64,000 nucleotides of DNA, taken from Perkinsus olseni (lineage: Eukaryota > Perkinsozoa > Perkinsida > Perkinsidae). The position numbers and the translations under genes are program-made. This document shows positions 1-64,000 of the stretch, piece after piece. The stretch is taken from positions 1 to 64,000 of the forward strand of contig JABANP010000218.1 in assembly GCA_013115135.1 (NCBI GenBank). Reading direction: 5' to 3'. A model generated the notes under the pieces. That model worked only from the letters and a program-made list of their open reading frames with translations. It was not told the DNA's origin and ran no database searches. Each line of letters begins with the position of its first letter. Positions within the stretch are counted from its first letter, which is position 1.

Positions 1-70
1 GTAGTGGTGGTTGGGCAAGTAACATTGGGTGTAGACCAGAAGACGAACCTGTCGGGATCTGGCGTTGTAA

Positions 71-1107
71 TCAGATTGTGTAACCCTGTGCAGTGAAACT
101 CATACCGAACACTCCATCGTCAGCATTAACAAACTGATTAGTATCATGACCAGTACCGCAGCCTCCTCCAAGTATGACAGCATCTCCATCAGGGACCTCA
201 GCACACTGAGTATAAATTGCATCATCACCGTATCGATAACTGATAGCGTTGAGTAAACCATCTTCGTCATAAGTCAAGAAACCAAAGCGTCCATTCATCT
301 TGAAGTTGAACTTGAACTCTCTCTTCGTACTCGAAGGCTCCCTTAACGACACGATACTGATTCACTGGAGTCCTCACCATTGCCAAGTTGGGATATGTAA
401 AATGTAACCATGCATAGACTGCACTCCTTGGGGATAATACAAATGCTCATCATCATCAATTGCCTTACCATCAGCATTACCCGCGACCAGCTTTTTCGAC
501 GCAGTTTCAACACCATCCGATATCGGATCCCATTGGTAGACCTGATTGTTCTTAGCATCAACAGCATACAAGTACGGATGATCATCATTCTGATACCAAT
601 TAATTGAGGTCCAAGTATGATCACTCGAAGCTGGCTCCAAAACCTTGTAATCACCCAAACCAAGGCCCAACTGAAGGTCTTTAGTCTCCGGAGTGCCATA
701 GAGTCTGATCTCGTTGTCAACGACAGCCCAAATATACGCCGGGGAATACTGGCAGTGTAGAAACCAGTAGTGGCGGAAGCGATTGAATCGGCCTTGGCAT
801 TAATCATGACCTCTCTATCAGTATCGTCGCTCGAACTAGCCCGGAATACCGAATACTCACCAGTGCCCAAATCTTGAGCAGAGATGAGGAAGTCCCAATA
901 ACCCTTCATCATTGCATCATAGTCGATCATCTTTATACCATCAGTTGGTAGGAAATGACACGAGATGAGATTTTTATAACAATTCTCGTAAATCATAACA
1001 TGATGATCATCCTCACACCACCCATCGGGGACGACCTCAGAGGAAGCGGAGGCCATAACACCGATAGAAGCAGCAGCAGCACCCGCGAGAATAGCGAATC
1101 CAAGCAT
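71..1107 (-). CDS. Secreted protein of unknown function, reading frame broken
   Basis: One protein can be followed from a start at 1107 to a stop at 71. It opens with a signal peptide: the hydrophobic stretch LGFAILAGAAAASIGVMA, then an Ala-Ser cleavage region and VPDGWCEDD. The frame changes at about 745 (in a CCCC run), about 365 and about 310. Read across the breaks, the protein sense is continuous (AYIWAVVDNEIRLYG, then GDYKVLEPASSDHTW, then EFKFNFKMNGRFGFLTYDEDG, ending FTAQGYTI). No introns are needed. I do not recognise the family. The breaks mean either a recent pseudogene or small assembly indels; the C-run break favours the latter. Secretion is inferred from the N-terminus only. Confidence 0.5.
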
Positions 1108-1339
1108 GAATTAAAAGCAACTGAGGAGAATGAGATCAGAAAGGAGGATCTAACAGTACCAAACATTGCTTTAAATAACACTTAATGAATTCAGTCGCCA
1201 TTCACGATGGATAACCTCAGCTAATATAAGGCTAGTATCAAAATGAGCTTAGAGGGACAATGAAGGGGACAGTCCCACACAAGAGTGGATCCCTGAAGAT
1301 GTCAACAACTCGAGGTGCTCTTTGCTGCTGGAGTCGCCA
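1108..1339. other. Intergenic stretch, nothing recognised
   Basis: AT-rich sequence upstream of the secreted gene. I see no convincing ORF, RNA gene or repeat. It should hold the promoter of the gene reading leftwards, but no motif stands out. Confidence 0.3.
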
Positions 1340-2510
1340 TGGTGAAGTCTCCTTCATCTCCGCGATACATCTGTAAGACCTTCTATCGTATAACACCCAC
1401 TAGTTTTCCTACCTGAAGTCCTGAGCTCATCTTTAATAAGGTGATCTCTCAGCTTATCGGTGATCACAGCGAGGCTTCGGGCATCGGGTCCTAAGTCTGA
1501 ATTTCTTCTTCTCAAGCGTTGTAAGGTTCGTCATGATGATGTGGACGGAAGGCGACAGGTTACGGGAGTTAACCATTGCAGGTATTGGTGAGAACTAGAG
1601 CAAGTACGGTGAGGAGGACCCAATAACTACACTAACGCCACTTGGCACGGCCGAGTCTTTAAAAATGACAGAAATGACGATCGTGGTATATCATCGTTAT
1701 CAGAAGAGAAAGTTAGTATCGTCAATGCTACCATTGTCGTTCCTTGGACGAAAGAATATACCAGCGGCTGAGTATGCTGCAATCCCTTGTACCTGGGAAG
1801 CAGCAGCAGCAGCTGTATTAACTTGATGATGATAGCCCTGCTAGCGGCGTACAAATATCCCCGAGGTTATCGCCAACATGATGAGGGATATTGGATGGTC
1901 GAATGCTGCTATGAGAGATAGTAACCAGGCTATGAAGTAGTGATGGAGGTGAAATGTAACGGGATTCTGAAGGTACTAGACTAGTAGACGATAATGATGA
2001 ATGTCAAGACTACATCATCATGATTGTGTTCATCATCAAAGTGTATCAACAGAAACGTGACACCAAAGGTGCATACCTGAACAGCAAGACACTTTGTCCT
2101 GGGTTCGAGTGTGAATGAAGGTGATGGTGGTGTTATCATTATTACAACTCCAAAGCGTGATAGGATATAGACAGCAGCATCGGGATAGGTCGGTAAGACC
2201 TTTATTGAATACCATACATGCCACAGTATCAGTAGCAACAATAGGGACGCTAGAACCGTTAAAACCTGACGATTGGACGATGAGACGATATTGATGATAA
2301 TCATAGAGCTGTGGTTACCGTGCTGAAAGCATTCCACCTGTCGAGGTGACCGGATGGTGATATCGAGTTGTGGCTCAATGCGTCCAGCATCCCGAGGAGG
2401 GTAAATACCGTAGATGCAGCGAAGAACCTGCAGTGAGCTGGTGATGGTAGCAGCAGGTGATGGTCGTACGTGATGAAGAACCACCATCTCGGGAAGGAGA
2501 ATATCCACTT
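1340..2510 (-). CDS. Coding exons of an unrecognised protein
   Basis: Two stretches read like real exons on the minus strand. One at about 2,310-2,440 contains QVLRCIYGIYPPRDAGRIEP followed by a Gln/His-rich tail. One at about 1,380-1,530 contains SDLGPDARSLAVITDKLRDH. Between them, sequence ending near 2,085 (PRTKCLAVQ followed by GTATGC) looks like an exon with a donor site. The fragments could be the 3' end of the gene to the right or a separate gene. I do not recognise a family. Boundaries are approximate. Confidence 0.3.
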
Positions 2511-3019
2511 AGACCTCTTAGGGTCATCTATAACCTCGACGAACCATGCTTGTATCTGCTGGTACTGATAGCTGGAGGTCATCAGCAGCAGCGAACACCT
2601 ACTATCCCGAACATTGCCAAATTAGCTAGATTTGTACTGTGACCGAGGTAGGTGTATCTGTCGAGAATGGTATCATAGTAATGATCATAATGATAGTATT
2701 CATGGTAATGCTGCTGGTACTACTACCGATCAGAGTCCCTAGGGATGTTATACTTCTCACAGAAGAATCTATTATATGCATACCCCGCAACCAACAATAG
2801 TAGCCATCTCAATACCTAATACCACACAATGCTACTACTATCAAGAAAAGGAGGAGGAGGAGGGCTCGTGTAATACATTGATATAGCGGTATAGATATCG
2901 AGGTTTGTAGTGTGATGGGAGGAGGGGCTGTGGCGTGTCATCAACATCATCATCATCATCCAGTAGTGGTGCAGCACTTTCCTGCTGCTGCTGATACTGA
3001 TGACTCTGTATCGGGGGTG

Positions 3020-5897
3020 TCATAGGCGTGTTACTGGCATTGTCCCTGGTGGCATATGCCCTACTAGTAGTGGTAGTGCGGTACCTGATAATAAGAGCAG
3101 GTGATACCAGCAGCAGCAGCAGCAGACGTCGAGGTACAAGGATCTTATCCTCAACCTCTCCTCCTGTGATGGTGTGAATATAGCCCTGATGATCCTCCTC
3201 ACTACACCATCATCTGAGGAGGATGATGGTGTGACGAGAGGGCCGATGGCCGAGTAGCTGCTTACTTCTCTCCTCCTCTTCCACTTGCTGTCTGCGGACA
3301 GTGGGAGATGTATCCATAAAACAACAAAGGCTAATACCACTACCATCATAGTCCATAAACTTACCAACACGAAAGGAGGATGATGAATAATCACTCTTCA
3401 TTAACATCATCATGATGCTGGACAAAAACTATTACTTGTCAACATCATCATCAACACTGCTGCTGCCTTCACTACTACTGTCACGAGTGAAGGGTGGTGG
3501 TAGTGGTAATGGACTTGGCGTTGATGATGATGATGGCGGCAACGCGGGGATATTATGGAATGACTCCAATGCTATGGGCATGCCAACCTGATAGTGTCTT
3601 TAATAATGGATGATGAAAGGCTCCACTCACAGGCAGGTGATGATGACTGTCGAGAATAGCGGCGGGTAGACCCTCGTGACCATCCCCAGCAATCATCAGT
3701 GATGAGGAAGCCTTCTCATCAACATCATTATCATCAGCATCATGCTCAGCCTTTTCACATACCCTATTGGGTATGAGTATTGATCTCAACTTAGCAACGA
3801 TCGTAGACCTGCACATCATGATGATGGTGAGCAAGTAGATGATGATAACGTTGCTGACATGACATCCTTCAATTCACTCATCAATGGTCTCGGCTGAATC
3901 GTATATTCCACTTCCCCACTGGGGGATATCCGTATCTGATAGACGGGCCTAGCGTAGACCTCGTTCCGCCCTCTACCTCATATTTCTGATGGGGGTGGGC
4001 AACTAGGTGCAGATTGACCACGAGAGGTGGGGTATCATCATCCTCATCACCATCTCCGTGGTACTCATAACCATCGTCATGCCCATCATCATGACCATCA
4101 TCACCAGCGTGATCGATATCAACTTGCGTTGTCACCTCTTGATTATCGATGTATTCAACTGAAAGTCGGTAAAGCATGCAGCGAGTGTCACGATGGGGGG
4201 CTACAACAACAACAACTGCCGCTACAACAACATCCGAACGTTGAGCATAGAAAATGGTTCAAGAGGGAAGGACATGATGAACCCTTGATAAGTTGAATGA
4301 AGTCTAGCAGCAAGCATCATCCTGCAGAGGATGAGGACTGCTGTCTCCCGTAGCGGAGTTGTTGGTACTACGGCTATCAAGGCGCGTTGGACCCTACCCA
4401 AGAGTGGGATAGCTGAGGATAGCCTCCACTGGAGGATTGGTCACGAATCGAAGATGCGGACAAGTTGTCTTGAGTATTACAGAGGATGCTTCTTGCTACT
4501 CCTACATACGTGCCCCAATGATGATGTTGTTGCTGTTGCTACTACCTCTATGTTGGCCAAGCTGCTCACTGGGGCAGTGATCGGGATATTGTGGTAGTAG
4601 TAGAACAGGATGATGATGATGATGATGATGATGAGGTAGTATAACTTCAGCTTCGACCACACACTCTTCATGTGGGTCATCATGGATGGACGGTAGGACT
4701 ATAGAATACCGTCTACTGCTGCTGCTTGTATGCTGCCCCTCGGCTGTTTTAGCAGCGATGACCATGGTATCGGAGTACCGCTCCTCGCCCAAATCATGAT
4801 GCATACCATCATTACTCTCCCTACTGCTACCCTCATCGCTAGTTGTAGTAGTTGATACAATAACATGAGTATCATCGCATCGAGTATCATCATCATCACT
4901 AGTATTATCACTAACCTTGCCACGCATGAGCTGATGATGTTGAAGTAATGCTATCGATGGTGGTGGTGATGTGATGGTGGCCGCCTTCCTTCGCCTCTTA
5001 GCCCATGGTGTGGCATTACAATCATCATCATCGGTAGTGGTGAGGGTAGGTGATGATTCCCTCCTTCTGATGGCCATGATGATGATTAGAGCTACCATTA
5101 ACCTCACCACCACCCCAACCCCCATTAATACTAACAACACTAACAGCTTAGTAGAGCAGCACGGAAACACAACGCGAAAACAACCACGGCATCATTGCAC
5201 ATCATGATGATGTTGGCTTCAATATTCATCATGTACCTGAGGATGATGATGAAGGCAGTACAGTGGGCATGTATTATCATAAGATAGTACACCATCATCA
5301 TCAGGGGTCGGGCCTAGGGCGTACGCTCTGGTCGACTGTTGTATCATATACTCAGCCCTGTCTTTATCAGACTTCATATCAGACCATTCAGACAGCCATA
5401 CAGGTACAACCTGACACCGGGCATCAGGGGTCCGACGGATGACAGTAGTGGTAGCACCTTCCATCCGAGGCTAATAAGATGTCTAACCTTCACCAACGAC
5501 GACCCTATCATAACCCTTGTTGATTTATACTCACCTGATGGTACTGACAATACTACCCCCCAACAGGATCAGTATTACCCATCTCTCCTCCTGGGCCTCC
5601 GCTATCCGATACCACACTACCACCAATCGATGCTCTGTAGTATCGTAACTCATCCGAAGGTTTTTATACAGACAATAGCAGTACCTACAACAGTACGGCA
5701 CAGCGAGGATGATGGGAGGGGATAGTACGTCTATCACTGGATGGTACAGAAGACCCTACTGATGGGGACGGTGTGGTATTATCGCTGATGAATTCAGTGT
5801 GATACACCTGATGATGGCAGTGGGGGTTGTGATGATGACTATTTTTAACAGGGAATGACCTCTCCTGATTGATTGGCTGTGTATAATGGCCATCCAA
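3020..5897 (-). CDS. Multi-exon protein of unknown function
   Basis: A chain of coding-like exons on the minus strand. 5,685-5,897 starts MDGHYTQPINQERSFPVK; 5,280-5,464 contains RCQVVPVWLSEWSDMKSDKD; 4,690-5,100 is acidic and His-rich; 4,235-4,440 contains SAIPLLGRVQRALIAVVP and FIMSFPLEPFSMLNVRM; 3,840-4,190 contains VNLHLVAHPHQKYE then VYARPVYQIRISPSGEVEY; 3,553-3,800 contains STIVAKLRSILIPNRVCEKA; 3,130-3,430 contains FRVGKFMDYDGSGISLCCF and VRRIIRAIFTPSQEERLRI. A hydrophobic stretch at about 5,060-5,170 (LLVLLVLMGVGVVVRLMVAL) could be membrane-spanning, but may be intron. Joining HPHQKYE to VYARP requires removing 17 nt (3960-3976) that begin GT and end AG. I recognise no family, and two genes may be present. 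Confidence 0.35.
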
Positions 5898-6020
5898 GAT
5901 CGTCCTCTATGGTATGTCGTAGAGCATGATAAGTATCAGAATGTAAGAACTGGGTCCTGCTCCTCTCCTGGGCTGAGTACCTCACAACAACAGGGCTAGT
6001 AGTAGTGGAGGATATTACTA

Positions 6021-9000
6021 CTACCAGCTGAATGATGCATTATCCTCGATGAACTTCTTAATATCAGCATCTTGAACCAACTCCCTCTTGATATGAGGAG
6101 GCCCCTCGATGGCTGGTGCCAGATGCACCTAAGGACCATCAACTAGCAGGCCTTCTGCCAGTGTGATAATAAGTACTACTGGCGTTAGTAGTGATGTTAG
6201 TAGTAGTACTACCTGGAATGCTTTTATCCAATCAGCAGCCGATAGAGATTGTAAGGCCTCCTCCGGTGTTGATGCTAATCTCTTCACCCCCTGGATGAAC
6301 GAGGCTCGAGTGAAGGCTTCCTGTCCTTGACGTGATAGAATGTATAAAAATGATATCAATAATCTGATGGTACAATAACAATAACAACAAGAAGAACGAT
6401 ACCTCATGATGCTGATGATGTTGATGTGCTCACTTCGGGTCTGAAGGATGGCTATTGCCTTCTTCTTCTTGCAGGGCACCTTCTACGATATCGATCAAGC
6501 TAGAGGAGGTGTATCCAAGTTCGGCTATAGGTAGGGCGAATGATGCAAGATGTGCTCTAACCTCAGGAGGGTATCTGAATACCTACGCTACGTATGGTAT
6601 GGTATGGGTTCTTATCATTACGGCCGTGCTCTGCTGCTGCTGTTGGTGGTGGTGGTGTCACCATAGGACTGCCTTAACATCCATTTGTACCATGTTACTA
6701 GCCTTCGCAGTAGGGGGGTGTCATGCACGCGTAATACTCGGAGGGACTGCATCTGGATACATGATAACAGCAGTAGTAGTGATGGTAATAAGAATAACGC
6801 CGCCCCTCACCAGATCCCCGACGTATTCCATACTTGATGATGTTAATCGTGTAGTGATGAGAGCATCAATCATGGACGTGATACACTGAGTAGAGTACCT
6901 GATGATAGTGTGCATGCTGCTGATGATGCTGCTGATGAGGCAGCATACCAGTCAAGTCTAGCCATGGCCTTCAAGGCAAGGGTTATGTCCTTCATGTGGT
7001 TGTTGCTGGTCGGTGTGATGGTCGTGGATAGGGTTGATAGAATTGATGATGATAGCTGCGATAAGGGCGAGTATCTGATGGCAATAACTGTTGTTGGTGA
7101 TGGGCATGATGATAATAGTGATACACATTCAGTTGACTCGTGTTCGGCAGGGCTTCCTTCTTCTGTGATAATAATGTTAGAAAGTCTATCAATGGTCTAG
7201 GAGCACTATCATGTATTACTGGTACCAACACCTAACACACCATCATGACCAGGATCAATAGGGATCGAGTACCCGTATGGCCTCTGCCAGTAGAGGGTCG
7301 TTAAATGTCCTTCTAGAAGCTGTTAGCTCAGCACTATGCTGTAGGCATGCTGCTATTATAGTCATTATATCATTGGCACTTAGATCATCACGAGTACCTA
7401 CCCCAGCACCATCACCATCGTACAGGCTTCATTGATATTATCATTATTATTATTACCATGCAAACTGTACTGGTCGAATAATATGGAAGCAAGCTTAACT
7501 GTTGCATTGTTGGCATCATCATCATCATTGAAATGATATCTTTTACTGCGCATAACAGTAGTTGCAGCCAGTAGCTGAACGTCTAACAACAACAGCAGCA
7601 GCAGCATGATGATGATGGAGGGGTTTATATTGTTGTTACATTGAGGAGTGGTCATGAGCAGTATATTATTAGGTTTTGCTATGAAGTCCTCAACTGCCTC
7701 TGATACATCAAATGAGTCCCCCAAGACATCCACATAGCGACAGGCACCTGATCAGGCATCACCACCACCACCAGCAGCACCAGCAGTGATGATGGTGATG
7801 GTGATGGTGATACGTGCTATATCGGAACTCTTCATGTTCCGTGGTGGATTGTCCTTTATATATTGCCGTAGTACTGCAGCGAGTGGTATCTCCTGTGCTT
7901 GACCCAACACCCTCGATGATGATGATGATGCTAGACCATGATCTGCTAGTATGCCTAGCAGGAGTGGACTGAGGATGACGGGTGTAGTAGTAGTATGTAG
8001 TACATAGTAAGTGTAAGGCAGTTGTCCCCTTCTTGGTGCCCCCTGAAGCATCGAGTGATGCATACAATAATTCGATCTGTGGTGCCCTCTCGTTATTGTC
8101 ATCGGATATGCTGAATATCAACCTCAAGACCTCTGTTACAGAGGCTCGCTGTGACTGGGTGAGGCGATCCTTACCTAGCATGTAAGTGAACAACAACAAC
8201 GAAGAGAAGCAACATTACCATGATAGGTGTAGGTATCTTTAATGATATCATTTATGGAATCTATGTCGAGCTCTCGACCTCTAGTACCTTACCATCTATG
8301 AGTGCGTGTAATAACCATCACTACTACTACCTAGCACTCCGATAATGGCATGTACAATATCATCATCATCACCCCGACCAGCCTGTGGTTCATCATCCTT
8401 ATTCACCTTGTGTAATAACACCCGTAGCACCACTGCAAGTTGATGAGGTTTGAATGAATCCAACATCTCCATACCCTACACGCATGTATACAGGTCTCCT
8501 GTGGTGGTGAAGCATACCTTAGGCTGTAGTGCAGCCAATAGAACATGGCGATACTCAGTGATCTCATTATGACGAGTCTTCAGTAGCCCAAGCATAATGC
8601 AGTAGATATCATCACGTGTCAAACTGATGATGATGATGATGATGTGCTCGGTTGGCCGGTGGTCTTACCTTCCCTTTATACTCATCATTCTCTCGGTAGC
8701 CCCTCGTAACAGGGAAACAGCAGCATCAGTAGATACTCCGATTCTGCTTGCACATAGGAGACACTAATGTTGTAATAATCAGCAGAGTGATGACGAGTTG
8801 CGCATATTACGGTATGAATAATCCTAGCTATCTCGTTGGGTAGTAATACTGATTTAACACCGTCCTGGACTGCACTCTTAATAGCCGTTGGTAACCCCTC
8901 CAAACCCTCACGTGATTGTGCTGCCTACCCCATACGACCAATCACTGCTGCTGTTATCAGTACTACTACTACTACTACCCATTCAATAGCGGCTGCTACT

Positions 9001-10440
9001 GATGATGACCGCCTTGCTGTGGCTTCCTTACCACTTATCAATGTGCCACCATCATCACGCTCATCATTGCCATTGTTGTAGTCGTCTACCCGTGCCATGT
9101 AGGCAATACGACTATAGAATGCCTGATGGTATAACAATCATAATCATCATACCAACACTTCCGTAACTCTTATTATTACCTTATCAATATTAGCAACAAC
9201 ATCACCCAACCCCAGAGGACCACAGGCCTTCCTCAACCCCCATAACGCATCAAGATCACTCTAAACACCACCATTGTCCTCATACCACCCATATCAGTGA
9301 TGATATTACAGTAGGGTCGTCGAACACGATCTTAGCAGCATTCAAAGCCACCACCCTTCCCTCTTTGGAGACATGTGGTACCATACTCGATATGGCACAA
9401 ACCAGATCCAAGCATCGTGATGATAACCTCTCATGGTTACTGAGTGCATACAATAACAATGATTATTACTATCGTCATTACTCGTTCAAGTGTTGATCAA
9501 GCGTCGTTGCTCTATTGTATAACATATCCAGCAACTGCCCATGCAGCGCATCGTCACCTTTGGATATTACGGATAAACCCTGGATGGAGGTGAACACATC
9601 GTCCAAGTGTAGTTCTACTGGACTCATACTCGTCTGATACAACAACAACATGATGATGGTGGTGACGAGTATTCCCTTGTTGTTGTTATTACCAGTAATT
9701 TCGCCTTAAATGTCCTCTCACCATTATCCTTAGTTTTCGACGCTTCTAGCATGTCATTCAGCATATTATTAAGATACGTTGATTGGTGCATGGCAGCATT
9801 ATGAGCGGGAGACTCTAGGGTGTTGATGACGAGTAGGGTCCTCGCCAAACCAATAATACCCGTACATCGTATTCTGCCATCAGCATCAACTAGTAGTAGT
9901 AGTGCTCGTTATGGCGATACCTACATATTATCTCCCGACTGTGAGTCCGCTGTGAAGTTCCTCTCAATAGCAGCTCTAACGTCAGTGAGAGCCGCTGCCC
10001 TCCACCCAAGGAGGGACTTCACCAATCTTATTGATGCTAGTGTTTGTTGTTGATGTTGTTGTGGAGATACCATCACAAAGGAAAACAGGCAGTAAGCTGA
10101 TGATTGCTCATGATGGTCCTGTATTGTTTACAACTCTATACCTAGAGCTGTGACGTATCATTCCCTGCTGCACGAGCATGATAGCAGGACTATTGGTAAG
10201 CTGTAATAACACTGCGGCCCTTGTCGACCACCCCTGTGGAGCATGATCACACAACGCCGATCGTGGTTCGTAGCAATGCAGTGAATGATGATAATGATTA
10301 TTATTACTATGATAACAACAAGCCTTCAGTAGTATTAGTATTACTGTTTTTCTTGTTTTTCTTGTTGTTATTGCAAGTATGCAAGTAGTTGCTAATGACT
10401 GTACATAGTGGTAGTTGTAGGAGTATAATAACAACAACAA
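6021..10440 (-). CDS. Large helical-repeat (ARM/HEAT-like) protein
   Basis: About fifteen minus-strand exons read as one long alpha-helical, leucine-rich protein. They include SALCDHAPQGWSTRAAVLLQ (10.2 kb), TLASIRLVKSLLGWRAAALT (10.0 kb), LARTLLVINTLESPAHNAAM (9.8 kb), DDVFTSIQGLSVISKGDDAL (9.55 kb), RCLDLVCAISSMVPHVSKEG (9.4 kb), LPTAIKSAVQDGVKSVLLPN (8.85 kb), MLDSFKPHQLAVVLRVLLHK (8.4 kb), DIMTIIAACLQHSAELTASR (7.3 kb) and LASFALPIAELGYTSSSLID (6.5 kb). The last exon ends IKKFIEDNASFSW at 6021. The repeated 35-45 residue helical pattern suggests ARM or HEAT repeats. Introns carry GAT, CAA and TAG runs. The 5' end is uncertain. I cannot assign a family; the fold call is inference from composition. 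Confidence 0.45.
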
Positions 10441-10442
10441 CA

Positions 10443-10487
<45 letters not shown>
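10443..10487 (+). repeat. (ATG)15 trinucleotide microsatellite
   Basis: Fifteen uninterrupted ATG units, the longest perfect trinucleotide run I found. On the minus strand it reads as a His run. It lies between the ARM/HEAT-like gene and the trehalose phosphatase gene, where no exon is supported, and is probably noncoding. Confidence 0.9.
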
Positions 10488-10785
10488 CCCAGTATGTGAT
10501 AGTCCGAATGACAATAATGACAACGGTAAGAAGGAGGAGAAAAAGAGAAACATAATAGAGACGAAGATGATGATGATGATGATGATGAAAGCAGGGACTA
10601 GAAATAGTAGCAGCATTAGGGTATTACCCTTACGCTCATGTTGTTGTTGATAATAATAATATTATTATTACCATTGCAACGAGTAAAATAACAGTATATG
10701 GGCTATCAACAGGGCGATAGAATCATCATCATCATCATCATCATCAGTTATTGCAGCAGACAATAATATCTACTTCCCGCTTTTG

Positions 10786-12277
10786 TTATTGTTGTTGATT
10801 ATCACCATCAATAACGCTAGGGGATGTACTTTGGGACTCCTCTTCGAAAATTGCAGGTATAGGGTCTTCTTCTATGCTACATAATACTTCTAAAAACTCC
10901 ATCACCTAATAACAACAACAACAACAACTGGCTACCACCATCATGATGATGTATGTGTATGTAGCACTGTTGTTGCTATTACCTCTTGAGTATCTTCTAA
11001 TGTATATGTTGCTGCTGTAGGTCGACCTATATCATGAGTAGTATTGTGTACTAAGATACCCATACCAGTAGTAGGGAAGGATGCTTTGATGGCTCTAAAC
11101 CCATCCTCGTCGGTGATATCATCTCCAATATAAATGGGTACAATACCACCACGGCCATGACCATCCTCATCATCGGTCATGTCATCACAACCAACATCAT
11201 CATCATCAGCTGCTGCTGCAGCATCATTATCATCATCTTCGATACTATTATTGTTGATAACATCTAAATGATGAGGACTGATACCATTACTACCTCCAGT
11301 ATTATTATTATTACCCCATGCATTCAGTAACCATAACACTGCCTTGCCCTTATTCCAACTTAAATTCAGCTTGATCTCATATACCATCTTACCGTAATGA
11401 AGACGTAGTTGTGGGTATTTAGCGACTACACCATGTACCAAGTTAGATACCTACGACACACCACCTCTACAGACAACACCTACGGGCCGCCGAGAGCAGG
11501 ACTATTACATCAACATGAAGGTCAGGATGGACATTACGGTAATGAACTGATATGCTAAATTTATTATCTTCTACGACACAATGAGGATACTTCTTAGATC
11601 CTTCTATCAGCTCATCTCTAGCCTTATGTAATTGTGGCAGATACGCTCCACCAACCTGATAATCATTATGATGTTACTACTCATGTAATGACAACTACCT
11701 GATAATGGGTATCACGTGGACCCCCAGATATCGAAGCCGTGGGAAGCTGCAAAATGTATCCTCTTCCTGGCATCACCAGTGGATTGAAGGAATGTCAATA
11801 TCGTATCCATCGATCGCCCAGTAACAATAGATACTCTATGTGTTAAGGATAGACGCTCTAACACTTCTGCCCTAACAACAACAACAACATCAGTACATCA
11901 TGATGATGATGATGATGATGTTATTACATTTGTGGACTGAGCTTGGCATCCCCTGGATTGGATACTATCGGTGTCAAGGTACCATCATAGTCGAGGAATA
12001 TATACAACTTCTTCTTATTTAACCTTTCCTTTAGTGCATCCACACCTTTACCATTATGTAATGGTATCTTGGTCAAGGGGTTAATAGTGGACATAGACCC
12101 ACATCTTGATAATGTCCTCACCATCCTACTGCTACTACCACCACCCATTTTAAGGCAGCTCCCTGCTGGACTCAGTGTGTGATGATGATGATGATGATCG
12201 ACAACAGAACCTCCAACAGCAGCAGTATCGGGTTGTGCTGTTGTTGTTGATGTAGCAGCAGTCGCAGCAACACTCAT
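10786..12277 (-). CDS. Trehalose-6-phosphate phosphatase, five exons
   Basis: Hydrolyses trehalose-6-phosphate to trehalose and phosphate (HAD superfamily). Exons are 12277-11928, 11871-11699, 11655-11509, 11450-10983 and 10905-10786, with introns of 56, 43, 58 and 77 nt, all GT-AG. In order: a low-complexity N-terminus with a His run; motif I LYIFLDYDGTLTPI (nucleophile DxD); VSIVTGRSMDTI; FAASHGFDIWG; VGGAYLPQLHKARDEL; LRLHYGKMVYEIKLNLSWNKG; then GIVPIYIGDDITDEDGF with the metal-binding acidic residues; and a C-terminal VMEFLEVLCSIEED. About 55 acidic and Asn-rich residues are inserted before the GDD motif. Exon 2 has one G too many in the GGGGG after HGFDIW; without it the five exons give exactly 419 codons including the stop. 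No trehalose-phosphate synthase domain is attached. Confidence 0.87.
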
Positions 12278-12450
12278 CCTGTATCAAAGGCAAGAGGTAA
12301 TAATGAGAAAGAATACAGTAGCAGAACTGTGATGATGGATATAGTAATGAGGAGACATCCTGGTGATACTATGCATAACACAACTCCTCAGAGCATAAAC
12401 TAGTAGAACTCTAATACTGGTGGTGGTAGTATGATGATGATAATCGGTCA

Positions 12451-14048
12451 TTATTGAACATGCATAGCAAGCTTGAACCCCATACCCAGAGGATGGCCCT
12501 TCCTCCTCACTGCACTGCTGTACGATGACGATGATGATGACGTTGGCAAACGACGTAAATGTTCATAATTCACAACTGTGGAGGCGATTATAGTCTTACC
12601 TTGAGATAGATTATATATACCATTAACACATAAAGATACCTGATAGTCACTACCATAACAATCTTACTGAAGGTCTTATTACCTCTTTCTGTAATACATC
12701 TATCCTATACTGACATTCGACTGATATACCGTACTTCTCCAAGATCGTCGAAGGTACTGATGAAAGATACTATTATCACTAGCAGCTTCCCTCGACACAA
12801 TCCTTACCCTTCTCTGTCCCCCCTCCCACAACTTGAAGTCCGGTATCGGGTGAAGCTGCCATAATGATGCCGACGCTACGATTGTGCCCTGATAACGATG
12901 ATGATGATGATACTAACAACACATGCACATTATGAGGAGTACCTTGTGAGCATCCAGTAAAAAGTATCCTCCTAAAACCAAGTAACGGAGATGATAACGC
13001 GAAGTCACTTCGTAATGATACCTGAAGGGTACGTCCTAGGAGCGCTGATGGAGGTAGGAATGATGATTACTTGGAAATGTTTGCAGGGTGCAAATCTGGC
13101 CCCGATAGCAAAGATACCATCGACTGATGATGATGACGATGATGCCGAGGTAAGTCTATTGACAACTTTATCATCAATAGCAACTCCTAAACCCGAGACT
13201 AATGTTATTGGGGCTCTCCTCGCTGCGGCAGTAGGCCTGATTGTGGATTACTGCTGTTGTTGATGCTGTACGAATGGTGCAGATCTTACCAGTAATCAAC
13301 AGCAGCACCGATATTAAACTCTTCATCACTGAGATGGAACCTTACACTTCTAGGTGATATCCTCTTCGGTGGAGTACCTTTTATGATGATCATTATAATA
13401 ATATTTACGATAACCATCGCGGAGTGTGTAGATACCTTCGTTAGGGGATGCATGGTCCCACCCTCCCATAAAGCAAGTCCTGATGGCGCTGCTATCACGA
13501 ATATTGGACGACTCTGATGATGACGACCTCTGTGAAGACCTCTGTGAAGACTTTATAATGTCATTCATTTGTGGTATAAAGCCTTCTATCTGATCTCACG
13601 ACATACCCTGCACCGTCATTGTTAATACTACGCCGTTATTACCATGGCCTTAGCGAAGTATGGATGCTTATTGTATTCCAAAGATACCATACCCAAACGA
13701 TCAGCGAATAACCTAATGATGCCACCGCCTCCGCATCAAAGGTTGACCATTGCTCTTGGTAGTACCGCATGAGGATAGAGGTATCTTTAATGGGGCCATT
13801 AAGGGTTAGTGCTGTTGAAGATACATTACCAGATAAGAATGAGAATCCCTGATAACGAGGAATATCACTGATAATCATTATAGTCGATTACATTAAAAAA
13901 GATACTCCTCAGTGGACCACATCCTCGGATATCTTTCAATGTGGCTGTAACATGTAATGGTATCTTACTGATAATAACAGTACATACGCTATGCTACTAC
14001 CACCCCTACTACTACCTCCCGAATATCCCTGGTAATACTACCAAATCT
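12451..14048 (-). CDS. Multi-exon protein of unknown function
   Basis: Coding segments on the minus strand run from a possible start MITQRFGSITRDIRE at 14048 to a stop at 12451. They include KIPLHVTATLKDIRGCGPLR (13.9 kb), LNGPIKDTSILMRYYQEQWS (13.75 kb), ADRLGMVSLEYNKHPYFAKA (13.65 kb), MGGWDHASPNEGIYTLRDG (13.45 kb), PRSVRFHLSDEEFNIGAAVD (13.3 kb), VDGIFAIGARFAPCKHFQ (13.1 kb), LWQLHPIPDFKLWEGGQRRV (12.85 kb), STILEKYGISVECQYRIDVL (12.7 kb) and a C-terminus GHPLGMGFKLAMHVQ. The mixed beta-strand and helix pattern does not match a family I know. Frames between some segments do not join without an indel or an unseen intron. Confidence 0.4.
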
Positions 14049-14405
14049 TTGTGTTATCATGTGAGGTGATAACAATCTATGACATGGTTCATACAATAGT
14101 GAACCTGCTTATAATAACACGAGGTCATAGCAGTATTGATGGTGGTGTCGCATCATCATCATCATTACTACCAATAACATCCGGCTTGTATGGATCTATC
14201 CTTGCTTCCGTTGTTGCCATTGGGGTAGAGATAATCACAACTTTACCCACTATTAACAATGTTGCGCAGATAGAAGACGTTGTGACACAAGGATCTTGCA
14301 CGCATGCACAAGCATCTGAGGCTGTTCATCATCTCATCAGTTGGACGACTCTGCGTAATTCAACTTACGTTATGCTTGGCAGTTCCTATTTAGTTACTAC
14401 CAGTT
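14049..14405. other. Intergenic stretch between divergent genes
   Basis: Separates a minus-strand gene from the plus-strand secreted protein. An open plus-strand frame of 144 codons at 14051-14485 overlaps the real signal peptide frame and has no recognisable content. It probably contains promoters for both directions. Confidence 0.3.
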
Positions 14406-14981
14406 ATGTTTCTTCCACTTCTTCCCTCTTCAAGACCCTTCCTTCTACTATTGGTTTATGCTACTATCACACTAGTAAGCGGTAAATCATCAAACGTATG
14501 TCAGAGTATATGCTGGAACACACCCTATTGTGGCGATTCCGGGTATACATCCTATTGTAGGGATGATGATGGTTTGTGTTATGGTCTGTATCATAATAGA
14601 GGTGGACCATCATCATACTGTTATCAACCCGAGGATCCTTCATGTAATGGGGATGTACTCGAACCAGTAAGCTGTTCCCAAGGTGTGGTATCCTCCTGTG
14701 AAGATGTATGTGAGCAAATACCCTCTTGCCGTGCTAGTACATCGTCAAAGTCGTTCTGCAAGACTTGGGCTAAATCACAGGTATGTTATGGTATACTGCA
14801 GAAAGAGGATGGATCGTTGTGTTATGCACCAGCTGATGATGATTGTCATGGTATACCATACCCTTGCCCTTCCATTCAACTTCGTAATGAGGCTATCAAT
14901 TCACCTCTCAGCAGTAGTACTACTCCTACCACTCCTTCACCAAATCATGATGGTGATGATCACATGGTTGTCGTAGTATGA
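14406..14981 (+). CDS. Secreted cysteine-rich protein with two repeated modules, 191 aa
   Basis: Single-exon gene. The N-terminus is a classic signal peptide (PFLLLLVYATITLVSG). The mature protein has two copies of a cysteine module of about 55-60 residues. Module 1 is VCQSICWNTPYCGD, SYCRDDDGLCYGLYH and CYQPEDPSCNG; module 2 is SCEDVCEQIPSCRAS, FCKTWAKSQVCYGIL and CYAPADDDCHG. The shared order is C-x3-C-x4-P-x-C, then C-x6-7-CYG, then CY-x-P-x-D-x2-C-x-G. A Ser/Thr/Pro-rich tail follows. I know of similar secreted proteins in Perkinsus only as an impression, so the family is not named. Extracellular, disulfide-bonded structure is inferred. Confidence 0.65.
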   Translation: MFLPLLPSSRPFLLLLVYATITLVSGKSSNVCQSICWNTPYCGDSGYTSYCRDDDGLCYGLYHNRGGPSSYCYQPEDPSCNGDVLEPVSCSQGVVSSCEDVCEQIPSCRASTSSKSFCKTWAKSQVCYGILQKEDGSLCYAPADDDCHGIPYPCPSIQLRNEAINSPLSSSTTPTTPSPNHDGDDHMVVVV

Positions 14982-14999
14982 TAATGCTAGTTAGTAATA

Positions 15000-15691
15000 C
15001 CGTCGTAGTGGTAGTAGAACATCTTATCGCATCTTGATGAGGCTGCTGGTCTCTCAGATGTATTCTTACGATGTTACACCATTACCATCATTGCATTGTC
15101 GTCATTATAACTCCATAGTAATACTTCTACTGCTAGTAGTATTATCATCATCATCATACCAGGATTCCTCTCTCGATACTGTTCATACTGCATCATCATC
15201 ATCATTATTCTATACAGCAAGTAGTACCCTTGTACTCTCCTTTTAGTACTTGATGGTGTACCAACATCACCAGCATCGTGGAGTTCTTGTGTTGCTACGT
15301 CCTCATCACGGTCATCTTCGAATACCATAACCCGCCCTACTCCAATCCTAGTTTTCTTCTCCCACTGATGTCCTCCCCTCTCCGTGTGTGATGAAGTCAG
15401 CTGGTAGTAGTAGTATTATTACGATGGTAGTATTTCCGGTAGTAGTACATCCCGAACACTCTTCCGTCACTCCTGCAGGAAGGCTTCTTCTTCCCCCCTT
15501 CCCATCATGCTTGACAGGTATCCCGAGACGATGCCGAGTACACCTCCTGTATACTCGGTTGAGTGCCGATGACGATGCTGATGATAATGATGATGTTGGT
15601 ACTACTGTACTCGTCCCTAATGTAGCGTTACCTAGTCTCTATTACCTGTTCACAACTTTGGTATCCTCCATACATAGCCTCAGACGACGAC
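15000..15691. other. Ambiguous stretch, possible exons on either strand
   Basis: Open frames exist on both strands: plus 15034-15246 and 15388-15720, minus 15074-15328 (MVFEDDRDEDVATQELHDAG). None has a recognisable domain and they are mutually exclusive in part. I cannot decide which, if any, is real. Confidence 0.25.
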
Positions 15692-16153
15692 ATGAGGGAG
15701 GGTTTACCACAGAAGAGTAGGATTGGGTTGATGTTGAGGATATCGTTGGTGTTGAGCGTTGGTGTGGTTATTGGAGCTGGGGTGTACGTTGCAGTGTGGT
15801 CTATCATCACCCCGAGGCTTGCTATGTTGGACAGTCATGAGGAGGTAAGGGTGTTATATAGGTATGGAGTCTAGCAATGATCTAGTAGGTGATACAGAAG
15901 ATAACAAGAAGCATTGAGGGTCTGCTGGATGAAGGGAGGCTATCTACTGACTATGAGAGAGATGAAGGCATACGTGCCATTATAATAGAAGAATCGGCGA
16001 AGGCATCATCATCAGCAAGAGGTCATCATCATGGGTAGCATCCTCAAGGGTCCATCAGCATTATCCTCAGGAATGGTCATGTCTAGACTCGAAGATCAGC
16101 TCAACCGTGCAGAAGGCATGATGAAAGATATATCATCCACACTCGATGTATGA
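15692..16153 (+). CDS. Small membrane-anchored protein, 3' exons
   Basis: One exon ends just before GTAAGG at about 15845 and encodes RIGLMLRISLVLSVGVVIGA followed by GVYVAVWSII, a single transmembrane helix, then PRLAMLDSHEE. The next exon, from about 15890, encodes QKITRSIEGLLDEGRLSTDY and DEGIRAIIIEESAKA. A final segment, SRLEDQLNRAEGMMKDISST, ends LDV at 16153. The helical segments after the membrane helix look like a short coiled coil. The first exon may start further upstream. The join near 16,030 does not keep frame. No family recognised. Confidence 0.35.
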
Positions 16154-16373
16154 CCACCTTGTCCATCACCACCACCAGCAGCAGTTCTGTCGTGTTTACA
16201 GCGGCTCATCACCACCATCGGGTGACGGTTTCACGGCGACGTATCCGTTGCCGTGTGTGATTTTCGGGCGAGCGCTGTCTTATTGTTAATCCACCACTAC
16301 TAATTTCATTACAGCTCTGTGACATTTCTAGTGTAGTTTTTCTCCTCTTCCTCCTCCTCCCCCCCACTACATC

Positions 16374-16759
16374 ATGCAGGTTATGATGAAGCTATTCGTC
16401 CTTCTTTTCGGCATGATCCTCGCTACCACCACGTAGTACTACTCCTCCACTGTGTTGCTGCTACAGCCATTGTTAGGTTGGAGGGCTGTAACAAGGCTGC
16501 TCATGATGTTGAACATCATGAACCCAAACCTGAACAGCATGAACAACACGCTGTTCATAAGGAAGAGAAGAGGGTCATCGAAGAGGGAGGAGGCCCACAT
16601 GAGGAGAAGAGGGCGAAATCCCTGAAACAAGTATGGTTATTATCATCATGCTAGGCCTACGGTATTATTATGTTCAGGTTGATGATGGTAGAATCATCAC
16701 TGGCCAGCATCATCGATATGGTTATACATGTAGTCTTTGGTATTGGACTATATGATTAA
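16374..16759 (+). CDS. Small secreted charged protein, 105 aa, three exons
   Basis: Exons 16374-16432, 16477-16630 and 16655-16759 join in frame to exactly 106 codons including the stop. Signal peptide: MMKLFVLLFGMILATTT. The middle is rich in His, Glu and Lys (VEHHEPKPEQHEQHAVHKEE). The C-terminus is hydrophobic and helical (ESSLASIIDMVIHVVFGIGL). The second intron is only 24 nt (16631-16654), beginning GTATGG and ending GCTAG. There is no known family. The C-terminal helix could insert in membranes, but that is inference. Confidence 0.5.
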
Positions 16760-16886
16760 TAGAGTTATCTCTCAACATGATTATTCTCAGTTTGAATGTT
16801 ACCATCAGATTTGTGTTGATGTAGTTGTAGTATACACTGAGAGTAGTGATGGTGTAGTCGAAGCATAGTATTACCAATGGAAGATA

Positions 16887-19800
16887 ATGACCGCTATGTT
16901 GCGGGTAATGAGTAGTTGTCATACCATAAATCCAACTACTCGTCCCCGGCCGCCACCACCATTAGAGGTTATTGCTACGACATGGGCTAGAGAATCCCAT
17001 GAGTTATACGATTATGAATCGAGGTATTGCTATGAGTGCACACCTACCGCTGTTGACTGCTATTATCATTAGGAATGTGCACTGCCAAAGATTTATAATA
17101 CCACAGGATGATGATGAAGGAAGTAGTAGGGCATCGGTGGTGCAGTGCAGGGATGATCATCCTCATGAACAGGTTCATCATCAACAAGAACATTGTATCG
17201 TGTACGTGATGGTGGCAGCAGCAGTAGCATGATGTTGCATGATGGTAGAAGTAGAGCTACGATCAGCAATGCTAGTGGTATAATAGAAGTACCTATCACT
17301 AGTACTCGCTCTAGTGTTATCATGAAACATGATAACAACAACAACAGCAGCAGTAGCAGCACTGGTAGTAGTAGGCATGGTGATGATGAGAAGGGACAGG
17401 AGAGAGGAGCCGTTAATACGGATTGAGGAGGTATTATGAGTAGTGATGGGCATATACTAATGATGACGACGATGATGCGTTCAGGGATCCTACTGATGAT
17501 GGTGTATATATCAAACCGGTGGCGATGATGATGTCACCATCAATATCCGATGATAATAATAATAGCACTACTAACACAACCACCACCACTGCCATCGTCG
17601 AGGCCATGGTTGGTGGTGCATGATTCATCATCATCACCGTCGAGTGATGATGACGATGGAGTATCATTAAAAAGAAGGGGATGTAATTAAATTGGGGAGA
17701 GTTGAATTGAAAGTTCGACAAGTAAGGAGAGGAGTGGTATGAATAGTAATCCACTATATGTATCATTAGACGGTATATGATCATTGTGCTGCTGGTCATG
17801 GTGGTCATAAGTTATCAAGAGACAGTGTATCTACCGACGATGATGATGATGGAGGAGGGAAGGAGGATGCTGCTGCTCGTCATCAACTGTGTGCTCCAAT
17901 GATGATCACGATGATGTCCAACTACAATTACTACCAAAAGGTGTCAGTAAAGGTAATGATAATGGGAAGTACGGTAGGGATATAAGAATGCTGGTAATTG
18001 GTGATCGTCGTCGTCATCCTCATCAGAATCGTCGATGACGGTAGCCTGTAGTGGTGATAGAGGTATAGATGGGTCACCATTGAATGGGGTTGTATGTCGG
18101 ATTTGCCTCATGGAAGGTAATATTAATGTGACCTCATCTATCACTACTCATCACGAGCATCATCATCGTCAGGTTCTACAGCTGATGACCCGTTCATAGC
18201 ACCATGCCATTGTAGTGGTAGTATAAAGTAATACCTACTTATAATCATACACCATCCCCATCATCATCAACATGCCAGATATGTTCATATCAACTGCCTT
18301 CGCCATTGGATTGCTGGCAGACTCAGACTACCACCATCATCATACGACTCAGACTACGACTCGCGGCCAACACCCACAGGAGCAGCATCACCACCATTTT
18401 TGTACAGACCATTGACATGCGAGTTGTGTAAAGCTCCCTATCCAACCTATGTAGTACAACAACAACAACATGTCATGATCATGATGATGATGATGATGAG
18501 CATATTGAGTATTATGAACTCTTGTGGTTAATGACAGGTTAATATGAATGGGAGCATCGAGTGCCTTTATCCACTACCCCATGTCAAAGCACCATACATT
18601 GTTTTTGAGGTCAATCTCAAGCCTGTCATAACAGCATCAACACACGATAGTAACACTAATAATAATAATGCTGATGATGATGATGATGATGATGATGACT
18701 ATCAAACTGGAGGAAGACAACATCATCATCATCACCAGCAGCAGCAGCAGCAGCAGGAGCAGGGATACAATGATGATACTGTTAATGGTATTAATCCTGA
18801 TATAGGGCTCAATGTTGTCAGTCTTGCGAGCGATGACAAAGAGAGGATGATGGGGGGTAGCCCTGATGATGATGATGATGGCGGTGATCCGTTTGCCCCC
18901 TCACATCGTGTCCCTACTACGACAAATACTTCATCAGTAACTGCTGCTGGTGCTGCAGTTGGGGATGATGATTATGAGCATCATCATCATCAGAATCACT
19001 CTAGGGTAGAGGGAGCACTACATGGTGATGATAATTATAAAGCTATAACTATTGGTAGAGGGCATGAGAGTCAGGTTAGGATAACAGATGTAATACTTAC
19101 TAGTATTGATGTTATTCATGACGAGAGTCCTACTTATCGTCATCATCATCATCATCAGGTATCCATCTCCAGGAAGCATTGTCTACTACGGTATCACCAC
19201 GGACGGTTCTGTATAAAAGTAGTAGTTTGGTAGTGATCATTATCATACCATTAGCATCATGATAATAATAATTACCATCTTCACTTCTATAGGATCTCAA
19301 CTCCAAGTTTGGTACATTATTATCGATACCTTCCCAGGGTATAAAGATGCCACAACCAGGATCAATGGCAATACAGGTAATCCACCAGAACAGCAGCGAC
19401 TAGTGGCACTACTGATCATAATCATCATCATTATTGTAGGTTGGTCGTACAGTACTACGGGTGATTGCCAGAAGGTTCGCTCCTCCTTCCACTACTCCCT
19501 CGTCAGCGTTGGAGACACTCGATGCACCAATCGATAGAGTCTCAGGGGGCCAGCATGATGGGAGTATATTAATGACATTATTACCATCAGCAGGGATCGA
19601 TATGGGGTATTACCCTCGTCATGGCAATGATGATGATGATAACAGACACGATGGTGATGGTGGTGGTGATATCATCCAGAACCATCACCATCATGGTACA
19701 GGTAATAGGATTATTGATACCATCCCCTACTCCATCGTTGACTGATGGTAAGATACCATCATTTTACCAGCAACATATCCGATGGGCGATGATATTAGTA

Positions 19801-19964
19801 GTGGAAGTAATCCACTCGTACAGACCGTGCAGGACGAAGAAGAAGAAGCACTACGGTATGACCATGATGATGATGATGATGTAATGATGTTGAGGGCCCC
19901 GCATGGTGAGGGAGGGGTACCAGCTAATGAGGAGGATGATGATGATGAATATTATTACTACTAA
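16887..19964 (+). CDS. RING-CH zinc finger plus FHA domain protein
   Basis: The N-terminal part has a proline-rich segment (TRPRPPPPLEVIATTWARES), low complexity, and at about 17,670 the segment KEGDVIKLGRVELKVRQ, which looks like the end of a forkhead-associated-type strand. The RING-CH finger follows: VVCRICLME (18,090), PFIAPCHCSGSIK (18,200), then across a 51-nt intron YVHINCLRHW, and TCELCKAPYP (18,420), giving the full Cys/His ligand set. The FHA domain is at about 19,030-19,370: AITIGRGHESQVRITD, SISRKHCLLRYHHGRF, and in the next exon DLNSKFGTLL. The C-terminus is acidic, ending EYYYY. RING-CH proteins are E3 ubiquitin ligases and FHA binds phosphothreonine, so it probably links phosphorylation to ubiquitination. 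The start is uncertain. Confidence 0.7.
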
Positions 19965-20425
19965 AACTCTAGCAGCTAACTCCTCTGTCATCAGTAGCAT
20001 GATTGACGATGATACATCCTCCTCCTCCTCTCTACAGCAGGGGTAACCCCTGAGGTGTATACTCGAGTAACGCAGTGTTCACTATAATTGGCCCTCTACC
20101 CGTGGAAGATGGTAATGATAATAATAGTGATAGTAGTATAGCATAGAAGATGATTGATGATAACCATTATCACCGCTGCTGCTGCTGCTGATGGTGATTA
20201 TACTCATGTTAGGCTTATCGCTACTTCATTTTGTTTCTTCCACTTTATCGTCGTTTTCCTCCCTCACCCAACTACTAGTACGGGCAGTAGATGACGATTG
20301 ATAATAATAACAACAACAACTGTCGCTGTTACGGATGAATATTATAATAATAATAATCTCAACTACATCTTGGGTTGTTATCATCACTACTCCTTCGACC
20401 TTCATCAGCCTCCATCACTATCATC

Positions 20426-22083
20426 ATGTCATCATCATCATCCACGGCTACAAGAACCCCCAAGAGAGTAACATTCGCCGTAACACCATCACCACCGACA
20501 TCATCATCATCCTGTGTGATCTGTGGTAATGATGAGGCCAAGTATCGATGCCCGAGATGTCATGAACGGTAACAACAACAACTACTACTACTACTACATT
20601 AAATGATGATGGTGATTACCAGGTACTGCAGCTTATCATGTTATAAAGAGCATAGCGAGGGGAGATGTTCACAAGGCTTCTACAAAGACCAAGTGGCATC
20701 GTATACTGAGGTTAGTAAACCGACTGAGGAGGAGAGGAAGAACGTGGAGATGATGATGTGATACTGGCGGTGTTGTTGTTAGTGGTGGTGGGGTATGGAG
20801 CTTATGTATCTCCCCTCATCCTCAGATATGAGCATAACCAAGATGATGCACCTGATGATGGGGGCATGGAGGAAGAGGAGGTGTTGAACCTTTATCGTCT
20901 ATTGGACGTCCTCGATGATGATGGTGTGATGGATGATGCACAGAAAGAGTTGATATTAGCTCATCTTAATGACTATCTATCCCCAGATCAGATCGATGAC
21001 TTCAGGAGGGAACTTAAATCTGGCCACCTGTAATACAACCTCATTGTCATCCTCATCATCATTCCCTTCATTCCGAAGGTACAAACAGGTCCTGGAAGAG
21101 AACGCCGAAGGCGATGATGATGGGGTTGTAGATTGGTCACCTTGGTGGGAGGATAAGATACGCTCGGCCGAACGTAGTTATGAGATATCTAATGAGGGAA
21201 GGAGGAGGGTACCCAAACACCGGTGTTGCCATTGTTATGGTACTCGGGAGGAGGTGTAGTTCTATTTCCGTCCTACTTCTCGTCAAACAGGCAATAACGA
21301 TTCTTCTACTCCGTCATCATCATCACCAGTACTTACGATAAAGGAGGATATCATTTTGTACAGGATAAGTGCGGTGATATATGCATATACTAAGTTAACT
21401 AGACAGTAAGAATAAGATGACATGATATTCCTTGAGCACCCATGGTGAACCTTAGATACTTTGGTGATTGGTCATGGGATGTAGCAAGAGTAGGTTCGGA
21501 GGTGTTATCATTATGCCCCTTTCTGAATGGTGTGGATAATGCTGTTAGTCGTATTGATTATGATAACCTGAGGCAGATGGCCATTACCATGAACATGTAT
21601 GATGAACAGTCATGGCGGGATGTAATGATGAGGACAACCAGGACCCAATGGTTATGGGTAGTTGTGTTATCAGGTATCGAGTATCCTGGACGACGAGAGA
21701 TCTGATGAGCTACTATTATCGATAATACATGAGGTTAGAGGGATGATAACCAGAGTATTCGAGAATAGTAGGAAGAGGGAGGTGATGGCACTCCGATTGC
21801 TGGAAAGTTACATCTATTATCATGTATGCTGCTGCTCGGGAAGGGAGGGGCTCGAGAAGTGGGGGAAGAGGGAAAGAAGGATGCTATTATGTTATTGAAG
21901 GCAGAGGTTGATCAGTTAGTTAGAGATCTTCATTACCAGAAGGAGGAGACCAGGATGATTGAGGAGAAGTTGTCTGCTGCGAAGGAAATGAATAATAATA
22001 CTCTGGTTGTCGGTATGAAGTCGACTGATGATGGTGTGGTATGCCATAAGTTGATACAAGAGATTCATAAAGATGACCAATAA
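20426..22083 (+). CDS. ZNHIT2-like HIT zinc-finger protein
   Basis: Exon 1 (20426-20568) ends in the first half of a HIT finger, CVICGNDEAKYRCPRCHE. After a 54-nt intron, exon 2 (from 20623) continues YCSLSCYKEHSEGRC and QGFYKDQVASYTEV, the arrangement found in ZNHIT2. Further exons give LNLYRLLDVLDDDGVMDDAQ, the VDWSPWWEDKIRS motif, ILYRISAVIYAYTKLTRQ, then YFGDWSWDVARVGSEVLSLC, DVSSILDDERSDELLLSIIH and a C-terminal coiled coil (LLKAEVDQLVRDLHYQKEE). In other eukaryotes ZNHIT2 works with the R2TP chaperone in snRNP and polymerase assembly. The assignment rests on the finger, the W-x-PWW motif and the YAY...NGDW-like region. Confidence 0.72.
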
Positions 22084-22262
22084 CGACAGGTTATTACTAA
22101 CGTTACTCCACCGTCACCTGTTAGTTGTGTTGTTACAGTGACGGTTAGGTCGCGACTAGGTGTTGTTACCACCCCTACACGATGCTGTTGGATGAGTTGT
22201 TGTGTTACTGAGCATTACTGGCAACTCAATACTCATCATCCACTAGAGAAGCATGCTCATGA

Positions 22263-25200
22263 TCATGTGCCCAGATCAGGCAGTTCATCATCCTCCCATT
22301 CATCACTTGGTGGGGGTAATCCTCCGGCGGACAAACGTCTACGGCCATCATGCAACTCGACCTTATCAGCAACAACAGCCTCATAAGTAGGCTTCGCATC
22401 CCCAATGGGTGACGATGATAATGTCCTGCCATGATACTAACACCTATCCCCTCTACTAATCACAGCATTTACCTTGAGTCCATGGCAGCTGCAACCCCAA
22501 CGCTGCTGATCCCCTTCGTTCGCTCCACTCCACCTTCTTCCTGTTTCTGCTTATCCCCTGTCGGTTGTTGTTGTTGTTGCAGTCGAAGGAGAATATTCTC
22601 ATATTGTTCACAGGGTTTACCCATCTCCTCACATATTGATACAAGATACCCTCGAGGTTAGCGACGTCTGATACAATGACTATCATCATCACTATCACTA
22701 CTTGAGGGATTCAACATCTCGAGGGAATCTATCATGTATTTGTTGATACCTGAGTAGGGTAAGTGTATGATGTTATGCTCCTTCGACGTCTTACATGCTC
22801 AACGCCTCTGTTGATCTCCCATTCTACGATAACAACTAGCCACCATTAACATCCATTTTGGTTCTGATGGAGATATCTCACTAGCTCGCATGAACAGTGG
22901 CACGGCTGATTCGAACCTGATGATGATGATGCATCATGAGCACTATAGAGTGTTCAGCAGTGGTATTGAGTATTACAAATCCTTCTTGACATAATATACA
23001 CCAAGCCATGTTATAACATTCAAGTCCAATGGCCAATGACGATAACTCTCTTTATAATTATGATATGCTTCAACCTCATTCCCTTCTAACTCATACAATT
23101 GCCCAATACGTGCCAATACCTGTCCCGATAATCATTGCCGTTGTTCTCGTTACTGTATTACAGTTGGGTCGTTGGGTCTCCCTCTACCCTGGGTTAATAT
23201 AAGAGAGAAATGCTCATGTGCTTTACCATGATCACCCATCTTTTCGTATATATCACCAAGTTGCCATAATACATCGCAGTTACCTAAGGATCATCATGAT
23301 GATCATGGAGAGCAGGAGGGTTATCATCACTCTTCGTTATCTGATGTAGTTTATTAAATGCAACCAGTGCCTCATCATAAGCACCTACTCATACGTGATG
23401 ATGCCGCCGCTGCCTTGTTGTTGCTACTCTTGTTATTACATGCATTCTTGCACACCAATCCTAGATTATAAATAGCCTCCAAACAATGTGCAGCTACACC
23501 GATGGCTTCTGAGGTATAACTCCTTTGCTTTTTACTTGAGTTGTTCGCTATGAATAAACAATTACCCTTGTTAACCAACGCCCTCACAATTGTACCTGAG
23601 AATAAAATTACGATCGTTATGGTATTGATCTCGGCGAGAACGGTATGCTGTTGGGAGGCATTCTCACCTGTCTATTCTAATAGCCATATCAGCATACTTC
23701 TCCGCTTGGTCATAATCTCCTTCCTGCATGAGGGCACCAATGGCGACTAGAGAAAGTCTACTTCGTCTCAGATGACGACGACTCACTTGAAAGTATATAA
23801 AACTAAGATTCGTAGCAGCTCTGGTTTGCATTAGATGCTGATCTTTATTCTCGAATGACTTGAGTGTCGTGATAGCCTCATCAAATAGTTTATGTTTGAG
23901 ATAATAATGCGCCTTATTGATCTCCATTTCCGCAGCTATACTCGGATACCCCCCTTTATATAATGTATCAATAACCCAGTCATATCCCTGAGGATGAGTA
24001 GTCATTATACCAGTAGCGGTGATAGTGTTGTTACGTTGGGTGATGATGATGATGATCTTGTAAGATGGTTGTTGTTGTTGTTGGTGTTATCAGCAATGCC
24101 TATTATCGGTGCTATGAGGTTGGCTGCTGTTAATATTATGTTCCGTGCCTCCTGTCTACGGTTCTTAACAAACTCTCGTAACGGGTCCTCATCAGTCCTC
24201 TTCTCAAGCAGCATACCCTCACCATTCATTACAACCAAATCATCATCTCTCCTAGAATGATCATGGTAGTATGATGATGATACCTGAGGCCATCAACACC
24301 CGTATCAAGAGCAGAACCACCCAGCTATCTTCCACCTACTGCGTCATCATCATCATCATCATCATCATCATAATCATCGATAGTATCATCATAGAGTGTT
24401 GGATCTCCCCTACCGCGAGTGACCTACGGACCACCAGTGTTCACCCTGCTTGGTGCTGCTGCTGCTGCTGGTAGTACTAATAACAGCCTTTTGAAAGTGG
24501 TTCTCATCTCTTCCTCGTCCCTCATAGCATAATAACATAACAATAGAAATAGACCAGTTTCATGGTCCATAAATGTATCCAGACTAGTAGTACTACTACT
24601 AGTAGTAGTAGCATGATGATTATTATTATACCCAGGTGGTGGTGGCCTCCCATCCATACTGTTATCACTGTACGACCCTAAAGCCGCATACGTCTACTAC
24701 GGTATACAGGAGGACATTACCATTAGGGGGAGCAGAGGCCATCATCACCATCCTGCCATCCGCTGCATGATGATGATGATGTTGTGGTGCATCCTGCTTT
24801 GAGTGTTGTATTGGTATTAATAATTCTGAGTAGTGCTTAGCTGCATCTTTATATCTAACATGATCATTGGCAGTTGTGGTATTCATAACTATCACCAGCC
24901 TACTGTCGCATAGCATAGAATGCATGGCCGATGTTACGACGTATTTTATACCGTCGTGTTGGTAACCATGTCGGGGTCTCATCAAGCGCCTTCCTGTACA
25001 TCTTGATGGCGGTAGTGTATCTTCCCATCTTATAATATATGTCACCAATATTAATATTGAATCGTCCGAGGTGGGGGTATAGTCGAGATGCTACAATCTG
25101 ATCATCATCAGCCTGCAGGAGTAGCTCATTGTAATAACCACCACCTGAGTGTATCCATCTATAGCTTCCTGATAGTATCCAGCTTTGTCTTTATGTGAGG

Positions 25201-26096
25201 CTATGGTGAGTTGTAGGAGAAAGGTGAGATCGAGATCAGTCTGATGAGATCAGTCTGATGGTATTAAGTGGTGATGGTGAGGTCCGCAGCAGCGGCGGCG
25301 GCGGCGGGCGTCATCACTACATCATCTTGTCTGCCTGTCTGAGCCCGCAGTTTCAAGATTTGTTTGTCGACCTTCTGGGCTTCCTTCAACTCATCCAGGT
25401 TATCCCGTAACTGCTGATGGGACGTTCATCGTTATCAACACTCATCATCATCCCTCATCACTACCAATGCCGTCATGTTATTATTAGTAGTTGTAGTATT
25501 GCTGTTCTTCTTGTCCTTCATAGTGCTCAGTCGGGCTACTCCATTATTATTATCATCATGATTCACTCTCTTGATGAAGGTAGCGTCTATCACCGCTTGT
25601 AGTCTATGCTCCATATTTCTTATCTTTCTATCATCCTCGTCCTCAACACTACTAGGGACATGATTGTTGTTGTTACCTTCAAACAGGATTGCACAAGAGC
25701 ATGATAATATTGACGAAAACCCACATCACCTCCCGCTGCTGCTGCTGCTGCTGTTGCTGTTATTGTATTATCACCACGCTGTAGCTTGAACGGATCGAAG
25801 GATGTATTATTGGCGTGGGTGTAACCAGCAGCACCTGCATACTCATCATCATGCACCAACAGCAGCAGACTATACCCTATCTCGATGATATTACGTGTTG
25901 ATGTTACTGGACGGGTGATGTTCTGTTGCTGATGAGGATGATGATGATGATGATGATGATAGGCTGATGTTATTCTACCGTCATTGGATGATAATATAAG
26001 GCCGCCCTCAACAGTTAGACCATCGTCTTTGAGAGGTGTGCCTGCGGAAAACCGGTTATAAGGACTACTAGTCTCATCTTTCATGGCGCAATTCAT
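22263..26096 (-). CDS. IFT88: Intraflagellar transport protein 88 (TPR protein of IFT-B)
   Basis: IFT-B core subunit needed for building flagella. N-terminal exons (25,417-26,096) carry RPVTSTRN and SFDPFKLQ, resembling the IFT88 head; then AQKVDKQILKLRAQTGRQDD, DLDLTFLLQLTIASHKDKAG, and TPR segments RFNINIGDIYYKMGRYTTAI and YKIRRNIGHAFYAMRQ (24.9-25.1 kb). ALVNKGNCLFIANN and CLEAIYNLGLVCKNAC are at 23.4-23.6 kb. ASEISPSEPKWMLMVASCYR is at 22.85 kb, then YQQIHDRFPRDVESLK, YLVSICEEMGKPCEQYENIL, and an acidic C-terminus DEWEDDELPDLG. These match the order of human IFT88. One splice near 22,660-22,730 does not keep phase, possibly an indel. The start may be 26096 or the second Met at 26084. Confidence 0.88.
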
Positions 26097-26100
26097 ATGG

Positions 26101-26174
26101 GCTGGAATGGTCTAGTTGGTTATGACGACTGCCTAACACGCAGTAGGTCCCGAGTTCGATTCTCGGTTCCAGTA
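26101..26174 (+). tRNA. tRNA-Val (AAC)
   Basis: A complete 74-nt cloverleaf. Acceptor GCTGGAA pairs with TTCCAGT (first pair G-U) with discriminator A. D-stem GTC pairs with GAC. The anticodon stem ACTGC/GCAGT is perfect, with loop CTAACAC giving anticodon AAC. The T-stem CCGAG/CTCGG has loop TTCGATT. There is no encoded CCA and no intron, as expected for a eukaryotic nuclear tRNA. It lies 4 bp from the IFT88 start codon, divergently oriented. Confidence 0.96.
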
Positions 26175-26802
26175 TCATCTTTAACCTTCCAAGTATATGA
26201 ATGCCCCTGCCGGTGTTATTACCTTCCGAATAGGTATCCCTCCTTTCAATCGGGAAGTCGTACTTATTGAATGATGAAGACGTAGTAGTCGTCACTGTTT
26301 GACCATTATCATGATGATGATGATTGTGGGGAACGCCATCATCATTCTCAGTTATTATCCCGCCATCTCTCTACCATCGATAACATGATGACAATGATGC
26401 TGTAGACAGCGCCATCGTCGATGATGATGATGCACTTACTTGTTGGATACTCCCTCTATGATGGTTCATATTATTATTGTATAATCCTGGATCGGGGATA
26501 ACAGCACTAGCAGATGCCATTATTATACAACTTGAACTGATAAAATAATAATACTTCATGGCATCCCACATGACGATGTCCAATGAATACCTTCACGGGA
26601 TTATCATGCAGCGGTCTTGCCAGTAGTATTGATATCTTTAACCATCTTGTTACTAACGAAAACAGCGTAGCCTTCCACTGGAAATGTTATAAAAATGGTC
26701 GAATAATGATGATGATGATGATAATACCGAATGGCCGATTGACTGCTGACCCCACTGTCCTGCTCCTGTCGTTGATGGTGGTGTTAGTAATAACATCAAG
26801 TA
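26175..26802. other. Unresolved stretch upstream of IFT88 and tRNA-Val
   Basis: The minus strand has MKYYYFISSSCIIMASASAV (26,371-26,583 frame) and TFPVEGYAVFVSNKMVKDIN near 26,620-26,680; either may be a 3' exon of the proline-rich gene to the right. No domain is recognised. Confidence 0.25.
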
Positions 26803-27321
26803 TTAGGTGGGGGTAGTGGTCGCAGTATCAGCAGATTCTACAATATTACCGGGAACTGGTTTGGTGTTGTTGATATTCGATAATAGTATACTTGACGATA
26901 ACATCATTGACGACCCTCCTTCTCTGGTCCCTCCATCACCAAAGTCGTTATTCTCCTTATCGTTATTACCATCCACTTTATCGTCTTCCACCCTCACTGG
27001 AGGAGGTGGTGGTGGTATGGTAGGAGGCGTGTATGCACCAAATGCTGCTGCAGCTGTTGTTGCCGCGACCGCCGACGGCTGTTGTTGTTGTTCGGCAGGA
27101 GGGCTGCTGTTACCACCACCATCACCACTACCGTTGTTATCATCAGTATTGTCCAGGACTCCCTGCATCTCTACTTTGCCATCATCATCAGAGTGCTCCT
27201 GTGGGCTGCCAGCACTGAGATGATGGGGTCCCCATGGGATTACTAACTACTACTAGTACCTCTCCTCCACCTTATCATCATCGATTTTTTCATCTCTCTT
27301 ATCTCCTACTTTCGTAGCCAT
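26803..27321 (-). CDS. Low-complexity proline-rich acidic protein
   Basis: A first exon starts MATKVGDKRDEKIDDDKVEE at 27321. After an intron of about 45 nt the frame continues in phase with AGSPQEHSDDDGKVEMQGVL, then Gln and Ala runs, a PPTIPPPPPPVRVEDDK segment, and GNIVESADTATTTPT. The frame stops at 26803, but the protein may continue in exons further left. It starts 17 bp after the stop of the GRASP gene. It is mostly disordered; no family recognised. Confidence 0.42.
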
Positions 27322-27338
27322 CTACATCACAAGATGAA

Positions 27339-28473
27339 TCATCCTTTACCCTCACTACTTCTACTAACCTCATCATCATCATCTGCCGGTTGTTGTTGTT
27401 GTTGTTGTAGTGGTGGTATCCTATGTAATAAGCCTTGTCCTAGATCACACCCTAAGCATCCTTCACCACCACCCCAGTCATATGATGGTGATATATCAGC
27501 TATCCATACCCTACTCAACCTTGAGTTATATACTTTGATACGAACAACACCATCATTGGCCTCATCATCATCTCGAGCAAAATACCTACCACCGTACTAC
27601 TACTACCATGATGGGGGTAGTATCAATGAGAGTATCTTTAGTACTCATCAAACTCGTGCTTCAAGTCCTGTACATCCCGAAGTATCCTGTTATTATCTAC
27701 TATCTGTATTAGATAATCATCACCAGGAGTTAGACCAGCATGATCTGATAATTACAGAAAGGGCACTGGTGCAGTAGACTCTTGTTGTTGTTACTACCAG
27801 CGGGTGAGTTTGGGAATACTTGTAATACTCGGAGACCATGGGATCTACCATCATCAACTTGTTCATAGTGTAAGGTTATACCCAGCAAACCATGAGATGA
27901 ACCTACAACAACAACTGATACCATATCCATCATATAATTATGATGATGATTTTGATATTACCCTTCCATGCAGTATGTGGTAATACCTGTACTTGCCGTA
28001 AGCTCAATGTTAATATCGAGTATACGGAGAGAATGAGGGTCTTCTCCTCATCTGTTGTTATAGATACACAATAGCATAGTGGTAGTAGTATTATCATTAT
28101 TACGCTCCATAACAGCATTGAAGAAATCATCATGATTTTCTGATACCTTCATACCATCCAACCCTACTATGTAATCAAAGTATGCCTAACAATAACAACA
28201 TAACAACAACAGCACGACTACTACTACTACAAGTATTACCTCTAAACCTGCCATATGTGCTGGTGACCCCTCCCGAACCGACATGATTCGGAATCCACCA
28301 CCATGGCTAGGGTCAATACTACTACTGCTGCTGCTAGTATCATCATCATCACTGCTGCTTTCATGTATTTGGTTATTACTCATGTTATCATCACTAGCAT
28401 TGGATGATGATGCATCGTCAGCATCATCGTGATGGTGGTCGGGATTATTATCAGTACTTTCAGTAGCACCCAT
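27339..28473 (-). CDS. GRASP: Golgi reassembly stacking protein (GRASP), two PDZ domains
   Basis: Peripheral Golgi protein that tethers cisternae and supports secretion. The start, MGATEST, has the N-terminal Gly that is myristoylated in GRASPs. An acidic Ser/Asp-rich insertion precedes PDZ1: GGFRIMSVREGSPAHMAGLE, then (next exon) AYFDYIVGLDGMKVSENHDD. PDZ2 follows: GLLGITLHYEQVDDG, LRVLQVFPNSPAG, DHAGLTPGDDYLIQIVDNNR, and the hallmark DWGGGEGCLGCDLGQGLLHR ending in IPP. A Gln-rich tail ends at 27339. The order matches animal GRASP55/65 without their long C-terminal Ser/Pro domain. The plus-strand 147-codon ORF over the PDZ2 exons is antisense and not used. Confidence 0.87.
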
Positions 28474-28752
28474 AAGAGAGATGAATACTGCTGTATCGGT
28501 GGTGATTATGATTACAGCATCAGCGTGATACTGTCACAATATTGTGCTTATCACCGTCATAATGATACCATCCCATTAATAAGAACACAAGAGAGATGAT
28601 TACGTATGAGCACAACAAGAAGAAGAAGATGGACAACGTTATTATTAAAGTACTACTACTAGTAAGAAGAAGAAGATGATAACTAAAGACGTGCATTAGG
28701 CCCATTGCTATCATCATCATCGGAGGGCATGCCGCTGTTGTTGTTGTTGATA

Positions 28753-31438
28753 CTAGTCAATACCATTAGCTTCTAATACGTATACTAGTAGTAATGATAA
28801 GGGGTATAGACATAATACCATTAGACCATGTATAAGCCTGATGATGATGAACAGCAGCATGACTCCAGCTCCTGCCATGCTATTGTTATTACAGGTGGAT
28901 CCTTCTCAGTGCTATAAGGCCTATTATCATCTCAATTATTATTATAGTGATGGTCTCTGCCGTGAAGGTCCATACCAAACCTTGGAAATATACCTAACAA
29001 TAATATCATGCGACCAACATATCATGATGATGATGATAAGAGTACTATTACCACTGCTAAGAATATACCAAGACAGAAGGTATTATTCATCGATGCAGCC
29101 CCTTGTAATGTTGATATTGATATTGTTATATGTTTACTAGTCTTCTTCTGGGCGTAGGTGTAAGCTGCTACTAACTCGCTAGCATTACTGGCCAATGGGG
29201 CCAATATAAATGATATATAAAATGAATTAATACCACTACGGACACCAATCTCATTCAATACATCAACTGCTGGATCTGAGAATATTAATACCAACAATGT
29301 ACCTGAGCATCATCATAATCATTATTATCACTACTCCACAGTATTGTTGTTGTTGTTGGTATTACCTATCCCCATGAGGTATGCTGCCCTGATCTTGATC
29401 CTTGATTGCTGTTCATCTGGTGATAAATCTGCCAAGTCCTCCGGTATATCATCCTCATCATCATCTTCATCTTCACGAGGTAGATGATATTCATGTTGAT
29501 GATGTACTCCAGTCGGGGTTGTTGTTGATGCCGATGCTCTGTTATTAATAATCAACTGTTGTCTTAAATCCTCGTTGTTGTTCTTATTATCTGTTGGAGG
29601 TAAATGATCACACTTAATACCATCGATGATGTTACTATTATTAAACTGATAATAACCTCCACCATTGCCAGCATCACCATCAGTACTGTTGCATACTGAT
29701 GATGACCTTCTATGAGTATGATGGTTGTTGTTGAATCGATCTGGATGCTCTCGACACTCCAGTATATATATTATCATCATAGTAACAAACTCATCAAAGT
29801 CAATATAACCCGATGTATCAGCATCAGCTTCTTCAAATAACAATCGTAATTCCTGCATGATGTAAGCATCATATTCTACCATTGCTGATACTACTATTAT
29901 TACGTCAAATGTAATCCTCTCATGTAGATCCCTCATAAGCATCTTAAATTCATCAAAATCTATCGTATGATCTGATCAAAATCATCGTAATGAGGATGAG
30001 CGTGATCACTATTACGATGAGTAGCCTTTACATTACCTTTATTAACATCATAATACTGGAAGAATGGTCCAAGAAGCTTCCTCATCTGTCTAATGTGCTC
30101 CAGTGGTATATGATGATTCAATATCAATGGCATATCCAAAGTAGTGGTAGTCTGGTTGTTGTTGTAGTTGTGAGTGGTGGTGGTAGTATCGGTAGTTATT
30201 ATACCTTCCATAGCACCCCTTAATGTGATATCACCATGCTTGATCGCCTCGACTCTAGCGTCAACAATGATATCCTCGTTTACCATACACTTTCTACTAT
30301 CATTATATTGTATGATTAAATACGTAATAAATGATATAAAACATATAACCTAACAGCAGCAACATCAGCGCCACGATGATGTTACGATGACGTGAAACCC
30401 TTACCATGCCAATACCACTCCAAAGGTGTTCCTTCATGGACTTCTCGTCTATGCTTATATCATCATCATAGCCTTCTACTGACGCTGGTATCTGTCAACA
30501 ATCATCTGATAGTACTATGAAAGGAACATGACTGTTTGAAGCCTGGGAAGGGACAACCTTCATGCCATGTAAAAGCGGCATTCCCCAGTTGAGTTCCACG
30601 CAAATGAACTGGGCTGGTATAAGCGCAGCGGTCGGAAGTGTTGGTGATGGTTGGTTGAGGAGTAGTTCCGAATTAGCCTTAGATGTATTACCTGTATTAT
30701 CAGATACAATAGAGTACTGCACATCATGAAGTAGGCATTCTTCCGTACTATAGCCCCTACACTTATACCAGTACCTGATAATAATCATCAAGTACACTCA
30801 ACTAGTAGTAGTAGTTATGACCTGTGAGGGAGAGGTTATTGTGTGGCATCAACTTGGACCACTCTGAATCTGGTATATCATTAGGTAATTGTTTATACAT
30901 TGGTTTGCCATTAACAACATTGACTCTACCACCGAGTATTGCTAGGAACCATGGTATTGTTAATAACATGATAGTCGATCCAGCAAGAGCACCAACACCT
31001 ACTGATACCTGATACGACGATAAGCTGATATCAACAACAACAACAACAACGGCAGCAGCAGCAGCAGCAGGAGGAGGAGTACTAGTGTTGTTACTACCTG
31101 TTGTTGGGCATCATCCCCTAACCCCGAGAACAACACCATCATACCATCTGGTACTGCTCCTAGTACTGGTAGTACTACTGATCCGACCATGTTAGATATG
31201 GATGGTACCAGTAGTAATAACTCACTACCATTGGATATTGTATTACTGGCTTTAAATAATACATAACCATACACTAAGGTGAGGAATGCTAATTGAAGAG
31301 CAGTACCTGGACCACAACAACACTACCACTGGCCACCATGATGATGATGATAGTACATTCAGCAGGTGGTATGAAGAAGCCTCCTGATCTGTGGAATAAG
31401 TAGCCCTCTTCGGCAACCTCCGATGATGATGATGACAT
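28753..31438 (-). CDS. NCL-type Na+/Ca2+ exchanger with EF-hands
   Basis: Multipass cation/Ca2+ exchanger with the plant NCL layout: exchanger repeat, EF-hand region, exchanger repeat. The start at 31438 gives MSSSSSEVAEEGYLF. Repeat 1: YGYVLFKASNTISNGSELLL and GSVVLPVLGAVPDGMMVLFS; then AGSTIMLLTIPWFLAILGGR. The central region has MVNEDIIVDARVEAIKHGDI and an EF-hand loop DADTSGYIDFDEF (29.83 kb); a second, LGPFFQYYDVNKG, is incomplete at the exon edge. Repeat 2: FILAPLASNASELVAAYTYA and STLQGAASMNNTFCLGIF. The last helices are LVWTFTAETITIIIIEMI and LCLYPLSLLLVYVLEANGID. It probably exports or sequesters Ca2+. It ends 280 bp before the GRASP start. Confidence 0.82.
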
Positions 31439-31534
31439 ACTGATTAGTAGTATTATTCAACTATCATATGATGATAATTGTATCAACACAATACTGATAT
31501 ACCCTATTAGTGGTATTGTAAACTGTTATTACTA

Positions 31535-32405
31535 TTATACCCGCCTTATCCGTTTTACCCATTTAACGAGAGGTGCAATAGTAGCAAGAGCAAACGGTAG
31601 CCTGATAACCTCGCTGATCTCGTTGACAGCAATCTGAATAACAATGGTGAGTACCATCTGATGCTGGTGGTGGGGGTATTACCGCGATGCCTAGCTTCCC
31701 CAGTGTGGGGTCTATATCCCTTATGTACTTCTCTAGGCCTAGTGAACTAAGCTTATTATGTACATAGTCATATGATACATAATCATACTCGAATATAAGG
31801 AACCTGTTCTTGTTCATCATACCACAACTATCGCTACTACTTATTATTATTACCATGCTATACCACCACCGATATACAGCAGTCCATACCAAAAAACGAA
31901 GGGTAAACCATATTTTTGCATATACCCATACTGATATTAACAGTAGTACTAACAACATGCTGAGTACTATTGTTATTACCAATCCCTTAGGTTTGGCTCC
32001 TGCTGCTGCTGTTGCTGCTTGATTATCTTCTAAAGCTTTAACTCTGTTCTCCAATAATGATAGTCTATCATTAATATCAAGATCATTCCTAGTTGTACCT
32101 ATACATCAGTACAACCCTATTCATATCACCATATTACTACATAATAGTCTCCTAGGTGGTGTAGTTATCATGACAGGAACCCTTTCCTTGGGTACTGTTG
32201 ATAACGATCTACGACTACCAATGGCAGCAGCAGCAGCTAGACCACACCCTTGTCTTAAGACAGAGAAAGAAGAAGAAGACGAGAAAGAAGGAAATAATAA
32301 GGACATCAACAACAACAACAACCAACTTTTACATAGTGCTGATAAAGCATGCTCGTAAACCGCGTGCGCCCGGGTAATCGATTTTGATACCCGCAGCAGT
32401 AGCAT
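31535..32405 (-). CDS. FAM210/DUF1279-like mitochondrial membrane protein
   Basis: The start at 32405 gives MLLLRVSKSITRAHAVYEHA, an Arg-containing amphipathic leader typical of mitochondrial import, followed by RRSLSTVPKERVPVMITTPP. Then a coiled segment MENRVKALEDNQAATAAAG and a transmembrane helix LVITIVLSMLLVLLLISVWV. The DUF1279-like region is KYIRDIDPTLGKLGIAVI, IAVNEISEVIRLPFALATIA and PLVKWVKR near the C-terminus, resembling the end of FAM210A/B. An insertion with FEYDYVSYDYVHNK lies between. Family assignment is by pattern and moderately sure. It is divergent from the plus-strand gene starting at 32460. Confidence 0.6.
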
Positions 32406-32459
32406 AATCTCAATCCCGTGGTTGTTATTATTAACTGGTTGTTGTTGTATAATTGAAGA

Positions 32460-35400
32460 ATGCAGGAAGTGCAGATCAGGAACACATTTATTGAGGTACA
32501 TTCATCAGATGAGGATGATGATGTAATAACAATAACAATATTAATAATCATTATTGGTAGTATCTTGTAGGGGCTTCCAAGATCAACATCAGATCAGACA
32601 CATGCCCGTAGGCATCCGGTAAGGAGAGTAGTAGTACCACCACCTACAGTCGAGTCAATACCGGAGGATCAGGAAGTGGTAATAATAATAATGATATGTA
32701 TTGTGGTAGTGATGGTAATCATAAATAGGATGCATCATTAAGTAGAACTAAACCGGGAGTAGTAATAGATGATGCTTATAATACCACAACTTCACCACCT
32801 CCTAAGAACCCAGTAGTAGGATCATCAGTCGACGGGTAGTAGTACATGGCAGTGAGAGTGGTGTTCATGATAACTATATTTAGATTACCAGGGTATGTCG
32901 GTGGTGATGTTGTTCATGGTGCTACCACCCATCCAGCTGCTGGCGATTACACAAGTACCTCTATGGTAGGGGATACATCCCTGTTCTTGCCTAATGTAGT
33001 AATGTTATGGTATGGTCTTATAGTAATAATATGGTTAGATACAGCAACAAGAAGAAGTGGGCGTAGTAGGGGGTAATAATAATCATCATGATCATGATTA
33101 TTATTATCATACATATGATAATCAACAACACCAACAACAACAGCCATATAACAGACTACAACAACATGATTATTATTATTACGATAATAATAATAACAAC
33201 AATCGTCCACAAGTTTATTATTATCATCACTCACACCGGGCTCCCCATCCCAGACAGCAGCAACATCGTCAACAGCATCACAGTAATGCGGTAGTAGGTA
33301 GTAATACTATTGAGGAGGTTAATGTAGGGAGACATTGTTGGCATGTTGATGCTGAGACCATGGGTAATGACCATTGTCATCATCATCATTATCATCATCA
33401 GGCAGCTAATCATTACTTGGTAGGTACTCTGTCTGATGATCTTCATACATTTACTAAACTAGAGTATGAGGGTAGGTTGAGTATGGTTACCGAGGAACAG
33501 ATTAGACGTCATGGTAACACCACTCCTGCGTATGTTGATGATGGTGGTTGTTGTTATAACTAGGTGTTCATCGTTATATGATATCATTCGATAGTGGTGA
33601 GATATCCCCAGCTGATGGTGTTGGTTATGCTTTTAGCTCACAATTACCCTGTAAGAAGAATATACAAAAGTAATAATACAACAACAACCACGACCACGAC
33701 CACTACCACTTGTTGTTGTTGTTCTTGTCAGGATTGATTCAATATTCCTAAATCGTCGTGGCCATATCTGCTCACGTACTCATTCTGATGTCAGTAGGCG
33801 TCATGCGTTTGTAGCACCATTAGAGTTGGGTAGAGTAGTTGATATCACAGTAGATGTTGATAGATGTCTCATCTACTTTGGTGTTTGGGCTCCACCACCA
33901 CCACAGTCTCACAACAACAATAGGTAGGTTGATGATGATGGTCATGATAAGATTTCGATCATTGTTCTTATTATCAGGCCTGTCGCCGTGAAGCTAACAC
34001 CAGAGTATATCATTAATAACTATCATCTCTTGGCATGTGCTACAGTAGAGTTTGGTGATGTTGCTGCTACATGTCGTTATGGTAATAATAACAGCCCAGT
34101 ATAACATTATCATCATGATTGTTGTTGTAGGTTCAACTGGCCATTTCTGTACAGTCCTTAAGAATACTAATGTAACTGTATCATTCATATGCCCTGATAA
34201 AAAACAATAACTTCCGGACCATTTCTAACACCTTTCCCCTACTACTACCACTACTTCTGCTGCTGATGATGTTGTTGTTGTTATGGTAGATATATCTGTG
34301 GTTATATTTCGTATTGGAAATGATAATAATAATCATTCCATCACCCCTCGACATTTCCATCACAACTCACGTTCTTCTAGTTGTAGTCATAATAACAAAG
34401 GATCATCTGCGTTATCAGCGTTACCAACCCCCTGCTGTTGTTTATTCATATCATCATCATGATGATACATAAAGGCAGGGCCTCCCTCAATACTACATAA
34501 GCTCTTCCCAACAGTAGTGTCGAGATGCCTCACCTCGGCCACCCTAAACGTCGAAGGCGGCCTGCCTCTCAATACGTTGTACAGGGGCAAGTATTTAACC
34601 TATACCACAACGACACTTAACAACAACAACAAGACCACGACGATGACGATCGGGATAATAACCCTTACACATGAGGAGGGGGAGGGTAGTAGTAGTGAGT
34701 GCCGCTACGATTGGGGTACAAGGAAATGTGAGAATAGGTGAGGAACGCAACTACCATCTTGAGGTCAATAATAATACTATTATTATTAGATTTACTACAA
34801 TGATGTTATCGGAGTTATCGAGTATTATAACGAAGGTTAATACTACAACTGATGATGATGATCTAAGATGTCTTATTATTACACAGAAGCCCGATAATAG
34901 GTATTCATGTTAATACTAGTAATGACGATGATGATGATGATACTAGTCCAAGGTTCTGGGTCAAATGGACTCGACTTAAAGTGGATAGCTCATAACAAGG
35001 ACAAGGCCAATGACCTTATCATATTATTATTATCAAGTACACCACCACCACCACTGCTGCTGCTGCTGTTGATGATGATGACGGTTGTAGGTTGATGAGT
35101 GATATTATTACATTACCAATACCCACTATAGCAGTGATGTATGGCCATGCTACGGGTAATACTGACAACAACAACACCACCAACAGTCTACTATGTCTTG
35201 TTGTTGTTATTATCAGCCGCTGGCCTCTACCGGCCATGTGTTGTGATTATCGAATAGTCCACAAGGATAATAAAAGTTTATATTTTGTCCCCTGCTGTTA
35301 GCTTAGGGATTACACTACACCCCAGGTAACAACACCAACAGCAGCGGCCATGAGTATAACGATGATGATAGGTATGATTGAACTTTATCAAGAGTAAAGT

Positions 35401-35995
35401 AGCGTGCAACACAGCTAGGGACATGTTATGTTACTTCACACGTTATAATGCACAACAGGCATTACAGGCTGGTATACTGGATTATCTCCACATCAAATAC
35501 AGAAGTTTCACCATCAGCCACTAGTGGCCGCTATCAATCTTATAACAGTAATAATAATAACCACTCATCATGTATTATGTTACTATTGTTATTATCAGGA
35601 GAATATTATCGTTAGACCTTTCAATAAGGAGTCCCTGGGTAAGGTGAAGAGGGGCATGTATGATACTGTCATAAAGAATCTCATACATCATGACGATGAT
35701 GATGCTATGGGGATCAACAGGTTATTATCCAGTCCACGATCCAGTTTGTGATGATGTATTATTGTTATCATGTGAGTTTAGTAATATCCCTCATTAACTA
35801 TCATATATAATGATGTTGAGTTCATAACATAATAATTATACCACTACTACTACCATCATGACGCTTTCTCTAGTAGGTTATGATGATGTTGTTAGTATTA
35901 CGATCCGTACGCCTCTGTCGGAGTATTATTACAACTACTACAAGGGGTTGTTTTACCATTCCATGCGGTTGATTCACATCCTCATTAGCCCCTGA
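32460..35995 (+). CDS. Long multi-exon protein of unknown function (possibly two genes)
   Basis: The start at 32460 gives MQEVQIRNTFIEVHSSDEDD, which splices in phase to THARRHPVRRVVVPPPTVES. Later exons: TTSPPPKNPVVGSSVDG; GGDVVHGATTHPAAGDYTST; a Tyr/His/Gln-rich exon ending LEYEGRLSMVTEEQIRRHG; HRYMISFDSGEISPADGVGY; HICSRTHSDVSRRHAFVAPL and LGRVVDITVDVDRCLIYFGV; VKLTPEYIINNYHLLACATV; TGHFCTVLKNTNVTVSFICP with a stop at 34210; then PSILHKLFPTVVSRCLTSAT, VRIGEERNYHLEVNNNTIII, DMLCYFTRYNAQQALQAGIL, KESLGKVKRGMYDTVIKNLI, and LVGYDDVVSITIRTPLSEYY ending at 35995. The beta-strand-rich pattern is not a family I know. The stop at 34210 may divide it into two genes. Confidence 0.42.
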
Positions 35996-36164
35996 GGAGG
36001 AGCAGCTGCTTATATCATCATCCGTGCAATTATTGTGTTATTATTAGTAGCATTATTAAAAAGATGATGATTCGTTATGATATCCTTTTTGTAGTTCACT
36101 TTATGATTATCAATCTATGGTATCAATACAGTCATTACTAGTATTACCATAATTACAATCAATA

Positions 36165-37954
36165 ATGAGGAATAGGGATTCAACAGCAATCGATAATAAC
36201 ATGACAGCCCTAGAGGAAGACGAGGTAGTAAAGATTAGTGGAAGCTGTGGTATCGCCTATCAGGTATTATATCACTTCGATCATACAACAACATCATCAT
36301 CGAGGGTAGGGGTGAGTGGTGGTGTTATACTACCCGTCATTTCCATTGGCTGTATTATCAATAATAGTGATGCTCAATACTACAACTACTCTACAGACCA
36401 CCACCAGCAGCACCAGCACCAGCAGCAGCTGGTTGTCGATGATGATGATGGTCATGCCCAATATCTTAACTGATATACTGCTACCCCTTACCGAAGCATC
36501 ATCATCATCATGTCCCCCTCTTGTCAATAAAGTATCACAACCATTATCCAGTACCATACCAATAAAAGTGTAATACTTATCATCAATAACCCACCACTAC
36601 CAATGATGATTACGTCGTGATGTTAGGTATGTATGGGGTGATGATGACGATGATGGTAGTAGTTTTGGTAGAGATGCGGTATCAATAAGACAAATTGGTG
36701 ATAAGGTGTATAAACTAAGGGAGAAGGAGTTGGACAACCCAGAACTATCACATAATCAATTTCTTGCTGAATTATTGGTAGTAATAATAATGCCAACAGT
36801 CAGTATGGTTATGATGTTGTTGGTTGTGATGATAGATACATAGATCGTTATTGAAGCATAGATGGCGAACAGCAGACCTATACACAGCAGATCTCATATT
36901 TGTAATACTACTACCACTACGACCACTAGTACTACCTTTGTAGGTACCATATTATGGTAGACTGACGAAAGGTAAGGGTCTAGAATCATACCGTCGACAA
37001 ATGGCTCAGGCATCATTAAATCTAATACGTGAATCCATTAATGCCAATGGTGCAGCTAAGATACTCATGGTACATTCTAGTACTAGAGATTGGCCTACCA
37101 TATTCACTAAAGAGATGTATGAGTATTTGATATCTGATAAAGTTATTGTTGCTGCATTGGAAGGGTCCAAGGGTGATCAAAGACCCACTGCTTTTACATT
37201 TAATAAAACTAAAGATATATCAATACCCTATGTTATACATTATAAACATGTTATTGACGCATTTAGACTCTTCAATAACACTAACAGCAGCAGCGATGCA
37301 ACGATACATGATGATTCTATAAAGAAAGATATTTTTATTGAGATGACTTGTTCAGCAACACATCGTTATAGAAAATACTTTGCTAAGGTATTGAGGGAGG
37401 CACCAGAATTAAAAAATAAAAACTTACACATCTTTGTTAAGGATAAGAATAATGTGAGCTCCTCCTCCTCGTTGTCGTCGTCGTCTACCTCTAAAGATCA
37501 TCATCGTAGTAATGATACTACGTTGATGATGATATCATCTAGCATGAATCGCATGGCGAGAGCATTATTTTGCCCAGTGCCAAGGGGTATTACATCAACA
37601 TCAAGAAGATTATACGAGGCGATAATCAACATCTGTATACCGATAATACTCAGCAATAACTTTCGTATACCATTCACTACCTATCACCATCATAATATTG
37701 ATATTGCACATCATCTAGGTGTTGTTGATAGTAGTAAATTTATATTAAAATGGAATGAATCAGAAATTAAGGATCTTCCTAAGTATCTAGTACATAACAT
37801 GAGTGATGACATTATCAAATCCATGCAGCATGAGCTGATGAGAGTGCGTAGTAGATATGTATACAGCCAAGAGCCTTATTGGCAGCTACATCCTGATGCT
37901 ACTGATACTATCTTACAGCTTATATATAATAAGTATAATAATATTACTAAATGA
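36165..37954 (+). CDS. Exostosin-like glycosyltransferase (GT47)
   Basis: The last exon is open from 36948 to 37954. The frame runs upstream of the Met at 37001 through VPYYGRLTKGKGLESYRRQM, and splices to the preceding exon WRTADLYTADLIF (ends about 36899), restoring the exostosin motif ADLIFVPYY. Further 5', KVYKLREKELDNPELSHNQF (36.7 kb) fits the N-terminal part of the domain. The C-terminal half has RALFCPVPRGITSTSRRLYE and IPIILSNNFRIPF, the conserved P-x-G...S-x-R-x-x-E and IP-hydrophobic-ILS motifs that bind the nucleotide sugar in GT47 enzymes. Likely a Golgi glycosyltransferase; the sugar is unknown. Whether the exon at 36165 (MRNRDSTAIDNNMTALEEDE) belongs is uncertain, and no signal anchor was identified. 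Confidence 0.68.
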
Positions 37955-38200
37955 TGATGATGATGATGGCCATCATGTCTGCTCCCTGTATTAATCATCA
38001 TTCTTGCCCTCATTATCATCACCTTCCTGTTGTTTGTGACTGTTCGCGGTAGAGGGCCCTTTAAGTGATATCATTCTTCTTGTTATTATTGTCATCATTA
38101 GCGATCAATAAGCCAACATGTGAATGATAGGTGTAGTGTAAATTAATAACCGTCTGCTCCACGGTCTCCGTGCGAGGTGCTCCACAGTGCTATAACCATC

Positions 38201-40569
38201 ATGTCCTCTTCCTCCTCGCCTCATGACGACACACAGGGAACAGCATCATCTTTATTACTGTCTGTTCAACGTACCCTGGCTGACACCTTTACACCACCAG
38301 TGATACCACTACTGACATCAGCTCGTTGTCGTTATTATTCTTAACAGCAGGAGTAACAGCAGAATTGCTATCAGGTACTCTTAGAACGAGATGCAGAGAA
38401 AGCAAATATAACAGCATTTCTCAATAATAACAGCAACAAGAGTCCTAGGAGCTCCCCTACCCGATGCCTTTATGTATGTGGATGCCCGGGTACTGGTAAA
38501 AGTCTTACCGTACGTGTTGCTGTCCATGAATGGCTAACAACAACAACATCAACTACTAAAAGGAGGACTACCTCTGCTGCTGCTGGTGCTGGTGCTGGTG
38601 CTGATATTATTAATATCAACGCTATGGGGCTTAAGGATCCTACTGATATCTTTACTACAGTTGTAATAATAACCCTTACCACTCTAACGCGCACCAGTGG
38701 GCTACTTGTAGTTACGGCAAGAGACGGGATTACCAATTATAACACTGAATACACCGACTGCATCAGGGCCCTACGCTAGACCGCAAACAGCACCACCAGC
38801 AGCAGCGATGCAAGATACAATGAGGAGGAAGAATAGAAAGAATAATACTCGTACTTGTTACAGGGATAAGAAAGAAATACTCGAACAATCTGTATGATGA
38901 CGATGATGACGATGATGTTCGTCTTTATCATGATGTTTCTTAACAGATATCTGATATCATCAAAGTGATAGACAGAAAAAGGAGGAGGACCATCATCATC
39001 ATTGATGAGATAGATGCTCTATCCAACATCAAAGGTGCTGCCACAACAACTGCATATCTTGTTATAGTATCACCACCACCATCACCATCAGGTCCCTCTT
39101 ATTCTGTTAATAATAAACCCAGAAGAGCAGGAAGATCATCATCATCAGCTGCTGCTGTCGTCAGTCACAGTGGGGTACCTCCGACCGCTGTTGCTGATGA
39201 CGGTGATGATCTATCCTTGATACGACTATTATTCGAGATGAGCCAGCAGAGCTGTAAATTATCAATAATTGGCATTGCAAACACTGTTGATATCGTACGT
39301 CGCATATCGACCTACCCCAACTACTCTGTAATAATAACAACATCAACAACAACAACCAACGCGGTTCTGTTAGTACTTGAGTTGATGATGCTCTTTTTAT
39401 CAGTCCTCCGAATGCGAGCACGGTGGCAGTGATGATGATGATGATAAAGTTATAATACAGGAAGTAGTATTCAAGCCGTACACTCATCAGCAACTGAAGA
39501 GTATATTGAAGCAACGTTTGACAATATCTACTCAACACGACAAGGAAGAACGAATAGGAAGAGGGTTCCAAGATGCCGCATTGGACTTGGCATGCAGGAG
39601 GGTGAGGAGGGAACTAATAACTACTACGCGTTAGTAGCCTCATCATCATCAGGTTGCAGCGATACATGGCGACTGTCGTAAAGTCTTGGACGTCTGCCGT
39701 CATACCATCACCAATCGTATAGCTGACAGCAATGATAGTCAGGATGATGATAATAATAATAATCATGAAGTCACAGCACTAGATGCAATCAAGGTTCTAC
39801 CGCTGCTGCTGCTGCTGCTAGTGTTGGTGTTGTGATTATGCAGTTGTTTATCTTGGTAAGGTACTTGACAAATGCTATCGTAAAGATGATGAGATTGACA
39901 AGACGGTCGAATGTTTGCCTTTTCAACAGCAGGTCATCATCATGCATTGTTATCGCCTTGCATTCTGCTTGAGTATTATCCTGTCTATCAGGTTGTCTTA
40001 GCGTCTTGCCTCGCTGCTGCTGCTGCTTCGACTGGTGCTGCTAATCAAGATGGTGGGTCACTAGAGACTGGTATAGATGTAATTAGGGATCATCTCAATA
40101 GGTAGTATCACCAATAACAATAATAATAGGTATGTTATCATGAGTAGATACACTGAGTTGCATAAGATGCCTTCAGTGTCTCGTGAAGCATTCCATGACT
40201 ATCTACAAGCTATAGCAGTATGATAATGATGATATAACGACGGTTTGTCGATCTTGTCGATCATGGTTCTCTCAGGGTAATGGTTTAATATCAATCTCAT
40301 TATCAACAGCCACTAAAGGAGTTAAAAGGGTCCCTCCCCCTACCAGAAGGCGGGCTCTTCGGTCAAGACCACCACCACCTACTACTACGACTGGTCTCAC
40401 GATGAATGATCATAGCAACAATGGAGGCTTCATTAGGTGGGGCCATACTCTACCACTGAATAAACGTGTGCTTGTTAGGTTCATTGCACCTTTCGAATCG
40501 TTATTGCATGGTATATTATCGTATGGCAATAGACAGCATTTTGAGGAGTTTCTCAAACCATATATTTGA
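38201..40569 (+). CDS. CDC6: CDC6-like replication licensing ATPase
   Basis: AAA+ ATPase that loads MCM helicase at origins. The start at 38201 gives MSSSSSPHDDTQGTASSLLL. Then VLLERDAEKANITAFLNN; Walker A LYVCGCPGTGKSLTV; INAMGLKDPTDIFTTV; Walker B RRTIIIIDEIDALSN; sensor 1 LSIIGIANTVDI; VIIQEVVFKPYTHQQLKSIL; sensor 2 region AAIHGDCRKVLDVCRHTI; and a C-terminal winged-helix part with ECLPFQQQVIIMHCYRLAF, MPSVSREAFHDYLQAIA and VDLVDHGSLR, ending FLKPYI at 40569. A short N-terminus without a BAH domain favours CDC6 over ORC1, but the two are close. A low-complexity Ser/Pro/Ala insertion follows Walker B. Confidence 0.75.
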
Positions 40570-40943
40570 ATATGATATTACCCATTAATGAAGGTATATA
40601 ATGACCATTCTCGATAGTACCCGATATCGAAGTTATTTTATCATGCAGTTAGTCCATGTCTCCTCATTATCATCCACACCTTGTGTTATGTCAGAGTAAC
40701 AACATTTAAACTAAACATTCACAGAGACAGTGAAATATTATGATAAACAACATCGGCTGTTGAACAATCGTCGTTGTAATTGTACAAACATTCATCATCA
40801 TCTTCATCATCAACCAGCTAACTTCACTTTAACAACGCCACTGCTGTTTCGTGATTTCTTCTTATTCTTATTACTCCTCCCCTGTGTTGTTGTATTACTA
40901 GTAGTGTTACTACCAGAGTTACCTGCCAGCGATGCTCATATTA

Positions 40944-43552
40944 TCAACTTTCAACATGCCTACTACCGGTAGTGATAACTCTATCGAATGCTTCAGCAAC
41001 ATCAAATCCATCGTAATACCGTGATGATGATGGCGGTGGGGGAGCGAACTCTCTTTCTAATTCCTCTTCTGAATTTAAAGCTTCTTCTTCTGGTGTAAGA
41101 CGACCTGATAATAATTCAACTATCATACCAACATACCCCTCATCGACTACCAGTAGTAACCATCCTATAAGTGGTAGTAGTAGTAGGTATACCTCTTCCC
41201 ATTGATGATGATGCTACTATTGTAGTTGGTTGTGGCGGCCTTGACGATGATGATGATACAGTCTGATAATGATATCGAGTATCATCATTGACATTATGAC
41301 CAGTAGTAATAGTAGTAGCAGCTTACATCATTGATGCTATTGTTGTTGTTAGTAGTAGTGCGTGATGAATGTACTGTTGGGGCAGTGGATATTAATCTAG
41401 TAAACTCTTCCTTATGTATTCTGTCCTCGGCTTCTATTTTCAGTTTATCTTCCTTATGGGCCTTCCGTCTCTGTTCTTTCCGATATTTATATTTCCTATC
41501 GATTTGTGGTTTGAGCGCTTCGATTGTGGCATGTGAGAGCTTAGTAGGTTTGATAAAATCAACATCAACAATACTCGCAGTCGATCCTGATGATGAATGA
41601 GACGAATAATACTATCAACAACAAGAAGAACCCCTAGTTTAAGCGTTGTTATTATTACCATGTACAAGATGTGCCAATGATCTGTATTTCTTGCGAGATG
41701 CTATTGACGAGGTATCGTCAATGGCAACATCTTGAATGCTTACAACACGGCATCTTATCATGCGTGGTAATAAATACCTACCACCGCCACCATGATGATG
41801 ATGCTGCCGTGTTAGAATGATGATGAAGCAGCAGTTCTTACATCGAATCGAATGCATCAGGTTTACCAGTATATTCTACCATTAAACATTTAAACCATAA
41901 GGGATCAAGATACACATGACCTCCACCATATGATAATTGGTAGAAATACGCATTAGACGACGACGAAGATGATGATGATGGATGGGGATGGTCAGCAGCA
42001 TCGTTACTAGTACTAGTAGTAGTATTAACATCACTGCTGTTTGTATTAACAGCATGTTGTTGTTGATGATGATGATGATCGTTTTTCCTTCTCTCCTCTG
42101 CTTGATCGATTATAGCATTAGTAACAGTATCAGGTATTAATATACCATTATCATCAGCATCATCACCCCAGCATCCACGGTCATTACGATCATGATCATC
42201 AGCATTATCATGATGGTCCAATGATTCATCTTGTAATTGCTTTAATACATGATCTCGGGCCATATATACACCCATACATTCCAAATCGTCCACCCATTCC
42301 TCGTCTCTTATTCTATTATTCAACCTGTAATAATGATAATCATCATCATCATCATCATCACCCGTAGTAACTGTATCATTATCTTCAGATCGTCGTATTG
42401 TTATTACCGCTTCAACTCCCTATACAATAATATCCTAACTTCATCATCATTATTATCATCATCACCCACATTCACTACTCGAGAATATCTCCATCCAAAA
42501 TCCCTACCCTACACACAACAGCTATGCATACCCCTGGCAGGCGTAAATGCATGGGCTGTATATTTATTATGATCATCGTTACTACTACCATTCTAGGTGG
42601 GATCTGTATCTTGTTCTTCTTATCGTCATATCCACATTTATGATTGAATGATTTTTGTAATGTATCAGCATCGAAAGGACGGCATATACCATCGACAACC
42701 TCACACAGATTGAATGTTATAATCTGAAGAGGAATACAATCATCATCATCATTCCCCATGATGATGATGTTGTTGTTATTACATCACCACTTCTGGGTTT
42801 ACCATCCATTATCTCCATCCTCACCGGCTTCAACTCCCTCAATGTTATTGCAACATTACACACACAGCATTGCCCTATCAATAATAAAACTCATGAAAGC
42901 GATAAAAGCGACATGATGATGATGATGATGATTGTTGTTGTTGTTATTACTATAATCTTGTAAATAACGTAATGCACATGATAGACACATAACATGGCCA
43001 CATTCTGGTATGCGGGGTACATCCGCTGTACACAAGCATATCGGGCATATTGGTAATGATGATTTATCCCAGACTGTTATATCAACACCAACTACATACT
43101 TCCATGGTAGGAGATAATCAGGATCTATTAGGACCAGTAAGAGGAATAATGACCATGCGTGGCAGCAGGGTATCCTTACCTGCTAGCCTGCCATTCAACA
43201 TTTCAGTATTCTCTTGATGTAATCTATCATGTTGTTGTTGTTGTTTATTGCTGTTGTTATCATCATACCGCACCAAAAGACGGTATGTATGGGAGAACTT
43301 ACCAATCATCCTGTTCTTATAATATCGCCGTCCCTCGGATGATGATGACGAATGTTGTTGCTGCTGCCAACCATAGTAATAATAATAATCATTATAATAA
43401 TTACTATTATGATGATGTCGTTGTCGTTGTTGTTGTTGTTGTTGATTTGGTGTATAGGTTACGAATCCAGCAAGATCATTGGCATTCAACCAGTGTTTTG
43501 ATGATGATGATGATGATGATGAGGAGGAGGATGGATTACCCTTTCTGGACAT
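40944..43552 (-). CDS. RNF10-like RING finger protein
   Basis: The start at 43552 gives MSRKGNPSSSS with Ser and Gln runs and LNANDLAGFVTYTPN, resembling the RNF10 N-terminus. The RING is split by introns: VVGVDITVWDKSSLPICPIC, then VPRIPECGHVMCLSCALRYL, and (42.85 kb) CCVCNVAITLRELKPVRM. Downstream comes IITFNLCEVVDGICRPFDAD; then YFYQLSYGGGHVYLDPLWFK, equivalent to the YFYQ...LHP segment of RNF10; RMIRCRVVSIQDVAIDDTSS; and a charged helix RKYKYRKEQRRKAHKEDKLK. The C-terminus has LTPEEEALNSEEELEREFAP. RNF10 is an E3 ligase that monoubiquitinates 40S ribosomal proteins in animals; that function is inferred here from homology. Confidence 0.7.
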
Positions 43553-43725
43553 AATGGTTATACTGTTGTAGTAAGCATTACTCACCAGCAGCAGCAGAGG
43601 TAGTAGTAGTGGTGGTGGTATGATGATAATAACACAACATGATTTGAATAGTTATATCAAGTGACAATAAGAATAACAGCACATCTTCAGTACATCTACA
43701 CCACCTTCGTACAGCCTTCGTACAG

Positions 43726-44001
43726 TCATGCAGCACAGTTCATCATGTTCTTATTGTTATTCCTTTTTACTATCATAATCTCCTTCAAGCCATGCATTGA
43801 TGATGTGTTGTTGTTGTTGTTGTTGTTAGTGATATTATAACTACCTGGTCCAATATTAGGATATCTACCACTCGTTGTCAACTTTGTAAAGTCGGTACGT
43901 TTACCACCATACCCCAACTGCCTACAACAACTGCCGCTACTACTACTGTTATGATGATGATGATGATGATTATCCTGAGAAGGGCAGCAAACAGGAGGCT
44001 A

Positions 44002-44032
<31 letters not shown>

Positions 44033-44677
44033 CGTGTTACCTGTGGAGAACTACTCTGGCGGCCTCCTGATGATGATAGAGTTGTTGAGGAGTGTGATGA
44101 TATATTAAATCGAGGGGCCGTAGTAAAGGTACATCCCTTATCATTATGATTATACACAGGCAGGCCTCTACGAGTATTACCATGATGTCCTTGACTAAGA
44201 ATACTTATTATTATTATCATCATCACTCAGTGTATTGTTATTACATAGTTTTTCTGATTATCTTGTCACTATTATTATGATAAGATAAGTCCGTTAAAGT
44301 AGCATATATTCTCTTGGTCTCCTCCATACCACCATCTATCAATGGTAAACCAATACACCACTTTGGACCACCACTCTTGTATGATGATGATGTCGCAGTA
44401 GAATTATTATTATCATTGTTGTCGTCGTCATGATGATAATGTGATGATAATGTATCACTACTACATTGTGTACTGTTGTTATTACTAAACATACTACCAA
44501 ATGATGTGCGACCTGATGATGCTGATGATGATGATGATGATATAGATGGTAGTAGTGCATATCATGTACTCTCTACCTTTCAGTGTTAATCTAGAATATT
44601 TAATACCATCTATTGGTGATGACATCTTATTAACACTAGTACGATAAGTGTATGATGCTGGTCCAACTGAGGAGGAG

Positions 44678-44709
<32 letters not shown>

Positions 44710-45146
44710 ATCAGTTGTTGTTGGTGGTTATTACCTCTTGTATAACAAGTTTGTATATAATTAGGTCTATCACCATAACCACCAATGTTGTTGTTACTAC
44801 TTTTATTATCATATCTGCCATATTTACACTTCCCCTCCTCCTGCGGCTTCCTCTTCACATCATCAACCCAACCCATACTACTACCATCATACCTGCATTA
44901 TAGTGAGTAGTAGTAGTAGTATTGTTATTATCACCATCACCACCACTACCTCGATCCTTCTTGCTCCTTCCCACTGCCATGTTTGCTCTCTTGCCATCTA
45001 TTAGCCTTACCAAATGTTGATGATGATGTACTTATCATCATACCAGAATTCCTGCTCACTACCACTACTGATGACGATGGTGATACTCTATTATTGTTAT
45101 CATCACCATTAGCGTACATAACACCACCTTTGGTATTGCTCACCAT
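43726..45146 (-). CDS. SHIPPO / sperm-tail PG-rich repeat protein
   Basis: Exons from a start MVSNTKGGVMYANGDDNNN at 45146 to a stop at 43726. Repeat-like segments: SSSTFGKANRWQ (45.03 kb), YGDRPNYIQTCYTRG (44.75 kb), GNTRRGLPVYNHNDKGCTFT followed by APRFNISSHSS (44.1 kb), and GKRTDFTKLTTSGRYPNIGP followed by GSYNI (43.87 kb). The P-x-GPGSY pattern and F-G-K-A/R-x-R/P blocks are typical of STPGR proteins (ODF3/CIMAP), which sit inside ciliary doublet microtubules. Introns are rich in TTG/CAA and ATC repeats. Assignment is by motif only; length and exon joins are uncertain. Confidence 0.5.
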
Positions 45147-45309
45147 TTACTGCAAGATAAACTACAAATAGGAGGAGCATAATAAGGACGAGCATCATCC
45201 CGAGCTCAGATCGGGTCCTCCTTCTCATGATGCTTCGTTGTAGTGTACTATGATGGTAAAACATGTACAGAACAGCAGCAGCAGCAGCAGCATGATGATG
45301 ATGTACAGA

Positions 45310-46240
45310 GTATCACAACAACAACATTAGGAAAGGGTGATATTCTTCTTCTCGCTCGCCCTGGACATGCTTACCCCTCGGAGAAGGAGGAGTATGGATA
45401 TCACTAACAGCAGCAGCAGCAGCAGCAGGTATTGTTGTTAACTATTTCTATGACTCTCTCCTCATCATCGTTCCCTCATCCTAATGGTGGTGATAATCAT
45501 ACACCATCATCATCCTTCAGGATGGTGGAATACTACGCTAAAGTAATAGTAATATAATAACTACCTGGTAGTAGTAGTAGTAGTGTCGTGTGGTAGGAAT
45601 GTTATCATTGTCAACACCTATCACCGATATGGAAGGCGGCTGTAAATGAATGGAACAACACTCATCATCATCATCATCACCAGCAGCAGCAGCATCCTGA
45701 AGTAGTTCATTGGGTACAGAGGGAATGTTATGGTGATAATTGGAAAGCTGGTAAGGCGAGAGTAGACTGTGAATGTAGCATTTAGTACTAGTACTACTTG
45801 GTAGGTAAGGATAATACCTTATGTAAGATGGAACATGTTAATGCATTCCCTGACATAAGACTGTATCATGTATCAGGAGATGAGAATGGAACGGTATTAC
45901 ATACTTGGAAGTAGTAGCAGCAGCAGCACCCATACTCTATTATTGCGCTGTTGTTGTATGATGATGATGATGATGTCTGATCAGGTATGATGGTGAGAGG
46001 AGTGTACCCGGACTTCTAGGTTTTATCAATAAACATATATCTAATACGACTGTGGATGACGATAAAACAGTACATAAAGGAGTAAACAGTATAGGAGGTG
46101 TTCGTGTATCGGGGGGAACTGTATCATCATCGCCTACCATGCCGGTAATAGTAGTAGTGGTGGTGGTGATGAGTGTGGTGATGTTATTGTTAGGGAATAC
46201 TACCTACCACTTCAGTGAGAAGGATAATCCCACAGGATGA
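45310..46240 (+). CDS. PDI/thioredoxin-like single-pass membrane protein
   Basis: Exons read TTLGKGDILLLARPGHAYPS; then MVEYYAK (45.54 kb) which joins ECYHCQHLSPIWKAAVNEW (45.6 kb), a thioredoxin active site with CYHC in place of the usual CGHC; EVVHWVQRECYGDNWKAGKA followed by RVDCE; NTLCKMEHVNAFPDIRLYHV, including the conserved cis-Pro; YDGERSVPGLLGFINKHI; and a C-terminal transmembrane helix MPVIVVVVVVMSVVMLLLG with a 13-residue tail ending KDNPTG at 46240. Probably an ER thiol oxidoreductase or chaperone. The start codon and any signal peptide were not found, so the 5' end is approximate. The non-canonical active site may alter redox potential. Confidence 0.62.
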
Positions 46241-46466
46241 ACATGATAAACATGCATTGTATGCGTCTTTCATATGAATCGGACTTGTTTCGTTTATCAC
46301 GACGGTTGATAGTGTGATGATGATGATACAACTCAACTTCACGGGCATCATTGAGAAAACGGTTTGTTCGCTTTAATGTTGTTCTTCTTGTTGCTACTCC
46401 ACATCATCATCACATTAGATTCATCTACTACTACTCCGACGGTGATACAACGCTACGGATACCATC

Positions 46467-47356
46467 CTAAGCCAGCATGTGTAGATAACAATGATAACCT
46501 GATGGCATTACTACCTTATCCACAACTTTAATGGTAAAGTTACTCTTGTCGATGATGAACCTATTCTTACACTCCTAAAATACAATGATGATCATCATCA
46601 TAGTATGATCCCAGTAGTAGTAGGAGGAGGTGTTGTTGTTGTTATTACCTTAATGCATTGATTAATAGCATCAAGGCCTTCTTCTTGACTCATATCCTGA
46701 TATTATAGATCCTGCTCCTCCTGCTGCTGGTGGTATTAGTATTACCTTTTTGTATAGTTTATCGAGTAATCCTAGTACGAAATACGATGCATAACCATGA
46801 GCACCGCGGGTAATCTTCTGGCATGATGCTAGATAATCCATGTAATACAGGGATGCGCCTGAGATATGATACTAACAGGAATGATGGTTATGGTTATTAT
46901 TACTGCCATCTTTAGCATCAAAGCCACCAATCAACATATTAACTTGATACGGTCCTTTCCTCAATGCATCGGCTAACTCATTCCTAATACCAATACAATC
47001 GCATCACAACATCATCATCTTGTTGTTGTTGTCAGCACTACTACCTTGTAAAGTTGGCCAAAGCATGAGTGGTTAGTTGTACACCATTAACCAAACTATA
47101 TAGTTCCACATTACGAGAGATAAACTCCAAAAACTGGCAACTATCTGCCTGGGGTCCAGCAGCTAACATAAGAGTATTTCTCACTTCTACCTATTGTTGT
47201 ATTCATACTACTACTACCTGCAACTAACTTGTTACCATCCATCTCGTATATCTTATCCTCAGTTGTCTTGAATTTAACGATAGATTGTTCAACATGAGAA
47301 TCGGCGGCCAGAATAACCCAATCCTTACCAGCGATACCAAAGGCGCAATCAGTCAT
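46467..47356 (-). CDS. PSMB2: 20S proteasome subunit beta-4 (PSMB2 family)
   Basis: Non-catalytic beta subunit of the 20S proteasome (beta-4; human PSMB2, yeast Pre1). The start at 47356 gives MTDCAFGIAGKDWVILAADS, then VEQSIVKFKTTEDKIYEMDG. The next exons read FLEFISRNVELYSLVNGVQL, ALRKGPYQVNMLIGGFDAKD, LYYMDYLASCQKITRGAHGY with ASYFVLGLLDKLYK, EEGLDAINQCIKVI, and RFIIDKSNFTIKVVDK near the C-terminus. The order and spacing match PSMB2. As in that family the N-terminus lacks the catalytic Thr after a propeptide. The exact last residues depend on whether the GT at about 46,507 is a donor. It starts 153 bp downstream of the CIAO2 stop. Confidence 0.87.
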
Positions 47357-47509
47357 TAATGAAAAGGGAGATACACTAACATCATAAGGAGTATCCTGCC
47401 GCTAACGCCACCACCCACAACCCCAACAACAGCGCTGCGGCATGCTATTGATAAAATGATGATGAGAACAAATGATGGTGAAGGGATTATACAATAATAC
47501 AGGCCCATT

Positions 47510-48449
47510 CTAGTAGGCCCATTCGGTATCACATGTTGCTGTTTGAACTAATTCTAGTAATTGGGGATTCTCCATAGCTGCAGAGCATCGTTCTTTATCA
47601 TTCAGTTGTTTACTGATCTGAAATGATAACAAAGATGATAATGGGACGTATGAGTGGGGTGATGTCATTACAGCTTGTGAATCATTATGAGTACCATCCT
47701 TTATGTGAATTATTATCTTCCATGAGTTCCCAAAATCATTCACTAACTTACTTCTTATACCTGAGAAGAGTAGTAGTGTGACGATGATGGGCATGATTAT
47801 TACATAAGCCAATTAATGTCGCCAAAGAACAATGTTCAACTGTAGGTGTAAACTCAACTATCAAAGTGTTGCCCTTAACGCTCACACCTGATGATAAGAG
47901 TAATTATTATTGATGACACTTCATTATCATACAAATAATAATAATCTACTACTACTACCGTACTACTACTACCTGTCGGATAACAAACCCTCAACTGTGA
48001 TAGCGTCCATAGTGGATACTCAGGATCTTTGATATTTTTAATGCTGGCCCACACATCCATCTCCATACCTGTCATACTACTAGGTAATGGTAAATCATCA
48101 TCAATGTATCTAATGACAATGACAGCATCGTCGTCGTCGTCGTATAGCTACGTACCATCCCTACACTTTAGGTTGATATGGGTTCATATTCTTCTCATGT
48201 TCATCCTCCCGCAACACTTCATGAGGCTCCTCATCACCTTGTCGTCGTTCAATCGTTAATACACTGTTGTTCGCCGGGTGATGCTGCTGCTGCCCATCCT
48301 CATCATAAATCATCACAGTGGTAGTTGATATTAGATAATGATGGATAAACTATAAACCCAGAATAGTTCATGCCAATCATTTCCCACTGCTGCTGCTGCT
48401 GCTCGTCGATGATTTGCGGCGGGTTATCAAGAGTTACTCTAGAAAACAT
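47510..48449 (-). CDS. CIAO2: CIAO2 / MIP18-family cytosolic Fe-S assembly factor
   Basis: Component of the cytosolic iron-sulfur targeting complex (with CIAO1 and MMS19). The likely start at 48449 gives MFSRVTLDNPPQIIDEQQQ. Middle exons carry DEEPHEVLREDEHEKNMN and DVWASIKNIKDPEYPLWTLS followed by QLRVCYP, matching the D-L-I-R-x-I-x-DPEHP-L motif. The last exons give RSKLVNDFGNSWKIIIHIKD then GTHNDSQAV, and KQLNDKERCSAAMENPQLLE, the family's C-terminal signature. The start lies only tens of bases from the sharp transition into the GC-rich repeat block, so its promoter is probably within or next to mobile DNA. Confidence 0.82.
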
Positions 48450-49690
48450 CTTCACAGGTCCAGAGCCCCCCGTTTTGGTTAACATACAAAATAACGCATT
48501 TTGCAGGAACTGCGCATGTGCGATAGCGCACGCCGCCCAGTGCTACAATCGGGCTGTTCAATAGACAAGCCCCCCACAGGTCCTTACGCGTCAGCGTCGC
48601 GTGGGGGTGGCCGGCTTTGCCGGTAGTACCGGCAAGGAAAGGTACAAAATCCAAGGAAGCGCGTGCGACAGGGGGGCAAAAGCAACAGAAAAAAACTCCT
48701 GGATTGCGGGTGAAGGCAGGCGGGAAACCAGAAACCCCTCCCGAAACCGGAAGCAGGGCAACCCGATCCCGGAACTGTTACCCAAGTCAACCAGAAACCC
48801 GAACTGTTGCCCAGGTAATGCAGATCCCTGAAAACGCTTCCTTGGATTTTGTACTTCTCCCTTGGATTTTGGGAATTACCCATAATAATATCTGATGATG
48901 ATGCCATACCAGTCAATATGTCCGACCGAAATCAATAATGAGTGATCCGCGAGTTTCCCGCAGCTAAGGGGTAAGTCACCGCGGACCGCGGTTATCGCGA
49001 TGAGGGCCGCCCTAGCAGGTAGACCTTTCCAAAAGCCAGGAACGTGGCGCTGTAGACGTCCCCCAAAGTCTCGAGTGCTACAGGAGCGGGAAAAAATCAG
49101 GCTTCAAGGTAACGGTAGGGCGGGTCCACCAAGGCGGATCAAGGCGGATGACTTTGGCAAGTCGCGGAGCCGGTCGAAGCCTTAGAGCAGGAAGACGTGA
49201 TGACTAATTCATGTATTGCTCGTTATTGAGGAACGTTCCAATCTGAGGCTATATTCAGTAAGATATTAGGTATTCCTGTACGCTGCGTCTCGCAACTCGT
49301 ACCAGTTGGAGCTAGCACTAAGAAAACCCGATATTCAAAAAATTATTTGAGGGGGCTGTAGAAGTGGAACAGTACAGGTGGCGAGAGCTACTGCCAAAAC
49401 CATCTCTCTCTCGCTCTGGACCGTATTCGACCAGGCGACAGACCAACAACCGGCAGGCAGATGACTCATAAATTATGAGGTCGGGCCCCGACCGTCGGGG
49501 TACGCAGGTTGAGTAACTCAGCACAGGAGACCAGCACTGGGCTGAGTTTGTTTGTTTTCTCCAAACCGCTCTACTTTACTCTCAGGTCTTCAATCCGCCT
49601 CTCCCACAGATTCCTATCTTGGGCATTGGCTTGCGACGGGTTCGCCGCCCTTGAATCCTCTGCAACGAGGTCTATCCGGGTGTATCGCGA
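48450..49690. other. GC-rich repeat-type DNA without recognised genes
   Basis: Beyond the 213-bp inverted-repeat element I see no coding sequence here. A palindrome CCCCGACCGTCGGGG lies near 49,490, and a pyrimidine-rich tract (CTCTCTCTCGCTC) near 49,405. The sequence resembles the following mobile block in composition. Confidence 0.4.
48642..48854. mobile_element. Short element with 20-bp perfect terminal inverted repeats
   Basis: GTACAAAATCCAAGGAAGCG at 48642-48661 is repeated as its exact reverse complement at 48835-48854. The 213-bp unit between and including the arms is GC-rich and has no ORF of its own. A second partial copy of the arm core (CTTGGATTTTG) follows at about 48,860. The structure is MITE-like. 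No target-site duplication was evident. Confidence 0.6.
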
Positions 49691-50640
49691 TTCGTCCATG
49701 ATCGATTGGTCCACTGCAGCTTCGATTCAAGATTGTTTCGTACAAATTTCGGTTCATTCATGATCTTTTCGTACATCGAAAAAGTGCATGTTTTGGTCAC
49801 GATTTTTTCATCCATAACCGGTTTCGTACACGATTATTTCGTCCATGGGCGGTTGATTCAAAGATATGCTCGTTGTGATCTATTCGGCCACGATCTTTTC
49901 GAAAAAAATTGATTCGTCCCATAGTGGTTCGTACATATGAAACTTACGACACGGAAATGTTTATCGGGTGGGATGAACCCACGAACTCGGGATTACGAGC
50001 ATTAGCTACTAACCTACTCCCCTGTAAGACTTCTACTGAAATCCAACAAAGTACCGCCCATGCGATACCCAACCTATTCAACTTGGCTCCATTCATGTTT
50101 GGAGCCTCTAGGCACTGGGATCACCACAGAGACAAGTTGTCTCAGACAACCTGATGTGGGGGAGTGCTAGATCGTCACCACTGGTGACTCACCAGTAGAG
50201 GCGGCGCTGAGATTCTTAGGTCGGAGTAGGTGATGGTAATAGCGGAATTGGTAGAGCTCCCGGCTTGCATGACGATGGTCCCAGGTTCGAATCTGGGTAG
50301 GGGTAGATGGAAGTGATGGCAGTGGTGCAGTGGCGCTACTTTTAGACATATGTGACGCCGCGGCGTCACATATGTCTAAAAGTAGCGTGGACGAAACTCA
50401 CGTGTACGAAAGGCTTGTACGAAAAGCCCTGGACGAAAGAAGCGGAGTTAGAGCATGATTGGACGGAACGGCGTGGATGAAAGAATCATGTACGTAAAAC
50501 CCGTGGACGAAAGAGGTGTGTATGAAAGAAGATGGACGGAAGTAACATGGGCGAAACAAGCAGGATGAACCCTACCATGGATGAAACAATCGTGGACGAA
50601 ACCTACAACGTATGAAACAGCGATGTATGAATGGAGGTTC
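49691..50640 (+). mobile_element. Foldback-like element A: inverted 15-bp arrays, tRNA-like core, hairpin
   Basis: Left array (49,691-49,937) has degenerate units such as TTCGTCCATG and TTCGTACACG. The core (49,938-50,333) has a tRNA-like promoter: A box TAGCGGAATTGG at 50240-50251 and B box GGTTCGAATC at 50284-50293. The tRNA fold itself is degenerate (8-nt T-loop, unpaired anticodon stem). Next is a perfect 54-bp palindrome (50334-50387), and then at once a right array (50,388-50,640) of units like TGGACGAAA and TGTACGAAA, inverted relative to the left array. No protein is encoded. Architecture matches elements B, C, D and F, but the core sequence differs. A Pol III-transcribed, foldback-type non-autonomous element is my inference. 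Confidence 0.6.
50334..50387. repeat. Perfect 54-bp palindrome
   Basis: The 27-base left arm starting CGCTACTTTTAGACATATG is followed without spacer by its exact reverse complement, ending AAAAGTAGCG. The centre is CCGCGG. It separates the core of element A from its right-hand 15-bp array. Such a sequence can form a cruciform in DNA or a long hairpin in RNA. Confidence 0.97.
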
Positions 50641-50644
50641 CCCA

Positions 50645-51395
50645 GTCTAGGGTGTATTACGATTCGTACACCGGAAACTCGTACACTATCGCTTCGTACA
50701 CGGCTCGTACACTGAATACTCGTTCACTCATTGAATTCATACATCGTCATTTCGTACACTTGAGACTCATACACGTAATTCTCGTACTCATGATACTCTT
50801 ACATATAATACTCGTTCATGTAGTGAGTCGTACACTTAAAGTTCGTACACGTGAATCTCATACACTGGCAACTCGTACACGAGCACGACTCGTACACTAT
50901 GCTTGCTGAGTCGCATTTTTGCGCCGCGCTGGGTGCAATGGCGGAGCGAAGGAAGTTATATTCTCTATAGGGGGCGAACTGTTCGCGCCACTCTGTGAGA
51001 AAAAGCTTATTAGTGCGAGTGGTATGGTGGTTAAGGTCGCGGACTCTTGATCGAAAGACCACAGGTTGGATCCTACGTGCAGGGACTCCCTTACAAGGGA
51101 GGAAGTAGAGTGGTGCTAAGGGGCGGGAGAGCGCCCCTGGGAGGAAACTGAAGATGAGAGTGTATGAAATGCCAGTATACGAGTTGAAAGTGTACGACTA
51201 TTATGTGTACGGGTGTTATATGTACGGGTATTACGTATACGAGCATCATGTATACGAGTTTTATATGTACGAATCTCTTGTGTATGACTTTTCGGTGTAC
51301 GAGCATTTCGCGTACGATTAGAAAATGTATGAGTATTGGAGACATGAGTCGAAAATGTACGACTATTTGGTGTACGAAACGTGAACATCCCGGAG
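50645..51395 (+). mobile_element. Foldback-like element B
   Basis: The left array (50,663-50,905) is of TCGTACAC-type units with 15-bp period. The core (50,906-51,118) holds a small hairpin (GCGAACTGTTCGC), an A-box-like TGGTATGGTGG and a mutated B box (GGTTGGATCC, 51064-51073). A GC hairpin AGGGGCG/CGCCCCT with loop GGAGAG is at 51119-51138. The right array (51,157-51,385) is of GTGTACGA-type units with 15-bp period, ending CGTGAACATCCCG. It abuts element A on the left and the inverted element C on the right. Nothing in it looks protein-coding; long ORFs across the arrays arise because 15 is a multiple of 3. Confidence 0.62.
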
Positions 51396-52036
51396 GGGAA
51401 GGTCACGACTCGTACAATGCACCAAATACCCGTACACAGAATACTCATACACCGGGAGGTGGTACATGTAGAACTCGTTCGCACAAAACTTGTACACATA
51501 ACGTTCGTACACATAACACTCGTACACGTAATGCTCGTACACCATCATTTCGTACACCATCATTTCGTACACCCTGCGGAAATTTCTTCAGGCAAGTCGT
51601 GGAGCCGCTCCGCGACTTGCCTGAAAAATTTTCGAGCTCTGCCGCGCCTTGCTAGCAGCTTATCTCCTCCCTGACAGGGAGATCCACACCACATACACTA
51701 ATAAACTTTCACTCACCCACTGGCGCGAACAATTCGCTCTCTATGGATAATATTACCTCCTTCGCTCCCCCATTGCTCTCAGCGCGGCCCAAAAATGCGT
51801 CCCAAGCAGCGTAGTGTACGAGTCGTGCTCGTGTACGAGTTGATGGTGCACGAGTTTTATGTGTATGAGTTTTACGTGTATAAGTTTTATGTGTGCGAGT
51901 TTCATGTTTATGAGTTTCAAGTGTACCAAATGACGGTGTACGGATCCAAGAGGTGAACGAGCATTCAGTGTACGAGTCGTGTACGAAATGAAAGTGTAAG
52001 AGTTTTCGGTGTACGAATCGTGAGACACCCGGGCAC
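51396..52036 (-). mobile_element. Foldback-like element C, inverted relative to B
   Basis: Read on the minus strand it parallels B: an array (52,020-51,812), a core (51,811-51,626) sharing the GCGAATTGTTCGC hairpin and TTTATTAGTG segment with B and D, then a hairpin (51625-51587), then a second array (51,575-51,408). About 50 nt covering the A and B boxes are deleted compared with B and D, so this copy has probably lost its promoter. Its array terminus CGTGACCTTCCC meets the terminus of B, giving a tail-to-tail pair. Confidence 0.6.
51587..51625. repeat. 39-bp near-perfect palindrome
   Basis: The 18-base arm TTCAGGCAAGTCGTGGAG and its complement are separated by CCG; one base pair is mismatched. 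It takes the same position (between core and outer array) as the hairpins of elements A, B, D and F, but has a different sequence. Confidence 0.95.
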
Positions 52037-52690
52037 CCTATGGTCCGAGTCCTGGATCCGGCCGAGGTGTTCATCAAGGCTCGCACTCTTCTCCTTGAGA
52101 AGTACAGTGAAGACTGATTTTCTGTGTACGAGAAGCTTCAGAAACGCCGTCTCGAAGCTGGGGAAACGGTTGAGGATTACCTGGGCTTCGGGTGGACTGC
52201 CTTGCCTAGGCAGGTTCCCCCTGAAAAAAACGATATCCTCACATGTGTCCAAATGTGGCACGGTTTGCCGGACGTGCCGAGTCTGACTGCCGTTCGCGCG
52301 ACCGGAGGCTCTCTCGGAGGCCATCCCGCGTACTCGTCACGAATTGGCATCGCTTGTTGGCAAATATGTGGCGCACTTTTCCATTGGGGGATGGTTAGGC
52401 ATCGCGGCGGCAACGTTCACACGGTTGTGCGCGTTGTTTGAGCAGGGTAAACAGTATGAAGACTCCTTGCCGCCGATCTGGCTTGGTTTGCATTACAAGT
52501 TCCGCGCGCACTTGCAGCCGCGGGAGATCCGGTACACGGGGCCTGGCAAGTCCTGCCGTCGGCCAGCTGGGCTCCCCACTGTAACAGCAGTGCCACGGCT
52601 ACGGCCGCTGTTCTCTTTCTCCGCCCCGTTCGGGTCGAGAACCGTTGTTGGTTACGACCTCGGCGCTGCCGTTGGCACATGAAAGTGCTT
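52037..52690 (+). pseudogene. Retroelement gag-like fragment with nonsense codon
   Basis: The plus-strand frame from 52037 reads MVRVLDPAEVFIKARTLLLE, then KYSED, a TGA stop, then in the same frame SVYEKLQKRRLEAGETVEDY followed by LGFGWTALPRQVPPEKNDIL and MWHGLPD. The E-x-Y-L-x-x-F...L-x-R...F-x-x-G-L-P spacing is that of a retrotransposon gag (capsid) domain. The frame then decays. It is wedged between foldback elements C and D. Probably the remnant of a Ty3-like element. Confidence 0.45.
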
Positions 52691-53094
52691 GAATGTGAAT
52701 CTGTCATCCCCGGTTTGAGTGTCGTGCTGGATTTTTGCAAAGCTCTCCGTGTCGGGGAACCTCCATCCATACATCGCGGTTTCATACATTGCAGGTTTCG
52801 TCCACAATTGTTTCATCCATGGTAGGGTTCCTCCTGCTTGTTTCGTCCATATCACTTCCGCCCATCCTCTTTCATACACACCTCTTTCGTCCACGGGTCT
52901 TACGTACATGATTCTTTCATCCACGCCGTTTCGTCCAATCATGCTCAAACTCCGCTTCTAACTCGTACACCATGCTTGCTGAGTCGCATTTTTGGGCCGC
53001 GCGCTGGGTGCAATGACGGAGCGAAGGAAGTTATATTGTCTATAGGGAGCGAACTGTTCGCGCCACTCTGTGAGAAAAAGTTTATTAGTGTGAG

Positions 53095-53148
53095 TGGTAT
53101 GGTGGTTAAGGTAGCGGACTCTCGATCGGAAGACCGCAGGTTCGAACC
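53095..53148 (+). promoter_or_regulatory. tRNA-like internal Pol III promoter (A and B boxes)
   Basis: TGGTATGGTGGTTAAGG resembles a tRNA D-arm/A box, and GGTTCGAACC is a consensus B box. Spacing of about 30 nt between boxes is normal. The intervening sequence does not form a convincing anticodon arm, so this is tRNA-derived and not a tRNA gene. Confidence 0.6.
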
Positions 53149-53205
53149 TATGTGCGGGGACTCCCTTACCAGGGAGAAGGGAGGAAGCAGAGTGGCAGTA
53201 AGGGG

Positions 53206-53235
53206 CGCGAAAATTTTTTCGAAAAAATTTTCGCG
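53206..53235. repeat. Perfect 30-bp palindrome
   Basis: CGCGAAAATTTTTTC is followed directly by its reverse complement. It replaces, in an otherwise homologous context (AGTAAGGGGCG upstream), the unrelated hairpin of element B. Confidence 0.97.
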
Positions 53236-53263
53236 GAGTGTACGAGATGACGGTGTACGACTT

Positions 53264-53368
53264 AAAATCCCGGCTCTTCGTCCGCGACCTTGCGTAACAT
53301 ACAATGGGAAAAGAGCTCAAGTCGCGAATCGATCAGCCGGGGAGGAGACACTCCTACCAGGCGACCCC
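53264..53368 (+). repeat. 105-bp direct repeat, copy 1
   Basis: Begins AAAATCCCGGCTCTTCG and ends CCAGGCGACCCC. Copy 2 is at 53553-53657, with only three base differences seen, all in the first 17 bases. A weaker third copy (GAGCTCGTGTCGCGAATCGA...) is at about 54,190-54,280. The first two bracket the left 162-bp repeat. Confidence 0.9.
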
Positions 53369-53390
53369 ACCATTGAGGGAGGGACGGGTG

Positions 53391-53552
53391 GGTCAAAAAC
53401 ATCGACAGGACACCCGGCACTACCGTGCCAGACGCTGACCTCTCACGATGAACGGCTCGGTGACGTACACCGCCCCGCACGCATACACACGATTGTCTCC
53501 TGCGGCGGACTACCGTGGATTTTTCTTCGACACACGGAGTGTATCGATTACT
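53391..53552 (+). repeat. Long direct repeat, left copy (162 bp)
   Basis: Starts GGTCAAAAACATCGACAGG and ends GTATCGATTACT. Its partner, 59203-59366, is almost identical: one substitution and a 2-base insertion were seen. The pair is 5.8 kb apart and brackets a block holding a tyrosine recombinase fragment. They could be LTR-like or split repeats of a retroelement. Confidence 0.9.
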
Positions 53553-53657
53553 AAAATCCCGTTTCTTCGCCCGCGACCTTGCGTAACATACAATGGGAAA
53601 AGAGCTCAAGTCGCGAATCGATCAGCCGGGGAGGAGACACTCCTACCAGGCGACCCC
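53553..53657 (+). repeat. 105-bp direct repeat, copy 2
   Basis: Near-identical to 53264-53368. It follows directly on the GATTACT end of the 162-bp repeat. Confidence 0.9.
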
Positions 53658-53752
53658 CATCGTTGAGATCGATTCGAGACGACGAGGTCTCTTCCCATGC
53701 CCATCGTAGTAGGGGGCAGAAGAGGCTGCTGTGCAGTTGAGGTTAGATTGAG

Positions 53753-54303
53753 ATGAATGAGCCACCGACGCTTGGCTGGTTACTGGCAGAATGGCAAGAC
53801 TGGGGAGAAAAAGAAACACTGCGGGCTAAACCCACGGTGCCGCGGTGGAAAGGAGAGGGCGACAGAAATGTGGCACGGTTGAAGCAAGATGCGTGGGCGG
53901 TCGCAGCGCGCAGCATCCGCCCAGCCACGGCGAAGACGTATGCGGTGGGGATGCGGTCGTGGATCAGGTTCACGGTCGAGTTGACTAAAGCCGACAAGAG
54001 GATGCGGGCACCGATGCCAGCCAATCTACAGGAGATGCAGGACTGGATTACTAGCATAGGAAACGCTGGGACCGCTAAGACGTACTTGATGGGGTGAAGA
54101 AGGCGCATGAGCTGCCGGGGTATGAGATCAACACGAGTAGCCCCATGCTAATAGCAACGGTGAAGGGACTCGAAGCCGCCGCGCCACCCATGGGAAGAGA
54201 GCTCGTGTCGCGAATCGAACAGCCGGGGAGAAGGCACTTCTGCCGGGCGAACAACGTTACGATCGAGTCGAGACCGAGCTCAGCTGCCCAATCGTGTGCA
54301 TGA
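53753..54303 (+). pseudogene. Tyrosine recombinase fragment (core-binding domain)
   Basis: The frame from 53753 begins MNEPPTLGWLLAEWQDWG and runs into IRPATAKTYAVGMRSWIRFT, PANLQEMQDWITSIGNAGTA and KTYLMG. The frame then breaks in a GGGG run, and continues at 54094 with KKAHELPGYEINTSSPMLIA and TVKGLEAAAPP. This is the helical SAM-like core-binding half of a phage-integrase-type recombinase, as in DIRS/Ngaro retroelements or Cryptons. The catalytic half (R...HxxR...Y) is not found in good frame, so this copy is broken. The flanking direct repeats favour a YR retroelement. Confidence 0.55.
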
Positions 54304-57300
54304 AAGCACATAGAACGGGGACGAACATGACGGGACGTGACCAAGTTGAAGACGCTGTGATACGCCCCGGAGCTCCGACTAAAAAAACATAATGTGGTCT
54401 GGTTCAGCACTGCATGCGCAGAAAATGCTGCGAGTGATGGAAATCCCGTCGTTGCGAGTTCCATACGAGGTGAAGCACACCTGCTGTAGGTCCTACAGGG
54501 TAGGGCCACTACGTTGCAGGACTCGTGCCGGTTTAACGGCCAAACTAACCGAATGGGGCAACCCCGCCGCCTGAGGCTGAGGTGAATCATAGCTGTGTCG
54601 AAGCTGCTGGATACAGAGGAATGCGATGGAGCAAGGTCGCCCCCAGGCTGGAGGAGACACTGACTGGGGGCTCCAGTCAGTCACTGGTGAGGTTGCGCGT
54701 TGATGCAAATGTCGCGCCGAGAAGCGGAAGTTCCGCTTCGGAACTGTAGCATAGTTAAGTGGCGAACGCAGAGGTGCCCTGGCAGTACTGCGGCCCAAAG
54801 CACCGCATGGTCGCTGCATGGTGTCACGCAAGCGACTCCGCTCACGATGGGAATGAGGAGCCCCTGACTAGCGAGATTAACGAGTGCTTACCGAGTGCTG
54901 TGCCGTGGATACGGTGTATGCGCGACGCTTCCAAGCGTAGCGCCGCGTGGGGTGAGACGAACGTAGAAGGAGATCGGAGACGCTGAGTGCAGCAAGCACA
55001 GCAGCTGTGATATCCTCCGACTCGGGGGCCCCGAGGAGAAGCTGGTCGGGACTCCCGACCAGCCTCCCGACTCGGGAGGCCGTATGCGCGAGGTGCTAGT
55101 ACAACCCCGACACCCACCGAGGAAGAATCTCCGGGAAGGCCTCGTGAAGGCCGTGCCTACTGCCGAAGCAGCACGAGTCAGTGGCCGGAGAAGAGGGTAG
55201 GAGAAACTTCCCCGTGGGAAGCGACACCAGCCGCCGGAAGGTTGTAGAGAGAAGGAAGCAGAACCCGGACACGTCTGCGGCTCGGACTCCGAGCAACACC
55301 TGATGCTCGATGAACTGCTTGCCGGGTTGGTGCACCAGCAGCGCAGATCCTGCGCCGCAGAATGGTGGCTGCTCGGGTAGCGGCAGTGCAGTACCAACAA
55401 GCGGTAATCTGCCCGCCCTGTACCGTCGGGTGAGCAGTGCTCACTGAGCACGAAACGGAGTCTACGCGGGAAGCGTCACCAGAGTGGAGGACAAAAACCA
55501 TGAGCGAAGTAGACGACTCAAAACGACGTGAACGGGCACGTAGCTCCACGAACTGTGTGACACAAGAGCTGGTGGCTGTGGACCACAGTCTGTGGTATGA
55601 GACAAAGGAGTTGTCACAAATCACGCGTATAAAGTGGACACACAAATGGTCGCGAGTCGCCACTGGAGATAACGACACCGAAGCTCATGACGCAACTAGC
55701 GTCACGTAACGAGAGAATGAGTCCGGCGGACTCAGTCCGCGCAGGCGCTACAAACGACAGAGTAGCCGCGGTGGCTGAACAGTGCAGCGGAGCCTGGAGG
55801 AACTCCAGGAGTTCACCTCCTCGACCGCCTTCGCGACTCGCGGGCGGGCGGGAACCCAGCGGGAGCCTACCTCTGGCTCTGAGGCTGAGAGCGAATGAGT
55901 AAGCCGTTCCGCTAGTCTGCAAGAGCAAGACACTATCAGTGGAAGCTTCCATTGAGCAGGACGCCATCATGCACAGGATGAAGTCCGTCCACCCAGGTGC
56001 CATGGTGCAGAGCAGTGAGTCATCCCTAAGCTGGGAGCCCTGACCCGTGCAAGGTGCAGCGGGGCCAACATGGCCGGGCCAATTGCGTCAGGCGATCCGA
56101 ACCACTGCCGGGCAACGGACTGGGGTAGCGCGGAAAGGACCGAGTCGGTCCGACCGACGCGGTGTGCAGTGACTGCCGCAGGTACTCGAAGCGAGCGAAC
56201 AGCCCATCGCGGAAACCTGCGCTGTCCACACTGCGGAACACACAGGGACCAACTCTGGGGTAGGCACAGCGTGGACTTGCAAAGCTGCAAACCCAAGGTC
56301 CATGCGAACTGCGCGAAGGACGAACCCAAGAGACTTGAGGAAACAGAGCCCGGTCAACCCTTGGTCCGCACGAAGATAGCGGGAAAGCAGACCGGGCAGT
56401 GCCGGATATGTGTCGGTGCAGCCAATGCGGCAGAAGGGTAGGGTAACCCTACTAGGGTAATGTTTGCCAAGCGCGGAGGGTGTACAGTGCACGGGTCGTC
56501 GTGACGTGACTCGGAACCGTGAATCCGGAGATGTCCTAGTGTCGATCCCGGATCCACCTGGTGTCGATCGGGCGGACCGCCCGAAGTAAGAGTACGCGAC
56601 GAGAGCGAGGCGGCCTGTCACAGGAGCAAGACAAAAGGAGCCTCGAGACCTCTAGGGGGCAGGTCCTCGAGAACCTCAGATCCACGTGAGGCTCCGTGAT
56701 GTGACCACTTGGGCGGTCCCAGAGCAGAAGAAATGCAAGACAGAGAGCCAGATTATGGCGTACGAGCTGGACGATGGTAGGTACTGATCCCCGCAGGGTA
56801 AGGAAGCAGACTCATCGCGACGCAGAAGCGGTAACGGCGAAGGGGAGCCGAGGAGCAGGCCAGCTAGTAGCCACGAATCGGATAGAGGGTGCCACCCACT
56901 AGCCCACTGGGAGGGGTCGGGGACAAGATAGCGGCAAAGCCGCTGAAGGTGTACGCGAGTAGTGTAACAAGCGGAGCTAATGCGGCCGATGCCCCCTCGA
57001 AGGGGAACCCAAGACCGCAAGAGAGGAAGGATGTGCCACGAAAGGCGTAGAGGCGTGTACTAAGGTGGTAGTATGAACCCCCGAGCCTGGGGGCCCCGGG
57101 AAGGAGCAGTCCCTCTTAGAGGGAACTTCCCTCAGGAAGCAACTAGGCCGAAGCAGACGTGTAGTAGTGGAGTAAGCAGGGAAGGAGAGAACCACGGCTT
57201 GGCGGGATCCCCGCCGAGAAACCGAGCAGCCGATAAGGCGCTCAAGGCTAAGCGAGGGAACCCGGGAACCGCAAGTCCGGAAGGCGGGAAGCGTCCGCCG

Positions 57301-57785
57301 GGAACATCGGGGCGAAGAGGGAGGCGGCGCCGCAGCCGACGGCAACCGCTGCTATGGCGGATGTGAACCGCGTAGTCTGCCAGATGTGAAAGACTCCCAC
57401 AGCCTGTGGGAGGCTCTCACAGCCTGTGGGCCACAGGGAGGATATCGCGGTGGACCACAACGGCACGTTGTCGCACGGGTAGAGTCGGAAGCGAACCCGG
57501 CTGACAAACCCTCCCGAGGTGAGGGTGTAGGCCGGCGATGGAAAAAAAAGGTTGTGTTCCATCAGCAGTCGTGCACCCGTGAGGCACTGAACCGCCGGGC
57601 CTGTCGCTACAGGTGGTGGTCAGCTGGGAAGTTGCAGGAGAAGTTCTCCTGGACAACAGACTATAACACGGCGCCAAGGAAGTTCCCACAACGCGCAGAG
57701 AGTGTTGGCACAACACTGGGAACGTTGGGATCTGGCGAGTCACAGAGACCCGTAGCATGAGGTACGGCGCCGCCGTTACGGCGGT
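54304..57785. other. GC-rich element interior, no intact gene
   Basis: Many ORFs of 60-190 codons overlap on both strands with no consistent frame, typical of GC-rich noncoding or decayed sequence. One plus-strand stretch at 56,070-56,440 includes LRCPHCGTHRD and VHANCAKDE, a possible zinc-knuckle remnant. I found no reverse transcriptase motif. It lies between the 162-bp direct repeats and is probably decayed element body. Confidence 0.35.
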
Positions 57786-58170
57786 CCAAGCCTCGAGGTA
57801 GTCGAGTCGAGTACAGACGGAGGCGCCAAGAAACAAGCAGCGAGGAGGAGAGCACGGATCGTGCATGAGGGGGAGGGAAGTCAGAGTGGCGCGTGAACGT
57901 GACAGCGGGCCACTGGCAAAGCACGAGGGAGCGGGGTAGTGTGCAAGGCACGACCCCTAGGCAAGGCGCAAGGAGCGGTCCCAGCCTCGAGTACGGGCGG
58001 AGGCGCCAGGGATCCTGGCCCAGGGGACACGCGCCGGGGAGAGGAGCACGGAGCGCGCACGAGAACGAGGGGAGCCAGAGGGGCACGTGAGCGTGACAGC
58101 GTACCACTGGCAAGGCACGAGGGGGAGAGGAAGTGTGCAAGGCACGACCCCTGGGCAAGGCGCAAGGAGT
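57786..58170 (+). repeat. Two-copy tandem repeat of about 190-195 bp
   Basis: Both copies begin CCTCGAG and share GGAGGCGCCA, CGTGAACGTGACAGCG or its GAGCGTGACAGCG variant, CCACTGGCAA, and GTGTGCAAGGCACGACCCC. Copy 2 (from about 57,980) has an extra GC-rich segment. The copies are imperfect. Confidence 0.7.
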
Positions 58171-58825
58171 GACGGGGGCAGTGGAGCAAGGCGAGAATCA
58201 GCCGCAAAGGGAGTCGCAGGTCCAGCTCGGCGCGTTGTAGAAACCGTCTAGGACGCCCTTTCTACGAGAAAGGGAGCAGAAAGTCTACAGCGCACCCGAC
58301 AACAGAGTGGCCGACACCAACTCGGCAGGTGAAGAAGGAGTCAGCCGCCTCGTCGGACGTGAACGGCGTAGTCGGGCGGTTGTGGGAATACGTTGCCGTG
58401 AACCACATCGCGATGCATGTCTCCCGAGTAGCCTCAGAAGCAAACCCAGCGGACAAGCCGTCCCGAGGCAAAGCTGGGGAGACACACTGGGAATGAGTGG
58501 CGTGTGTACCCCCGCCGGGGGTCCCCCGGCGGTCGTACATCCGTGACGCCTAGAGAAGGAGAGAACCCGCGGGGGTCCCCCCCGGGGGAGAAGAGGAGCG
58601 CACGTGGGCCCCAGGAAGTGGAGACAACTTGTCTCCACTTTCTCCTTGTATTCCACTGTCTCTGTGCATGTCTCAGACAAGCACAGTTTCGTAACGCCTG
58701 TGTGTTGAGTCAAGTGGTAACCCGGGGGTGAAGTGCTGCACGGGTGCGTGCATGGGAGCCACAGTGGCTCAGCCACTGGCGGGAGGCGGGTAGCACGGCA
58801 GGAGGGAGGCAAAGTGTGCCAAATG

Positions 58826-59118
58826 GGAGCGTGAGAGTCCCGAGAGTCGTGAGAGACTGCAGGTGAGGGAGGTAACACGCCAGGAGGGAGGCAGAGTGTG
58901 CCAAAGGGGAGCGTGAGAGTCCCGAGAGCCGTGAGAGACGGCAGGTGAGGGAGAGCCCAATGGGAGCGTGAGAGTCCCGAGAGCCATGAGAGACGGCAGG
59001 TGAGGGAGAGCCCAATGGGAGCGGGAGAGTCCCGAGAGCCGTGAGAGACGGCAGGTGAGGGAGAGCCCAATGGGAGCGTGAGAGTCCCGAGAGCCGTGAG
59101 AGACGGCAGGTGAGGGGG
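58826..59118 (+). repeat. 55-bp tandem repeat array
   Basis: Units contain GAGAGTCCCGAGAGCCGTGA and GACGGCAGGTGAGGGA. The CCCAATGGGAGC marker recurs at 58956, 59011 and 59066, exactly 55 bp apart. Earlier units at about 58,826 and 58,908 are interrupted by a second motif (CAGGAGGGAGGCAAAGTGTG / CAGGAGGGAGGCAGAGTGTG). It gives misleading Pro/Ser/His-rich ORFs on the minus strand. Confidence 0.88.
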
Positions 59119-59202
59119 AGCCCCAAGGAGGAGAGGGCGGCGGAGCAAGGTGAACTCAACCTGGCGGGAGCTGCAAACCGAGCTCGTGTCCGGAGCGACG
59201 TA

Positions 59203-59366
59203 GGTCAAAAACATCGACAGGACACCCGGCACTACCGTGCCAGACGCTGACCTCTCACGATGAACGGCTCGGTGACGTACACCGCCCCGCACGCATACAC
59301 ACGATTGTCTCCTGCGGCGGACTACCGTGGATTTTCCTTCGACTAACACGGAGTGTATCGATTACT
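59203..59366 (+). repeat. Long direct repeat, right copy (164 bp)
   Basis: Right partner of 53391-53552. It is followed after 11 bases by the isolated 15-bp array at 59,378. Confidence 0.9.
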
Positions 59367-59377
59367 GAAACTGGGGG

Positions 59378-59640
59378 TTGTGTACGAAATAAGAGTGTAT
59401 GAAATGCTGGTATACGAGTTGACAGTGTACGACTATTATCTGTACGGGTGTTATATGTACGGGTATTACGTATACGAGCATCATGTATACGAGTTTTATA
59501 TGTACGAATCTCTCGTGTATGAGTATTTTGTGTATGACTATTTGGTGTACGAGTATTTCGTGTACGATTAGGAAGTGTATGAGTATTGGAGACATGAGTC
59601 GAAAATGTACGACTATTTGGTGTACGAAACGTGAACATCC
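59378..59640 (+). mobile_element. Isolated right array of a foldback-like element (E)
   Basis: About seventeen GTGTACGA-type units with 15-bp period. It closely matches the right array of element B (51,157-51,395), including TACGACTATTAT, TACGGGTGTTATATGTACGG and the end CGAAACGTGAACATCCCG, with whole 15-bp units gained or lost. There is no core or hairpin beside it. It is most simply the missing right end of element D, displaced by the 6.1-kb insertion 53,264-59,377. Confidence 0.62.
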
Positions 59641-61980
59641 CGTTAGGGAATCGTTGCATGTGTTGGGTGCTCAAGGTCCACTATGGGCGTTGCCAGAAGG
59701 ATTCTCGGCCAATGTTATAGGGTGTGTGCCATTGGTCCTTGTGCGACACTATGGGCTCCTGAGAGAGGGCCTTCACTCGGACGACCCTATCGGAGGTAGT
59801 CACATTCTCAGTAACACCGGCACTGTTTCGGAACTAGCACGCCTGGAGGATGGCCACGCGACCATTACCTATGGTTCTGGTTACGGTCCTACTTACCCTA
59901 TGATTTTGGAAGGATGCGACGGTATATCGGATCGTGGGGCGTTGGTTGAAGGATCGCCAGTCGAGCATCGTCTTCATCAACGAGATCCCCGTGATGTCTT
60001 ACCCACGGGCGACTCTCGAACCCTCCTGATTTCGAGGATTAGGGGCTGCCGGGAGGTTACTACGGCGGGTGTATCTTCCTTGGGTAACCAAGAGGGCCTA
60101 TTGGGAGAGCACGCGGGCCACACTCGAGGCATGGTATCATTAGAGGCACCATATGACTTTCGAGTTGATATTGGTATCGTAGGGAACCTCGACAGGGTAT
60201 TGCCATTACCCCCATCAAGTTCTGGAAGGGAACGTGTCCATATGGTGGGGACTGGAGAGGATCAATGGGTGATGTCTTCTATGGACAACAATCCTCGGTA
60301 TGGTGGTGTTGGTGGTTCTGGTGGTGTCATGGGGAGAGCGGATGTTGGTAACGACGATGGTGCCGCTGTGAAGGGCACACCTTGTACCATTGGTATGGCT
60401 GCGAGTAAAACTGCTATCACTACAGTAATTCCTACTACAAGCTCAGTATGCTTTTATATGTTATCGATTGGTAAGGCTGTCCGTGAGGGCGACCTGCCTC
60501 ATTCGTCGACCTCTGTCGGTCGGCGAGTGCAAGAGACTGCACCATTACCACTTGAAGAATTAAATGATGCAAGGTGCTAAGGAAGGATAAAGAAGTAAGT
60601 ATGGAAAAGGGACGCAGAAGTACCGCATCCCTTCAAGACCCCCCAAGCTCCCCCCGGTCACTCCTCAAGATCCGAGAGATAAGGATGAAGCCGAGAAGGA
60701 AAAGGATTATGTATCCTTGGATGGATCGGATAAGGATCAAAGTAAGCAACGCGGGCAACGGGATGGGGGAAGGAGGGATGGATTAAAGGATTGGCCACCT
60801 AAGGATAGGAGTGGCCGGAGCGAAGTTAAAAGAGCAAACGAACGAGCGATCGAACCATAGGGAACCGAAGGAGGGAGCGACGAAGAGGCGAGAAGTTGAG
60901 TAGAGGAAGTAGCCGAGGGAGATATAAGGAGGACTCTAGAGACCATAATCAAGGGTACCCCGTGCTCAGTGACGGGTCGAGTGAATATAGACGTGGAAAG
61001 AGACGAGGTAGAGCTACACGTCGGTCTCGCAAGAAGGGTTCGCCATCGCCTAGCGACTCGAGTTCCTCGGGTTGTAATCGACGTGATAGGGCACGAAGAC
61101 GTTATGAGAGCAGCAGTGGAGATTCCTCCGCGAGTAATTCGATCTCACAGAGTGATATGAGGTATAAATCGACGAGAGGGTCGCATTATCGTCCGACGCG
61201 AAGGACGCATAGGAAGAGAAGTAATTGTGATGGTTGTGGGTCGGCGAAATGTAGGGATCCTATCACTATAAAGGAGTTCGATGCGAATCGACGAGAGGGT
61301 CGCATTATCGTCCGACGCGAAGGACGCATAGGAAGAGAAGTAATTGTGATGGTTGTGGGTCGGCGAAATGTAGGGATCCTATCACTATAAAGGAGTTCGA
61401 TGCGACTAAGGGTGACCACAACGAGACTCTCCAACAGATTGCTAGAGACCCCAAGAACGGTTATTCTGACACTGCTACTAAGGCTTCTACTACGGAGGTG
61501 ACTGAGGCTGTTTCTGGCGCTACTGCTGCCGGTGATGCGAAGGTTACGACTCCCCAGGCGGATACCTCTGATAATAACGGTTCCTCTTCTAGGTGGGATA
61601 AGAACTGGTATACCACTTCCCCCAAGTGGAGTAAGGGTTGGTATGATAACTCCAATTCTGCTTCTAAGGATGCTGCTGTTCTACTGCTCCTGTAGCTGGA
61701 ATGAGACTCCTAAGCCTGATGGTAATGTACTACCACAACCTGTATGGGACTCTCCTCCTACTGCTATGCATGATAAGGAAGTGCAAGGTGGTTCCAGTTG
61801 ATCTAAGTCAGTATTTCTTAGCGACGCTATGAAATCCACTTGTGAGATGGTTCTGCTAAGGTGAAGTCTTCTGAGAAGGGTAAGAAGAAGAAATCTAAGA
61901 AGAAGTCTAAAAAGTCTAAGGATAAGGAGGATGGTTCTTCAAGCTCTTCTGGTTCTTCGAGTAGCAGTGATAATGAATAA
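59641..61980 (+). pseudogene. Retroelement gag-like gene, frame broken
   Basis: The plus strand is open from within the array to 60580 (LPEGFSANVIGCVPLVLVRH, GGSHILSNTGTVSELARLED and so on). In shifted frames it continues with highly charged segments (SERDKDEAEKEKDYVSLDGS), an Arg/Ser-rich block (RRGKRRGRATRRSRKKGSPS), a Cys-containing NCDGCGSAKCRDPITIKEFD, RWDKNWYTTSPKWSKGWYDN, and a Lys-rich then Ser-rich tail ending SSDNE at 61980. A 119-bp tandem duplication breaks the frame at about 61,290. The basic, Ser-rich, nucleic-acid-binding look suggests a gag protein, but no known domain is proven. Confidence 0.4.
61167..61404 (+). repeat. Perfect 119-bp tandem duplication
   Basis: AATCGACGAGAGGGTCGCAT starts at 61167 and again at 61286; the copies are identical to GATGCGA. 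119 is not a multiple of 3, so the second copy shifts the reading frame of the gag-like gene. Confidence 0.96.
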
Positions 61981-62515
61981 GATCATGATGATTGTGAGGT
62001 TATTGAGTATTTCTATTTCGGCATTGTACGGTCAACGCATATTGTCAATATGATATCGTATGTCGTTTGACTGTTGCTATGGTATATATGGTATTTTTTC
62101 CGTGTTGGATTGAAGTCGCCAATAGTTGAAATTGGGTTATTTCACGCGGGCAACATGCGGTTTCAGCGCAGTGTACGGAGACCTGTTAACTAGTATGGTT
62201 GATCTGTCTCTTGTATGATAGTATTTTTAGAGTCAGTCTTTTGTGGCAGGAGGGCGGATGCTGTGGTAGAGCATTATACCATAATCTTAATGAGTAGCCT
62301 TACGACAAATTGTATGCGTACAGCATATTATTAGAAGTAATCTATTCTTTCATAGCGTAGACAACTATTGCACGCATACATAAGGTACGACCCCTTCGTG
62401 GCCTAGTATTACCAGTGGGCTTGACTACCTGATTGGGACACATCCTTGCTTGGGGCTTGACGGTATTCACAATCCGTGAACCGGATCAAAAGTGTTTGGC
62501 ACTTTAGTGCGGTGA
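61981..62515. other. No recognised feature
   Basis: AT-richer sequence after the gag-like gene. No coherent ORF, RNA gene or repeat was identified. Confidence 0.4.
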
Positions 62516-62520
62516 GGATC

Positions 62521-63505
62521 ATATCGTACAGTTGCAACTCGTAGAAACTCTGCTCGTGTACCCCAAATTCGTACAGTTTCACCTTATACAGTTTCCAGTC
62601 GTACAGTTTCGCTTCGTACATTGTCATTTCGTCTTGTTGCACTTAGTGCAGTATCATTCCGTACAGTGTCGAATCTTACAGTGTCCACCAGTACAGTGTC
62701 ATATCGTACAGTGTCCGCTCGTGCAGTTTCACATAGTACAGTGTCATATAGTACAGTTTCAACTCGTACAGTGCCAAATCGTACAGTTTCACCTCATACA
62801 GTGTCAAACCGTACACCTTCCTCTCGTACACCCACGATCTCGTACAATCCCGCCGTACAACCGCGCGCTTCGCGCGCGCCACTGCCCCTGCCGCGTCCAC
62901 CGTCGACATCGGCCAACTAATTTTGAAGTATCCGCGAATTGAACCTGGGAGCACCGCTTGCCAGCAGGCCCCCCGTCCGCGCGAACACTTTGCCTCACCG
63001 AAACTCGTTTCCGCCAGCGAAATTCACAGTTCAGTAAATGGCAGCAACGCTCCGCCTGAGGGGAATCATTTTTCATTCCGCATCTCAAGAAAATGTGTAC
63101 GCATCGTGTCTAGTCATTTTCCCTGAAATGACTTCGCATTGTACATGTAGAATTTACTAACCAACGCTGTATCTGTTGCAACTGTACTGAACGACACTGT
63201 ACCTGCAGCAACTGTACGGTTCGACACTGTACGAAATGACACTGTACTGAACGACACTGTACCTGCAGCAACTGTACGGTTCGACACTGTACGAAATGAC
63301 ACTGTACTGACTGCAACAAGATGAACTGACACTGCACCATAAGACACAAAATGACTTGCAACTGAACCAGTTGACACTGTACGAGTTGCAACTGTACCAT
63401 ATGTCACAAGATGAAAGTCGGCTGTACGGATTATTCTTGTACCACTTTAGCTGCGCACCAGCTGAGACCTGTACCAGTTGACACTGTACGATATGATACT
63501 CACCC
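62521..63505 (-). mobile_element. Foldback-like element F with CACTGTACGA-type arrays
   Basis: The left array (62,521-62,860) has about 22 units of CGTACAGTG plus six variable bases. The right array (63,170-63,505) has the inverted form CACTGTACG plus six. It includes a perfect 60-bp duplication (four units) starting at 63181 and repeated at 63241. A GC hairpin CGCGCGC-TTC-GCGCGCG is at about 62,863-62,879, next to the left array. The core (62,880-63,165) read on the minus strand has a B-box-like GGTTCAATTC (62936-62945). Hairpin position and array polarity match elements A-D, but both core and unit consensus are different. Confidence 0.6.
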
Positions 63506-63506
63506 A

Positions 63507-64000
63507 TTCTGATGCCAAACCTGGCATATCAACCCATCTCTTGAGTTTGGCGAATTGTGCAGCTTTACCTTCATGGTCATGCGTCAGTGTCTATAACTCC
63601 TGTGCCTCATCTCGAGGGATGCTAATACGTTTGTCGTGCACCTGAAATTCACTTAACCATAGCTTCAACTTTTCTAACCGTCCTTTCTCCTCATTTTCTA
63701 TACGTGTTGCTGCTAGCACTTGTTGACCATCCTCTTCGCTCTTAGTAGCGATGTCACGTAGTGTTTGGATGAATTCCTTGGATAACCGTGGATGCAATCT
63801 CGATGGCACATCTGCCTTATTATTTTCTGAGGACACATAGCTCACATTAAGGGTTATATTAAATTTTTCGACTATGTCATCTATTAATTGCAGTCTGCCT
63901 TCAATTGCTGCCTTACTCATTTCTTTTATATTTTGCCATTTTCTTTCCTGTTTCCGTGTCAACCAGTGTTGTAACGAAACATTATCTACCCGTAAGTGAA
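63507..64000 (-). pseudogene. Retrotransposon pol fragment: RNase H end and integrase zinc-finger region
   Basis: The minus-strand frame enters from the right edge (RVDNVSLQHWLTRKQERKWQ), continues FNITLNVSYVSSENNKADVP followed by SRLHPRLSKEF, the end of an RNase H domain (N-x-x-AD-x-PSR), then a spacer to IPRDEAQEL. A TAG stop at 63591 is followed in frame by TLTHDHEGKAAQFAKLKRWV and DMPGLASEW, resembling the H-x3-H start of an integrase zinc-binding domain. The sequence is cut at about 63,506 by the array of element F. Ty3-type LTR retrotransposon is most likely. Family resemblance is judged by eye. Confidence 0.6.

What the first reader, a model, noticed from the sequence alone, without database searches (positions are those of the whole stretch)
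49691..63505. A family of foldback-like elements: inverted 15-bp arrays around a core and hairpin
Five copies (A 49691-50640, B 50645-51395, C 51396-52036 inverted, D 52754-53263 plus 59378-59640, F 62521-63505) share one plan: outer array of TCGTACAC-type units, core, hairpin, outer array of GTGTACGA-type units. Reading outward from the hairpin the array always runs GTGTACGA, never the reverse. A, B and D have tRNA-like A and B boxes in the core, F has only a B-box-like sequence, and C has lost both. A, B/C/D and F have unrelated cores and different unit consensuses, so the architecture, not the sequence, is conserved. Drosophila FB elements also have tandem-repeat inverted termini, but I know of none that combine these with tRNA-like promoters and an adjoining hairpin.
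Basis: partly seen in the sequence, partly recalled or inferred. Interest (0 to 1): 0.92.

Follow-up and report, generated by a model that had tools for sequence, protein, structure and literature searches.

The report
Mutator transposons with built-in tRNA-like promoters
Repeated DNA elements in the genome of a shellfish parasite (likely Perkinsus olseni) share fixed ends, inverted arrays of a 15-letter repeat and, inside, a tRNA-like pair of boxes; Mutator-type transposase genes lie between the same kinds of ends, so these are likely jumping genes, and the boxes are predicted to act as an RNA polymerase III promoter, which would be unusual for this kind of transposon.

Summary
The pattern is real: it is a set of foldback-like Mutator (MULE) DNA transposons in a 61.5-Mb assembly inferred to be Perkinsus olseni. 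Families A, B/D and F have fixed ends (GGGTG.../CGG...) and 8-9-bp target duplications: A 20 of 26 copies, B 12 of 32, F 7 of 10 (mismatched flanks: 6/650, 2/992, 0/90). A MULE gene lies between B-type ends in C159 and, by position, between A-type ends in C359. A/B boxes at tRNA spacing occur in 26 of 26 A copies, 24 of 29 B-family rows, two close MULEs and a distant one, pointing away from the GGGTG end; none folds as a tRNA. Between C159 and C24, gene and array are ~80% identical but the stretch with the boxes is unalignable apart from the B box, which suggests replacement with the promoter kept. Strong palindromes exist only in A, C and D; D is an A/B chimera; F's boxes are weak; the parts read of C359 and C551 show no boxes. 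Nearest in print: Tm1 of root-knot nematodes, without a tRNA-like part. Pol III use is predicted, untested. New variant of a known kind.

The parts
49678..50644 (+). Element A, 967 bp, GGGTG end at 49678, CGGGG-type end at 50644
   Evidence: 30 copies cut out, 26 with both ends, 20 of 26 with perfect 8-9-bp target duplications; 53 end pairs genome-wide. The window copy itself has only 5 of 8 matching flank bases
49691..49937 (-). Left 15-bp array of A
   Evidence: Period 15; 6 TCGTACA-type and 0 reverse units
50240..50294 (+). tRNA-like unit of A: A box TAGCGGAATTGG, B box GGTTCGAATCT, 44 bp apart
   Evidence: Score 16 of 16; 26 of 26 copies score 15-16; not a tRNA for ARAGORN or cmscan
50334..50387 (.). 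Palindrome of A, 27-bp arms, with TTTT in the 5' arm
   Evidence: TTTT 45 bp after the B box
50390..50630 (+). Right 15-bp array of A
   Evidence: Period 15; 8 TGTACGA-type and 0 reverse units
50650..51391 (+). Element B, GGGTG end at 50650, CATCCC end at 51391; palindrome lost
   Evidence: family of about 40 scored copies; 12 of 32 flank pairs with perfect 8-bp duplications
51020..51074 (+). tRNA-like unit of B (A box TGGTATGGTGGT, B box GGTTGGATCCT)
   Evidence: Score 14
51396..52030 (-). Element C, inverted B-family copy without boxes; palindrome 51587-51625; left border approximate
52753..52955 (-). A-family CGGGG end that forms the left part of D
   Evidence: End pattern at 52753-52779 with 3 mismatches; read against A
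52956..53262 (+). B-family core of D: A box 53095, B box 53139, palindrome 53206-53235, first array units
   Evidence: Score 15; palindrome with 15-bp arms
59365..59643 (+). Continuation of the right array of D after the insert, ending CATCCC
   Evidence: sequence continues as in the uninterrupted B copies printed
62510..63505 (-). Element F: CGGTGAGG end left, GGGTGAG end right; B-box-like sequence 62936-62945 on the minus strand
   Evidence: Copies; 7 of 10 fetched copies with 8-9-bp duplications; box score 14 with A box 6 of 8

Best explanation
These are foldback-like DNA transposons, likely moved in trans by Mutator-superfamily (MULE) transposases whose genes lie between the same kinds of ends elsewhere in the genome, and families A and B carry a tRNA-like A-box/B-box unit that is predicted to be a working RNA polymerase III promoter. 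Shown by sequence: fixed ends; 8-9-bp target duplications; a transposase gene between B-type ends (C159) and, by position, between A-type ends (C359); and one order and orientation (GGGTG end, array, boxes pointing inward, palindrome where there is one, array, CGG end). The boxes are present in non-autonomous elements and in three transposase-bearing ones (C159, C24, C14). Inferred: the 15-bp units are likely repeated transposase-binding sites. The boxes would recruit TFIIIC and drive a short RNA of roughly 120-140 nt in A, D, C14 and L001 that ends at a T-run in or beside the palindrome; in C159 and C24 the RNA would run toward the transposase 3' end in antisense. I expect the unit to keep the element transcribed and its chromatin open, so that transposase can reach the arrays. 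I hold the classification at about 0.9 and the Pol III function at about 0.45.
For: Target duplications: A 20 of 26, B 12 of 32, F 7 of 10, with few in mismatched flanks. MULE domain between the ends of L069; C359 ends 2836 bp apart around MULE matches; D, D, E and a C/H pair invariant in seven aligned proteins. Boxes: score 14 or more once in 48.4 kb of array-free window (a tRNA-Val gene), against A, B, D, F, L069, L079, L119 of C14 and L001. 26 of 26 A copies and 24 of 29 B-family rows score 14 or more. A modules are never free among 40 scored. L069 and L079: gene 81.5% and array 80% identical, stretch between unalignable except 19 nt at the B box, yet boxes 44 bp apart in both. First TTTT after the B box 45-66 bp away in A, D, L119 and L001, and in or at the palindrome in 16 of the 18 B-family rows that keep both parts.
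Against: No expression data. No element folds as a tRNA. A matrix from host tRNA genes with free spacing gave weak support: p 0.014 A, 0.13 D, 0.19 B, 0.018 F, 0.076 L069, 0.030 L079, 0.002 L119, 0.33 L001; that matrix also scored real Val, Pro, Leu and His tRNA genes poorly. The consensus was recalled and its spacing window chosen after seeing 44 bp. No boxes in C, L008, the L081 3' side or the 316 bp read of C359. F's score is matched by an array stretch at 63218. L069 and L079 have no strong palindrome. L069 has no matching target duplication. In window copy B the first TTTT is 184 bp away, in F there is none.
Confidence: 0.6

Rival explanations
1. The tRNA-like unit is a passenger: an ancestral element picked up a tRNA or SINE fragment, as Pack-MULEs pick up host DNA, and it is carried along without function.
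For: Copies of one family share the unit by descent; in A it is no better conserved than the arrays; elements without it exist as copies (C, L008).
Against: L069 and L079 keep boxes at the same place, spacing and orientation although the surrounding stretch is not alignable; a MULE only 26% identical (C14) has boxes and a palindrome in the same relative order.
Confidence: 0.35
2. The elements are tRNA-derived SINEs that happen to carry repeat arrays and spread by reverse transcription.
For: A and B boxes at tRNA spacing.
Against: Fixed ends at both sides with short inverted similarity, 8-9-bp target duplications, the same ends around transposase genes, and no free copies of the A module among 40 scored.
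Confidence: 0.03
3. The arrays serve mainly as anti-silencing or boundary sites bound by a helper protein, as VANC proteins bind tandem motifs of VANDAL elements, and the boxes add TFIIIC as a boundary factor rather than a promoter.
For: VANC proteins bind short motifs set in same-orientation tandem arrays that change by repeat formation (PMC5735166, passages).
Against: Here the arrays run to both ends in inverted orientation, as in Tm1; no second long frame was seen in L069 apart from frames made of the arrays themselves.
Confidence: 0.15

Closest known systems
Tm1 (Mutator/Foldback, Phantom group) of Meloidogyne, PMC3169594 (abstract and passages read)
   Same: MULE transposase, foldback-like ends with ~14-bp internal units, asymmetric terminal motifs, target duplications of 8-10 bp, ~900-bp non-autonomous members with an internal hairpin
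   Different: The Tm1 hairpin is a histone 3' hairpin, not a long palindrome; the words tRNA and polymerase III do not occur in its text
Galileo (P superfamily, foldback-like), PMC3688188 (abstract read)
   Same: Long ends made of tandem units, several of them bound by the transposase THAP domain
   Different: P-type transposase; here a MULE domain
VANDAL MULEs of Arabidopsis with VANC, PMC5735166 (passages read)
   Same: MULEs with tandem arrays of a short motif
   Different: There the arrays lie in non-coding parts and are bound by an anti-silencing protein; here they form the inverted ends
Dada transposons of Perkinsus marinus, PMC3706591 (passages read)
   Same: DNA transposons of the same genus tied to tRNA genes
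   Different: Dada inserts into tRNA genes with 6-7-bp duplications; here the tRNA-like unit is inside the element and the targets vary

Membership tests
Mutator (MULE) superfamily | MULE-type DDE transposase between the element ends | tested here: met
   L069: MULE domain 31 bits, cut-off 27.6, between ends 3234 bp apart; C359 by position; catalytic residues invariant in seven proteins
Mutator (MULE) superfamily | Target duplication of 8-11 bp (PMC6446971, passage) | tested here: met
   A 20 of 26, B 12 of 32, F 7 of 10, all 8-9 bp; not seen for L069 itself
Phantom/Tm1 group | FLYWCH zinc finger before the MULE domain | tested here: inconclusive
   Match at 20.5 and 20 bits in P0001 and P0004, under the cut-off of 23.6; none in P0003
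Phantom/Tm1 group | Foldback-like ends with tandem units and asymmetric terminal motifs | tested here: met
   Period-15 arrays; GGGTG and CGG ends differ
Phantom/Tm1 group | Transposase falls in the Phantom clade of a tree | not tested
   No tree was built
Foldback/Galileo (P superfamily) | P-type transposase | tested here: not met
   The frame between the ends of L069 matches only MULE in Pfam
tRNA-derived SINE | Pol III boxes at tRNA spacing | tested here: met
tRNA-derived SINE | Retroposed copies with variable duplications and no defined inverted ends | tested here: not met
   Fixed ends and 8-9-bp duplications
Dada | Insertion in small-RNA genes with 6-7-bp duplication (PMC3706591) | tested here: not met
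   Varied flanks, 8-9-bp duplications
Pol III transcription unit | Transcript made by RNA polymerase III | not testable with these tools
   No RNA data held

The most novel reading that the evidence does not exclude
A lineage of Mutator DNA transposons has made an RNA polymerase III transcription unit a standing part of the element: the tRNA-like promoter gets replaced by unrelated ones but returns at the same place and orientation, and its hairpin-ended or antisense RNA, or the TFIIIC it recruits, controls transposition.
Probability: 0.33. Interest if true: 0.85.

Novelty: new variant of a known kind. Interest (0 to 1): 0.6.

Why it matters
DNA transposons are, from general knowledge, transcribed by RNA polymerase II. 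MULEs that keep a Pol III promoter in transposase-bearing and non-autonomous forms would tie tRNA-type transcription factors to DNA transposition, give tRNA-like repeats a way to spread without reverse transcriptase, and offer a comparison set for asking what tandem-repeat foldback ends do. The work also assigns repeats that looked like unexplained architecture to a known superfamily.

Tried and rejected
Rejected: tRNA genes (ARAGORN on 53 loci found tRNA genes only outside the elements, in L028 and L045; cmscan found no tRNA match in the loci given, and only the tRNA-Val gene in the window); free SINEs; P-type foldback; Dada target flanks. cmscan matches of the palindromes to microRNA families are far under the gathering scores and reflect the palindromes alone.

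A hypervariable 15-20-bp segment just before the palindrome of A (majority frequency 0.62 in one 20-column block against mostly 0.92-1.0 elsewhere) looked like copy-specific rearrangement. L050 and L062 share both flanks and agree at 3507 of 3566 aligned positions, yet differ strongly just there, with one-base indels close by; so I treat it as most likely a sequencing or assembly effect at a double hairpin. By eye I saw no compensated change in the palindrome arms; 6 of 26 copies have one mismatch inside the best-scoring palindrome. Of ten further copies read, four print the full palindrome and six have it shortened or lost.

A matrix test for promoter boxes with wide spacing was weak and is given under evidence against. 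L070, fetched as a second candidate for a transposase element, gave no Pfam match for its long frame. The 7618 first-look tRNA candidates (63 scored) were not followed. Of the 38 MULE matches in the genome most were not examined; arrays were looked for in L071-L078 by script without a clear pair.

Not in print: the listings showed no MULE with A/B boxes; led to Tm1; two searches were on the genome and on VANC. Papers: PMC3169594, PMC3706591, PMC5735166 and PMC6446971 seen as passages, PMC3688188 as abstract and section list, all others as search listings only.
Full report
Where it is. The window is the start of contig C133 in a 61.5-Mb assembly of 968 contigs. A transposase protein deposited for Perkinsus olseni (P0004, 100% identity over 40% of the query) lies on a contig of 76,069 bases, the length of C159 here. 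I therefore infer Perkinsus olseni, an alveolate.

The observation. The arrays have a 15-bp period at all nine tested stretches, and the units obey the orientation rule: 57 to 0 in left arrays, 0 to 62 in right arrays. The paired-unit pattern occurs 521 times in the genome and the backwards control never. Strong palindromes are present in A, C and D only; the best ones in B and F score 7 and 8. D is a fusion of an A-family end and a B-family core, split by a 6.1-kb insert. F's A box is poor.

Mobility. Thirty A copies were cut out; 26 had both ends, and L040, L041, L063 and L066 were dropped. A runs from GGGTGTACCGCG to GGTTCCCCG. Of 26 copies, 17 have perfect 8-bp and 3 perfect 9-bp duplications; allowing one mismatch, 5 and 1 of 650 mismatched pairs do. 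L050 and L062 are one locus on two contigs. B: 32 distinct flank pairs from 40 loci, 12 perfect at 8 bp, 16 within one mismatch, null 2 of 992. F: 10 copies of those listed were fetched at their ends; 7 have 8-9 bp, null 0 of 90, letting up to two terminal bases shift on each side. Genome-wide, 84 GGGTG-type and 69 CGGGG-type A ends form 53 pairs, 34 of them 943-976 bp long. The B-type GGGTG end is found at 105 places.

The transposase. Array pairs 3 kb apart led to L069 (C159): a 456-aa frame with the MULE domain between GGGTGTATCACG and CATCCC ends 3234 bp apart; its flanks do not match each other. L079 (C24) is an 86% identical relative in which one array was seen in the stretch read. L081 (C551) has a MULE frame beside F-type arrays, both of the GGGTGAG type as I read them. 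The A-type ends 2836 bp apart in C359 bracket MULE matches at 15086-16401; of that element I could read only 316 bases. The catalytic D, D and E and a C/H pair are invariant in seven aligned proteins; the FLYWCH match is under its cut-off. Of 18 protein matches in the genome, three are close: C159, C424 (99%) and C24 (86%).

The tRNA-like unit. With a degenerate A-box and B-box consensus (recalled, not from a call) at 41-46 bp spacing, the 48.4 kb of array-free window holds one place scoring 14 or more, the tRNA-Val gene, and seven scoring 13 or more. The cores of A (16), D (15), B (14), F (14), L069 (15), its truncated near-copy L080 (15), L079 (14), L119 of C14 (16) and L001 (14) reach 14; C, L008 and the L081 3' side do not, nor do the 316 bases of C359 (best 11). 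In F an array stretch also reaches 14, so F is weak. A first test with a matrix from host tRNA genes and free spacing was much weaker: only A, F, L079 and L119 fall under p 0.05. No element folds as a tRNA. In 26 of 26 A copies the score is 15-16 and the palindrome lies 3' of the B box; among 29 B-family rows (L018 appears twice) 24 reach 14. Forty of 40 scored A modules lie within 1.3 kb of an A end. Thirty-three of 40 scored B/D modules lie inward of a listed GGGTG end on the same strand, 318-405 bp away; of the other seven, two are D and its second copy in C133, C648 and C896 are B copies, and for C235, C469 and C625 no end was listed (100 of 105 places are listed). In C14 a MULE 26% identical to L069 has, 5' of the gene, boxes on the opposite strand followed by a palindrome with 24-bp arms, and a GGGTGTAT end on the other side. 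In each element with boxes the unit points away from the GGGTG end.

Replacement. L069 and L079 are 81.5% identical over 2105 bp of the gene side and 80% over 273 bp of array, yet the stretch between, which holds the boxes, is not alignable except for 19 nt around the B box. Neutral divergence at that distance should still align, so the stretch was likely replaced in one of them, and both versions have boxes 44 bp apart in the same orientation. This is the best hint of function, and it rests on one pair of elements.

How it likely works. Shown: ends, duplications, transposase genes between ends, order, orientation. Inferred: the transposase binds the 15-bp units many times, as the Galileo transposase binds its tandem units (PMC3688188, abstract). 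Predicted: TFIIIC and Pol III use the boxes. In A, D, L119 and L001 the first TTTT is 45-66 bp after the B box (the median wait from the start of a shuffled copy is 160-264 bp for these). In 16 of the 18 B-family rows that keep both boxes (score 13 or more) and a palindrome (score 15 or more; thresholds set afterwards) it lies in or at the palindrome. That would give RNAs of roughly 120-140 nt. In L079 it is at +240, at the transposase stop codon; in L069 at +292, inside the transposase 3' end on the antisense strand; in window copy B at +184; F has none. The role for transposition is my inference.

What is known. Tm1 of root-knot nematodes is the nearest: Mutator/Foldback, ~14-bp internal units, asymmetric 7-bp ends, 8-10-bp duplications in 45 of 53 complete elements, ~900-bp non-autonomous members with a histone hairpin. 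Its text does not contain the words tRNA or polymerase III. A survey of MULEs across eukaryotes mentions neither Perkinsus nor tRNA. Dada elements of P. marinus insert into tRNA genes, a different relation. I therefore file these as MULEs, a new variant because of the tRNA-like unit.

Noticed in passing
window 50328-50346 and the same place in other A copies: A 15-20-bp segment before the palindrome differs from copy to copy while the rest is conserved; two contigs of one locus (L050, L062) also differ there, so it is most likely a read or assembly effect at a double hairpin.
   Followed up: partly
window 53263-59364: A 6.1-kb GC-rich insert splits D; a stretch of about 160 bp is repeated near its two ends (53396 and 59204). 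Two frames tried have no Pfam match.
   Followed up: partly
G000 C133:66883-69018 and 78464-79717: Beyond the window the same contig carries inverted near-identical copies of F and D (99-100%), so the region is partly an inverted duplication.
   Followed up: no
G000 C35:309523-324234: Three array elements with the same unit order lie about 7.2 kb apart, which looks like a tandem segmental repeat.
   Followed up: no
L064, A element with target duplication GTTGAAAC: An A element sits inside an array of another element of this type, an example of nesting.
   Followed up: no
window 52287-52679: Frame with a match to DUF7047 (28.4 bits, cut-off 27), beside C.
   Followed up: no
window 61167-61405: Perfect tandem duplication of a 119-bp unit inside an Arg/Ser-rich frame without Pfam match.
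   Followed up: no
G000, whole genome: The tRNA search had 7618 first-look candidates, of which 63 were scored; many tRNA-like sequences may exist outside these elements.
   Followed up: no
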